From NCBI GenBank assembly GCA_900095095.1, contig FMBT01000299.1, positions 598,221 to 662,220 of the forward strand: a DNA stretch of 64,000 nucleotides, given 5' to 3'. This DNA is from Fragilariopsis cylindrus CCMP1102. Lineage: Eukaryota > Bacillariophyta > Bacillariophyceae > Bacillariales > Bacillariaceae. Shown here one piece after another: positions 1 to 64,000 of this stretch. Every line of letters begins with the position of its first letter. Position 1 is the first letter of the stretch. The position numbers and the translations under genes were made by a program. A model generated the notes under the pieces. That model searched no databases. It was not told the origin of the DNA and was given only the letters and a program-made list of their open reading frames with translations.

Positions 1-87
1 CAAAAATACGCAGTCAATTATAGGTATGCACTAGCTAGACAAAGATACGATAATCTAGACTTAATTGGACAACTATGGCTATAAGAC

Positions 88-3000
88 TTATGCTATGTCA
101 TCTTCGTGTTCTGTTGATGCCTTCAGAAATTCCAAGAGATAAGATGTAGCCAATTTCCAAGTCTCGTCTTGTTTTTTATCAATTTCATCTTGCGATTTAT
201 GCATAGTTTGTTGCCTATTGCTTTCAATTTCTGCAACACGGATGGAACGCACCAGATTAAGGGAAGCAACTCTCAAATTTGGATTACGTTCTCCATCATC
301 CCGAATAGTTTGTCGGAAATCTTCGAGATCATTATCCACTTCCTTAAATAAAGTCTTGGAAGCAAATCGAAAAGTACTTTCATCGAATTGAGCATTACAT
401 AGTAAGAGAGAATCTAAGGCCAACAATACGGATGTTCGTCCACCCTTTTGATTATGGGCAACCAATAGGCCTTGTATTGTGCGTGAGCTGGGAATTATAT
501 CATCGGCTTTCATTTGGTCATAAAGAGCAATAGCACCATCCCAGGATCGTGCTCTGATCCGAGCAAGAAGAATTGCATCGTATGAGGACACCCCTGGTTT
601 GATTCCCTTCTCTTCATTCATCAACATCGACTGGAAAAGTTCCTCCATTTCTACATAGCGATCCTTCACAGCTAGGGTATGAAGCACTGCACTATAAAGT
701 TCCTCACTATATTGGATTACGAATATACACAAATGATAAGATGCTGGATACATCACATCATAACAAGAAAATCATTGTTCAACAATACCATCACGTACCC
801 TGGTTTCATATCTTGATCTATCATCGAACGAAGATTGCGTCTTGTGTTATCTGCATCACCCACCTTGGCATGACAAAGAAGTATTAGTGCATAAAGTTCA
901 GATTGTGCACCAATAGGATACGAATCCTTCAATTGATCAAGAGAAGCTTGAATCGAACTAGCACTCTCTATATCAGAAGTTCTTAGACATATTTTTAGAG
1001 CATTTTTCACAGCTGTAAAAGGAACCACAGTTTGAGAATTAAAGGAACGGTCTTGCGTACTTGATTCATCCGCAACTCTTTTCAGAATTCTCGAGGCCAA
1101 CATAGAGTCTTCCATGAAGGAGCTCGCATCGAGTCCTATAGCAACAAGCTTTCCATCACGAAGTTTCTAGGATACGAGTCAAGTATTGTCCTAGTTGCAC
1201 TAGCGACAACATTCCAAAGGGATGAATCGTTCTTAGCTGAATAATGTAATCCCGACATGTATGTAATCCAAACTCCGATATCAGGTTTTTCGTAGACATT
1301 GGTTTATTTTCCAATATAACAAGAACTTTCTTCCAGAAAGAGGAAAGATCAATTATATCTCCTAGTCGGTTTCTCTTGGGCCACCGGCATATGGATATTA
1401 AATACTTGTCTTCGTCATATCTTGATAAGATGTTGGCCTACACAAAACGAGGAAATAATTGAATGGATCAGATTTGGATTTTTGAATTTGATGTACCATT
1501 ACTACTGTTTATTGATTATCTTTCGATACGATCTCTTACCTTTTGTATTCGGTTGTAGTAGTCAAGCGCCTTTTGACTCAGATTTTCAGACTTCATCATT
1601 TCTGTAAAGAGAATGCACGACTCCACATTGATACGATTGGGATTATTTCTCAAAGCGGTTTCCATGAGTGTAGTTGCAATAGTGAGTTCCATCTTTGCAT
1701 GACAAGCCCGTATTGCCTCCATCAAAAGTTCAGGGGTGATATCATCTATTGATGACGAACTCTCCATCATTTCTTGTGAAAGCTTAATAGCTTCTCCGGG
1801 CCCCTGGAGTCTTCGAATGAATGCAATAATAAGAATACGATATGTTGTAGAATCAGGTCTGCATCGATGACCACTCTCAGCCAAAATTTTCATTTCTTTA
1901 AAAATTTGAAGCACCCATTTCCGATCATCCTGTTATCTATCTCTGTGGACGTCACGAGATGAGCTAGTAAAAGATTTATTACTGATGAAGTTAGATTATA
2001 TTTTCGTTGTGTAACGTTTTGAAGAACTCTCGAACATAAGTAATGTTACTGTTGCTGTGTATTTCATTATTAATATTTCCCATTCCACCATCATCATGGC
2101 GAATTTCGGTTCTGTATGTATTCCGGTTTCTTTATTGAGGGGAATACCCGAATCGAATCGTCGCCAATCTTCAGGTTTCATCGCAATCAGTAACGACATA
2201 GATCGAAGAATTGCATTTTGGTACATATCACTTCCACCCCCTTTCTTTTTTTCTTCGTCGCTATTACTATTGATTGAGCTACTCATAATTACAGACTGTA
2301 ATTCACTGTTTTCAATACACGACACGTCATTTTCGTTTTCGTTTGTTTCAAGTAGCGTCAAATTTAGATAATCCTCTAAGCTCAATTGCTCAGTAGTAAT
2401 CGGGTATCGAAATACAGACGAGAGATGGATGTCTTCATGATATGATGATTCATCTTCTTTCATATGATTGTTTGTCGTGTTCTCGTCTTCGTCTTCATAT
2501 GCTTTGTACGATCTTAGGATATCACGATAGTCATACCGATGAAAAATCTCATTCCATTGATCTTCCACGGACGGTTTTGTATATTTCATATTGATATTAT
2601 TACTACTATCATTATTATTACTATTTGGTCTACTCATTATACGACGCCTCTGATGACATCTTTTCTTTTCCTTTTATATATATCCTCCCATCGTTTCACA
2701 AGAAAACCAGATTTTCATGATCTACTTTTGAAATGGTATTATTTACATCTTGTTCTATCGTTTGTGCGAAGCGATCCAAAAACGATGCCAACCACAAATC
2801 ATCATCATTATCATCCTCATCGTCATCATCACCACCCGATACGGTAGGTGACATTCTCGTTGTATCTTCGACGACTATACCTGTCGGTAGAATCTCGTCA
2901 TTGTCGGAATTAGCAGTGCTACTACTAGACGAGAATCTTTGACATTCCTGATGAAAGTTTGTAAGTCTCTTTAGGGACGAGACCGAGGATATTGAGTGAC

Positions 3001-3209
3001 TCAATAGTGATGATGATGATGATGATGGACGATTTTGTTGTTGTTGTTGTCGTATGTTGAAATTTAGATGAAGTAGGAATAGAAGAAGAGGAAGCAGAAA
3101 CTAACACTTGTTCACTTCGTCTATCCTTAGTAATTATTTGAAGTATCGTACGATGATTCTTCTTTCTACGGTGGTTAAGGATCCGGGCAGTATTACGATA
3201 GATAATCAT
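88..3209 (-). CDS. PPR-repeat organelle RNA-binding protein (fragmented reading frame)
   Basis: Minus-strand coding segments at about 3209-2700, 2637-2000, 1914-1516, 1300-753 and 756-88 read as one gene. The segments at 1914-1516 and 756-88 show paired helices with PPR features such as PDSTTYRILIIAF and KPGVSSYDAILLARIRARSW. The N terminus is basic and rich in Arg and Lys (MIIYRNTARILNHRRKKNH), which suits a mitochondrial or plastid presequence, followed by low-complexity Ser, Thr, Asp and Asn tracts. PPR proteins bind organelle transcripts for processing, stability or translation; the target here is unknown. Frame changes near 3000, 1930 and 1170 look like small indels, and one acceptor (ATAACAG before DDRKWVLQIF) is visible near 1926. 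The exon structure is uncertain, and the 5' part (2000-3209) could be a separate gene. Confidence 0.6.
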
Positions 3210-3700
3210 ACTGGAATCGGATCGGATTTTGATTCAATTGATGGTAACAGGAGCTTCGTATACTAAGGGCCTTATATATCGAAAATCCTTCTACCCTCTT
3301 TTCCGCTTGTTATTCAGCATTATCGTCGTTGTCGTCAATCTTTGTCGTACTAGAAATGCAAATCTCTCTTTTTTATTTTAAAATTTTGATGGAAAGTGAA
3401 TTTTAAATTTCTTTTGCTTCCTCGATCGATCACGTAATTTTTTTTTATTGGACGTCGAGACAAGGGCGAGACTCGTGACTCGATTTATTCTATGATTTAA
3501 ATTTCGAGGAGGGCCCTGCGACTCTGATTCGATGATTTTTTTAATTTTTTTATTTTTTTTACGACCGACGAAGAAATCCATCATTCTATATTATTATCAA
3601 ATTAGCATTATTAACTGATCGTCATCGCATCGCTTACACCTTTTATTACCAGCTTCAAGCTACAATCTGATATCGTTTGCACAAAGAGTAACTTATCGTC
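3210..3700. other. intergenic, AT-rich, divergent promoter region
   Basis: This lies between the start of the PPR gene and the small gene at 3701. It holds poly-T/poly-A runs (for example 3438-3447 and 3537-3560) and no convincing coding frame. It is probably a shared divergent promoter region. No RNA gene is seen. Confidence 0.4.
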
Positions 3701-4075
3701 ATGGTGGGCAGCAACAGCAAGTTGAAGTCAAACGCAGACACAGTATTCAGCGCCAATTTGGGAAAGGTAAATATAATATATGATATGATGTGATGTATGA
3801 TGCGTCTCTTTTTAATTTTCAAATTCTTGTACCGTATCCAAGCGCACAAAACGCTCATACATACTGTACTTGTAATATCATACCCGTTTTGAACATTGAA
3901 TCTTTTTTAATAATGATACTAAAAATATATATAACAGAGAGGCAAAGCAGCCTCTTGGGCTGTTGCTATAATTGGCGTGGCAGCATATACATACTGGACG
4001 AACATGGACAATGGAAAATCCTTTACGAAAGAGGAACAATCAAAATGGAATGCAGCTAAAGAAGAGAAGAAATGA
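3701..4075 (+). CDS. 67-residue single-pass membrane protein, two exons
   Basis: Exon 1 is 3701-3766 (22 codons, ending GGAAAG before a GTAAAT donor). The intron is 3767-3937, ending ATAACAG. Exon 2 is 3938-4075, ending TGA. The spliced protein has a polar N terminus, one hydrophobic stretch (WAIIGVAAYTYW) at about residues 29-40, and a Lys/Glu-rich tail ending AAKEEKK. The splice phase is clean and both splice sites are canonical, which is why it is called despite its size. Short one-helix proteins with charged tails often sit in the inner mitochondrial or thylakoid membrane as small subunits of complexes. No family is recognised, so this is only a suggestion. Confidence 0.6.
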
Positions 4076-4435
4076 AATGAAATGAGAATAAAACGAATTG
4101 AATTGAACTGAAATAAAAATACGGTAGATACATTTTGTTTTGGGTCAATGTACCGGTAATACATATTCAATATTATAAGCTACACGAAAATATACAAATA
4201 ATCCATTCCCACAAATTGATTTGTGTTTACCTTTAGAAAAATTGACGTATCCTTTGCATTACTATTGAATGCGAGTTATTGAAAACAACAACAACAATCT
4301 ACATCATAGTATTGAACTATGTAGGACTACTGAAAATTACTACTTATGACGATCTATAGATATAATATACTGTAATATTCAATACACTTTCTCATTTTCA
4401 TAGTACTATTCATAACATAATAACATCTATTAAGG
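4076..4435. other. convergent intergenic spacer
   Basis: This is a 360-bp AT-rich gap between two converging genes. Nothing is recognised beyond presumed 3' UTR sequence. Confidence 0.4.
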
Positions 4436-5596
4436 TTAACGTCCTAATTTTTTAAAACCATTATATGGCATACACCATATACCCTGACACGTATCTTGTG
4501 TTACGTCTGGTTGGAATTGGACACTCCATGCACCAACATCAATTGCAGACCATAATAAATTTCCATCCGTATCCAATAATTGATATGTTTGTTTTAACCA
4601 ATAATCTTGTTGTGCATTAATTGGTGCTAATAATAATCCATCTTTTTTTAATAAATTTTGACAAAAATATAATGCTTTACTACGATTCACAGCAAAATTA
4701 AATACAATTATATCATACTTATCATCTTCTTTCTGTTTCCATTGCTCAACAAATCGTTCATCATCTAATTCATAAAATTTTACAGTTGATGGACAATATC
4801 CAATATCATTTTCTATAACATTAGTATTCCACGCATCACCACTCCAATCAATTGCATCAATATTAATATATCCAAGTTGTTGATATATAACCTGTGTACT
4901 AACACCAGCACCAGCACCAACATCTAATGCACGAAGATTTTTATCATTATCATTAGAAGAAGAGGAAGAACCATTATCACCAGTCACTTCTACTTGCCGC
5001 TGCTTTGTTTTTAGTTGTAATATAGTGTCATATACCTCGAAGGGTGAAATATTCGTATCTCGTGAAGCTACAATTGAATTGGTATATTCCTTACGAGAAA
5101 ATGCAGCAGAAACGAATGGACGTTGTTGTTGTTGTTGCTGATCTTCTATTTTCGTTTCTTCTTCAAGCCGATGCGTTATCCATTTATTATTACTGTCATC
5201 ATCATCGTTGTTGCTGTTGCTGCCGTTATCATTCTTTGTTTGTTCGACGAATGACGATGCCACTGATGCTACTGATGCCGCTGCTGTTGATACCGATGGG
5301 AACATAGTGGCAGTAGTGGTGGCTCCTATTATTATTGGTAAGAAGAAGATAGACCGTCTCGGAATATTGTTTGCCATTGTCATTGATGCTATCGTTGTTG
5401 TTTTTGTTGTTGGAATTGTCGCTGATGATAATAGTGTCGTTTTTATCTTCATTCTCGTTCTTGTCTCCCATGCAAAGGTAAAGGCGGTACAAGAAGCAAA
5501 AGTTGTTGGTGGTGCAGTGATGATAGTATAACAACACAATCCGAATACTATATGAATATAGAGGAGTCTGCTACCTATAATATGGAACAACATCAT
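4436..5596 (-). CDS. SAM-dependent methyltransferase with plastid and possible lumen targeting
   Basis: A 386-residue single-exon protein. The C-terminal half is a class I methyltransferase fold: motif I is LDVGAGAGVSTQ, an acidic position follows in NIDAIDWSG, and a motif IV-like stretch is YDIIVFNFAVN. The N terminus has a hydrophobic signal-like segment and then FASCTAFTF, which resembles the diatom ASA/FAP plastid-import site with Phe after the cleavage point. A second signal follows at about residues 79-105: two Arg, a hydrophobic run (FFLPIIIGATTTATMF) and small residues ending in Ala, which resembles a Tat-type thylakoid-lumen signal. Long Asn, Asp, Gln and Ser tracts separate the leader from the domain. 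The substrate is unknown. Confidence 0.7.
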   Translation of the reverse strand: MMLFHIIGSRLLYIHIVFGLCCYTIITAPPTTFASCTAFTFAWETRTRMKIKTTLLSSATIPTTKTTTIASMTMANNIPRRSIFFLPIIIGATTTATMFPSVSTAAASVASVASSFVEQTKNDNGSNSNNDDDDSNNKWITHRLEEETKIEDQQQQQQRPFVSAAFSRKEYTNSIVASRDTNISPFEVYDTILQLKTKQRQVEVTGDNGSSSSSNDNDKNLRALDVGAGAGVSTQVIYQQLGYINIDAIDWSGDAWNTNVIENDIGYCPSTVKFYELDDERFVEQWKQKEDDKYDIIVFNFAVNRSKALYFCQNLLKKDGLLLAPINAQQDYWLKQTYQLLDTDGNLLWSAIDVGAWSVQFQPDVTQDTCQGIWCMPYNGFKKLGR

Positions 5597-5955
5597 GATG
5601 TCTTTCTATCCTACTGTATGCATTCAATATACTGTAGTTTCGATAATACTGTATGTCGTCTTTTGAAGAAAGGTGGGGGATTTAATTGTAGTTGGCTGTG
5701 TTTGATGTCAAAGACCGAAAGATGCCGATGAATCGATGACAGCGTACAAATTGGTTTGAACCATGCGCCAAATCAAACTGGCGCGCCAAATTTCAAAATT
5801 CGATATACAGTACTTACCGAAATCTTCCAACAAAAGTTATTACAACATAGACTAATAGCTACGATAGACTTTTACTATCTTTATATCTTGACCGTGTGTA
5901 CCGGTTCTATTTTATCATCATTGTCATACATTGACATTGTACATTGTACATTGCA
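5597..5955. other. divergent promoter region
   Basis: This spacer separates two divergent genes, the methyltransferase on the minus strand and NAT9 on the plus strand. It includes GGCGCGCC at about 5780 and short overlapping repeats of ACATTGTACATTG just before the NAT9 start. No other gene is seen. Confidence 0.35.
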
Positions 5956-6928
5956 ATGAAGCTCAATTATGAAACATGCATCACTGGGGGAACAGGCGAG
6001 AGTAAAGTTATCCTTGCACCGTATCGTAAGTGGAGAGAAGTTTGATAGAAAGTTTGAAGTTGTCGTGGAATCGTGAAGAAGAAGATTCGATTCGATTCAT
6101 TCAGATATCTAACTATTATTTTCTGATTCAATTTCTTCTTGTTTTTGTGTGCAATTGATTAAATAATAATAATTAAAATAAAAAATAGGTCCAGAACATA
6201 TTCCTAATTATCATGAATGGATGAAAGATCCTGATTTATTAGAAGCAACTGGATCGGAACCATTATCATATGAAGAAGAAATTCAAATGCAACAATCATG
6301 GAAAGATGACGAAACGAAATGTACATTCATTATACATGCTGCTGGGAATCAGCATCAGAAGCATGATGACAACAATGATGACGATGATGATGATGATGAG
6401 GATGACAAAAATGTTAATGACGATGACAAGGCGGTATTTCATGTAGAAGATAATTTATCGACAATGATTGGTGATGTGAATTTATTTCTGAGTGAAATAG
6501 ATGAGGACGATGACGACCATAACAATGGCAATGACATACAACAATCAATACCAGAAATACCAACACGAACACCAAAAATAAGACTTCAAGCAGAAATTGA
6601 TATTATGATTGGTAATAAAGAATACCATAGAAAAGGTTATGGATATTCAGCAACAATACTTATGTTATTATATGGTGCAAAACAATTAAATATAAAACGT
6701 TTTTTTTGTAAAATCAATGAAGATAATATATCATCAATACGTTTATTCCAACGACTTGGTTTCATACAATGCAATTATGCTGAATGTTTTAAACAAATTG
6801 AATTTGAATTAAAATTAGTATGTTCATCATCATCATCAGATGATGATGATGATATTACTATGTATTCTTTCCTTCTTGATAAGTACAAGGTAGGATGCTA
6901 TAAAACCATTCCTTGTGGCGAATGTTAA
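5956..6928 (+). CDS. NAT9: NAT9-type GNAT N-acetyltransferase
   Basis: Exon 1 is 5956-6025, the intron 6026-6188 (GTAAGT...ATAG) and exon 2 6189-6928. The start MKLNYET and the following segment PNYHEWMKDPDLLEATGSEP match the conserved N terminus of NAT9 proteins, including a Ser-Glu-Pro-Leu stretch and the later QQSW. The GNAT acetyl-CoA loop is visible as RKGYGYSATIL, followed by the terminal pattern NISSIRLFQRLGF. NAT9 family members use acetyl-CoA to acetylate protein or tubulin N termini; the substrate here is not known. Between the N-terminal strands and the acetyl-CoA loop lie two long Asp/Asn-rich insertions (coding region about 6360-6540) that are not part of the usual fold. The splice phase (1+2) joins cleanly. 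Confidence 0.85.
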
Positions 6929-7406
6929 TCTGTTTATATAAACACTAATTCAGTATCATTTGACAGAAAACGTATACACATCATGATATAGATATAAAGA
7001 CTCATATTGTTTAATAATTTACTATTGAATTCTAGCTAGGACTATAATGGAGCAGATGCAACAAGTTTGTTGTGATCTTTAACGCAATTCATTTTATTTC
7101 AATAAATAATGGGATGCATCTCATTCTATAGCTTACATTAAACCTTGAGCATTCATCGGAGAAGAGAAATACATATCTAATGAATGAATCGAATCAATAC
7201 TATATTTTATATAGTAGCTAAATACGATTTTACAATGCGCTCCTGTTATATATGGGATCGTTTTATTTTATGTAAATGCACAACAAATAAAGGAGAGGAA
7301 AAGGGGTCGAGTCATGTTAATTGAAGATTTATCGGTACAAATGTATTTCTATTTAAAATATTTATATTGTAAAACACAAACTGGGAACACATTCATACAT
7401 TATACA
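6929..7406. other. convergent intergenic spacer
   Basis: An AT-rich 478-bp gap between the converging NAT9 and guanylate kinase genes. Nothing recognisable is present. Confidence 0.35.
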
Positions 7407-8062
7407 TTACGATATTATACATTTCGACGTACAATTCTTCTGTTCATCATCTTCTGCAACTTCATCCAATTCAGGATACCATTCCTTAAATGATAATGCC
7501 ATATCTTCAAATGTTGCTTTCAAATCGGCATTGACAAAGATCTTATCAAAATTACCGCACCATGACCGTAATCCATTTCCTTTTTAGAATTAGCAAGTCG
7601 TTTTTTAATAGATTCTTCCGATTCTGTTCCACGACCACGTAATCTTTTTTCTAATTCATCCAATGATGGTGCAGAAATAAATAAATAAATTGGTTTCAAT
7701 GATGATTGCTTTACTTTCATTACACCCTGAATATCAATGTCTAAAACACATATACGTTTTTCATTTTGTACAGCCTCAACAGCGGCGACACTTGTTCCGT
7801 AATAATTCCCATGTACTTCAGCATATTCAACAAATTTACCATCATCTATTTCTTTTTTAATACCATCCACAGTTGTAAAGTTATAATGTTGACCATCAAT
7901 TTCACCATCACGTGGTTTCCGCGTTGTGTGTGAAACACTAAATCCAAATTGATTATTTGGGAAACGTTTCATGAGCATTTCGATTAGTGTTCCCTTCCCG
8001 ACACCGGAAGGACCACAAAATACAACAGGTTTTGGTAGCATCGCAGCGGCCGTTGACATCAT
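7407..8062 (-). CDS. GUK1: guanylate kinase
   Basis: The enzyme phosphorylates GMP to GDP with ATP in purine nucleotide metabolism. The P-loop is GPSGVGKGT near the N terminus; the GMP-binding residues follow in SHTTRKPRDGEIDGQHY and in YAEVHGNYYGTS; the lid region is LRGRGTESEESIKKRL. The chosen start is MMSTAAAM at 8062. The frame is open upstream to 8173, but that stretch looks like 5' UTR or a weak presequence. Near 7560 the frame shifts by one base. The next frame continues with a typical kinase C terminus (WCGNFDKIFVNADLKATFED) and stops at 7407. The break sits in GGTCATGG and is most simply a missing base. Length after joining is near the usual 200-220 residues. Confidence 0.88.
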
Positions 8063-8645
8063 GTAGATAGATTGTATTAATGCTTTATTTTTATTTTTGC
8101 TTTTCTTGTTTTGTGTACCGTAGAAGTTAGGGAAAGTATGATGATGGATGAGAATGCCGATAATTATGTACATGTTCGAAATCGAATTGTGTACAAATTG
8201 AATCTGAAAATGACCTTACTTGATTTTGGGGAGGGTTTGTGCTTTTTCTGATGAATTGTACCCCCTTAATCCCATACTGCCTCTAAATCAATCAAGTCGT
8301 TCAAGATACGAAAATTACTAGTACGTGCGACCGTGATGTGATTAATTTGACACTCTATATGATTTGATCCCCATCGACGAATCAAAATGAAACGCAAGAA
8401 TGCAACCACACATACATACTTGTACTTTTTATAGAGGAAATTAGACAACGATAGGATGTTAGTAAGCATATATTATTGTTTCCATATCTAATCAATCATT
8501 GTTTGCATAACAGTGGTACTTCCATCTACAATCTAAGCAGTACGAAGGCCAATCTGTGATCGAGCTCTGCTTGGGTGTTGTACCGTGGTAGAATGAAACT
8601 TTCCAGAGCATCTCCTTCACACTGCTGACGTTTGTTCTACGTTGG
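8063..8645. other. divergent intergenic region
   Basis: About 580 bp between the guanylate kinase start and the DGDG synthase start. It may hold promoters for both. It also contains an in-frame extension of the kinase to 8173 that is judged to be untranslated. No RNA gene is seen. Confidence 0.35.
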
Positions 8646-11600
8646 ATGTTGGTGACAAACGTATTTTTGGTATTACTCATCCATTCATCTCCTGAGCAAG
8701 AAAAAAGATCTTCTTCCACTAATGATGAATCGTCGTCTCCATCGTCAGCGCCGGAACGGATGCCGAATGTTAACAATCGTAAACGGATCAGTTTGGAAGA
8801 ATCTATCAATCAATTTACAAAAAAACAATTTAATAATACAGAGCGGATAAAGGCATCGCAAGAAAGATGGGACCGAGCATTGAAGGAAATAAAGAATTTA
8901 GCTGTTCCAATGAGGTCCTCTTCTCTTGATGACAATAAAAGTATGAGGGATGCTACTACTAGTCTATTTAGGCGATGGAGATTACTTCTGGATGAGCCTA
9001 CAAAAGTAGAACTAGATCCGAAAACGAACACGACAATCGCAACTGTAGTACGTAATGTAAATAGCTCTTCCATCCGTTTTGATGGATTTGCATCATGGGA
9101 ACGAACGCTACAGGATTGGGCAGACGATGTGCAAGACTATATTGATAAAATAGAAATAGAAAATAAGGGAAAAGGATATCCGATGTCACAATACGGAAAC
9201 GCAGAAAGAAAAATTCTACCATCCTCTCTTTCGATCGACGCACAAGTAGAAGAAAATCTGAAAGTAGATGAAAATTCGCAAAGTATACACAAACAAAAGA
9301 AAGATCCGATTAGACTACCGGTTCCTTCTCCAAGAAAGGACAACGAAGATGTGGTTCCTGACACTGATATTTCTGACAAGTCGAAGAGAATATTGATAGT
9401 TACCACTGCTGCCTTACCCTGGATGACTGGAACGGCCGTCAATCCTGTATTACGAGCTGCATATATGACCCATGGACGTAGTGAAGTTGGTGGGAGTGTA
9501 ACATTGATGCTTCCGTGGCTTGAAAGAAGACAGGATCAGGAAGCGGTATACGGGTCCAATCGAATATTTGAAGATCCCGAAGCACAGGAAACGTACATTC
9601 GTGAATGGCTTCGAGATTCAGCAAACTTACCAGTTGCGAGTGAGGAATTAAAAATAAAGTGGTACAGTGCTTGGCAGAACAAAGTAGAGAACTCATTGTA
9701 TTCGATGGGTGATATCACGGCTCTGATACCAGCAGAAGATGTTGACATATGCATTCTAGAAGAACCAGAACACTTAAATTGGTATCGAGCAACCGGGGAC
9801 TCCTGGACAGACAAATTCAAACACGTGGTGGGAATCATTCATACCAATTACTTTGTTTATGCACAGGATCAACCAGGAGCCTTTGTTCGGGTGAGTTTTG
9901 TTGGTTTATTTATTTAATTAACTTGTTTTTGTATCTATGTTCCAAAAAACAAAAAGGAACACTGCCACGATGAAAGTATTTGTCTGACACTATTATAATG
10001 TTTCCTTGTTTCTAATAAAGGCACCAGCAATGCGTCTCTTATGTTCATGGATGTGTCGAGCGCATTGTCATCGTATAATAAAGCTATCAGGAACACTAGG
10101 ACAATTTGCTCCAGAGAAGGAGCTGATAGAAAATGTCCACGGAATTCGAGCGAGCTTCCTTGATGCTGGAAAGGAGGTAAGCAAACGAATCCAAGCGTCA
10201 CCTAAAGATGATCCCGTATTCGGAGATGAAGCAGAGTCGTCCGTGTATTTTATAGGAAAGATGCTTTGGTCAAAGGGTCTTGGCTCATTGATGGAATTAC
10301 TCAAATACGCAGAGGAAAGCGCAGGTATCAAGATTCATGTTGACATGTACGGTGGTGGTCCCGACAAAAATGCAGCCGAAGCAAGAGCAGATTCTCTAGA
10401 TGTCGATATGGTTTTTCATGGACCTATTGATCATCCTGAACTAGCTTTTACGCACAAGGTAAGTTCGAATCCTCCCCCGTGGCATTCATTGCATCATTTA
10501 TAGACGCAGATCTCACAAAAAATATATACATACATTTCCTTTTAGATTTTCATCAATCCATCTACCAGTGAGGTTCTCTGCACAACAGTAGCAGAAGCGC
10601 TAGGTATGGGGAAGTTTGTTGTCATACCATCTCATCCATCGAACGACTTTTTTACTGAGTTTCCGAACTGTCTCGTCTATGCTAATAAGGAAGAGTTTGT
10701 TGGTATGTACTAAGCCATATTTCCTATTGCATTGGCAATTATATATTTATATGTATACATATGTTATTTCTCATTCTCTAACCCTATTGGTTTGTTGTTG
10801 CAGGAAATCTCTACTATGCCCTCACACATTCCCCCGAGCCGCTAACAGAAGAGTACTCACATGCCCTGAGCTGGGAAGCTGCTACTCAACGGTTGGAAGC
10901 GGCTGGTAGTATCCCAATAAAGGAGGCTGAAATGATGGCCGATGCTTTATCATCGAGAAATGGAGGTATCGAGGTACATTATGTTTGACCCAAAGATCAT
11001 TTTTCCTTCTTCTTCTTCTTTTCTTTATATTCCTATATCCACTCTCTCACAATTGTTTCTCTTCTTTCGGTTTCACACTATTAGATATCGCTACCCCCAT
11101 TGATAGAAGATATTGAAGACAGAAAAGTCGTGGTATCTGGAATGCGACGATCTCGAGCGAGATATCGTTTGTTCCGTTCACGTTTATCACAAGAAGTTTT
11201 GCAGAGTAAAGGTAGGTTATAATTGTTTATCTACATACAGTGTGCTCTTCGTTCAGATTTATTCACAATTTGATTCTCATGATATTTTTTTTGTGAATAT
11301 TAGTCCTGCCAAATCGAGTAAAAGAAAGCTTCGTGAATGAGCTTGACAGAAGATTAGATTTAGATTTTGAAGATATGCTGCAATCGCCCAAGTTGCGTCT
11401 GCAGTTATCACCCGGTGAGCTCGATAAGCAACTTCTTGAATTTTATAAGAGTGTCGTCGATGGACCCTCTGGTGATATATTGAGACAACTCGGCGGTGGT
11501 TCAGACGTTGCACTTCAAGACCTTTATATAAAGAAAAATTCGCTACGTGGAAGGTCAAAGAATCCCCAATCATTTGGCAATGTGAGTATTGGTCCATTCG

Positions 11601-11749
11601 ATGCTCTCGGCGAAGATTCTGACAAGGAGGAACGAACTGCATCGCAGTGGGTTAATTCTGTCTTGAGAAGAAACTTGCCAAAAATAGATGATGTAGAATC
11701 GCACCAGGAAGATCATGCTGAGAAAAGAAAGATAAATCTGATGAGTTGA
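8646..11749 (+). CDS. DGD1: digalactosyldiacylglycerol synthase (DGD1-like GT4 glycosyltransferase)
   Basis: The enzyme transfers galactose from UDP-galactose to MGDG, making DGDG for plastid membranes. Six exons are supported by in-phase GT-AG junctions: 8646-9890, 10021-10458, 10546-10702, 10804-10973, 11085-11211 and 11304-11749. DGD hallmarks are [15 protein letters not shown] at the start of the catalytic domain, [20 protein letters not shown], and [12 protein letters not shown]. Further on come [10 protein letters not shown] and YGGGPDK of the GT-B C-terminal domain, and [20 protein letters not shown] for nucleotide-sugar binding. A short hydrophobic N terminus ([15 protein letters not shown]) precedes a long, charged N-terminal domain typical of DGD1. 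No frame break is needed, unlike most neighbours. Confidence 0.9.
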
Positions 11750-12259
11750 CTATGTCCCTATCCAGAAGGGGCTCCGATCTGCGACCACTTTCTTGTTATC
11801 CTCCACGTCCTCCTCTATTCAGAGATAGTTTTTGCGTCGGACGCAGTCGCGTATCGTCGTTCTCTCTTTTAATTTAAAATCATAGAATTCTAATAAGATA
11901 ATTACTATCCTGACGAGATTGATACTACAATTGCATTAGCATTATCTCACTACACGTAACATACAATTGATCGCCTATACTATATTATCATAGTACCGAA
12001 AGCAAAACCGGAAACAAAAAGACTACTTTATGCGATGGAGGTATAGTCGAAGGATTGGGTTTTTTTCAAAAATCACAGAATCTTTACTGAAACTTGTAGA
12101 TGCTAGTCCAGCGTTTTGTTTGTTTATTTTATTTTCATCGGATTAATAGATTATATTTTTATTGGATGTTGCAATACTAGAATTACAGTTCAGTTTGTCG
12201 TTTAGTTACCAGTTTTCAGAAGTCACCAGCATGATCGCATACGGTACTGTACCCAAAAT
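11750..12259. other. convergent intergenic spacer
   Basis: 510 bp between converging genes. It is AT-rich with no convincing coding frame or RNA. Confidence 0.35.
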
Positions 12260-13212
12260 CTACGCTTCCTTCTTTTTTACATGTTGTTGTTCATTCCCTA
12301 GTAGTCCTAGTTTCCCTAGTATAACGTGTTTCACAGTCTTTAAGGTTAACCCAAGCACCAACACGGCCCAGTACAACTGCAGATATCCTAAATATACACC
12401 AAACATCCATTGGATTAATACAAAAATCTTTGTAATACCAAATTCTGTGGATAGGAACAAAAAGAAATCATTTCGCATATATAACGGACCGACAGGTAAC
12501 CACATATAAACACGAATATATAAAAAACTAATCACAAATGAAATTCGTGATATGTGATTACAAATTGGATAGTTCTTCTTGCAATTGGATGGTCATTGAA
12601 CGTGTTCATGATCGCTAAGGTATCGAACTTATTTCGAAACACCGAAGAAGAATGGTAACCAATATCGGAAACCAAAGTACTAAATGCACCAAGTATTGCA
12701 GCACAAACAACACCGATATGATGGTATATCATTTGTCGATTCTCATTCACAACAAATATACCAATTGGCATCGACCACACTTGATAACCAAGTTGCATTG
12801 CGGCATCAATAAAATTCATCAAATAAGAATGGCATTTTTTCAATACTACTTGCGGTCGAATCGTTGTAATTGGAAGTGTTGGTAATATCCAATATTGATG
12901 ATACAATCCCAATGAACCAATCGCAAAATGGAAACACATATTCGTCATCTGATATGCTGTTTTGGTCTTTATTATTGTTGGAGTTTCTTTTGTAGAAAAA
13001 TATTTATATATATGAAATGATATAAGATAAACACAGGTGCAATAAAATGCAGAAACTGCAATTGCAAAAAATACCTTTTTATAGGCGAGAGAACTAGTTA
13101 TCCAAAATGAATTTTCTGTCTGTAACTTTTCGAATTCACCCGTCAAACGATTCCATTCGGTCATAAAATCATTCGTTATTGTTGATAATGATAATGGTGA
13201 TGATGAGCTCAT
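12260..13212 (-). CDS. TLC-domain (TRAM/LAG1/CLN8) multi-pass membrane protein
   Basis: The main segment (13212-12560) encodes several hydrophobic helices and the TLC-type pattern LGYQVWSMPIGIFVVNENRQ followed by MIYHHIGVV, with the paired His typical of the family. The distal segment (12535-12260) adds two more helices, around FLYIRVYMWLPVGPLY and VLIQWMFGVYLGYLQLYW, and a basic tail. The two parts are in different frames, joined near 12540-12560 by a probable one-base indel; a GTAATC...TTAG intron of only about 34 bp is the less likely alternative. TLC proteins include ceramide synthases and lipid regulators. The Lag1 catalytic motif is not obvious, so a role in membrane lipid handling is only inferred. 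Confidence 0.65.
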
Positions 13213-13645
13213 GACGAACGTTGTGTTTGTTGCTCGGAGCTGTTCGTTAATATATTACGTATGCAGTAACTTGTTTACTGTGCCCGTTAAACCGATGATA
13301 TTTCTTCTATTGTGTTATGTTTAATGACAAGAATCCGTCTCTCGAGATCTCAAGCAACCTCTGACCTATTGTAACCTCTCACCCTTTCAATACCTCTCCT
13401 GCCTCTTAATAAAACTTTCCTTCGTTCTTTTCTTTGTTTCCTATGCCTCGCTCAGCCAGTCGTGCTTGGGTCAGACGTGATTGTCAAATTTTTAAAACCC
13501 TAGCCCTATACCAGGGGTAAAAAATCATATTTTAGATACAAAATTCAAAACCAAAGAATCTCAAATCTCAATGTAATTGACGATGATGAATAAAAGTAAT
13601 GTATACAGTATAAAGAAGGAGAGGCGACTGTAATCATAATAATAT
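13213..13645. other. divergent promoter region
   Basis: About 430 bp between the divergent TLC and PIG-B genes, with pyrimidine-rich stretches (13380-13440). No gene is seen. Confidence 0.35.
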
Positions 13646-14214
13646 ATGTATTGGATCCAGACAACACCATCAAGAATGGCAGCATGGAAAGTTTATGTAG
13701 CCTTAGTCATTTTTCGGATTACTAATGTTTTCTTAATCCAATCTCAATTTGATCCTGATGAATACTGGCAAAATCTTGAACCATCGTATTGTCATATTTT
13801 TGGAGGAGGAGATTATTATGATACAAATCCAGCTTCGTGTCCTGGATTGACATGGGAATGGAAAAGACGAAGACAACAGAATCAACAGGAACAACAACAA
13901 CAACAAAATGACTCGGATCGTAATCAAAATTCTTGGAGTACATTGTTGATGGATTTTTTCATTATTGGATTAGAAGGTCCAGTACGATCATTTGCATCGA
14001 TCGTTCCAACATTACTATACTATGCAATTACTAAAAAGTATGAATGGGATACATCTTGGATGGTATCAAGAGGACCTGTATTTATTAATGCAATTTTTGT
14101 AACGGCTGTCACTGATTGGACTGTATGGTACATGTCACGATGGATGAAACCAACAACAACAACAACAACGACGACGGTAACGACGACGACGAAACAACAA
14201 CAAGATGATGCGAA

Positions 14215-14249
<35 letters not shown>

Positions 14250-16022
14250 ATGATAATAATAATCGACACCAATACGCTAACGAAAACGAAAACGAACAAA
14301 AGCAGAATGATTTAACTTTTTGGTGTGTCTACTGCAGTATCACATCATGGTTTAATGCATACACTCTAATTCGAACCTATAGCAATTCACTTGAAACAGT
14401 ACTACTGGCAGTATCACTTGCACTTGTTAGTCCGGTATGTGGTTCATTTTATTTCGTTTCCTTTCAAACGTATTTATTTTGTATGCTGTGTTTCGATTTA
14501 TTATAAGTCACGTACTGCGTTTACTGACATACTCTCAATTCATTTCATTATTTGTTACATTATATTTTATTATTTGCAGGTTTTTCTATCTACAAACCAA
14601 TCAACTACTACCACGATCCGAGCTTGGATTGCATTTTTCTTAGGAGGAATTTGTGTATCGATTCGATTTACATGCTTAACAGCCTATATCCCAATGGGTA
14701 TTATCCTTGCATTGGATAATAATAATAATACAATCGCTTATCTTTTTGGTATTTGTGCTCTTCCTGGATTTTTAGGATTCGTATCGACTTTACTTCTTGA
14801 TAAAGTAATGTATGGTTTTTGGGCGATACCGGTTCTTGGAAATTTTCAGTTCAATGTGATACAAGGTAAGAAAAGAATGAAATGAGAATATTGATTAAAA
14901 ATAATCCACATCTTTGCTGTGTTGAGAATTTCGACTGTTTTTTGTTTTGTTTTGTCATGTTTTGTTCAATTTGATCTTTTTCAGATATCTGAAACTCATA
15001 TTTTAATTTATAATATTCCTTTGTTGTACTTTACGGACAATTATATTCATAAAGGTAATGGTAGCTTGTATGGAACGCACCCCTTTCACTGGTACTTAAC
15101 TGCAGGGATACCAGCCTCAACTGGGATCCTTCTTCCCGTATTGATCTACGACGGAATTTCGAAATGGGATCGTGCGAGACGGAACCTTTGGACGATCATT
15201 CTTTGCTACGTCGTCACTCATTCCTGGTCGGAACATAAAGAATTTCGTTTCCTCTTGCCCGTTCTTCCGATTTTTTGCCTACTATGTGGTGGAAGAATCC
15301 AAAACATAGTCATAGGTACCAGACCATTACGTATTAAACAAATCATGATTACATTTGCTGGAATCAATCTAATTGCCATACTGTACCTTGGCCTCTTCCA
15401 TCAGCGAGCACCAATAGATGTCAACCGAGCAATATTAAAAGCAGTTGCAGCTACACATCGCAATAATAATAATGGTAATAATAAACCAGCAGCTGACATT
15501 CGGGTACATTACCTGATGGGTTGCCATTCCACACCCCTTTTAAGTCATCTACATAACCCACCCACGAAGTTTGTACCCTGGTTCCTTGATTGTAGTCCCA
15601 GCTGTAGGGCGAATCCTGATATAGACTGCGAGAGTGTCGCATTTTCGAAGGATCCAGGTGGATTTATGAAGCAGACATACAACTTCGAATGTACTGCTAC
15701 TGAAGAAGGAGACCAGGACGACGGAACATCATGCGCTGCTTCCAGTACAATAAGTAACGACATTAATATGAGAAGCCGAACCTTTCCCGACTACGTCGTT
15801 TGCTACTCTAATGATATACTAAAAATGAGAGATCAATTGGATCTAATGGGCATGAAAGAAATTGGACGATTCGTACATGGTATAAACGGTATAAGAATCG
15901 GCAACCAACTCACTCTAGGAGACGAAGCATATTCCAATAGTGACTTCACCAAAATTGGAATCTTCCATGATTCACTTGTGGTGAGCGTAGAAGAGATGAT
16001 CTTATTTCAAAAATATATATAA
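13646..16022 (+). CDS. PIGB: GPI mannosyltransferase 3 (PIG-B/Gpi10, GT22 family)
   Basis: This ER enzyme adds the third mannose to the GPI anchor from dolichol-phosphate-mannose. Exons are 13646-14434, 14580-14865 and 15055-16022. The third begins at an AAAG acceptor that gives NVIQGNGSLYGTHPFHWY in phase, matching the conserved PIG-B luminal block. GT22 signatures are FDPDEYWQNLEP near the N terminus, GLTWEW, then HKEFRFLLPVLPIFC. The PIG-B-specific C terminus is MGCHSTPLLSHLH followed by FLDCSPSC. Many hydrophobic helices lie between. Poly-Gln and poly-Thr insertions (coded at about 13880-13910 and 14150-14250) enlarge the protein to about 680 residues, against roughly 550 in animals. The start could also be the Met codon at 13676. 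Confidence 0.85.
14214..14249 (+). repeat. ACT trinucleotide repeat inside PIG-B
   Basis: About eleven copies of ACT/TAC encode a Thr run in a loop between predicted helices. It lies in frame, so length changes would be tolerated in multiples of three. Confidence 0.8.
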
Positions 16023-16181
16023 CGAGGATAGACATAATTATATTGCTAGGTATTTGATCGATTTTACTTTCCCATAACATAACAACAACAAAAAGAACGA
16101 TATCGATATTCGTGTGATTTGACCGTGTGAAGTTTATATATGAAAAGTGTTTGTTGGGTTTATAGTTGTTTAAGTAGTTTC

Positions 16182-16906
16182 TTATTCTCTGTGCGGTCCA
16201 GAGTTAACAGCAACTCCGTTCAAACTTCCGAATCCTAATGATTCAAGCATATCTCTTGTATCAGGATCGATTGTGATAGTGTCTTGTTCCAAGGCAGATA
16301 CTTCAGGAACGAAATCTAATCTACGTTCACGTTCTTCTTCTTGTAATTTCAATGAAATACCACGGACAGGTCCCTTGGCAATTCGACGCATTAAATGAGT
16401 TGTGTAACCAGCAATCTTGTTACGCATTCTCTTTGATGGAAGAATAGCTACCTCATCGACGATACGTTTGTTTGTGTGGAAATCAAGTGTAAGACGAGGG
16501 TAGTAATTCTCGACAATAGTACGAGCACTCTTCTTTACGGTCTTTGTACGGACACCCTGTTATAATATAACAACAAATAAAAGTAAAAAAATCGCTTCAT
16601 TAGCAACAGAGAGAATAAAGAATAATATTGATACACATGAACAGATGCGAATGCAAATGAATGTATAGCTCTACAAAACATCGGATATCATTAATATGAT
16701 CGTAGAGTTTACTCTCAACAAGCACAACGACAACGACAGGTCTTCAACAGATTAAAAAACTCATAGCAATCGTCGTCATCCCACCCGATCTCAAGATAAT
16801 TTCATTAATCCATCCGCTCAAAATTCATCCACCCAATCGTCTATCTTACAACGATATGAAATTACTTCTACGAAGCTGTCTATCTTATCTACATTTGACA
16901 TACCAT
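16182..16906 (-). CDS. RPS17: 40S ribosomal protein eS17, first exon is only the start codon
   Basis: Exon 2 (16556-16182) encodes nearly the whole of eS17: [20 protein letters not shown], then [19 protein letters not shown], then [20 protein letters not shown] and [18 protein letters not shown]. The frame is open at its 5' edge and preceded by an ACAG acceptor. The initiator ATG is proposed at 16906-16904, followed at once by a GTATGT donor, giving a 347-bp intron (16903-16557) and the start M-G-V-R-T-K-T. That matches the length of eS17 in other eukaryotes. The one-codon exon is inferred from sequence only. The intron was checked for snoRNA boxes by eye and none was convincing. Confidence 0.88.
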
Positions 16907-18131
16907 TTTTGTTTATTTCTTTATTAATATTGATATGATGAACTAGTTGTTATTGGAAATAGCGGGGTCGAGGCTGCAGCAAAGTAGAAATCGGTTGTTT
17001 TCATACAGAGAGATTATTATTTAACAATTCATCCTTTGTACGATGATCGTACGTACAGCAGTAAAAAAACGAGTAATGAGGTAAAAGAGAAACGACTAGT
17101 TCGAATAATATAATATAGTACGCGCACACAAAACAAATCAGTGCGCGTCCATCTACCGTACAGTACAGTGTTAACTATTATTATTTTAAAATCTTTTTTT
17201 ACAAACAAAACAAACCAATAAACCGGAAACAATGGGACTCCTTTTCAAGAAGACCCAGGAAGAAGAACAAAATAGATGCATGTTTTTACAGTTGAAACAC
17301 CTCCTATCTGTCCATTATGATACATTAATAGTAAACTGTGTCTTCTACAGCTGCTGCAGCAGCAATGATGATTACTACATTACAACAATAGTGCTGCCAA
17401 TGACTAGGGTGGCAACAATATTGTTGATCATCAGTCAAGAACAATTAGTTTACTATCATTTGTGTACAATAGTCAGACAAAGGTATTATGATAATTTAAT
17501 CAAGAGTACCTCTTTCATTTGAAAGACAATATTATTATACACACCAGGCCAGGTACGGTAGAGACGGGACAAAATGTTCGTTTATTGTATAACCTCCACA
17601 TCCTTCCTTCAATACCCAGCAACAACAAAAGCAGTATTTTCTTCTACTTTTGTTAAGTGCCTCTATAATGATTCCTTAATTCAAAGTTTTTCCTTTCTCA
17701 TTGTGCAAAGAAACCCTGTGATGATTCAAAAAAATAGCTTGATCAACAAGATCAGCAAAATCAAACAATACCCTGTAAAAATATTCAATTTAATGTAAAT
17801 AAGCGTAGGTAATCCTGCTTATGGCAAATCCATATATGTATTTCAAGTTTTTTCAGTAAATTTATGCGGCTTTCCGCTTAAGATCGATACCAAATTTGCA
17901 ATATCATAGTGTGAACTTTAAATTTTAGATGAGTATCATTATTTAGTAGTATAGGTACTATGCATAGAGGTTGGACGGTAGACTGTTTATAGTGTAAAAT
18001 GTACAGTTTCTTGTGATCTTTCTGTTGTTATCTAATATTGGTTCTGTTTTATTTAGTTTTAGAATTGAGTGCGTAGTTAAGGTTTTTAAGAACGAAGTGT
18101 GGTAGTAATTTTTTAAATCTCGTCGCGCTGG
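16907..18131. other. gene-poor region
   Basis: About 1.2 kb upstream of eS17 and downstream of the SDR gene. Short open frames occur at 17232-17522 and 17574-17798 on the plus strand, with Cys- and Ile-rich composition and no recognisable domain. They are not called as genes. Nothing else is seen. Confidence 0.35.
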
Positions 18132-19421
18132 CTACGATTGTTTCAACGAAGTCCCAGTCAACGCTGATGAAATTTTCCATAATGTCTCCTGGTTTTTACG
18201 ATCTGTAGCCTCTTCGTTAATTGGAGCTGAAAATAGATCATCTGGAATTTTTCCATCGCGTTGAGATATTCCAAAGGAAGCTCGCCAGTAACACCCCCCA
18301 CATTGAGCAGCCTTGTCAGAAATAACCGTCCATGCTAATATACAACCTCCCCATTCTTTAGTATCGACCATTCCCATCCCTACCTTTTTTAGAACAGTTT
18401 CGTTCCATTGTTTTTGGTGTTTGAAAAGTCCAGATGTAGTTATCAAACCAGGTGTAAAGCATATCGCCTTGGCATTACGTTCTCGCAGTCGTCGATCAAG
18501 TTCGCGACAAAATGCAACAACACAAAGTTTGCTTGCCGCATAACTTTTCTTATGGTCGAAGGGTGTACCACAAATCATTTCGAAACCATCATTAATTTTT
18601 CCGCTATTATTTTTTGGATCTATTACGCCTTCAAAATTTCCAAAGGATTCAAATGCATGTAGCCCGCTAGATGTAACGACAACACGTGCTCCGACATTTA
18701 TACAATCAAAAAGGTTGTTTACAATCAAGAATGGTGAAAAATAATTCGTCTGAATCGTAAGTTCTAAATTATCTTCCGTAAACTGTGCCTCCGCATCCTC
18801 ACCGAGTAATATTGCTGCGTTTAAACACATGACGTCGATCCCTATATGATGTCCCTCTTTTTCGGCAAGTACATCCAACTCCTCTTTCATTTCTTCGCAG
18901 AAATTCCGTACACTACTGAAACTAGTATGGTCGCATACCATAGGATAAAGTGTTTTTCTGCATGATGTTGCTGAGATATGGTACTGTTATTGTTATTGTT
19001 ATCGTTATTGTTGCAGTTGTCGTTGCTTATATTTTCGTAGCCGGGAAATACCGCATTTAACTCATCGACGATCTGAAGAGCTTTTTCACGATTCCTGGCA
19101 ACTAAAAAGAGTCGACTCTTAGGAGAAACCAAACGTAGCAGTTTACAGGCCTGTAGACCGATACCACTATTTTTTTGAATTTAAATATGTGAAGAAATAC
19201 GAGATGGTAGATTACAGACGAAGTTCAGCATGAGTCAATCATTCGAAGAAAAAACGCGAGATAAATACACCACCTGTTGTAAGAAAAAATAACGATACGA
19301 AAGACGTAAAAGAATCACAGTTGAATGAATGAAACCTACCTGTTGCATCCGTTATGACAATTGTGAGGGGCTTTAAATCCTTTCTAGAGCCGATTAGCAT
19401 TCGTACAGATTCTTCCATCAC
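18132..19421 (-). CDS. short-chain dehydrogenase/reductase, protochlorophyllide-reductase-like
   Basis: The NAD(P)-binding turn starts in exon 1 (TIVITDATG, about 19370-19340) and continues after an intron as GIGLQACKLLRL near 19170. The central strand carries CLNAAI (the SDR NNAG position). The catalytic Tyr-x-x-x-Lys is YAASK, preceded by VVVTSSGLHAF, which supplies the Ser. A Pro-Gly turn follows in CFTPGLITTSGLF. The organisation (SVRNF after the cofactor region, LxxLLxxL spacing and the C-terminal extension) resembles light-dependent protochlorophyllide reductases and retinol dehydrogenases, but the substrate cannot be told. One frame change lies near 18945, and the exon 1/2 junction is one base out of phase, probably another indel. 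A poly-Asn insertion lies near 19010. Confidence 0.7.
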
Positions 19422-20142
19422 GAAAATAGTGAGAAGATATTCACACTGTGTTGGAAGTCAGGCTCATACTGATAGTAATAGTAGTAATGGAGATGATAAT
19501 TTAGCTTGTACAGGTCGCTCTGTCTTTTCTCTATTTTTATAAGATACCCTAACTAAACTAACCCAGTATTACCTACTTACAGTAGATAACTTTATGTCTT
19601 TGACTCATTAATTCACTCATCTTGCACTCGTCCAACGAGATCCGATCTGATCATCAGCGGTGCAAAAACACGAATGATGACATGGTTTCTTACAACAAAG
19701 CAATTTATTGCGGTTACTTTACTGTGTTAGTACACAGAGGAGTCACACTTTCTTCGTACATTCTTCGATTTGGCCACCGTGCGTTGTTTTATCATGACAC
19801 GCACAGAGCTAACAGCTCAGTGTCGCAGTCGTGGACGAGGCAAAAGGTATGGGACTCAAGCTCGTGACTAAATGCTGGACATAACTCTAATTACTGTAGT
19901 CTTATTTCTTATTTCACATTGTAGTCTCGATCGCGGCCGTAACAAACTCAAAAATAATATATATTACAACTAACGTTTAAGACGCAAGGCCTACTTTGTA
20001 ACTTGGAGGCGTTTGTGTCAAACTCGTCAAACTCGCACAAACTAACTTATCCTTGTGTTCGTGTGTTCAAATTTGGACTTCAAAAAAAGTGTTGCTGTAA
20101 CAGAACAGGGCCTGTCTCGTCATCACTATCGTTATAATTATC
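19422..20142. other. divergent intergenic region
   Basis: About 720 bp between the SDR gene and the zinc-finger gene. Open frames here have no domain features. A short run repeating GTCAAACTCGTCAAACTCG occurs near 20016-20035. No gene is called. Confidence 0.35.
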
Positions 20143-20771
20143 ATGAATGAAAGGAAGAGACATATTGAAGAAGAAGTCGACGGGAAAGGAAGTCATACTA
20201 GGATTATCAATCAAAGAGCAGCGAAATTGGTTAAACTAAACCACAATCCTAATACAAGAAGTAGTGACAACTTCGTGGACCTAACAAGGCCGTCGTTATC
20301 GGGTATCAGGGAAGAACCATTTGATGATTCATACGACGGATATGGAATAGAACTTGATTTTGTTGGTACAGATCAAGGTCATTATAATCGTGTTCCTTTC
20401 CAAGTCGATATCACTACCGAAGAATTAGAGGTAGAAGTAGATGTAGAAGTTGAAGCAGAAATAGTTGACAATAAGGTATTCCGTTGTTGTGCCAATTGTA
20501 ATATAGAAAAACATCCCTCTTCTTTTAGTAGGAAGCAAAGATCTTTACTCTCAGATGCAGTTTGTAGAGCTTGTTGTCTAATAAGGCATACGTGTTTTGG
20601 ATGTGGACGGGACCTAACAAGATATCAATTTTCAAACGATCAAAAAAAGAAAGGCGCGGCAGCAAGATGTATGGAGTGTATCAAAAGTTCGATGAAACAG
20701 GCAAAAGAAAAGAAAAACTACAATAATAAGAATAAGAACAGTAAGGCTCTTGCTGAACAAGAACAAAAACC

Positions 20772-20803
<32 letters not shown>

Positions 20804-21798
20804 GACTTGATTGTGCTACGTGCGGTGACCGATCCAATTTGTTTTCAAAACAACAACGAAAAAACATGTTTGCAGCTGCAATTTGTATGAATTGTCAGAG
20901 ATATCCTCCGAAGAAGCAGGAAGATGGAAAAGAACAAAAGAATAACAAGAATGATCTTAATGAACTATCCCAATCGTTACCATCTCTATCAACAGATATG
21001 GGTCTAGGTCGAGGAATGCACATGACGAGGCCCGCCTGGATGAAGGAACAACAACATCAACGTCCGGATCATCAACATCAACAAAAAGTCATAGAGTCTC
21101 TACGTCCCGGCGCTAACAATTGTGATGGTACTGATGATGGACTAGGCCGTGGACGCGGTGCACATATGACAAGGCCTGCTTGGATGACTGTACAAGACGA
21201 TTGGCAACATGAGCAGCTGCAGCATCATCCAGCTGGTGTAGGTCCCTTGAATATGTCATCGTGGAACTTATCATGTGACAATAATGCTCTACGTCCCGGC
21301 GCTAACAATTGTGATGGTACTGATGATGGACTAGGCCGTGGACGCGGTGCACATATGACAAGGCCTGCTTGGATGACTGTACAAGACGATTGGCAACATG
21401 AGCAGCTGCAGCATCATCCAGCTGGTGTAGGTCCCTTGAATATGTCATCGTGGAACTTATCATGTGACAATAATGCTCTACGTCCCGGCGCTAACAATTG
21501 TGATGGTACTGATGATGGACTAGGCCGTGGACGCGGTGCACATATGACAAGGCCTGCTTGGATGACTGTACAAGATGATTGGCAACATGAGCAGCTGCAG
21601 CATCATCCAGCTGGTGTAGGTCCCTTGAATATGTCATCGTGGAACTTATCATGTGACAATAATGCTGGTCGAGGTCGAGGACGAGGGATCCACATGACAA
21701 AGCCAGCTTGGATGATGGCTGCACAAAACAACCGGCAACTTGGTAATGAAGGAAATGAAAACTATAAGAGTACTCCGCTTCCAAATGGTCTAGCATAA
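20143..21798 (+). CDS. Stc1-like triple zinc-finger protein with HMTRPAWM repeats
   Basis: A 551-residue intronless protein. Residues about 115-250 hold three consecutive CxxC...CxxC modules: CANC...SSFSRKQ...CRAC, CFGC...YQFSNDQ...CMEC, and CATC...NLFSKQQ...CMNC. Each has the FSxxQ core expected for Stc1-type zinc fingers. Fission yeast Stc1 links RNAi to the histone methyltransferase complex, but wider family roles are open. The C-terminal half carries five copies of an RG-rich motif ending in HMT(R/K)PAWM. Three of these sit in near-identical 63-residue units encoded by the tandem repeat listed separately. RG stretches suggest RNA or nucleic-acid contact. The N-terminal region is acidic. 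The function is unknown, but a chromatin or RNA role is the best guess. Confidence 0.7.
21100..21666 (+). repeat. three tandem 189-bp repeats inside the zinc-finger gene
   Basis: Units start at 21100, 21289 and 21478, each beginning CTACGTCCCGGCGCTAAC. They are in frame (63 codons) and nearly identical; one visible difference is GACGAT versus GATGAT in the third unit. Such identity implies recent expansion or gene conversion. Confidence 0.95.
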
Positions 21799-22063
21799 TC
21801 TCTAGATACTTTAATGAGTGTATCCTCTCGGAGATATTGATGTATTGGTATCGACACATAAGAAACATTTAAAATTCAATTATAAGTTTTATTATAAATG
21901 GAAAATCTGAAAGGCTCATTTTATCTCGTATTTTATAGGTTGTAGAATTATTACCTCTGCGTGTAGACAAGCGATTGGGTTAACTAAGTTCGATGGCAAA
22001 ACGAGAGCACATCTTGAGATTGTCAAGAAGGATCACCCAAGATTGTTCACCGCCAACCTGGTT

Positions 22064-22603
22064 CTACAGCTTCCCTTTGTTTTGAGTAGTCTCTACTTCG
22101 GCTGTCATATGTCCCTTACTTTTTCCTGGCTTATCAACTGGGCTCCTATAGATCTGCGTTCCAGTAAATCGGAGACTACGACCATTTTGACTACCCCAAC
22201 GCTCCATCGCGTCAGATTCTTCAAAGGCAAATATGAAAAATTCGGTAGCGAATTGGAGGAAGGCTGACCAGTCCCAGTCCGATGGAATTTGCGTCGGCGC
22301 GATGGGCAAGAATACAGTAGACTGAAAGGTAGTCGATAAGTGATTCAGGAGTGACATCAGGATCGTATGAGCCATGACGATAGCATCCACCCCACTGGTA
22401 ATTGTCATCGCAACGCATTTGGTAACAATTTGAGAATCATTCGTAGTTATCTCTCTGAGATAAACCATTGGCCCATGAATTCGGGTGTGGTGTTGCTGTT
22501 TTAATCTTACATCTTGCCATGCAGTGTTAGGTGCTGTGGTTTCTGCGGTGTCACTGAGGCCTTTACTTTGAAGTAGGCTACCCCTGGGTTTCTTCTTTCC
22601 CAT
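22064..22603 (-). CDS. hypothetical protein, reading frame uncertain in the middle
   Basis: A continuous 179-codon frame starts MGKKKPRGSLLQSKG and ends at 22064. The end segment DWDWSAFLQFATEFFIFAF and ESDAMERWGSQNGRSL looks protein-like. Between about 22418 and 22270 a second frame looks more protein-like than the continuous one (for example RCDDNYQWGGCYRHGSYDP and LIDYLSVYCILAHRADANS). Two compensating one-base errors, or a true alternative frame, would explain this. No domain family is recognised. The gene runs in the same direction as the cap-binding subunit downstream in coordinates, with about 200 bp between them. Confidence 0.5.
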   Translation of the reverse strand: MGKKKPRGSLLQSKGLSDTAETTAPNTAWQDVRLKQQHHTRIHGPMVYLREITTNDSQIVTKCVAMTITSGVDAIVMAHTILMSLLNHLSTTFQSTVFLPIAPTQIPSDWDWSAFLQFATEFFIFAFEESDAMERWGSQNGRSLRFTGTQIYRSPVDKPGKSKGHMTAEVETTQNKGKL

Positions 22604-22822
22604 GATTTGTTCTCTATTTTATACCAGTTTTATTTATTTACTAACATTTGTTACTTCAGTGATGTCATAACTTTTTTCTAAATCTTATACTATAGAACTA
22701 CAATATCAAGCTGCACACAAAATATCTCGTAACTTTTAAGTCAGCTGTTTATATCACTTACTTAAGTAGCACGAACAACACGGCCATATTTCGTGATCAA
22801 TGCGTAAACAATGCCTTTCCCT

Positions 22823-25818
22823 CTATAATTGCATTAAACTACTCTTGAGTAACTCTACAGCCATCGAACCTCCAAAACCAGAACATAGATCAGCAAGAGC
22901 CGAGATATTTGCGTCAGAACCATCAGTAAATTTCGCTCTAAACGCAACAGATTTCATACCTTCAAGGAGGTCTACTTGCATAGGATCAAGACGTTTTTCG
23001 TTTTTTGTTGCGAGCAAACTACAAACACGTTTAACAGTGTATGTAAGCATCTTCTCACGAGCACCCATAGCAGAGGTTTCAGCTGCACTTCCGTCAACAA
23101 CCATGCCATCGATCCCCTCAGCCGAATAAGTGGATTGTTGGAGAGCATCAATAGCGAATACCCACCATCTTGAGACGATATCAGCCTCCGTACTTCCTTC
23201 CAAATCACCCAAAGCCCAACGTACGACTGAGCTACTTTCGACAACTGAGCTATTGAGGAAACAGCTAATAAGCCCCCGAAGAATATCTGGATTGAAATAA
23301 GCTATTGCTTCTACTTCTTTAATAATTGAAGTTTCGCCATATGTAATATCTCCATACTGTTCAGCTTCTTTCGCCAAAATCGCAGCAATAGTCTTGGTAT
23401 ATTTTTCAACAGTATCAGTGACAAGCATGTAATAATCTTTCGACTCATGTGTATCGTCGACCATCTCATCATCTTCATTTTGCGAAACAGCCTCTGTGAG
23501 AACCTTCTGGAGTTTTTTGACGGGAGACACCAGTACTCTTACAAGTGCCTTAGTCTTTAGCCAGGTCTCTTTTACATCGACCAAAGAGCTTGTCAACTCT
23601 TCTCCGAGTAGATATTCTTGTAGCACAGCTGGATCTTCATCCCGACTATCCCATACACGTTTTTCGATTTCTATTTCCAATTTGCTCACGGCACTTTCTT
23701 CGGAATGTTCGACGTCTAGGATTTTTTTTCGGGGGAAGCATTCGTTTCCAGGGACTTGGAACCCCCAAGACATTCACGGATAACGGTGGAAGGATCGGTC
23801 ACATTTTCTACCATCACTTGGATAGCCCGTCTTGCAAACTCACCTCGACTCGACGGTTTCGTAGATGTAGCGTACGGTTCCAACATCTGCCAGTAGGCAC
23901 TTGGCCATTGATAATCAGTATTGGTGAGATGAAAGGCAAACCAGCGACTGATATTATCCCTAGCTGCTGGAACAAGCGCAGGCAAGTAGTCCTCAAACAG
24001 GTTTGTCATAGCTACTGCAAGAGCCGGAGAAATCAGTTGCGGATGCAGCCTTGTCAATTCGAGAAGTACACGTGAAACGTATATGTGTTTAAGTGTGCTC
24101 TGCTCCCGAGACTGAGCAACAAGCCCAAACAAGGTTTCAACAATTGCGTATGCCATACCTTGAGATGGGTTGTCCCCCGAGAATACATGGTAAACACTCA
24201 ACAGTTCTTCTGCTACACTCTTCGGACTACCAAGTTGTAACCCTGTGGAGTTTACAGAGGTTTGATGGCTAATCAAGCAGTCACGGAGAACATCTGCCAC
24301 GAAAAATCTATCCAAAATGCCGAACCTTTCTTTGAAAGCCCCTAATTCTTCATTTTTCATAGCACCCTGGTCCGATTCGGCCTCCTCCTCGTCATCTGGG
24401 TCAGGCGGAGACCCAAATATCGGAAGGCGACCAAAAACGACACCATCTAAACTAAATGGAACAATCTTGAATTCACCTTCTCCAACAAGGAGATACCGGA
24501 GCGAGCTACAACCTTTTACGGACAAGTATATCTTTTCATCTGAAAAAGATACAGGTTGGACCTCTGTGTCTCCAGTTCCTTCATTAGGGTTAACGCGCCG
24601 AGTCAATCCCTTCCACGGAGAGTCCAGCGGTAATGCATAACGTGACGGACCTTGTAGCTTTTTAGTGACCCTGAGCAAGTCTTGTAGACTATCGCATACC
24701 TGTCCACTGTTGTCATCATCTTCCTCGTCGTCTTCTTCATCGTCATCGTCGTCGTCCCCGTCGTCCTGTTCTTCCTTCAGTAGTATGGACGTACATCCTG
24801 TTCCGGGAGTAAATGTGGATTTGTACGTCTGAAGCAATGCGTCAATGGGGCTGATGATCCACTCTCCTATGGCTGCTTGTGGGACACATTCCATCACATA
24901 GGGTAGTGTTGATAAGGCCAATGATATCAAGAGGTGAGTTACGGTGGCGGGAGCGTCCCCCTCTTGCGCTATTTTAGCGGTCTCTACTAGCATAGACAAA
25001 AGACCAAATACGGTCAAGTTGTTTGAATCGGAAGCTTGATCTGAACCTTCCTCGTAGCCTTGAACGATACCAATTTTTCCCAGAATAGCTAGGTATCGGA
25101 GGAGGAGTTTCATACGACAGGCACTTTCCGCAACATTTTTTCCTGTTCGTAATATCACGTCAAGGTCCGTCGCAAAATAGTGCATAGCACAGTCGACACA
25201 TCGAGCCGCGAATCCTTCCCATTCACTCCCTTTAATTTGTTCATTCACGGCAAGAGTAAGGGCAGCATAACATGGAGTCTGTAGTGGTAGAGACGCCGCG
25301 CAGCTGATCAACAAATGACCTAATTTTCCGATCCTATCTTCGACCTTATAGATCGCAGACGTAGCCGATGGTTGACACCTGAAAAGCATATCGAGCTTGT
25401 CTTCGGAGCACAATACAGATACCAAATCGTTGATATTTCCAGCCGTGGTAGCTTCAACGGGACGCAGCTGTGGTCCTTCGGTTTCGGGTGAAGCAGGAGA
25501 ATCACGAATGTTTTTGAACTCTCCCACTCGACTCACGAAGGAAAATACCTGTCGGATCATAGCTGCTTGCGGATCTTGGTTGTTGGCTAAGGATCCGGCA
25601 CCGAATCGATTTCCTGGACGTGCATTCCCTCGACCCCGCCCCCCATAGTTATTGTTGTTGTTGTAACGAGATCGATTGTTATTATAGGGTTGATTACGAT
25701 GTCCTCCCCGCCCACGACCGCCTCGTCCACCTCGACCACCATACCCGCGACCTCGGCCTCGGCCTCGACCTCCTTGAGGGTAATCTCTTCCGGGGGCACT
25801 ACCTAAAGCTCTGTCCAT
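22823..25818 (-). CDS. NCBP1: nuclear cap-binding complex large subunit (CBP80/NCBP1)
   Basis: CBP80 supports CBP20 in binding the m7G cap of nuclear transcripts and links capping to splicing and export. The protein opens with an Arg-Gly-rich tail (RGRGRGRGYGGRGG) and is followed by MIF4G-like helical repeats. The central block has an acidic insert (Asp/Glu run near 24720-24770). The segment WFAFHLTNTDYQWPSAYWQM, then LEPYATSTKPS, corresponds to the second MIF4G domain. A frame change at an eight-base A run (plus-strand T run at 23722-23729) joins the 700-codon part to a 300-codon part that continues the helical repeats to a stop at 22823. The combined length of about 1,000 residues is slightly longer than the family norm of about 800. 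Confidence 0.8.
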
Positions 25819-26039
25819 TTTAATCGATCTTTGTAATCTTATGTGTTGCTCTACTAGTATGTCTCTTGTGTTTGTTAGATATTTTATTGATCGTCCGATA
25901 ACTACTGTAGTTGCATTTTACGGGCGACGTCAGACAGAGGGACCCGGAAATAGCTGTTCTCACATAAATAATTATTAATAAATAAATAATACTACAAAAT
26001 GGATACTAGTAATGACAGGGATGGTTGATACTGGACTCT

Positions 26040-26056
26040 CCCCCCCCCCCCCCCCC
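26040..26056. repeat. poly-C homopolymer
   Basis: A run of 17 C residues follows GGACTCT. Runs of this length are prone to assembly length error and could form i-motif/G-quadruplex structure. Confidence 0.9.
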
Positions 26057-26536
26057 TATGCCAATGCTATTACATAGACTCAAATCCCATACCTTTCTCC
26101 CCTGACCAGTACCTGAAATTGGTACCTCATTGCTATGCCACTACTGTACTAGTTAAACAACCTCAGAAATACAAAAAATATGTCATTGTGAGTGTTTCCT
26201 GGAGTAATTATAGAATACAGAGTGTTGTTGGCAGAATCAATGTAGGGAGAACCAAGATGCATCATACTTCTATGGAACAGTATGAGCAATTTCACATAGC
26301 AATCCTGTATGATGTGCTGTGCTTGGGGGAGTACGAACATCCAATCTCCCACAAGAAGAAGACTATTTTTCAGTCTTTTTCAAAACCAATAAGCTGCATT
26401 CCTTCCCCAACTTGTGCCGCTGCAAGGATAGACCACACTGCAACATCAACTATGACTTGAGCACCAATATATGCTCAAATGTTCTGTAGAATTTTCATTT
26501 ATTTACTGACTGAGATGAGTAGGGCAATTTAACCAT

Positions 26537-26569
26537 GTGCTTGGGCTGTGCTTGGGCTGTGCTTGGGCT
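26537..26569. repeat. three tandem 11-bp units
   Basis: GTGCTTGGGCT is repeated three times without interruption, in non-coding DNA. Confidence 0.85.
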
Positions 26570-27050
26570 TTGGGACAAACATAATGTGAAGCTATTTTAG
26601 TTGTGAACCACAATAATATAGCTCATCCATCATAATGTGAATTCATGAACTAAACAGAGCCATCCAGGTATCAGGCAGGTATCACTCAATCATCCGACAC
26701 TTGCAATGAATAGAAAACTATTAGTAACTTAGAGTCTAGCTAGCATATACCTTATCAATACTATGGAGAAGAGATAGACGTGATTTCTGTTGGATTAAAA
26801 CTTTAAGACTATCTTAAAGAAAAAGGTGGTGGACAATTTTTTAATCTACTACACTATAATACTTGGACTCAATTTGGGCAAAATCAATGGGACCATACTC
26901 AAACCGTTGAGATATGTTCATAAAGACCACAATTATTGTATGCAAAAGAACCATATTTTGGGCATTCAGTATTCTTATGGCGCACCAATAAAAAGTGAGG
27001 AAAAAATGCAATTTGATTATTGAGTTCCTAATTGAAATTACACTACTCCA

Positions 27051-29891
27051 TTATTTCAATGCTTGCAACATTTTAGCCTCATCGGTCAGATTTCTCAGCT
27101 TAGCTATTCCTTCCACGGAAGATGGATCTACTCCAAGTTCTTGCATATCTTTACAAAATGCCTGAAAATCTAGAAACAATTGCAATTTAACTTTATCACC
27201 ATCACTTGTTCCTGCAGAAGCAACTCTACGGGTCCTTCTATTTTGCAACGCAACTTCAGTTCGCTGCACTGTTGTAATAAGCTCTTCCACTGCGGTAGCG
27301 TATCGATCAGTAACAGCAGTCAACACTGAGACCTGCCATTCATTTCCGATATAATCTGGTGTCCTTAGTGAAAACTCATTAGAAAATTCCTTCAATGGCC
27401 TCAGTATTGTCTTCACATAGGGAGATGCATGCGTGGGTGGAGGACGGTTCGTCATACGGTATGTTGCTACTACTCCCTTCACAGCAGCAAGTACTCCCGA
27501 GCATTTTTCAATTAGTAGCTTGACAATTATATCCTTCCATGCATGTTCTACAAGGGGATGAATTTGATCCGAAGCCTCCTTGAGTACTTCTTCAACAAGA
27601 GTACGAAGCTCGTTTTGTTCCGAGGCTGTATTATCTCCCGACCCAAACGCATCGCAAATCGTAGAGACATAATCATGGGAAAAACTTGTCTCCAAGATAG
27701 CCAACTCCCAGGCAACAGCTGCTACGTCGGGAGCACTATCGCCCCAGGAATACGTAAGTCGAGATGGGAGTGGGGCACTAGAACTTTTGATATCGGTACC
27801 ATTGCTGGAATCGACAAATGTGTTATTATTGTTAGCGTTTCCAAATTTCAGCTTTCCCTCCATACCATCCTTGATAAAGGCAACGATCTTCCAACTAATT
27901 GTACGGCTCCTCTAAGGAATCGGTTTGTGAGTGGACGAAGTATGACATCCGGTCTCCAAAAACCCAAAAGTATGTCGTAAAGCTCAACGAAGAAAGATAG
28001 CTCAAAACCAATATCATTTTTTAGTGTATTGGCAGAAATAGCATCTCCTGTGTATACCTCTGCAGTCCATCCTTCACCCCTTGTGTCTTCGATGGCTTTG
28101 TTCAGACGAGTACAGCAGTCACCAAATCGAAGTTGGTAATATATTGGAAGCGTCCACTTCTTTGAAAATTCAGCTGTTTTAGAATGGCTGTAGATTCGTT
28201 CTTGCGCTCGACGTATTGTTGCTGCAGAAATCTTTGGCGTAAAGTATAATTGTTCTGTAGATGTTTCTGCATTCGTCGCTGGTTGTGTTGTATGAGATTT
28301 AGCAAGATTTTGTTCACTGAGTAATCGTCCTGCCAATTCTGATAAAAACTTGTCCAGCACAACATAATTCGATTGAAGTATACTAGCAATTCCGGGAGAA
28401 AAAATAGCCATCTTAATTCCTGCATCTGCCATGAGAGCTGTTGCGATTGGAACCCAAACTCCATCAGTGATGAGATCTACTTGTACTTTTGACCCCAAAT
28501 CAAACATAACTTCAGCTAGCTCCAATACAGAACCAAAAGTACTTGCTACCGAGACTACCATATCTTCCAGTAGTGATTTAAGTCCAGCACATTCCCCACG
28601 TGGCCCTCCTTCGTCGAGACGACCCATGGAAATTTTGGAACGAATCAAGGGCCTAGTGGTAGTCGGAGATAAGTCAAAGAAAAAAACCCCGTGTTAGAGA
28701 CACGTTTTTGTATACCCTAATGAGACAAAATGAACCACGATTATTTACTTTATAAGCTTACATGATTGCTACTCGGGCAAATATATTTTCAACCTCAATA
28801 CTTCGGCCGAGTAGGGTAAGCCCTCGCATACAATTTCCAAGCATTAGTAACAATTCATTTTCAGATGGACTGTCGAATCCTCCATCGTCATCGTCATTTT
28901 CTTCTTCAGATTTTGATAGATGACGGTCTTGTAATCTTTTGAGGATTTGTTCAATCCAGAAAGAAAGTGATAAGATGGTATCTGATTCTAAATGTCTGAT
29001 TCGAGGAGCCAACTTCATTAGAAATTGAGCCCGTTCTGAATCTTTGTCTAACGACGATCTCATTGAGGGTAGGGTGGTAGAATTGGATGCTGATGATGAT
29101 TCTCTATTACCTATGACAACATTACTACTTGCTGTCATAGTCGCAACAATGTCTGTACTAGCTTGTAATTCTTGTACCAAGAATAGGGTGATTTGAGCGC
29201 ATCGTTCTAGCGAAGAGATCTGATCTAATTTATCTAAGAATTGTTTAAAAAGACAACGACAGATTATTTAAATGTTGTGAGTTATATTCAATACGAAGAG
29301 AATTTTCATTTAAACATACGATGAGTTGCACAGAGCAACATGCAATAGAATATTCGCGAATGCAAATTAATTTCGTGTGCTATATGATGGTAATTTTGTA
29401 CATAAAAACATACCTAATGAAGCTGCATGATTTTCCTCTAGTGTAGTCACCGTCGTTGATGTTGTTGTCCACGAGAAATCTTTCGATCGTCTTTGAGAAG
29501 CATCCGTACGGACCTTATTTTCTGCTGCCAATAGATCTTCATACAGACCAGCGCATTCTCTAGCATTATCTACACGACGTTCTTCAAATCGTATATCATT
29601 ACCACAATTAACAAGTCTTTGTAATCGCTGAAGGTAATCTTTTTCGGTAGTTTCAGCACACGACAATACTGGATGTAGTTGTGTCAAAAGTGAATGTAAA
29701 TCAGGTGGTAATGTCGACAAACTGGTTCCAATATGAAGAAGATTTTGTCCTGACTGTGAGGATGCCAACTTTGCCGTTAATATTTGACTATGCTTGTTCG
29801 ACTTTCCTCTCAAATCTTTCAATTTGCTTTCTAACGCGGATGTTGACATAGCCGTGGGAACATACTTGTTCGTTGAATCATCACTCCTCAT
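27051..29891 (-). CDS. COG2: conserved oligomeric Golgi complex subunit 2
   Basis: COG2 is part of lobe A of the COG tether for retrograde Golgi traffic. Exon 1 is about 29891-29414, intron 29413-29234, exon 2 29233-28763, intron 28762-28653 and exon 3 28652-27051; all junctions keep phase. The coiled-coil N terminus runs through LVQELQASTDIVATM. The C-terminal domain includes KWTLPIYYQLRFGDC and LGFWRPDVILRPLTNRFLR, both characteristic of COG2, and ends with the LFLDFQAFCKDMQELGVD helix. A one-base loss in an A run near 27889 shifts the frame between LVG and KIVAFIKDGMEGKL. The upstream Met at 29924 is possible, but the one at 29891 is preferred. Confidence 0.78.
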
Positions 29892-30364
29892 GGTGAAGAT
29901 AAATTTTGTCGTTCTCTTATTCAATTATTAAAATAGAGATCAAATAGTTGATTGAATGGTCGTAATACTGAATTAATGGTCAAATAAGAGATGGATTCTC
30001 AAATCAGATAGATGATCGAGGTCATTTCATGACATATCTTTTATTATGGAACTAAACTTAAAACTTCGGACTTCTCGTCGAAACAATTTTCAATTTATTT
30101 GTGCGATCGAGCGATCGGAAGTTTAATTATAAAATGTTAATAAATTACTGTAGACCCTTTTTGAGAATATACATTGTATTAAGGGGTGTAAGGGAAATAT
30201 TACTTCCCACCTCAATTTTTGATCCTCTGCATTTGACATTTTAAATTTTTTTCGACATTAAAAAAAATGTATTCATCGGGTGTCATATTCAATATTATTA
30301 CAACAATGACAGCAATATACTTTCTCAACTTGTAAATTGTACACAACAATACTAGTTAGACACC
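29892..30364. other. divergent promoter region
   Basis: This lies between COG2 and the membrane-protein gene. It contains GGGGTGTAAGGGAAAT at 30183, nearly the same as a sequence upstream of the DLD gene (see findings). It is otherwise AT-rich. Confidence 0.4.
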
Positions 30365-31963
30365 ATGTGGCTTTCGGAGGAAGGACCAACTTCGAGGAAA
30401 CACAAGGGGTTTATTCATCCGGTCGTTACGTTTATCGTGCACTACATAAGTGTGATCAATATAATAATATTTGTTCATGATGCACTCATACACTCAACAA
30501 CAACAACAACAACAACAGCATCAATTTACTATGAAAAGCCAATAGCGATGTCAATATCAATGTCTATAACAATGAGAATGGAAATGACAGCGAAAACAAC
30601 AATTGCATTGAATATTCGATAATGATTAAAAGACGGCAACAATATATAGCATGTTTTCTTGCATTGTATTTTTGTATCTGCTTATGTGTCCGTCTAGCTC
30701 TTCAGTGGAAGAATACAAAACAACAATCAGAACAATCCCATTATAAAATTTACTGTGAATTCTATCGAATGACATTTTTATGCAACGTAACGATAATAAA
30801 TGTTTCTATAAGTTTCTTTTACAACCGACCAATCATTGCACAATCATTCTGTTTAGCTGTAGGGATTGATCAATTTCTTTGGTATGTGACGTCGATGTCG
30901 ATGTGATGTTGGTCGATGTGATGTTGGTTGACGCGTATGGTGTATCTGTATACAATCTCCTTCGTTTGTCGTTGTCATACTTCTAAATAAATTCGTGTAA
31001 TAAGATTTGTGTTCTATCTCAAATGTTTCAATACGAGTTCTTAAGATTCAATTTGAAATTGGTACTACAGTATACATAATTTCGATCCAATCTTACCTAT
31101 CCTATGTTATATTTTGTTGTTGTTTTGATACTCTGTTTCAATTCAGGTATATTGACTTGATAGGATATTTCATATGGTAAGCATGCTTTAAAGAGTTTTT
31201 AAAATATAGATGGTCTTGTCATTTGTCATTCAAAGTCTCCCCGAGAAGATCTTCCGAGAAGTCCTACATAATTCAAAAGTCTCGATGGTTGCTTGTATAT
31301 TATCATTCTATTTTTGTCTCAACAATCAACATGTACTTCAAATTGCTTTCGACTTTTCTTAATATACTCGTATCTCGTTTGTATTATCTCGTATATCTTA
31401 TCGATATTGCATGACCAGGGGAACTTTCCCTGCTGGTGTGTGTAAATACCTCCTTCGTAACAATTGGATCAATCGCATTACTTCCTGCCATCATCTCTGG
31501 ACGATTCCATTGGTCTTCTGGGGATGTGGAGGTGTTTTTCACTGGTTGGCACTTCCTCTTTCTGGTATTATAATTATACTTAATGTACTCCTCTCTCGTT
31601 GGATGACACCTATTTCAATTGAAAATTTAGGAGACGAGGACGATGAAAAGTATTTGTACTTGAATATCAACTTGTCACATGAGATGGTAAGTAGTGTTTT
31701 GAACAGTAGACAATCCTTACTGCTCTAATCGAATAACATACTAACATTTTCCTTTTGTTGTTTTGATGGTTATATTATTATGACGCAAAAAACTTTAGTG
31801 GGAAGATGTTAAATTTTTTAATCCCAACCCAGATATGCCATATCTTCTAAGACTTATATTCTGGTGGTTTTCGACTAATGTTGCAGTGTTTGCTGCTCTC
31901 TGTGGGATATCATATCTGTTATCTTTTGGTTCAGTGATAAGTCCAAATACTTGTGTCTACTGA
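30365..31963 (+). CDS. multi-pass membrane protein of unknown family, with a 30-bp exon
   Basis: Supported exons are the segment ending at 30881, then 31147-31176, 31419-31686 and 31799-31963. All junctions are GT-AG and in phase, with both codons for Trp split across introns. The protein has about seven hydrophobic stretches. Conserved-looking features are RPIIAQSFCLAVGIDQFLWY, then AGVCKYLLRNNWINR, then TSCHHLWTIPLVFW. The C terminus has the helix LIFWWFSTNVAVFAALCGIS. The first part (30365-30620; HKGFIHPVVTFIVHYISV) is in a different frame from 30622 onward and is joined on the assumption of a small indel. The His pair and acidic residues within membrane segments would suit an enzyme, but no family is recognised. 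Confidence 0.6.
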
Positions 31964-32154
31964 CATTTCGATCCTAGTTACAAGTAGAAAAATATAAAAA
32001 TAATATTATATTGAAATTGCAGTATTCAATATTGAGGAACATTTAGATCTATTGTGTAAATATATATGTATATGTATAATTTCAATACAAATATACATGT
32101 ATATATTGTTGAATTATGATTATTGGATGTATATCATGGAACTTTTAATAAGAC

Positions 32155-33031
32155 TTAACAGCAGCCACCACCGGGAGCCTTCTTCTCGCCATTCAAGTCG
32201 ATACCACTGGTTTCGTTGCCACCACCTCTTGAATCACGTTGACGAATTAGTTCTCCTGCCATTGTTAAGAATGCCTCTTCAACATTCTTAGATGATTTTG
32301 CACTTGTCTCTATAAAAGGAATCCCAAGCTCATCTGCAAACTCCTTAGCTTGCACTTCGGTCACAACTCTGTCGGCTGTTCGATCTGATTTATTTCCCAC
32401 CAATAATTTCACCGTTCCTTCCGCAGCATATCTATTGACTTCCTTTAGCCAATCATTAACATGATCAAATGATTCCATACTCGTTACATCAAAGACCATT
32501 ATAATTCCATCAGCTCCCCGATAATATGCAGAAGTGATTGTACGGAATCTTTCCTGTCCTGCCGTATCCCAAATTTGTAATTTAACGGTCTTGTTATCAA
32601 TTTTTACCGTCCGGAATCGAAAATCAACCCCAATTGTAGAAATATAGGATTCAGTAAAGGCATCATCCTATTTTTTGGCATAGCATAGCATAAAATAAAT
32701 CGCGATTTAATAATAAAAACCAACATTGAAGATAAGAAAGAGAGATCAACAAAAGTAGGAAAGGATGTGTTAGATTCATCGCCGTTCCATGGAGAAAAAT
32801 GGATTTGAATGATACCATTTCAATTTACTGTGCGAAAAATAATGGTATCAAGGGTAGTGTCTTTGAAAATAATCACACACACACACACACACAACCAAAT
32901 TCGACGAGATTTCATTCACTCACAGCAAATCGTAAAAGTAAGCATGATTTCCCCACACCACTGTCACCGATCAAGACTAGCTTGAATAGATAGTCATAAT
33001 CCCTTTGTTTTGCGCTAGATCCTGGTGCCAT
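32155..33031 (-). CDS. RAB1: Rab1/Ypt1-type small GTPase
   Basis: Exon 1 is 33031-32924 (36 codons, ending LLLRFA before GTGAGT) and exon 2 is 32667-32155. All G boxes are present: GDSGVGKS, the effector Thr in [40 protein letters not shown] and ETSAKSS. The protein ends in GGGCC, a di-Cys geranylgeranylation signal. The total is 206 residues, as expected. Rab1 regulates ER-to-Golgi transport, a step related to the COG tether encoded nearby; the proximity is probably chance. No frame break. Confidence 0.92.
32874..32893. repeat. CA dinucleotide microsatellite in the Rab1 intron
   Basis: Ten CA units close to the donor site of the intron. Confidence 0.85.
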
Positions 33032-33715
33032 TGTCGACAAGTTTTTTGGTATTTGATTATTACAGATGTTTACAACAACAGTAGTAGTAGCAGTTCCTTT
33101 GTTGTACAGTATTAACAATATAAAAATAATAAAACAGTGGATTATTACCGGTATGCGTTGTATCGTGGACAACGACAATGAATCTGATTTTTCAAAAAAG
33201 TAAAGCACACGCGCAAAAGCGCTCCGGCATGGATTTTATCCGTTTGATTTGACTCTATTTTATCAATTAGCAGGAGAATTAAAAAATATACTGTAGCAAC
33301 AAAATCAAAAAGAAAGCAAAATGTTACTAGAGTATACTCAATCTAGTACAGTAGATTAATAAATGTTCATTAACATCGTCGTCAATGCAATGCGTTGTCT
33401 TCATTGTTCTTGTCACTTTGACACTTCATCTTGTCAGTTCAATTTTACAAAGCAGTTGATACTAGTACTAAGCTGAGAGAAAAATAAAGAAACATGGTTT
33501 AATCAATTAACATTGTCTCAGATCTGTAGATATGGCTACTTATTATTGTAGTACAGTGTCAAGTATTATATATAATGTAAAACTTCGAATCCATTTGTTT
33601 TATGACTATAGGTAGAATACAGAATAAGATAGATTAAAATGAGCAATATTCCGTTTATTATAGATATTCACATTGAAATTAGTTCAGTTTTATGCTTATT
33701 ATTTATCCTTCATCT
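33032..33715. other. intergenic region
   Basis: About 680 bp upstream of Rab1 and downstream of DLD. It is AT-rich with no gene seen. The frame is open upstream of the Rab1 Met, but the composition there is that of a 5' UTR. Confidence 0.35.
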
Positions 33716-35459
<1,744 letters not shown>

Positions 35460-36123
35460 ATTGTTGTTGTTGTTGAATTGGTTAATGAAGAAGGACGGTA
35501 ACACAACGCAACAGTAGTTGTGAATAATATCTACAGACGAGAAACGAGAAAGAATATATTCTTGAAGTAGCACAAGTTTGAAAGTATGTGCCGGTATAAG
35601 TACCCGGTACATGAGTGACACACAATAAACTAACTGTCTTTTGAAGAAGATTTGCTTATCGACAGATGGGCGAGCGATCGCGAAGGCTTGTCGTTCTTCT
35701 ATGAACTAGGACTAAAATATACCCAAAATGTATGGCCCTGCATGGTTTAGGGGTGTAAGGTAAATCAGTCTTTCAATTTTAATTTAGATAGAACTTCGAT
35801 TTCTTTCTTTTCACTTCGTTGTAAATCTTTCCTCGGCAAAAATAGCCAACACTGCGTATTTGCGTGGAAAACGTTCGATCGCGAGGTGGCTGTGTCTTTA
35901 ATTTATTTCGAAGTCGTCGTTATTGTTACATTTATTTTACTTTTGCCCAACAAACAGTAACCAGAACAGTCCGAATATTACCATTCTTTTATACTTTATC
36001 TTTTACAATATCATTTATTGCTGATATTTTCTGAACATCCTATTACTGTCGTGCTAAAAAATACAAACAGCTCCATAAGTGCTGAACTCGACGAGACTCG
36101 TGCACAAATTATTATTTAAAATC
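35460..36123. other. divergent promoter region between DLD and RPN2
   Basis: About 660 bp. It contains GGGGTGTAAGGTAAAT at 35750. No gene is seen. Confidence 0.4.
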
Positions 36124-39100
36124 ATGGCTACTATTTCTATGTCGACGACGTCACCAATCGGATCATCCTCTTCTGATGTCGTAGCAACAGCCTCAGGATG
36201 GATTGCTTTATTACAAGAACCGGATCCTACATTAAAGTCACACGCCCTAAAGAAGTTGTTAGAATGTGTAGATACTTTGTGGCATGAGGTGGCGGAATCT
36301 CTTCCTGATTTAGAGACAATTTCGGAAGACTTTGATCTTCCACTGCCAATGCGACAAAGGGCTGCTGCTGTTGCATCACGAGTTTTTTTTCATTTAGAGG
36401 AACCATCCCAAGCACTACGTTTGGCACTTGAAGCTGGCGAAGAACATTTTGATGTACAGAACAGGACTCCGTACGTTGAATCTCTTATTACTGCTGCATT
36501 GGATGCATACATTAAGGAACGTCGCAAGTTAATCCAACAACAGGAGGATGACGGAAGTACTCCTGCATCTTCCGATGAGACTGGAATATCATTGGACCAA
36601 CTTCAGGGTATGGTTTATCGTCTTTTAGATGCGTGTTGTGAGGAAGGACGGTGCGATCACGCATTGGGAATTGCATTAGAGGCACAGGAAACTACCAAAT
36701 TAAGAGATATTCTTATGTCGTCGGGACCGGATGATTCACTCCTCAAGTATGCTTTAGATGCATCCATTAATGTCGTTTCTAGTAAATCATTTCGACAGGA
36801 GGCATTGACGGTGATCGCTGAATGTCTCTCTACTCAAGCCGAGACACGCAAGATGGCCTCAGTCGATACATTAATCATTGTCTATCAACTATTAGGAAAG
36901 GCTGATTCTGTTGCAGAGGTTTTGGGATCGTTAATCAAGGGGTCGGACGAGGATGCACTTCTTGGTTTTCAGCTATGTTTTGATTTAGTTGATAGTGGTG
37001 ATCAAGCTTTTGTGACTAGGGTAGCAGATGTTCTCCTACCAATGTCATCCGAAGAAAATGCTGATCGATGGTCGCAGGTTGCTCGTGTTCTAACGGGAGG
37101 GTTCTCATCGGAACTAGCTTTATCGTTTTTGCATAAACAATCACACGCTGATCGCTTAATTATGGAAACTTTGAAAAAATCATTGGAAGAACGTGGAAGT
37201 GGTGGACGATCGTCTCTATTGCACAATGCAGCCGTCATGACCCATGCTTACTTATATGCTGGAACTACCAATGATAGCTTCCTTAGAGACTATTTGGATT
37301 GGATGAAGAAGGCTTCAAACTGGTACGTCTAATGATTACTTATCTATTGCTGGATACTAATTGCGTAATGAATACGTGTTCGTGCTCCGTGAAATTAACG
37401 GGTTATTATGGTTGCAGTAGAGGACACATTATGTGTTACTGTATTGTATATGGTTCCTTTTAACTAACTTCGTTTCGTTTGCGACTGTTGTTGTCCTGTC
37501 TATTTTATCCAACGTATCCAAAGGGCTAAGTTCTCCGCAACGGCATCATTGGGTGTGATCCATGCAGGTCACGTCACCGAGGCCATGCATCTTCTCGAAC
37601 CATATTTACCTGCCAATCCTACTACAGGCGATGAAGGTGGCACTGTAAGTACGGTGTCAGCCCAAGGGGGTTATGCCGAAGGTGGTTCCCTTTATGCGCT
37701 TGGTCTGATCCATGGATCTCATTCAGGTTCTTCGGCAGAGAAACGTAAGGAAACATCAGATTTTATTCGTACACATCTCCGTGCGTCACATGCCAACGAA
37801 GTTATCAGCCACGGAGCTGCATTGGGTGTCGGATTGACATCCATGGGCTCCGCTAATGTCACTATTGTTAATGAGTTGAAAGAACTTCTCGATACTGATT
37901 CCGCTGTTGCAGGAGAAGCAGCTGGTATGGCAATAGGGATGGTTCTTGTGGGGACTGGAGCTGGTAATACACACAACTCTCTCCCATCACAGGGGAAAGA
38001 AGAAATCATGGAGATGGTATCAGAACTTAAGAATTATGCTCGTGAAACTCATCATGAAAAAATTATTCGAGGAATTTCAGTTGGTCTTGCTCTTATGCAA
38101 TTTCAACAAGAAGAGAATGCCGATGCTCTTATCGAGGATATGAGAACAGATCGTGATCCAGTCCTACGATATGGAGCTCAATACGCACTTGCTCTTGCAT
38201 ATTGCGGTACTGGATCAAATAAGGCAATTCGTATTTTGCTTCATACCGCTGTCAGTGACGTAAGCGATGATGTACGCATGGCGGCTGTGATTAGTCTCGC
38301 CTTCGTCCTTTACAAGACACCTGAACGAGTTCCACAACTTGTCAAATTACTTATGGAGAGTTTCAACCCACATGTTCGTTATGCGAGTTGTATGGCTGTT
38401 GGGATTGCTATGGCTGGAACTGGTGACTCAGAAAGTATCGCCATGCTTGAGCCAATGTTAGATGATATGACAGACTACGTCCGACAAGGGGCATTGGTTG
38501 GTACCGCCATGATTACATGCAGCAGAGCGATACTTGCAACAATAGGAAGATCAAGTCTTTCCGTGAGCGCTTATCATCTATTGTCAGTGAAAAGCACCAG
38601 AGTACCTTGACAAAGATGGGTGCTATCTTATCTATCGGCATCATCGATGCAGGAGGTAGAAACTGTTCCATATCTCTTGGGTCGAGAAATGGTTTCACTC
38701 AAATGACTAGTGCCGTTGGGATGGTTCTTTGGTTGCAACATTGGCACTGGTATCCAATGATGCATTCTCTTGGTCTTGTCCTTACTCCTACGTATTCGAT
38801 TGGTTTAAACAAGGACTTTAAGTTCCCCAAGAGCTTTGAAATAGTTTGCAATTCAAACCTAGTGTGTTGCCTACCCGAAGAAACTCGAGGAGAAGAAGGC
38901 AGCAGAGAAAAAGCGAGTGGAGACTGTTACGTTATCTACGACTGCAAAGGACAAAGCAAGGCTAGCAAGAAAAAGGGCGAAAGAAGAAGCCGCTGGTTCG
39001 AGTGATGCGATGGATGTAGAAATACCGAAGAAAAGGGAGACGAAAAAGATACAGAAAACAAAACTACCGGCGAAGATACTGATAATAAAATGGATGTTGA

Positions 39101-39476
39101 TAAAGAAGAAGTACCAGAAAAGAAACTCAAGAAAAAACGTGAACCCGAGCCAACATCTTTTCGGGTCAGTAATCCATCGCGTGTATCTACTGCCCAGTCA
39201 CTTGTGTGTGAATTTGATTTGACCCAACGTTATCGGCCCATTCGAGTCGAAGAAAAACCTTTTGGGGTTATTATCCTAACCGATAGTACGCCAGGAGAGG
39301 TGGAAGATTTGGGTGCAGTCAAGGCACCATCGCTTGAACCCGATGGAGAATGTGCTCCTCCTGAACCTTTCGAATGGATAGCCCCTGCTTCGGAAACTGC
39401 CGTCAAGGTGCAATCTGAAGAGGAGTCAGAAGAATCTAAAAAAGAAGACGAGACGGCAATGAAAGAAGAAGCTTAA
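36124..39476 (+). CDS. PSMD1: 26S proteasome regulatory subunit RPN2 (PSMD1)
   Basis: RPN2 is the largest scaffold of the 19S base. Exons are 36124-37322 and 37524-39476, with a Trp codon split by the intron to give NWAKFSATASLGVIHAGH, a signature of the family. PC-repeat (proteasome/cyclosome) units follow, for example EGGSLYALGLIHGSH and VISHGAALGVGLTSMGSA. After 38516 the toroid end and the C-terminal region continue in other frames: KSFRERLSSIVSEKH, GAILSIGIIDAGGRN, then YPKKLEEKKAAEKK. Four one-base breaks occur at about 38516, 38856, 38868 and 39032; three are in A or T runs where adding one base restores the conserved sequence. The C terminus FRVSNPSRVSTAQ and RYRPIRVEEKPFGVIIL matches the RPN2 end. 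Confidence 0.92.
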
Positions 39477-39514
39477 ATAATAAATAAGTAAAAAGATTAT
39501 TCTAATTAATTCGA

Positions 39515-40979
39515 TCATTCTATATAATTGTAGTTATCACTCCAAAACGACTCTTTGAGTATTTCTTCAAGTAGGACGATCAACGTATTAATTCCTTTCC
39601 TGTAACCCGGGTCACCACCGGGTTGTCTTCTTACTCTTCCAAAATCGATCATCTTCGCTCTTCCCATATCCAGTTGTACATTGCCCGTTTCTTTTTCCTC
39701 GTCCGTTTCTCCTTCGTATATTATGAGAATTGAGCTGCCATAAAATGCTAAAACATCATTGTCACGAAACCAACCTCTAATCAATTTTAATTTTGATACA
39801 ATCCTTATAATTGCACTCGATCGCTTCTTCTTAATGTCTTTCGGAAGATTTTCACCACCTAGGAATGTTCGGAGTGCATCTTTAACGGATTCTCGTGTAT
39901 CAGAGAACGACCAAATTGCTTGGGATAATATACGTATCCACCCTTTCCAGCTTTGGCATTTGATGGGTCGTATATTCTCATAGCAACCATACGAAATCCA
40001 AAATCAGTTTGTTGTGGATGATATTTATTCATTTCTCGTGATCTCTTTTCATCCGTTGCGTCTGGTTCGTAAGTTTCAGTACCAATTTTTAAATCTAAAA
40101 CACATGGCTTGGAAAAATGTGTTGTTAGGTTGTTAAGAATAATATAAGTATTCGACTTAACACCAACATCAATTGATTCAGATTCCGATTGTTCCTTTGG
40201 AGATAACTTTTGATCATCGTATTCAGTAGTGCCGACATATTTCGGAGTAAATAATTCTAGTCGGTGTAGTAGTTTTGTCTCATTCTCGACCTTGGTCATG
40301 TCACAACAAGGTTGTGTAGTATCTTTTTTTTTTTTTCCTACTTCTTCTTTCTTCTTCTTGTGAAGTATGAAAAAGGATATTTTGGGAGAAGAAGAAGATG
40401 ATGATGTGGTGGTGATTGATGATTTATCTCTTGGACCAAAAAGTTTACAATATATTTGAAACCCAGATCGTTTATTACGAGCATGTGTCGCTTGAATTGC
40501 TTCGTAGAAGGCGATCTCTCGTATTCCACGATGGTCTAGGTTTGCCGGTTTCATAACAAATGTTTCAAATATCAAAACCGGTCGTTTTTGTTGAGATTTC
40601 CCCCCAACCTGGCCAACCATATTTTGTGCACCAGATACCCGAAATGATAACCACCTCTTTGCTCTATGGCATGCCATGTCTAACATTTCTCTAGTCAATT
40701 TAGTATTCGTATATTCGAACATGGGACTACAACTATAATTCTCTCCATTTTCTTTTTTGTCTCCATTTCCATTAGCAATTATTTGCTGCTGCTGCTGCTG
40801 TGCTGCTGCTGTTGCTGAGATTTATCAGACCTCTCGTCATTCGCCGACGAGGAATCCTTCTTTTCCGATTTTTTCTTTCCTTCTTTCGCACTATTATTAT
40901 ATACTACGAATGATAGGATCACAATACATGACGTCAACCCGATACATAATATTCTAGTCGATGTGCTACGCTGCAACAT
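39515..40979 (-). CDS. inositol polyphosphate kinase with N-terminal membrane anchor
   Basis: The IPK-family signature PxxxDxKxG is present as PCVLDLKIGTETYEPDA. The C-terminal catalytic block is GSSILIIYEGE followed by KMIDFGRVRRQPGGDPG and YRKGINTLI, corresponding to the IDFxH and D-x-G-Y elements. These enzymes phosphorylate inositol phosphates with ATP. The IP6K, IPMK or IP3K subtype cannot be fixed here. The N terminus has one hydrophobic helix (ILCIGLTSCIVILSFVVY) and then a charged Lys/Ser/Gln linker. Two probable indels break the frame: one in a CAG run near 40800 and one near 39902, where the sequence resumes as RESVKDALRTFLGG. A Met at 41060 is also in frame. Confidence 0.78.
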
Positions 40980-41933
40980 TATTTTCAACGGCCTCGGGTC
41001 TCTCTTATTTTCTACCGTAATGCAAAAGTTTGGTGTTGTAAACAAAAAATTAATAAACAAATTAATAAATGGCTGTCATGGTCCTCCAAAGAAAAAATAA
41101 GATTTAGTCAGTTTCTGTTCCAATCTCCAATTCAAATCTAATTCAAGGCGAAGGAGAAGGTAAGAAGATACAGCCACGCATGTACAGGAGCATCCGGTAA
41201 TGAAATTTTATTGTAAAAACTAGGGTTTGGAAATTTCACTAGTCGCCGAAATAGTTGAAATTTTCACATGAAATTTCGTGAAGTTTTCATTAGGAATGTG
41301 ACTTGTGACACAATTTTTTTCATTCACTAATTGAAAGTTTTTCGTAAATTTCATTCAACAGTCCTGGGACTCAATTTTTCGTGACTCATTTGGACAAAAT
41401 TGTCTCAAATTGCAATTCCGGTTCGCGCTTATTTTAGAATGAACAAGTGAAATGAAAATAAAAAGGAATAAAAACTATTATTTTTTATCTCGCGCGACCA
41501 AAAGGGGGCAGTAGATACTGTTACAAAAAATGATATTTTTTATCCCCCTCTCTACGTAGGGCGAAGCCTAACTACCGAATTAGCGAAGAAATTCACATCT
41601 TTCCATAGTCGCTAAAATTCTAATTACTTTAAATCTGAGATTACAGAGATTACGTATTATGAGTTGACTGTTTGCTGTTACACGACCCTAACCGAACCGT
41701 TCATTTCCGTAACAGTATTTCACAAAGGTTCGTCTGCCGATTCTTTTACCTCATACACAAATATGACAGATTAGACAGACACACAATATAATATCATCAA
41801 CAACAGATATATCAACAACTACAAGTAGACCTATGGCGGTGTGAGGAGTAGAATAAACATTACGCAACAATCCACTTTCAAACTTTATAATTCATAATAA
41901 AACCAGTACAGTAATTCGATAGAAGTAGTAGTC
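40980..41933. other. divergent intergenic region
   Basis: About 950 bp. The part at 41200-41380 is rich in repeated GAAATTT-like words (for example TTGAAATTTTCACATGAAAT), perhaps a decayed repeat. No coding frame or RNA is seen. Confidence 0.35.
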
Positions 41934-43572
41934 ATGAATTTTTTCGAGTGATTACTTTATTTCTTGCCATACATGTGCATGCAGCAGCTATGTCTGAAAC
42001 AACCAAAGAAACTAGCTTTGTGGAGGATACAGATTTTTGGGTAGGACTTGTTGAAGAAACAACAGACAGTTACATGATTCCAACCGGACAACCTTCACTC
42101 AAACCGATCCCAAAGTCGCCCGCACCATCTAACGCACCAATTCGCCCCACGATTGCTCCAACAGTGCCTCCAATCCCTAGTCCAACTTTTAATCCTACTG
42201 AGGTCCCTACTACAGTACCAAGTGGACCTCCAAGTGCAATACCCTCACCTACTCCTTCGTTTGTACCCATATCGGTACCGAGCGTAGCACCCTCGTTTTC
42301 TTTAGCTCCATCGGAATCAAGTGCCCCGACATCGACACCATTTCCAACATCAACGGCGAGACCTACTGCATCAATTTCCCCTTCAGGTATTCCAAGTTCA
42401 ATTCCCAGTGATGGTCCATCTTTATCTCTTAATCCAACGTCCTCAAGCAGACCTACCATGTCCCCAGGTCCGACTATCACGCCTTTACCAAGTATGTCTC
42501 AAGGTCCAACTATTACGCGTTACCAAGCATGTCCCAGGTCCGACTATTACGCCTTTACCTAGCATGTCCCAGGTCCTACTTTACCCCTTTACCAAGCATG
42601 TCCCAAGGCCCTACTATCACGCCTTTACCAAGCATATCCCCAGGTCCTACTTTTACACCTTTACCAAGCATGTCTCCAGGTCCAACTATTACGCCTTCAC
42701 CAAGCATGTCCCCAGGCCCGACTTTCACACCTTTACCAAGCATGTCCCAAGGTCCGACTATTACGCCTTTACCAACAACTTTACCTCCTCAACTCACTTG
42801 CATCATTTCGGCTGATATCACTTGCGAGAATGAGGACGGTGACGCCTGTGATTTCGCCAGCCCGATTGGAGAGCAATGTATCGGAAGTAGTGCTAAAGAA
42901 CTTCGGTTCTTATATACGGCAAACTCTTTCTGTATGGGGAACAATACACAAGCAAGTTTTGGCTGTGTTGACGAGATCATTACGGATGGACCCCGTTCTT
43001 CGACGGTGTATATTAGCATAAATCTTGGCGATGCCGTATTCTATGAAGGTATTGTCAACGAAGGAAATGTGTTTCGTGTTCCTATCGTTGATGATACAGA
43101 TTCAATTATCATTGAGATCAGTAACTTAGATGAAAGTTTCGGTCCAGGAATTCTTCTTCAGACAATGGTGATGAGTGTACAGTGTCGAGAGGAAGATTCG
43201 CTAGTGCTTTTGGATACTTTTGGAGGCCTGCAACTTGTTGGTTATAGAAACGAAGAGCAAGGGTTGAAATCTGTATTTGCCAATGTTTCTATTCGTTACG
43301 CTGCAGCCAACTTGGGGCGTCAAGATTTATCTTTAACCAGTGCAATTAAGACCACCCCTTTTGCGGAAATGGTATCAATTCTACCAAGTGATGAAAGTCT
43401 ACTAATTGACCCAGGTTTAAGTGAGACCTTCTCCGAACTCCTCGCTTTGAATCTAGCGGCCATTGCTGGGACAGAGCTTAATTTCTCTCTTTTTGTACAG
43501 GGCGATGATGCCATTACTGGTGGGGAGTGCGGGGACTCAGATACTTATACTCTGTCGATTCAACAACCATAA
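41934..43572 (+). CDS. secreted Pro/Ser/Thr-repeat protein with Cys-containing C-terminal domain
   Basis: A signal peptide is visible when the T run at 41939-41944 is read one base longer: Met at 41934 leads to the hydrophobic VITLFLAIHVHAAAMS. The mature region is a long series of P-S-x-x-P units, then about nine copies of a 12-residue unit (PGPTITPLPSMS and variants). The C-terminal domain (about 42790-43572) has spaced Cys residues in ADITCENEDGDACDFAS, EQCIGSS, SFCMGN and SVQCREE. Proteins of this design are common in diatoms and are thought to be cell-wall or extracellular. A frame change inside the repeats (near 42520) is either an indel error or real repeat slippage. The partner is unknown. 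Confidence 0.7.
42458..42780 (+). repeat. 36-bp minisatellite, about nine units
   Basis: Units begin ATGTCCCCAGGTCC or ATGTCTCAAGGTCC and end in CCTTTACCAAGC. They encode the 12-residue Pro/Ser/Thr motif. One or two units are shifted in frame or shortened near 42510-42600. Confidence 0.85.
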
Positions 43573-44142
43573 TATACTTCTCCTGCAACTCTACCTACTT
43601 ACTTGCTTACTTACTCACTCCATAACAAATCATTTATATCTCATAAAAACAACCGGTCATCAAAACGAAGAAAGACTGCACTATTCAAAACAAACAAACA
43701 CAGACGACACGCATTGATCTCGCTGTGAGACTTTACAATCCATGATAAAATAAATTGAAATAAATATAAGATAAAATAAATTGGATCTTCTGAAAATCTT
43801 CAGTTTTCCTTAACGCATTCAATTACACGCACGCACCATAGAAACATTTTGTTCTATTCGCAACAAACAAATAAATATGTTCCCCGTTTCCACTCCATTC
43901 ATAATAATATTAATATGCACGTCCAGTACTACTACTACTACTACTACAATATTATTTCTATAATTTATACGTTAATTTGTATAATTGAATCTTATTTTCA
44001 GAAAATCAGTTACACGAGGTTGCATGTTGCCGTTATCGGTACATGTAGCCATAGTAATAATAGTTGTAGATATTGCCAATATCAAAGCCCGTATTCGTCA
44101 ATACTACTTGTTTGATGATACAACTGTTGAAACTTTAAAAAA
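43573..44142. other. convergent intergenic spacer
   Basis: 570 bp between converging genes, with a short ACT repeat near 43928. No gene is seen. Confidence 0.35.
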
Positions 44143-45464
44143 TTAATTATCAAGGCCCCCGAAGATGTCATCATCATCGTCGTCGTCATCACTATCATTT
44201 TGATTATTACTATTATATCCCTTATTTGTTGTATCTTTCACGTAAGATGCTTCGCCCTTTGTTGTTGTTGTTGTTGTCGTTGATTGTATACCCCGAGTTC
44301 GTCCTACTTGTTCTTTCATCATTTCGTCTCGAATAATATTTCGTGACTTAAAGACTAGATCGATTTTATTCATGACGTCTTTAGACAACAAGATGGGAGA
44401 TTTACTACTACTACCACTGCCTACTCTTGATAAGGTATACTGTCGTGGTATTTCCCATGCTCTCGTCGAATCAGAAGGGTGACCATCGATCGCTAGCGAG
44501 TACATTGTACGTTGTAGTGTTTTTCCGGCCATACTACAAGTATTTTCATCTTCTGCTGCTGTATCAGAGCTAGAGCTTGCAGTTCTATTATTATTATTAT
44601 TATCATAATTATCATCCCACGAAGAAGAAGAAAAAGAGCTGATATCAGAAGTTTTCAATTTCAAAACCCCATTGATATATTCGACCATACCACTGCTTAC
44701 AATAATGGAACGATAATCATCAAGGTTATTACTATCTTTGTTGTTGTTGCTGCTGTTGCTGTTGATACTATCAATGCTATTTTTTGAAGAAAGAAAGTCT
44801 TTTAAGATTAATTTAGCTTCATTTAAGCTCGGTAGTTCCTTCCTTATTTTGCAATCATTCGGCGGCACCTCGTCGTCATCAACAGTTGAATATATATTTT
44901 CCGTAGACGTTGCAGTCATTGATTTTTCGTCATCGCGCCCAACTAATTTAAGACCCGCCGCCTGTCGATCTTTTCGTGCAAGTGCAATATCAAGTCCTCT
45001 TTGTTATGAGGTATTATTAAAAAAGCATCAGAAGATGATGCTGGTGCTGTTGTTCCTGGCACTGCTGTTCCCCCTTCTCGTCGTTCTTTTGCTCGATCTC
45101 GATATCGTGACGACAAATCTTCCTCGATAGCCTTTGCAGTATCGTCATCTTTTTGATCGCGTTTGCCATTGCCATAATAATCATTATCATCAGGCTTTCC
45201 ACCTTTATTTCGTTGTTTCTTACCGAAACTTGTTTTACCACCACCACCCTCATCTTCGTCATCACTATCATTGTATCCACCACCTCGTGTTCTTTTTTTC
45301 TTTTTTTGGAACTCTTCTTCCACTGCTTTACGGGCTATCGCTTTACTTGAACCCGGTTGGTTATGGGTCCGTACCAAATCCTTAAAGGCATTGTTATCCA
45401 TTATGTTGCTACCAAGTTGCGTTGTTGTTGTTGTTGTTGTTGTTGTTGTGCTTTTTCGTAACAT
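44143..45464 (-). CDS. IK: RED/IK-like spliceosome protein
   Basis: The N-terminal part has YRDRAKERREG, the core of the RED N-terminal domain, and a downstream RGLDIALARKDRQAAGLKLV that resembles the conserved GLDFALLQKVRxE helix of RED. The middle holds TARAWEIP-like (STRAWEIPRQYTLSR) and DVMNKIDLVFKSRNIIRDEM segments, and the end is Asp-rich. RED works with SMU1 in the precatalytic spliceosome. Many Thr, Ser, Asn and Asp runs interrupt the sequence. A frame change lies near 44980-45010. The start codon is 100 bp from the 3' end of the retroelement, so the promoter may now include element sequence. The call rests on two short blocks, so it is tentative. Confidence 0.55.
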
Positions 45465-45564
45465 TTGAAATGGGAATGTGGTAACTTCGTGAGTATTGAT
45501 GGGGAAATTTGCTAGCGAAAGAGCGCACGTAAAATCGTGAAATAAAAATTTGATGAAAGGGGAG

Positions 45565-45862
45565 CTAAATTAGTGACACAAAGACCAATAATTTAGCCTA
45601 AGTTAGGTACCAGACAATCCGCTCGTGATTCATTCCTTGTTATATTTTACCAATGTCGTAACACAGATCTATGGGTCTACTCTCTTCTGGAGCAGACAGT
45701 CTTCCGATTCTTCCTATGGTTGATTGTTGGGTCGTGAAACGACTCGGGACTGAATCATAGGTGAACTATGGTGGCGCTGGGGTCCGGCGTCAAATTTCCC
45801 TTTTTGAGGGGAATTTGGCTTCGAATCCGTGTGCTACTATGAATACTGAAAAATGCTTTCTC
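45565..45862 (-). repeat. split direct repeat B2
   Basis: 298 bp, the distal end of the element. It matches 46063-46360 without visible difference. It starts CTAAATTAGTGACAC and ends AATGCTTTCTC on the plus strand. Confidence 0.95.
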
Positions 45863-45884
45863 TAGGAGTGAGGTTTGGTTGTGG

Positions 45885-46062
45885 GAAAGCATATACAGTA
45901 AGGTTACTTCAGTCGAGTCTTTTCGACGACATAGGTCAAATCTGACAAAGAATGAGAGTGTAATAGGTGTATACTATTTCACTCTGCCTCCGCCTTCCTT
46001 GCGCGTAGGTTGTACGCGCAGGAGGCGAATTCATCACTGCACTTGCTGGACCTGCGTGTCAA
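45885..46062 (-). repeat. split direct repeat A2
   Basis: 178 bp matching A1 at 55680-55857. It abuts B1 with no gap and is separated from B2 by 22 bp (45863-45884). It contains the hairpin at 45997-46022. Confidence 0.95.
45997..46022. promoter_or_regulatory. perfect-stem hairpin in the A repeat
   Basis: CCTTGCGCGTA pairs with TACGCGCAGG around a 5-nt loop GGTTG, giving ten pairs including one G-U. The same hairpin is in A1 (55792-55817) and in copy 2 (about 62682-62707). It is a candidate recombinase site or RNA structure; this role is inferred. Confidence 0.6.
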
Positions 46063-46360
46063 CTAAATTAGTGACACAAAGACCAATAATTTAGCCTAAG
46101 TTAGGTACCAGACAATCCGCTCGTGATTCATTCCTTGTTATATTTTACCAATGTCGTAACACAGATCTATGGGTCTACTCTCTTCTGGAGCAGACAGTCT
46201 TCCGATTCTTCCTATGGTTGATTGTTGGGTCGTGAAACGACTCGGGACTGAATCATAGGTGAACTATGGTGGCGCTGGGGTCCGGCGTCAAATTTCCCTT
46301 TTTGAGGGGAATTTGGCTTCGAATCCGTGTGCTACTATGAATACTGAAAAATGCTTTCTC
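46063..46360 (-). repeat. split direct repeat B1
   Basis: 298 bp, identical to B2 as far as read. It joins A2 directly at 46062/46063, the junction expected of a circular intermediate. Confidence 0.95.
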
Positions 46361-46856
46361 CACAAACCAAAGCTACCGTAGGTGGCAAGGCCCATGATCG
46401 TGGAAAACCTGTAATCTAGATCCTCAATAACGTGGGTGTGTTAGTCCGCGTTAGAGGCGGGTCTAGATTGAGGTACGAGTATATAATAGTCGGACTGAAT
46501 GGAGGTTTTTCGTGTAATAGAAAATACTAGTGCTGGAATCTATGTAGTTCTAGAGTTGTTGCTGACTAGGTTATAGATGTAGTATGTTGTTGATCATTAC
46601 AGAAATTATATGTATTAGAATTGAATGTGGTTATAAACGAATATCTTGCTGATGTTGTTCGACAGTGGCTAAGCTGTGTCGTGAAATCAGAGTATTGTTG
46701 TTGACGTCTTATGTATTGCGTCAGTGCTTAAGTAAAGATGCGCTCGACGATGCAGACACGTGTGTCGATGCTTTCGTTGCGATCGTTGACTCTTTTGTAC
46801 AGAGTCGGTTGGATGAATGTGTTGTTGGTGGACGCAAATGGTGGTGCATTTGTGTC

Positions 46857-48242
46857 TTATGGAGTTTTGGAAACGATGACTGCTCGTTTCAATGTGACAG
46901 TCGTTCCTGCTCCTCCTCCAAAGATCTTTCCTCCGATGCGTTTGTTGCAGACGTCGCGTCTACCGGCTAGTAGGGTAGTATTTTTGACTTCCTCGTAGAA
47001 CTGATCTCTCATGATCCAAGTGTTTCGGACGCGTTGGTGTTTATCCTTCATATCAACGAAATCGTTGATGGTGATGAGCATGAGGATGTCGGGGAGGAAA
47101 AGTGCGTGCTCGTAACAGGTCCCACTGATTTTGGGGACTTTTGCTTCGCATTGCAAGATGATGACACAGTTACTTGGTGGGAGATTCCGTGGATCGCTGT
47201 AGAGACTGCCTCTGATTCCGAGGAGAATGTCATGGAGTTCGAATCCAACCCCATGTGTATCGTAGTGGTCTGCATCGTGGGTTGTGACAGTTTGGAGGTT
47301 CAAACGGTTGACGCGGGTTGCTGGATCGACTAGGTCAGCTTTGCCCTTTGCAATAACTGAGATTTGGTCTGGCGACAAAGTTGTGCCTACGATTTTGGTC
47401 GCCAAGGCGAAAATGCGTTGGAGGCGATTAACGCCGGAGTTGAGTCGTAGCCTGTATCCATGTCCAACGCGAAAAGCGTAGTATCGTTGAAGTGCCTCGA
47501 TGACTTCAGTTGGCTTGAACCACTTGTTGCTACCTTTACCGTGTCGCTTCGTGAGTCCAACCCGTTTTTCTTGACGAATAGGGCGGGCTGAACGATGGTG
47601 TTGTCCCACAGAATCGTCTGAACCGGATGAGACGGACTCAGCTGCGCTGTGGTAGTCGTAGTCCGAGGCGGAATACTCTGGAAAGTTGTTGTTGAGGTTA
47701 CGAGGTGGTACTCTAACGAAAGGGGCCTGATCCTGTCGAGGATGAGCGGCAGGAGTGACGTAACGTGGTGACGCGAATGCCTGGATCTGTTTGAATGCTG
47801 TTTCCATTTGTTCCGGTGTGAGTCCACTGAGTTGAGCCATGGATGCCATGGATTGCTGAGTTGGAACTGGAAACTTTGGACGTTTTGGTGGAGGTGTTGA
47901 TACCATTGTTGCAGAATTGGTTGAATTTGTTGATGATGGTGTAGAAGAAGTGTTTGTGTGAAGCCTCTTTTTTGGATTGTGAGCTTTCAGATTTGTTCTG
48001 ATTATCTGTAGTGGTCGTTTCACGTAGAAATTATTGATTGTTGTTTGTTTTCTCAAAGATGATTTCACTACCGTCGTTGATTCTCGTGTATTCGAAGTGT
48101 CGGTTGTTGTGATTTCCACGTTGGAGTCGTCCGTTTCGGCAGATGAATCTGAAATTGGAGCGACTCCCGCGGAGGCGGGTAGCGATAACGCTGCTGGGGC
48201 TTGTGCTGGTTTAGAAATTGGCGCTGGTTCTTTGTTGTTCAT
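46857..48242 (-). CDS. extra retroelement ORF of unknown function with a PIP-box motif
   Basis: A 461-residue frame follows the recombinase gene, overlapping its end by about 32 bp. The first 210 residues are low-complexity (Pro, Ala, Ser, Thr) and hold QTTINNFY at residues 66-73, an exact Q-x-x-I-x-x-F-Y PCNA-interaction consensus flanked by basic residues (LRK before, VKRP after). A proline- and lysine-rich stretch (PPPKRPKFP) may be a nuclear signal. The C-terminal half looks folded: KWFKPTEVIEALQRYYAFR, then GVNRLQRIFALATKIVG, then FYEEVKNTTLLAGRRDVC. No SGNH hydrolase motif, seen in some Ngaro elements, is found. A recruitment role at replication forks is inferred from the motif only. 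Confidence 0.7.
   Translation of the reverse strand: MNNKEPAPISKPAQAPAALSLPASAGVAPISDSSAETDDSNVEITTTDTSNTRESTTVVKSSLRKQTTINNFYVKRPLQIIRTNLKAHNPKKRLHTNTSSTPSSTNSTNSATMVSTPPPKRPKFPVPTQQSMASMAQLSGLTPEQMETAFKQIQAFASPRYVTPAAHPRQDQAPFVRVPPRNLNNNFPEYSASDYDYHSAAESVSSGSDDSVGQHHRSARPIRQEKRVGLTKRHGKGSNKWFKPTEVIEALQRYYAFRVGHGYRLRLNSGVNRLQRIFALATKIVGTTLSPDQISVIAKGKADLVDPATRVNRLNLQTVTTHDADHYDTHGVGFELHDILLGIRGSLYSDPRNLPPSNCVIILQCEAKVPKISGTCYEHALFLPDILMLITINDFVDMKDKHQRVRNTWIMRDQFYEEVKNTTLLAGRRDVCNKRIGGKIFGGGAGTTVTLKRAVIVSKTP
48024..48047 (-). other. PIP-box coding segment
   Basis: Encodes QTTINNFY, the canonical PCNA-binding peptide pattern, within the extra retroelement ORF. Confidence 0.6.
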
Positions 48243-49496
48243 GGCTATAGGTTTTATGAGCCTGTTGGTAAAACGGTGCTAAGAGTACAAAGTAGGTTGT
48301 ATCAACCAACGTGGAATATCCGTTTTGGTTTTGTTGTGTGATGGTGTAGAAATCGCGTAAAATGTAACCGTTACTAGTTTTGCACCGTTGTTGCGATACG
48401 GAGTTCTGGCGAGTTGATTGGCTCAAACGTGCGTCGTATGTTTTTGAAATTAACGTGCTGGCCATCTGTTTAGATACGCCCCTTGAAAAAGCGGCGATTT
48501 GTTCGTGTATGTATATGAGGAATGTATCGCTGCTCCAGCGTCCCATTTTTTGTATGGTACGATCCGAAATTCCGTTTAGATGCATGGCTGTCGCGCCGCC
48601 GGCTCGCAGGCTATGTGAGCTGACTTCGCTTGGGTGAATGCCTTGTCGATCAAGGCGTAGATGTGTGACTGCTTTTTGTAACGCGCGTGTCATGCACCCA
48701 GTGCGTAGCGCTCGTCCTTTTGGATATTTCTTGTCGAAAAAGGTGCTTATAATTGTAGCGGTATCTGTTGTATGCGCTAATATATGTTTTATTTGACGTA
48801 TTAAGGCATGAACTGGGCAAGGTGGTGTATCTGTTACATCTTGGTGAATTGTTTGTGCTCTTTTGCCATTCTTTTGATTCGAGATATGGAGGGTAGCCTC
48901 TGTTGCTTCACGAAATAAAACGTCGATTGGGAGTGAGTGCGGTAGGATGGTATTGTTGTTCCAAAATGTTACGTCACAGACTCGAAACTGTTTAGTTCGT
49001 CGGCGTTGCTTGGGATCGACGAACGTGTATTCTCCTCCTCGGAGTAGGTAGTGAAAAGCTATGGTGGCCATATTTCCTACTGTTTGTTGCTTGGGTGCAT
49101 TGGACGACAGACCCGAGAGTACTAAGTATGTTGGGACAGATAACGGTATAGCTAATTTCGGTTTTGACGGAGGATCTTCGCGTCGGTAGCTTTCAAGAGC
49201 TGGCCGATTTTTTTCGTATACTTTCCTTGCGACGTGACCAAGGGACTAGGTTCATGGTCCATTTGGAACATCGTGCTGATGGCGCGAAGCGCCACCTCGA
49301 CTGTTTGGGTGCGAACTTGCTGAGTTCGTCTAGAAACGCCTCCGGAACGCACATGGTGGGCGAAGGCAGCCAGCAGTTCGACTCGTTGAGGTGGAGTGAG
49401 AGCACGCATTTTTGGGTCAAGTTTGGGAAAGTTGAGTCCGAGGAAATTGCACCAAGCCGACCAAAAACGCCTTTTTTCGTTGGCAGTTGATTCCAC
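48211..49496 (-). CDS. tyrosine recombinase of the retroelement
   Basis: The catalytic segment (49071-48211) carries the full set of residues: the first Arg in LLRGGEYTF, then HSLRAGG (His-x-x-Arg), Trp in GRWSSD and the nucleophile Tyr in FLIYIHEQ. The N-terminal core-binding domain is at 49496-49152 (RRFWSAWCNFLGLNFPKLDP, and RTQTVEVALRAISTMF), linked by REDPPSKPKLAIPLSVPTY across a one-base frame change at about 49184 (loss of one C in a CC run would explain it). The architecture matches recombinases of DIRS, PAT and Ngaro retrotransposons. It would integrate the circular cDNA. Confidence 0.9.
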
Positions 49497-51379
49497 GATG
49501 CAAGGACGACGGAGCGTTCAACATCTCGGAAGAGATCTTTGATAATAGATTGTCGTGAAATTGGAACAAAGTCCAGAAGTTTCCCTGAGGAGGAGTGAAA
49601 GTTTTTGTAAAATAATCGAGGAATTGTGTAGGGTTAGAAACATGCTGCGTGAAGCGACGTCCGCCATAATATTGTAAATTCCTGAGATGTGGTCGATTGC
49701 GAGTAGACCCGATTGTTGATGCTGGAGTCGAACTGCTAAGGCTCGAAGTATGCGTGAAGCAACCGGTGATGTGCTGGTGCGCATTTTGTATATCCAAGAC
49801 ACTGCTGGTAGATTGTCGCACCAATGGCGATGCTGGAGTGTGTAAGAGTGTCGTTGTCCACGATGCTTCTAGGACGAGCCCGTGGAGCAGGATGCCCATT
49901 AGTTCTAGATCGGAGATGGTTAGGCGGCCTTTTCGATTTGAGGAGGTGACGAGATTGTTTCGAACCTCTGTAGGCCATTCCCAGAACCAAACGATTGGTG
50001 AAATTTGGTTTGTTCCTCCGAACCATACTCCTCCTACGCCCCATTTTGATGCATCGACGAAACCTTGATACGAAGCTTTGTGCAACACTAATTCGTTGAC
50101 GTGTGTAGGGCGTTGTCCTAACTGTCGAATGAGTGCAATCCAATCCCTGAGGCAGAGTCGAATGTCGTCTGTCAATGTTACATGATGTCTGTTGTGTCGT
50201 TCTGCGATGGCGATGGCCTGGTCGAGAGGACCTAGAAGTGGTTTGCCACATGGGATTGCTATCGATGTGAATTGGAGTTTGCCGTGAACTTTTTGGAAGT
50301 CTCGTGTTGGTACTCGTTTGGATTTTCCTCGCAGTATACGCTTGACTTCGGTTCGTATAGTTCTGCCTTTGTTTTCTGGCAGTTCTATAGTTCGTGCGAT
50401 GCCATCGAACAACCATCCTAGGATTTCCTTCCTTATTTCCCAAGTGCCTTCGGCAATGAGTTTTTTAATGGAAACTGGTGGACCCATTGCACTGTTGGTG
50501 ATTTCTGGTGGTGGGAAAACGTCCGTTATTGCGCTGAGGATTGTGCGTGAAAATCGGAGCAGATGATCTTTGTTTGTGCTTTGAATGAGGCCGATGAAAT
50601 CATCGATGTACACTTCGAGAAGGTTGACGAATTGGCGCTTGGAACGTTCTGTTGTTGGTGGAGGGACTGGACTTGGGACGGTGTTCCAATCGATGTCCAT
50701 CATGATGTCCTCCATAGGCTGTGCTGGGACCGGAGTATGGTTGTCGAATTTTTCCTGTGCAATGTCGCGTGCCGTTTCGGTTGCTGCACAGAAAAACGGG
50801 GGTGATTCTCCCCATCCCATTTGTAGGGCCTCCGGTATGACCAACTGGATTGGATCTGATTTTTGACCACCTGGAAGGAGTAAGCGGAAGTTCCAGGCGT
50901 CGTCGCTGTTAAACACACATCCGCCAATACCCGTCTTTGAGGTCGACTTTCGTGAACAGAAATGGTGTTGTGGTGTCGTGCGATGTTGCCATTGCCCAAA
51001 TGATGCGTGGGATGACGTTGCCGGAGTTCGTACATGGCATGCTGTGGGCTAAAGATTTGTCGGAAGTTTCGTTTTACCGATTGTAGCTTTTTGCCGGTTC
51101 AGCGTGATTTGGAATGACAAATCCAGGATCATGCCGGTAAATACGAGACTTGTGCGGTACTGCAGCTATTGGTGAGACCTTTAAGTTAGGAGGGATGTTG
51201 TGTTTGATTTTGTCCCAAGTGACGAGGCGACAGCATCCGTCAGCAACTCTTTCGAGTGCTTCTTTACGACATGCTTCTGCTGCTCCTGGAGCTTCTGCGC
51301 TGGCATGGGCTCCTTTTTTCGATTGCTGCTTCGATTCGTTCGCGAGACCATTGGTCGCCACAGTCAACAGGGCAACCAT
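49417..51379 (-). CDS. reverse transcriptase and RNase H of the retroelement
   Basis: From the 5' side: fingers with LKVSPIAAVPHKSRIYR and ILDLSFQITLN, palm motif A with FTKVDLKDGYWRM, then the stretch DDAWNFRLLLPGG, then MGWGESPPFFCAATET, then motif C YIDDFIGL. The thumb has PPVSIKKL and RKEILGWLFDGIARTI. RNase H begins at GFVDASKWGVGGVWF, with SDLELMGILLHGL and, in a shifted frame, HISGIYNIMADVASRS. Frame breaks are at about 51134 (GG), 51052 (T run), 50912 (TTT) and 49823 (TT); each is one base in a short run, and each lies between blocks that align without gaps. The gene could be intact in the cell. Confidence 0.88.
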
Positions 51380-51875
51380 CGACTGCGTATCGGAGGAGGT
51401 CTGGACCTGCAGGGTGTGTTAAAACTTCATGACGCGGGAGCATGAGCCCCTTAAATTTGGTAACTTACTTTGTATTGGCGTGTGCCGGGTGGTTCAGTCG
51501 TTGATGGTCCTCCTCCTCGTGGCCGCAGGGGTGGAGGTGTTGCAGGTAGCTGCGCTGGTGTAGGCGTAGGTGGTGCTGTCGTAAGCTGTGAAACATGTAT
51601 TGCTCGATGGCGTGCGTGGTCTATGATTTCCTGAGTGGAAGAGTTTCGTGTGGCAGCTAGTCGATTGAGTTGTTCGTTTTCCTCGAAGCCCGTTGTTCGG
51701 AATTGCAGGAGATGTAGCGAGTGTTGTGCTGATGTGAGTATCTCTGACTGTTGCTAACCCGAGGTGCCGCTGGCCTATGTTCTAGGTTAGGGCGTCTTTG
51801 TTATAGAGCGTGAAGCAGAGTAGGAATATAAGAATAGAATAGATTTAGTGATGCAAAAAGTATTTTATAGGTAGT

Positions 51876-52966
51876 TTAGTATAGAAACGTAAAGAGATGT
51901 AAATACACGCGTACGCGTAGAGCAGCAAGATGTGTCTTACTCTGGAAGACCTTTGCGGAGGATGTCTCTGCCGCTGTTTCTGCAAATCCTGTAATTGTTT
52001 GAGGATGATCGCGTTTGCAGGTACTGCGGCAGCTACCTAGTAGTGCCCAGCGGATGCAGGTGGCGGTGTTGAGATTGAGTAGCGTTTGGGAGCGCTGCGT
52101 CGTCAGCAATGTCGCTTGCCTTTCTAAATCTAATATATTAGGCATACGGGCCTTATTGTGTGCCTTTTCCAATCGTTGATAAGCGTGGTCATGCCGTTTC
52201 CCATTTGACGAGTAACAGTGCTAGATTTGTTGGTTGCGTGGCTGGTTGGTGCGCCTTTGCCTGACCTTAACCTTGGGTGTTTTTGGACCAGGGTGTTCCT
52301 GGTGAGAACGTCTTTGTTTGCGCTGGTACGAAGAGCGAAGGACGCGTTTGTGACGTGTTGAGATTGTTGTTTCGGATACCCTCGATGAGGAATTGAAATT
52401 TAAGGTCGGTAACTGTCCTTGGAGTAGTTGGCGTTCGCTTGTAGTTGGCCGAAGAACTGTTCGCTCCGCGTGTGAGCTGGAATAGGCATTCTGCACCGGA
52501 CGGTGGTGCGAAACTGGTTGGTGTTCGTAATGCTGATTTCCCTCATACAGTGCTAGAAGGCTGCCCTGTGCGAGGTTGACATAAGGGCATCTGGGAGCCA
52601 CAAAAAATCATTGACCAATGCGCATGATTCGATGGTAGAGGTGGTGCCGGAATGCGCCATCTGGAATTTTTGGACGCCCGAGCGTGTTTTGTCAATATCC
52701 GAAGTTGTTGGTGAATCGGATTGTTCGTTGATGGATATCTGATGAGACATCATCTCAATTTCCCGGCGATCTCGAGGTACGAATGCCATAGGACCTAATC
52801 CTAATGTTGGTTTGTCGCTTTCTAGGTTCACCGGCTTGAAGCGAAAGTTGATGATGGTCTCGATCAAATCGTCGTGGAGGCAGGTGATAGTTTCGGGTGC
52901 TTGTGTATGAGATGTTGGAACATCTCTTCGTACGACGTGCGTGCGTCGGCTTGTTTTTGCAAGCAT
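51876..52966 (-). CDS. gag/pol linker with a Cys/His zinc-binding motif
   Basis: Three segments in different frames (52966-52553, 52601-52221, 52172-51876). The last contains CIRWALLGSCRSTCKRDH, spacing C-x8-C-x3-C-x3-H, a putative nucleic-acid-binding finger like those preceding RT in similar elements. The middle part is Arg/Gln-rich. The region from 51876 to 51400 is Pro-rich in translation. It may be the C-terminal part of gag or the N terminus of pol. Confidence 0.55.
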
Positions 52967-53008
52967 TGAGTTTAGGCCAAAAGTAATTGTTGTGATTGTT
53001 AAGGTAAT

Positions 53009-54505
53009 CTACGTCGTTTGGATGTACGTTTGCCCATGCAAGGACGCTAAACTGTTGCATGCCAAGAAATTCTTCTTGGTTTCGTCAGTGGCCGATGTAG
53101 TAGGTGAACCGATCATGGCATTGAGAATGTTCCACTGGTTCATTTCTGATGTTGTTGGTGGACGTTGAGTGCACAACTCGCTGAGTTCTTTGAGTTTATC
53201 GGCCGCGCTCGATGACGGACTGGAGCCAAAGGGACTCAGGCTAGAGCTTGCTCTGGTGGAAGTGGTGAAAATGTTCGGTTCACGTGACCTGAAGGTGGAG
53301 GTGCCTGTGCTGTGCCGATTGATAGAAGGTGGTCCCGAGTGAGCTCCCCATGAGTTTCTTGGAGTTTGAGTCCAAGGATGGGTCCCAGAATTGTTGTTGT
53401 AGCTGTTGGAATCCATGGCAGCGTAGTTCGTGCGTGCTGTGAAATGTTCCGACGCTAGTGGAGGGCATTCGAGGTTGTCGCTGGTGTTCCATTGGACGCA
53501 CCTGTTTGGGTAGCGTCCCTGAGAACGTTGCTCGTTGTAAGGAGACGTGGTACTTGGTCGGCGGGTGTGTTGCCGGTCCTGATTGTTGCGACTTGCGTAT
53601 GCCGGAGTGACGTCTTCGATGTCGGAGTCGTCGTCTGCTGGCTGTGGTGGACGTTCAGTTTGAGCTTGTGGACGGTCCTCAGTAACGGCGGCGTTATCTG
53701 GCTCCATTCGGATGATTGGGTTGAATTCCTTTAAGAGTGCAGCGACAAAGACGTCGTGAGCATCATCTTCATCGACGAAGGCATCAGAGATGTCTCGGTA
53801 CTTCTGGTATGCGATTGGATCGGCAAACTGTGGCAGAATAGTAGGAGAGAGTTCGATTGCACTTCGAATTGTGAGTGAGCTGGTTTTAAGGCAAGCTGCC
53901 TTTGCCCAAGCTTGGATCATGCGGACATTGCCGTCCTTGATATCCTTCAGGGCATGGTAGAATTCATGAGGATGGCGAGGGGTGGCGTCCTCGTTGAAAG
54001 CGAAATGCAAGTACTCCGTTCGGAGTGGGGCAATGCGAAGACCACGGCGGAGGCCGTTGGCGCATGATGTAGGGACAAAAAGTTTTGTGTCTTTTTGGGT
54101 GCTGACTTTTGCTAACTTCATAGGGATTTGCATCAGGTCGTCGGTGGTGAATTCGACGAGTTTCGGAGTGGACTCGAGAGTGATGGCGTAACGTTTGTCA
54201 CCTTCAACTCCTACGATCATCATCGCTGTTACCACTCCTGGTTCGTGTTGGAGCATAGCAACGCAAATGGATCCGGTGTTCCACCAAGCATCCGAGACGG
54301 GGAAATGTTCCGAGTTTGTTTCGAACGACGCTGTGTTGAACAACGCTGTGTCCTGTGCTGGGCGATGTGCCTCAGACAAAAGGAGGGATGCAAGTGTGTT
54401 TTGAAGAGACATGATTGCTAAGAAAACGTTGATGTTGTTTGAGTTGCAAAGAAGGTTTTGATTTGAAGTCAAGTTTGTTTTGTGACTAGAAGGAGACCGG
54501 AACAT
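53009..54505 (-). CDS. gag-like protein of the retroelement
   Basis: A 498-residue frame starting about 1.35 kb from the 5' end. The N-terminal 290 residues look globular (VVTAMMIVGVEGDKRYAITL, IQAWAKAACLKTSSLTIRS, FVDEDDAHDVFVAALLKEFN). The rest is low-complexity, Ser/Asn/Arg/Gln-rich. There is no recognised domain; the position and composition fit a structural protein. The same start codon begins at the last base of the window in copy 2. The start might instead be the internal Met about 31 codons in (MSLQNTLASLLL). Confidence 0.65.
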   Translation of the reverse strand: MFRSPSSHKTNLTSNQNLLCNSNNINVFLAIMSLQNTLASLLLSEAHRPAQDTALFNTASFETNSEHFPVSDAWWNTGSICVAMLQHEPGVVTAMMIVGVEGDKRYAITLESTPKLVEFTTDDLMQIPMKLAKVSTQKDTKLFVPTSCANGLRRGLRIAPLRTEYLHFAFNEDATPRHPHEFYHALKDIKDGNVRMIQAWAKAACLKTSSLTIRSAIELSPTILPQFADPIAYQKYRDISDAFVDEDDAHDVFVAALLKEFNPIIRMEPDNAAVTEDRPQAQTERPPQPADDDSDIEDVTPAYASRNNQDRQHTRRPSTTSPYNEQRSQGRYPNRCVQWNTSDNLECPPLASEHFTARTNYAAMDSNSYNNNSGTHPWTQTPRNSWGAHSGPPSINRHSTGTSTFRSREPNIFTTSTRASSSLSPFGSSPSSSAADKLKELSELCTQRPPTTSEMNQWNILNAMIGSPTTSATDETKKNFLACNSLASLHGQTYIQTT

Positions 54506-55679
54506 TTAATAGGTTTGAAATGAACGACGGAAATGCTATGAAAGTCGTGTAGATTAACGTAATACAAGTAAAATTTCGGTGGAATACTAGAGTGTAAAAG
54601 AATATTTTAAGTAAATCTTTGTCAAATGTTGTTCATTTGAGCGTTAGGGCAAGGAAATATAGCTCTAACGGAAGCGTTGGTTCCGTTTGCGTGATCTAAT
54701 GCGTTTGACGCTACCGTTGGTTCGTATGTAACCTGTGACGGAGTCGAGAGTGCACAGAAAAGGTGCTCGTTCCCTATATGGTTGTCGCAAATGTTGTTGC
54801 AATGTTGTTGTACTTAGAACATTCGTGAATTTGAAATAAGCGGCATATAAGGATTCACTCCGGCGTTGAATTTGTACGGTGGCGTTGAATTTATCGTACG
54901 CTGGTGTCGAGCGTTGGAATGGAAGTTTGATTCCGGCATTGTCTCTTTCCCGTGGTAGCAGGTGGAGAAACCACATGTGATTTGTGAGCGAAAAGGTGTT
55001 TCGCGTTTTGCCTTATCATGTTAAAAGGTGATCGTAACGATGAGTTGTGCCTGACGGCGTGTGGCGAGCCAACCGTAAATGATAAAAGGTATGAGTGGCT
55101 GGCGCGTGCTGATAGTGTTTATAGCCCGTAGTGCCGGCTGTTTTGAAGGTTCGTCGACGTATGCGTCGAGATCCCTAAAGCGCGCTTGTGTGCGGTGGTG
55201 TTTCCGTTGTTCCTCGTATCGTGGTAGTAAAGTGAAAGTGAAAACTAAAAATGACGTGCCGGTGGCAGTCCTTAAGTGCAATTGGCTGGTTTTTGGTGAC
55301 GTGAGCGCGGCGTGCGCTGTCACAAAAATTTGGACCGAATCGTATTTGTTTACTGCTTTTGCATTGTGATTGATGCGAGAGCTGATGGTGTCGTTGCACC
55401 TTTGGTTGTCCTCTCGGTGTGTACCGGTGTGAGGATTATGAGACCGGAGGTCGATTCTTGAACAAGACGATGGCAGACCGTTGCTCCGCTGTGGAGTGTG
55501 GTGCTATGGCGCTGTCGTTGTTCAAATGTTTGTGTTGTACTGTCTACAACCCACCCAAGTATTGATTTTCGCGTCGTCGTGGCTCTGGTGTCGAGTTTTT
55601 TGACGGAAATTGGTGGTTCCATTGATCTGTGTCCTGTTGTGAAGTGTGTGTTGATACTCTTACTGTTGGTGTAGCCCAA
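54506..55679 (-). other. retroelement 5' leader with three short conserved frames
   Basis: About 1.17 kb between A1 and gag. Frames at 55679-55350 (109 codons), 55323-55021 (100 codons) and 54976-54665 (103 codons) recur in copy 2. The first includes a stretch resembling an RT thumb: MEPPISVKKL then RKSILGWVVD. The two copies differ mainly in run lengths (for example TTTT versus TTT before GTGCACTC). It may be an untranslated leader with residual coding similarity, or short ORFs. Confidence 0.55.
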
Positions 55680-55857
55680 GAAAGCATATACAGTAAGGTT
55701 ACTTCAGTCGAGTCTTTTCGACGACATAGGTCAAATCTGACAAAGAATGAGAGTGTAATAGGTGTATACTATTTCACTCTGCCTCCGCCTTCCTTGCGCG
55801 TAGGTTGTACGCGCAGGAGGCGAATTCATCACTGCACTTGCTGGACCTGCGTGTCAA
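55680..55857 (-). repeat. split direct repeat A1 (5' end of copy 1)
   Basis: 178 bp matching A2. The outermost minus-strand bases are TTGACACGCAGG. It is followed outward by AGTTGAGAATAA. Confidence 0.95.
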
Positions 55858-56390
55858 AGTTGAGAATAATTTGTCGAAGATTGTGCGCGATGAGTCACGA
55901 TTTTTAAGAAGGCGACTGGAAATAGAGAACTATTTTGTTGTTGCTGTTAATTTTTGTTGTTGTTGAAAAAAATTGTGCGAAAGAAGATTTAGAAGATGAG
56001 AAGATGTTGGTGGTTGATGAAAACTAAAAAGAAATATGGCATAGCAGAAAAATTGACTGGAAGAACAAAATACATCTCTCATCTACGAAATACTCTTGCC
56101 GATAGCTCAATTTTTTGATCGCTTGTGTGAGGTGCACTTATATCTATATATATCATATTTTTTATATAATATTCCATTGTACGTAGTTTACTGCTACTAT
56201 CAGTGAGCTATTGTCAGTATAGAAGCTGTTCATACCAGTAAAAATGTGTGTGACTTATATTTTGAATCACCTGAGAGGTAAAGGTATTAGAAAATTATTA
56301 GCTAGTATTCTAGTATCTCTACTTTTCCTACATTTGTAGGAGCGAATCCTTCAAGAAGTACTCTTCAGTGCCTTGTTTTTGAATCATATA
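55858..56390. other. spacer between the retroelement and the Gln-rich gene
   Basis: 533 bp, AT-rich. It forms the junction of the element's 5' end with host DNA and the 3' flank of the next gene. Nothing else is recognised. Confidence 0.4.
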
Positions 56391-59300
56391 CTAGGAAGTC
56401 CTTGAAAATGGATCAAAAGAATTAGCTGGATTTAGATTCATTTGGTGGGTTTGATGCTGCTGCTGTAAATGCTGTTGGTGTAGTTGATTCTGCTGTAATT
56501 GCTGTTGCTGTATTTGCTGCTGCTGCTGATGTAACTGTTGCTGTATTTGCTGTTGCATGTGCTGCTGTTGTAATGGGCCTCCGGAAAATTGTTGACTCTG
56601 CAAGGCATTTCCTTGATGTTGGTGTGGGTAAGTATTTGCCCATTGGCCACCAATATTCGCTACTATCTGTTGCTGCACTCCACCTGTCAGCTGGTCAAAC
56701 ATGATCGGTTCTTGTCGTGGGACAACCATAAATTGTTGATGCTGCAATCCGTGGTACCCGTTCGCGACAAGCGTTTGTTTTCCAGGGGCAGGTGACGGGT
56801 GTTGGTCAATCGTTCCTTCAGTAGCTCGTATGGTAGATGGTGCCATTCCAAGCACAACAAACGGATCTTGACTTACGAATGTGTTCCCCATTTCAGACAT
56901 TGGGTTCATACTATCAGATGTGAGAGAACGTTTGATAGGCAATGCCTCAAGCGAAGGAGGTGTGGGAAATGAGATGACTGGCACCGTTGATTTCAGTGGA
57001 TCAAAATCGTGGAGACTTTGACTGTGTTTGTGGCCAGTAGGTTTCGGTGTATTCTTGGGCGGTCGAAGAGGAGGTATGAACGGCGGTGCCCCTGCCGAAG
57101 TCGTCCGACTTCTTACCTCAATTTCATTTCCACCACCGTTGATTCTATTCAAATTCGGGCGAGTTGTTGTATCAGGTGCATTCTTCGATTCATTTTTCTC
57201 TTTTTGATTGGTTATAAAAAGTTTTGATTTTTGTGGTACTGGTGACGACGGCAACATCGCTGTAGAAGTATGAGATATTGAGTTTCCTGTTACCGCATTT
57301 GCATCACTCGCGATTGTGTCTCTTATTGGCGAGGATCCATTCACTGTAGTGATTTTTTTGTTACAAGTTTCATTTTTTCAGGAGACTTACTTGTAACGGT
57401 ACAACTGACGTTTCCGTTACGTAATTTCTCGGAGTTTGATTCAGTATCTTGACGTGGGCCTTCTTTTTCTTCTTTTGCCTTTTTTCCATTCTGCTTCCCA
57501 GCTTTTGCTGTTTCACCCTTTGCATCACGTAATTTCTTTCTGAGATCCAAGTTTCGCATCTCAACCTTCTCTCGGAGTACCTGTTCATCACGTAATTTCT
57601 TATCTAGCTCCCTATTTTTAGCCTCCAAGTCTTTATTGTTATCACGCTAAAGAAAACGAGATCAAAACATGATTCATGTGAGTATAAACATTAAAGAAAC
57701 ATACGAAAGTACAGTACACATGTAAAATCTCACCAATAGTTTCATATCCGTCTGAAGCGACTTGATGCATTGATCAGCCTCTGTCACCTCCGTTTTCATC
57801 TGTTCCATAAGGTAAAAACCTTTCCAAGTCCCACTGAGCTCCATGTGCCATTGCTACCAATAGTTTGGGGTACTTTGCCACTTCTTCCTTGGACGGTTTT
57901 CTTTTTTTTGCTCACTGTTTTTAGTTGATGTGGTGGTTGTTGCTGCTGTTTGTCTGTATTTGTGGAAGTTGGTGGCTTGAGGATCGGTGCAATTGGCAAT
58001 GAGGAATTTAGAGATGACGAACGACTGTGCATCGGCGACGGGACATTTAATTGTGAGGTTACACCCCCAGGAGTAGGAGGTGGAGTAGGCACGTTATAAG
58101 ATAGAGAAGTCGGAGGTCCATTCGTAGAAAAAGGTATCTGTTGTTGATGGAGATACTGTTGCTGGAAATCGTGCTGTATCTGAGCTACCGGAGCAACAGA
58201 TATTGGTCCTGATACCGTATATACAGATGGATCTATTGTATGTTGGACTTGTGGCAGATTTTGAACGTACTGTTGCTGATTCTGAGGATAAGATTCTACA
58301 GGGATTTGCGAAAATTGTACGTTGTTGGACGCGACATTTTGATTGTTTTGCATCGGTGCTTGGAGAACTGCTGCTGATTATCTTGGGCTGCCGACACCGG
58401 AAAATGAGTATAATTCTGTTGAACCTGTTGCTGTTGCGAGATTTCGTACACTGCTGCATGGTAGTAACAGGCTGGATCACAACCGGTTGCATAGGAATCT
58501 GAGAAACATTCGACTGTTGTATATTTTGATGGATGATAGAAACTGGCTGATTTTGTAATGGTGATACTTGTTGATGTTGCTGTTGTTGAAACTGCTGCTG
58601 CTGTTGCTGTTGTAATCGTACTGCACTGATATCATTTTCGTTTACTATCAATGCTCCTGTAGTAGCTTGGATCTGAAGGTTTGGCAGTATAGAGCCAGGG
58701 TCTTTTACATTGGTTACGAAAAATCTGCCTTTCTTTTTTACCGTTGGCGCACTTTTTCCATCAAAAGTTTGTGTGCTGCTATCCCCGCACTAGTATCCCT
58801 CGGAGGCATAGGCGATTGACTTCTAGAAGAAACACCAGCTGGCACACATTATTAGGCATAACCGGTGTCTCTTGTAACAAACTGAAGCGACCCTTCTTTT
58901 TCTTCACATAATGCATACCTCCGCTTTGTAATTTTATTATGGGTATCGCCCCAACCATCCCAATAATCTGATCTCCTGCTTCTATTTCGTTTTGATGCTT
59001 GTATTGTATCTGTTGTATATGTTGTTGTTGTTGTTGATGATGATGCTGTTGCTGCTGCTGCTGTGGTGGCTGTTGTTGTTGGGTCGTACTGTAATTATTT
59101 TGGGTACTATCATGCTGGGACGAGTCGACCGGAAGGGTTACAACACTGGGAATCTGAGGAATTTGATAATATACTGTCTGTTGTGGTTGTTGTGACCACT
59201 TGTTGCGCTTGAGTAGATTGGTCATAATTGTATGCATTTTCCTGCTTATCCGACTGTTGCGGTGGCGGCGGCTGCTGCTGCTGCTGAATTGCGGTTCCTA

Positions 59301-60047
59301 AAGTTCCGTTCTGGTTTGTGCATTGTCCTGACACGGAAGACGATTCTATTTTTTGTACATGAGATGTTTCTATATGCTGTTGATGCTGAGATGTTGATGG
59401 CAATGACCTCGTTTCAATCAGTGAAGGATCATCCTTTTCCATTCTATTCTTGGGAGCGTCGCTACGACCAACGCTACTATCGAGGGCGGAAGGAAGAGAC
59501 CCTATAGATCCCGTATCAAAAGTTGAAACAGGTGTAGATAATGCACGTGATGAGTTCTTGTCTAGTGGTTTTGGACGAGAAGTATTCAAAGACCACTTAT
59601 ATTACTTGTGGTCGTAGTATGGTTAGCATTTGAATCGCCATTAACTTTATTTGATTTTCCCGCATTTGTCGACGTCGTCGTCGTACATATAGCTACAGGA
59701 GGATCATCCCCAAGGTTTTGTGGTTCCTCCGAAATTTGATCTTCCGAAATTTCCGTTAATGATACTGTTGCCTCGCTTGACAATAGAGCCTCAGCGGTCT
59801 GAGTCTTTTGTCCACATGAATCCGAACTTGCTTCCAAAGGTTGTTCTGCTGAAGGGTATTGATGCGAATTGTTGTCGTCGGAATTAGTATTTGTCTCAAC
59901 TTTACTCACTATGAAAACGCGCTTCTTCGGTTTTTCCACTTCTATACTTTCTTCTGTTATATCCTCACCAGCTAATTTTTCTGTTGTATCATCATCCGTT
60001 CGGGAGAACCGGAGGAGCCGGATGAGAGTATCGGAATTGCAGTTCAT
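56391..60047 (-). CDS. large Gln-rich regulatory-type protein with repeated KKxRF motifs
   Basis: Coding segments at 60047-59586, 59589-59110, 59237-58779, about 58750-58094, 58353-57796, 57780-57734 and 57646-56391 form one gene with one clear intron (57647-57733, joining DMKLL to RDNNKDLEAKNREL) and several small frame changes. Repeated short motifs are KPKKRVFIVSK (about 59910), VKKKKGRFSLL (about 58890), VKKKGRFFVTNV (about 58720) and KSKLFITNQ (about 57210). A coiled coil covers about 57830-57480. The C terminus is extremely Gln-rich. Such composition is typical of transcriptional or signalling scaffolds. RFxV peptides bind the conserved C-terminal domain of OSR1/SPAK kinases, but only RFFV fits exactly. 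No catalytic domain is seen. Confidence 0.55.
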
Positions 60048-60588
60048 TATTTTTAAAGAAGGTTTAACAGAATAATGATGTTCGAATTTTATGAATACAA
60101 AATAAAGTATCACGCTTCAAACTTCGGACCCGAAACTTTCTCTTCTTTAAGGCCAGTTTCGCAGAAAATGATGGGGGTAGTCTGTAACAGTTTCAAATTA
60201 CTTTACTAGTGTAGCAAGAGAATGTTATTGCATCACCTTTCGAGTGAGCAACACGATGAGAAATTCTATTTTAATTGTTCGTCTATTTTAGAGCATTTTC
60301 TCGGAAGCTTCTACTATAACTGTTACGGTAACGTGCGTTAAGTATGACTACAAGAATGTAAATGTACTACTAGTAGGAAAATTAATTTACTTTCGTCCGT
60401 ACCTCGCTTCGCTCATATCATATTTTCTCAGTCCATCCATTCATTCATTATATTCATTCACATTAACTCTTTCGAAACCAAAAAAAAAAAAAACTAAGAT
60501 AACATTGTTTATTTTCTTGTTTTAAAAGACAGCAACTCCACAAAAAGATAGCCTAACTAGCAATATAACAAAATAGAAAGATATAAAG
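60048..60588. other. divergent promoter region
   Basis: About 540 bp, ending with a poly-A run (60480-60493). No gene is seen. Confidence 0.35.
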
Positions 60589-61682
60589 ATGGCGGCTGAA
60601 TTTGACGTTTCTGGATTTTCTGCGGTGGATAAGTTCTTTGGGAACGACGAAACGAAAAATAAATCGACAATATCATCCAGTAGTGCCACGAAAGAAGGAC
60701 ACGTAGTTGGCAGTAAAGGTAAACGACGAAGAGGAGGTGTTGGTACAAGTACCGATGTTGATGATGCTTCTAAAAAGTTACTATCATCCGATGCTCTAAG
60801 CAAAAAAATATTGAATGTTGGAAGAAAAAGACGATCTCGTGAAGATAATGTTGATGACGACGAGGAGGACGAGATTATATCGACGGTGGTGATCATGGCG
60901 TTAATGACGACGACGACGAAATGATAGACGGTGGACGAACGAACATCGTAGAAAAATCAGCTTTATCAAAGAAGGGAAAGAGTGTCAGGATCATCTGATA
61001 AACTAACGAATGATCAAGCTATAGTAGGAAGCAAAAATCCAAAGAAAAAACTAGGCAAAAAGGAACGACAAAGACAAAAACAACAAGAGGAAACATCAGC
61101 AGCAGCAACACAGGTGGAAGTATTTGAACCAGTCGCTGAAAATTCAGCTCATGAACAGGACGACGAAACCAGGGATTCCGCTGCTGATGATACCAAAGAT
61201 TCTGCTGGATTAATCACTCACAACAACACCGAAAAATACCCGGGCGCCAAAAAGAAACGTAAGAAGGTACGGTCACGACAAAAGAATATTTATAAAGATA
61301 ATCGTACTAAAGATGAAAAACCTGCACATCTAACTAGGGGAAACCCTAACTACCAAGGACGACCAATGACAGAAGCTACACGTGAAAAATTGAATTTACC
61401 TCCACCCAAAAAAAATACGTCCCAGTTACAACAATAGTAGTAAGAACCAAGATATGGTAATACTTTATTTGTTATCGATCGAAGTCCAGATTCACCTGTC
61501 GTGGTGGAGGAGATGACGTTGGAGTGAAGCTGGCTATTGATGACTTTATGAATACCGACGATACAAGTCCATCAAATACAAATAAAGAGAGCAAAGACGA
61601 CGATAATAAGGACTTAAAAAAGAAGAAACGTGAAAAGTCTGGTGTGAAGAAGAATAAGAAAAATCGCTTCAAGAATTGTAGA
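60589..61682 (+). CDS. basic nucleolar-like protein of unknown function
   Basis: It starts MAAEFDVSGFSAVDKFFG and has acidic and Lys-rich stretches. Its best conserved-looking block is KKRKKVRSRQKNIYKDNR, then THLTRG-like AHLTRGNPNYQGRPMTEATR. The frame changes near 60880 and 60985, giving segments 60589-60924 and 60982-61437. A further Lys-rich end (LAIDDFMNTDDTSPSN, KKKREKSGVKKNKKNRFKN) follows at about 61530-61682 in a third frame. Composition suggests an rRNA-processing or nucleolar protein, but no family is named with confidence. Confidence 0.5.
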
Positions 61683-61922
61683 TAATAGTATAAAATATAT
61701 AAATATACAGTAATACTATATATTGTAATATAGTATAGCATAGTATAATATAAAAATTTGAGTCAATCATTAGCATTTATACTGTAGAAGTATTTAGTAT
61801 AGAAATTACTTTTTATATCTGTTATCACAGTACATTATTCCCTTCCTATTAATTTATCCTGATTTTGATTTATTCCTTCAGCGATGGATTTGATTTCATT
61901 CATTTTCTAGTTTATTTCCAAT

Positions 61923-62496
61923 TCAATCCAAATCAGAATCATCAGAATCGGAATCATTAACAGCTTTTGTTGCCTCTAATTCTAATCGTTCTTTTAACAT
62001 ACCAACAATAGCTTTTTGTGTCCTTCGTTCTAATTTTGCTAATTTATCACTAATATCACGTTTCAAATCCCAATTAATCTTTTTAGGAGCCATACTAGTA
62101 ACTGCAACAGTAGCTGCTGCTGTTGTGTTATTGTATCTTGTTTCGCCTCTAACAATGCATTCTGAAGTGCTTTAGAGGATGATACCGGGGCCACTACTTG
62201 TGCTGCATGTGATGACGATGACGTATCGTTGTTGTCGCCCGTTTTTTGTCTCTTTGATAAGGGATCCGATGATGATTGTTCTTGATCTTGTTCTTGTTGT
62301 TGATTGTTTAAGGATTTGTCATTCGGTGCATAATTACGAAAAACAACAACCTTTTTCGTTGTTGGTACAACAAATGCTTCATCTCCATCTCCTTTGTCGT
62401 TGTTGTTGTTGTCATCGTCATCGTCATTACGCGCTTCTTTGACGCGACCGGCACGAGCTGCTAATGCCTTCAGTTTCGCTTTCCTTCATCGGCCAT
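61923..62496 (-). CDS. CCDC12: CCDC12/cwf18 pre-mRNA splicing factor
   Basis: The N-terminal KLKALAARAGRVKEAR parallels the charged N terminus of CCDC12. VVVFRNYAPNDKSLN matches the LRNYVPEDEDL block, and the C-terminal APKKINWDLKRDISDKLAKL followed by ERRTQKAIVGMLKERLELE matches the WDLKRD...KRTQRAI...RERL signature. The end is acidic (NDSDSDDSDLD). The family is part of the NineTeen-related complex of the activated spliceosome. Two frame changes are needed: one just after MADEGKR, where an AAA run needs one more A (62474), and one near 62130. An Asn/Asp-rich and Gln-rich insert lies between the blocks. The start codon lies 145 bp from the 5' end of retroelement copy 2. Confidence 0.78.
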
Positions 62497-62641
62497 ATTA
62501 TTTTCGTTATATATCAACTTTTTCGAGGGGGGTCGAATAGGTACAAGTATTGTAAACACAAAGTAGCAAAGTGTTAGGTTGTGTTGTTGTTACTTCTGTC
62601 TGTCAAATCGTTGAATAATTTAAAGACCTCAAGGGAATTTC

Positions 62642-62820
62642 TTGACACGCAGGTCCAGCAAGTGCAGTGATGAATTCGCCTCCTGCGCGTACAACCTACG
62701 CGCAAGGAAGGCGGAGGCAGAGTGAAATAGTATACACCTATTACACTCTCATTCTTTGTCAGATTTGACCTATTGTCGTCGAAAAGACTCGACTGAAGTA
62801 ACCTTACTGTATATGCTTTC
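62642..62820 (+). repeat. A repeat of retroelement copy 2
   Basis: Reverse complement of A1 of copy 1 with one extra T (179 bp). It contains the same hairpin. Confidence 0.93.
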
Positions 62821-64000
62821 TTGGGCTACACCAACAGTAAAGAGTATCAACACACACTTCACAACAGGACACAGATCAATGGAACCACCAATTTCCGTCA
62901 AAAAACTCGACACCAGAGCCACGACGACGCGAAAATCAATACTTGGGTGGGTTGTAGACAGTACAACACAAACATTTGAACAACGACAGCGCCATAGCAC
63001 CACACTCCACAGCGGAGCAACGGTCTGCCATCGTCTTGTTCAAGAATCGACCTCCGGTCTCATAATCCTCACACCGGTACACACCGAGAGGACAACCAAA
63101 GGTGCAACGACACCATCAGCTCTCGCATCAATCACAATGCAAAAGCAGTAAACAAATACGGATTCGGTCCAAATTTTTGTGACAGCGCACGCCGCGCTCA
63201 CGTCACCAAAAACCAGCCAATTGCACTTAAGGACTGCCACCGGCACGTCATTTTTAGTTTTCACTTTCACTTTACTACCACGATACGAGGAACAACGGAA
63301 ACACCACCGCACACAAGCGCGCCTTTTAGGGATCTCGACGCATACGTCGACGAACCTTCAAAACAGCCGGCACTACGGGCTATAAACACTATCAGCACGC
63401 GCCAGCCACTCATACCTTTTATCATTTACGGTTGGCTCGCCACACGCCGTCAGGCACAACTCATCGTTACGATCACCTTTTAACATGATAAGGCAAAACG
63501 CGAAACACCTTTTCGCTCACAAATCACATGTGGTTTCTCCACCTGCTACCACGGGAAAGAGACAATGCCGGAATCAAACTTCCATTCCAACGCTCGACAC
63601 CAGCGTACGATAAATTCAACGCCACCGTACAAATTCAACGCCGGAGTGAATCCTTATATGCCGCTTATTTCAAATTCACGAATGTTCTAAGTACAACAAC
63701 ATTGCAACAAAATTTGCTACAACCATATAGGGAACGAGCACCTTTCTGTGCACTCTCGACTCCGTCACAGGTTACATACGAACCAACGGTAGCGTCAAAA
63801 CGCATTAGATCACGCAAACGGAACCAACGCTTCCGTTAGAGCTATATTTCCTTGCCCTAACGCTCAAATGAACAACATTTGACAAAGATTTACTTAAAAT
63901 ATTCTTTTACACTCTAGTATTCCACCGAAATTTTACTTGTATTTACGTTAATCTACACGACTTTTCAAGCATTTCCGTCGTTCATTTCAAACCTATTAAA
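62642..64000 (+). mobile_element. second copy of the split-direct-repeat retroelement, cut by the window end
   Basis: It is inverted relative to copy 1. It opens with an A repeat at 62642-62820, then the leader with the same three frames (62756-63151, 63179-63385 and 63528-63839), and reaches the A of the predicted gag ATG at 64000. Sequence identity to copy 1 is very high. Visible differences are mostly one-base changes in runs, for example TATTGTCG versus TATGTCG at 62771 and AACAAAATTTGCTAC versus AACAACATTTGCGAC near 63706. Nothing beyond the leader is in the window. Confidence 0.92.

Follow-up and report, generated by a model that had tools for sequence, protein, structure and literature searches.

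A large, very probably Ngaro-like split-direct-repeat retrotransposon family in the diatom Fragilariopsis cylindrus

Split-direct-repeat (SDR) retrotransposons that carry a tyrosine recombinase are a known type of element, and the described systems differ in size, gene content and host. According to the available part of PMC8547959, the Ngaro element of the stramenopile Cafeteria burkhardae is about 6 kb long and present in 10-25 copies per strain, with the order A1-[ORFs]-B1A2B2, a gag-like ORF, a reverse transcriptase-RNase H (RT-RH) region and a tyrosine recombinase. The Ngaro-like families of Xenopus, as excerpted from PMC9210276, have repeats of the same kind (in DIRS-53_XT, A of 236 nt and B of 152 nt, each 100% identical) and, beyond the recombinase, a fourth ORF that is an SGNH hydrolase. 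PAT, TOC3 and Kangaroo also combine split direct repeats, RT-RH and a recombinase and, in the portion of PMC4157794 that sets out a structural key for DIRS-order groups, encode a methyltransferase. For diatoms, DIRS elements are tallied in Phaeodactylum (PMC5859163) and Gypsy/DIRS1 is annotated in Chaetoceros tenuissimus (PMC8613185); the available parts of both papers give counts and coverage but no structure.

The element studied here lies on the minus strand of a 64,000-nt stretch of F. cylindrus CCMP1102 (contig FMBT01000299.1, positions 598,221-662,220; hereafter the window), running from 55857 to 45565 of the window over 10,293 bp. We conclude that it very probably represents a recently active, Ngaro-like SDR tyrosine-recombinase retrotransposon family of ~10.3 kb, for which we propose a circle-recombination cycle. 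It resembles the Cafeteria Ngaro in repeat order, copy number, gag-like ORF, probable RT-RH, recombinase and stramenopile host and differs from it in length (10.3 kb versus ~6 kb), in an extra ORF (ORF5), in a frame change inside RT and in a 22-nt A2-B2 spacer that the accessible text of PMC8547959 does not describe for Cafeteria. The Xenopus families share with it an ORF after the recombinase, but ORF5 has no Pfam match; unlike PAT, TOC3 and Kangaroo, it has no methyltransferase that we could find. Large size and a few unusual built-in features thus set the family apart within a known element type. The details that are new are the 21-22-nt spacer, the +1 frame change within RT and the extra ORF beyond the recombinase, and they add structure to diatom tyrosine-recombinase retroelements that are merely counted in the seen portions of PMC8613185 and PMC5859163.

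Repeat architecture and classification

A direct-repeat search gave the order A1-ORFs-B1-A2-(22 nt)-B2. The A repeats (178 nt; A1 at 55680-55857, the element's 5' end, and A2 at 45885-46062) are 100% identical, as are the B repeats (298 nt; B1 at 46063-46360, adjoining A2, and B2 at 45565-45862, the 3' end), which confirms the two repeat pairs that a prior sequence-only reading had placed here. The repeat order of that reading stands, with the correction that a spacer at 45884-45863 separates A2 from B2. It had also called the element about twice the usual size on account of a long leader and an extra ORF. The size is correct, but the length of gag, which reaches 847 aa, also contributes. Chance origin of exact repeats this long is excluded. 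No inverted pair of 25 nt or more occurs in 44500-57000, so the inverted termini and internal complementary region of DIRS1-like elements are absent there. The outer boundary of A1 falls on the identical base in 13 of the 13 copies listed, while the flanks vary from copy to copy (8 distinct A1 flanks among 13 listed, 9 distinct B2 flanks among 9 listed). The 3' block is held over at least 789 of its 796 nt at eleven places in the genome, and all 10 listed copies that retain it have B1-A2-spacer-B2; the deleted copy C184 lacks it. The sequence-only reading had raised nested unrelated insertions as the counter-case. We examined and rejected this origin, since the same repeat order recurs in those ten copies and in a second family, whose RT is 59% identical to that of the first and which follows the same plan. 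One scan each of viral_contigs and genome_contigs yielded no relatives.

The SDR, DIRS-order assignment made from the sequence alone is further supported by a recombinase match to PF00589 and by an empty related site, a check that had been suggested for it. At C184/C185 the empty sequence reads straight through with no target duplication; this is a single site, the copy there is internally deleted, and identity to the empty homologue is 83%. For C60 and C166, corresponding searches turned up no empty site. An LTR retrotransposon was rejected on the lack of an LTR plan, the lack of an integrase (rve) in the scanned ORFs and the empty site without target duplication. The prior assignment to "PAT/Ngaro type" can be narrowed to its Ngaro side. 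The Dam methyltransferase profile PF05869, which detects the DIRS methyltransferase according to the part of PMC3783388 available, matched none of 18 ORFs scanned and nothing genome-wide, with an E. coli control positive; together with the structural key in PMC4157794, as far as the excerpt goes, this makes the element Ngaro-like by structure and not PAT. A PAT-type element of the DIRS group whose methyltransferase is lost or hidden seems quite unlikely to us. Split direct repeats are common to PAT and Ngaro, and the gag carries a zinc-finger-like motif, read by eye, of a sort given for Pat1 in the consulted portion of PMC4157794, but no Dam match was found in the scanned ORFs or the genome, and the internal repeats follow the recombinase, which matches the Ngaro plan, though some PAT forms may be similar.

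Two smaller features of the repeats were noted. A candidate att-like inverted repeat, GTGTCA-N10-TGACAC, spans the B/A joint at 46056-46077 and is weak, as equally good ones arise in 1.7% of shuffled ends; by eye, no obvious target motif was seen in the flanks of the listed copies. Two sub-threshold Rfam matches to mir-3170 in B (30.4 bits; gathering cut-off 98) were read as chance.

Coding regions and the frame change in RT

The window copy is frame-broken, with none of gag, RT-RH and recombinase contained in a single frame, a correction to the earlier description of RT, RNase H and a recombinase with all catalytic residues. A 5' leader with short ORFs only (54506-55679) precedes the gag-like ORF1 (51941-54505), which is open here for 498 aa (54505-53009) and for 807-847 aa in other copies. 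Its C-terminus has the zinc-finger-like C-x8-C-x3-C-x3-H motif mentioned above, and it has a homologue in the second family (22% identity over 906 columns, E 4e-55). RT is divided into an N-terminal half up to motif A (VDLKDGYWRM; 50912-51753) and a part with motifs B and C (YIDD) and RNase H (49620-50911); other copies have a 641-aa open frame covering RNase H and the rear of RT. These motifs were read by eye, and profile matches to known RTs are weak: of eight PDB matches with E no greater than 10, six are to reverse transcriptases, the best (E 0.0036) being to a chain named Polymerase, with single-stretch E-values beneath the matches of 0.13 and 0.29 at best. RVT_1 reached E 0.16 only, in the second family. 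A low-confidence RT structure model (pLDDT 42) gave 425 Foldseek matches up to E 10, none under E 0.12, and 50 matches listed of the 425 are HIV RT; PDB searches with RT or recombinase as single sequences gave chance matches only. The putative RT-RH ORF is present and conserved in both families, which sets the element apart from a Crypton (a recombinase without RT). The recombinase (48380-49632) occupies two frames in the window and a stop-to-stop ORF of 420 aa in other copies; it has the catalytic R, K, HxLR, W and Y, read by eye, and scores 28.0 bits against PF00589 (cut-off 27.1), with the 420-aa ORF of another copy (26.7) and the second family (18.7) below the cut-off. Beyond it lies ORF5 (461 aa, 46857-48242), weakly similar to a 600-aa ORF in the second family; its structure model (pLDDT 27) was unusable. 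Pfam gave no significant match for RT, gag or ORF5 among the scanned ORFs of both families.

Within RT, all 11 fetched copies change frame at GTT-TAA-C (GTT TAA (C), 50909-50914), a candidate +1 frameshift site. It is absent from the second-family copy read, where gag-RT is one continuous ORF. We propose that RT could be completed by a +1 frameshift here, and that a short intron may be spliced out to link gag with RT, the candidate being an intron-like GTAAGA...TTAG (51754-51940; or ...ATAG ending at 51775) at the gag-RT junction, whose GTAAGA is kept in 11/11 fetched copies (with small deletions towards the 3' side in C648). A frameshift within the RT core would be an unusual expression strategy. 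Amino-acid changes among copies are fewer than neutral in gag, RT-RH and recombinase. Against about 3.2-3.4 non-synonymous per synonymous variant expected, distinct variants number 34:42 in gag, 2:7 in RT upstream of the frame change, 5:17 in RT-RH downstream and 6:11 in the recombinase, in a count that excludes C605 and C184 and takes only the longest aligned piece of each copy. Purifying selection thus acts on both sides of the frame change. The alternative that the family is dead or non-autonomous, its copies sharing the frame change in RT and being moved by the enzymes of another element such as the second family, would fit the frame change in 11/11 fetched copies and the potential enzyme source in that family's continuous gag-RT ORF. 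We regard it as unlikely: the two families share only 48% identity at their ends, and C635 and C523 differ downstream of the site by 13 synonymous and no non-synonymous changes in the aligned RT-RH part, which suggests downstream translation.

The assembly contains many indels, and the frame change might on that account be a systematic sequencing error. This is very unlikely, since the site is the same in 11/11 fetched copies, yet 227 of 313 distinct indels relative to the window occur in a single copy, and the T run is only three long. Thirty indels but only 14 substitutions separate the window copy from all other fetched copies that cover the sites, 26 of the 30 indels falling within element positions 2931-4971, and this excess looks like poor local assembly. 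A second copy of the family, cut by the contig end, lies on the plus strand at 62642-64000. Both it and the A1-side flank recur on other contigs, so that flank may be mis-joined. Over the ~3.5 kb compared, C706, C532, C523 and C605 carry it letter for letter although each has a different B2 flank, so the two flanks of the window copy may not belong together; the 5' parts of these four and of C774 are letter-identical or nearly so, and the five are not fully independent. The assembly is indel-prone, and apparently chimeric at these repeats. A solo remnant was considered at C631 and rejected, since B1 is still present there in diverged form (72% over 170 columns).

The A2-B2 spacer and a proposed replication cycle

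The A2-B2 spacer (21-22 nt; 22 nt here, at 45863-45884) is the best-conserved block of the terminal region between families: overall identity of the terminal regions is 48%, and the top-scoring windows, at 91%, are those on the spacer. A spacer pattern search (28 matches, none in the reversed control) selects intact spacers, so that identity there is by construction; those identified independently of it are the spacers of the first family, of C795 (through a DNA search) and of the second family (through a protein search). We propose that the spacer may be a cis-acting signal. Conservation merely through recent shared ancestry of the families, or recombination at that point, is a lesser but real possibility; in its favour, both families reside in one genome, and against it, identity is 48% over the surrounding termini and 91% at the spacer. 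Evidence for a hairpin at A2-spacer-B2 is mixed, with z-scores of -2.4 and -3.5 (first and second family) for 14-nt flanks and -0.6 and -1.1 for 40-nt flanks; the hairpin is absent in C795, and C631 folds differently. The end of A2 plus the spacer is complementary to a stretch before B1 (the best of 2038 windows in the first family, the second-best site in the second), which we treat as a lead only; taken by itself, the spacer has its best pairing partners within the RT-RH coding sequence, again in both families. No tRNA genes, which would be primer candidates, lie in the window.

In the cycle that we propose, RNA would be transcribed from A1 to B2, and RT and RNase H would make a circular cDNA whose B-to-A joining sequence would come from the internal B1A2 block. 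The recombinase would then open the circle at the B/A joint, where the B and A ends form an inverted repeat, and the opened circle would be exchanged with a genomic site without duplication of the target. To our knowledge, cDNA priming and closure in SDR retrotransposons have been modelled, not shown, and a short conserved signal at a fixed joint offers a concrete target for mutation in this question. A more speculative reading, which we hold to be doubtful, is that the spacer is a replication signal (primer-binding or circle-closing), that B1A2 is the counterpart of an LTR, SDR elements being circularly permuted LTR elements, and that the RT frameshift is a programmed +1 shift. If true, the SDR circle would be opened inside the repeat by the recombinase, and RT would be made via a programmed +1 shift in its catalytic core. 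Under the LTR-counterpart reading, the B1A2 block is immediately preceded by a purine tract, at the start of B, and immediately followed by the spacer.

Direct-repeat architecture, copies and assembly

Two direct-repeat pairs, each 100% identical, were the only ones returned by a repeat search of 44500-57000, exactly as the sequence-only reading had claimed, and the same search gave no inverted repeats of at least 25 nt. All lie on the minus strand: A1 at 55857-55680, B1 at 46360-46063, A2 at 46062-45885 and B2 at 45862-45565, with A2 directly adjoining B1 and a 22-nt spacer separating A2 from B2. PMC4157794, PMC6681497, PMC8547959, PMC9210276 and PMC3783388 supply the structural key and SDR descriptions; diatom elements named DIRS appear in PMC5859163 and PMC8613185, and PMC3145265 mentions DIRS/Ngaro-like elements of a brown alga, Ectocarpus. 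PMC3266345 lacks the words diatom and stramenopile, and our literature search, made mostly without subscription papers, found no earlier description of this element's family (family 1) or its spacer.

The 796-nt 3' block (B1-A2-spacer-B2) scored at 40 places in the genome (67.9 Mb, 818 contigs), 11 of which, the window's own included, retain 789 nt or more. We fetched 11 further copies, whole or in part. The start of A1 falls on one and the same base in all 13 listed copies, which have eight different flanks; the end of B2 is likewise constant to the base in the nine listed copies that have flank, every flank being different. As to the genome at large, PF03842 (silicon-transporter family) has 27 matches, two above 750 bits, which makes a diatom, or a silicifying organism close to diatoms, the likely host.

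Contig C306 ends with the window. The element's A1-side flank there is letter-identical on contigs C706, C532, C523 and C605 over the ~3.5 kb compared, while the B2 flank is distinct in each; C774 has this A1-side flank with small differences, and C166 and C648 have the B2 flank in common but not the A1 flank. During assembly, a single path through the repeat seems to have been used to extend the contigs, and the common ~3.5 kb is probably an assembly join. Because one A1-side flank meets differing B2 flanks, region 55858-64000 may not belong to C306. Within it, 62642-64000 is a second family-1 copy in opposite orientation, ended by the contig end, and 55858-62641 separates the two copies. Against all other copies covering each site, the window copy has 30 indels and 14 substitutions, and 26 of the indels fall within 2.04 kb. 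Its broken frames could reflect decay of this copy; most of them look like assembly error. On the other side of the element, nine units of a 36-bp tandem repeat (42457-42775) lie within a 379-aa ORF matching DUF7467.

Coding capacity and the RT frame change

Counted stop to stop, the other copies encode a gag of 807-847 aa, a 296-aa ORF whose last part is RT motif A, an open frame of 641 aa that covers the remaining RT and RNase H, a 420-aa recombinase and an ORF5 of 473-518 aa. Among these proteins the recombinase alone has a Pfam match near the cut-off: it scores 28.0 bits for the window copy, 26.7 for another copy and 18.7 for family 2, a related family in this genome. PF05869 (Dam) has zero matches in the whole genome. 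An RT profile built from four rows matched eight PDB chains up to E 10. Reverse transcriptases account for six of them: 7sr6, which carries the name Polymerase and is presumably HERV-K (E 0.0036), 4ol8, a reverse transcriptase/ribonuclease H that we take to be Ty3 (0.018), HIV-2 RT twice (0.076 and 0.12), Ty3 Gag-Pol (0.44) and a POL protein (1.5). A designed protein (0.047) and a dehydrogenase (1.1) make up the remaining two.

All 11 family-1 copies fetched share a frame change in the RT: the motif-A frame stops at GTT TAA, and RT resumes at the same place in the +1 frame. The copy on C648 has one extra T at this site, which may be another indel, and the frame change is absent from the family-2 copy read. 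Variants among family-1 copies are mostly synonymous on either side, with 2 non-synonymous (N) and 7 synonymous (S) before the change and 5 N and 17 S after it, where ~3.3 N per S is the expectation; in the aligned part after the change, C635 and C523 differ by 0 N and 13 S (chance under neutrality ~7e-9). This synonymous excess on both sides favours translation across the site, so that a programmed +1 shift, though unproven, is the best reading. At the gag-RT junction, all 11 fetched copies have GTAAGA and then TTAG downstream (187 nt in the window); candidate splicing at TTAG or an earlier ATAG would join the gag and RT frames.

Constraint on ORF5 is weaker: leaving C635 aside, its variants number 16 N and 18 S, and including C635 raises them to 126 N and 60 S. 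C635 differs from C60 by 119 N and 47 S in the ORF5 region, and represents either a mosaic copy or one with a decaying ORF5. Element positions 8000-9000 of this copy are ~15% diverged from the window, and the rest ~1.3%.

Element ends and target sites

Comparison of nine full copies, with the window as reference, gave three distinct substitutions in A1 plus the 3' block (974 nt), where 24 were expected, and 206 in the internal 8,318 nt; without C635, the ends have two, with 17 expected, against 162 internally. Such uniformity of the ends is unusual.

Empty sites lacking target duplication had been proposed as a check, and one came to light: the flanks of a deleted copy on C184 run continuous in the 83%-identical C185 (AAAATAAT followed by TACA), so no target bases were duplicated or lost there. 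Searches for empty sites of the C60 and C166 copies found none. Corresponding regions of C184/C185 and C60/C341 are ~83% identical on different contigs, and such pairs suggest two diverged subgenomes or haplotypes. The C341 and C60 loci have the same element end site in 83%-identical flanks, and their A1-side flanks are unrelated.

Related families and the A2-B2 spacer

Protein search placed near-full matches to family 2 (RT 59% identical) in eight places. Its copy on C81 spans 10,202 bp, with a 179-nt A, a 268-nt B, a 21-nt spacer, a single 1,760-aa ORF covering gag and RT, and a 600-aa ORF5. Between families 1 and 2 the recombinases are 53% identical (277 residues), the gags 22% (906 columns) and the ORF5 products 22% (119 columns, E 1e-4). 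C88 carries a third, more distant family (RT 31%), a tyrosine-recombinase retroelement whose recombinase is interrupted by ~1.1 kb; a 179-nt direct repeat begins ~75 nt past its recombinase ORF, and it thus has no ORF5 at that position.

Families 1 and 2 share 48% identity in their terminal regions (424 aligned sites), and 22-column windows on the spacer reach 91%, the top of all windows. A spacer pattern search gave 28 genome matches and none in a reversed control, and the A-spacer-B context was found in all ten of the matches fetched as well as in families 1 and 2. Matches on C90, C103 and C795, where B1 was not found in the 600-700 nt read upstream, may be solo A-spacer-B remnants; that on C631 retains a diverged B1.
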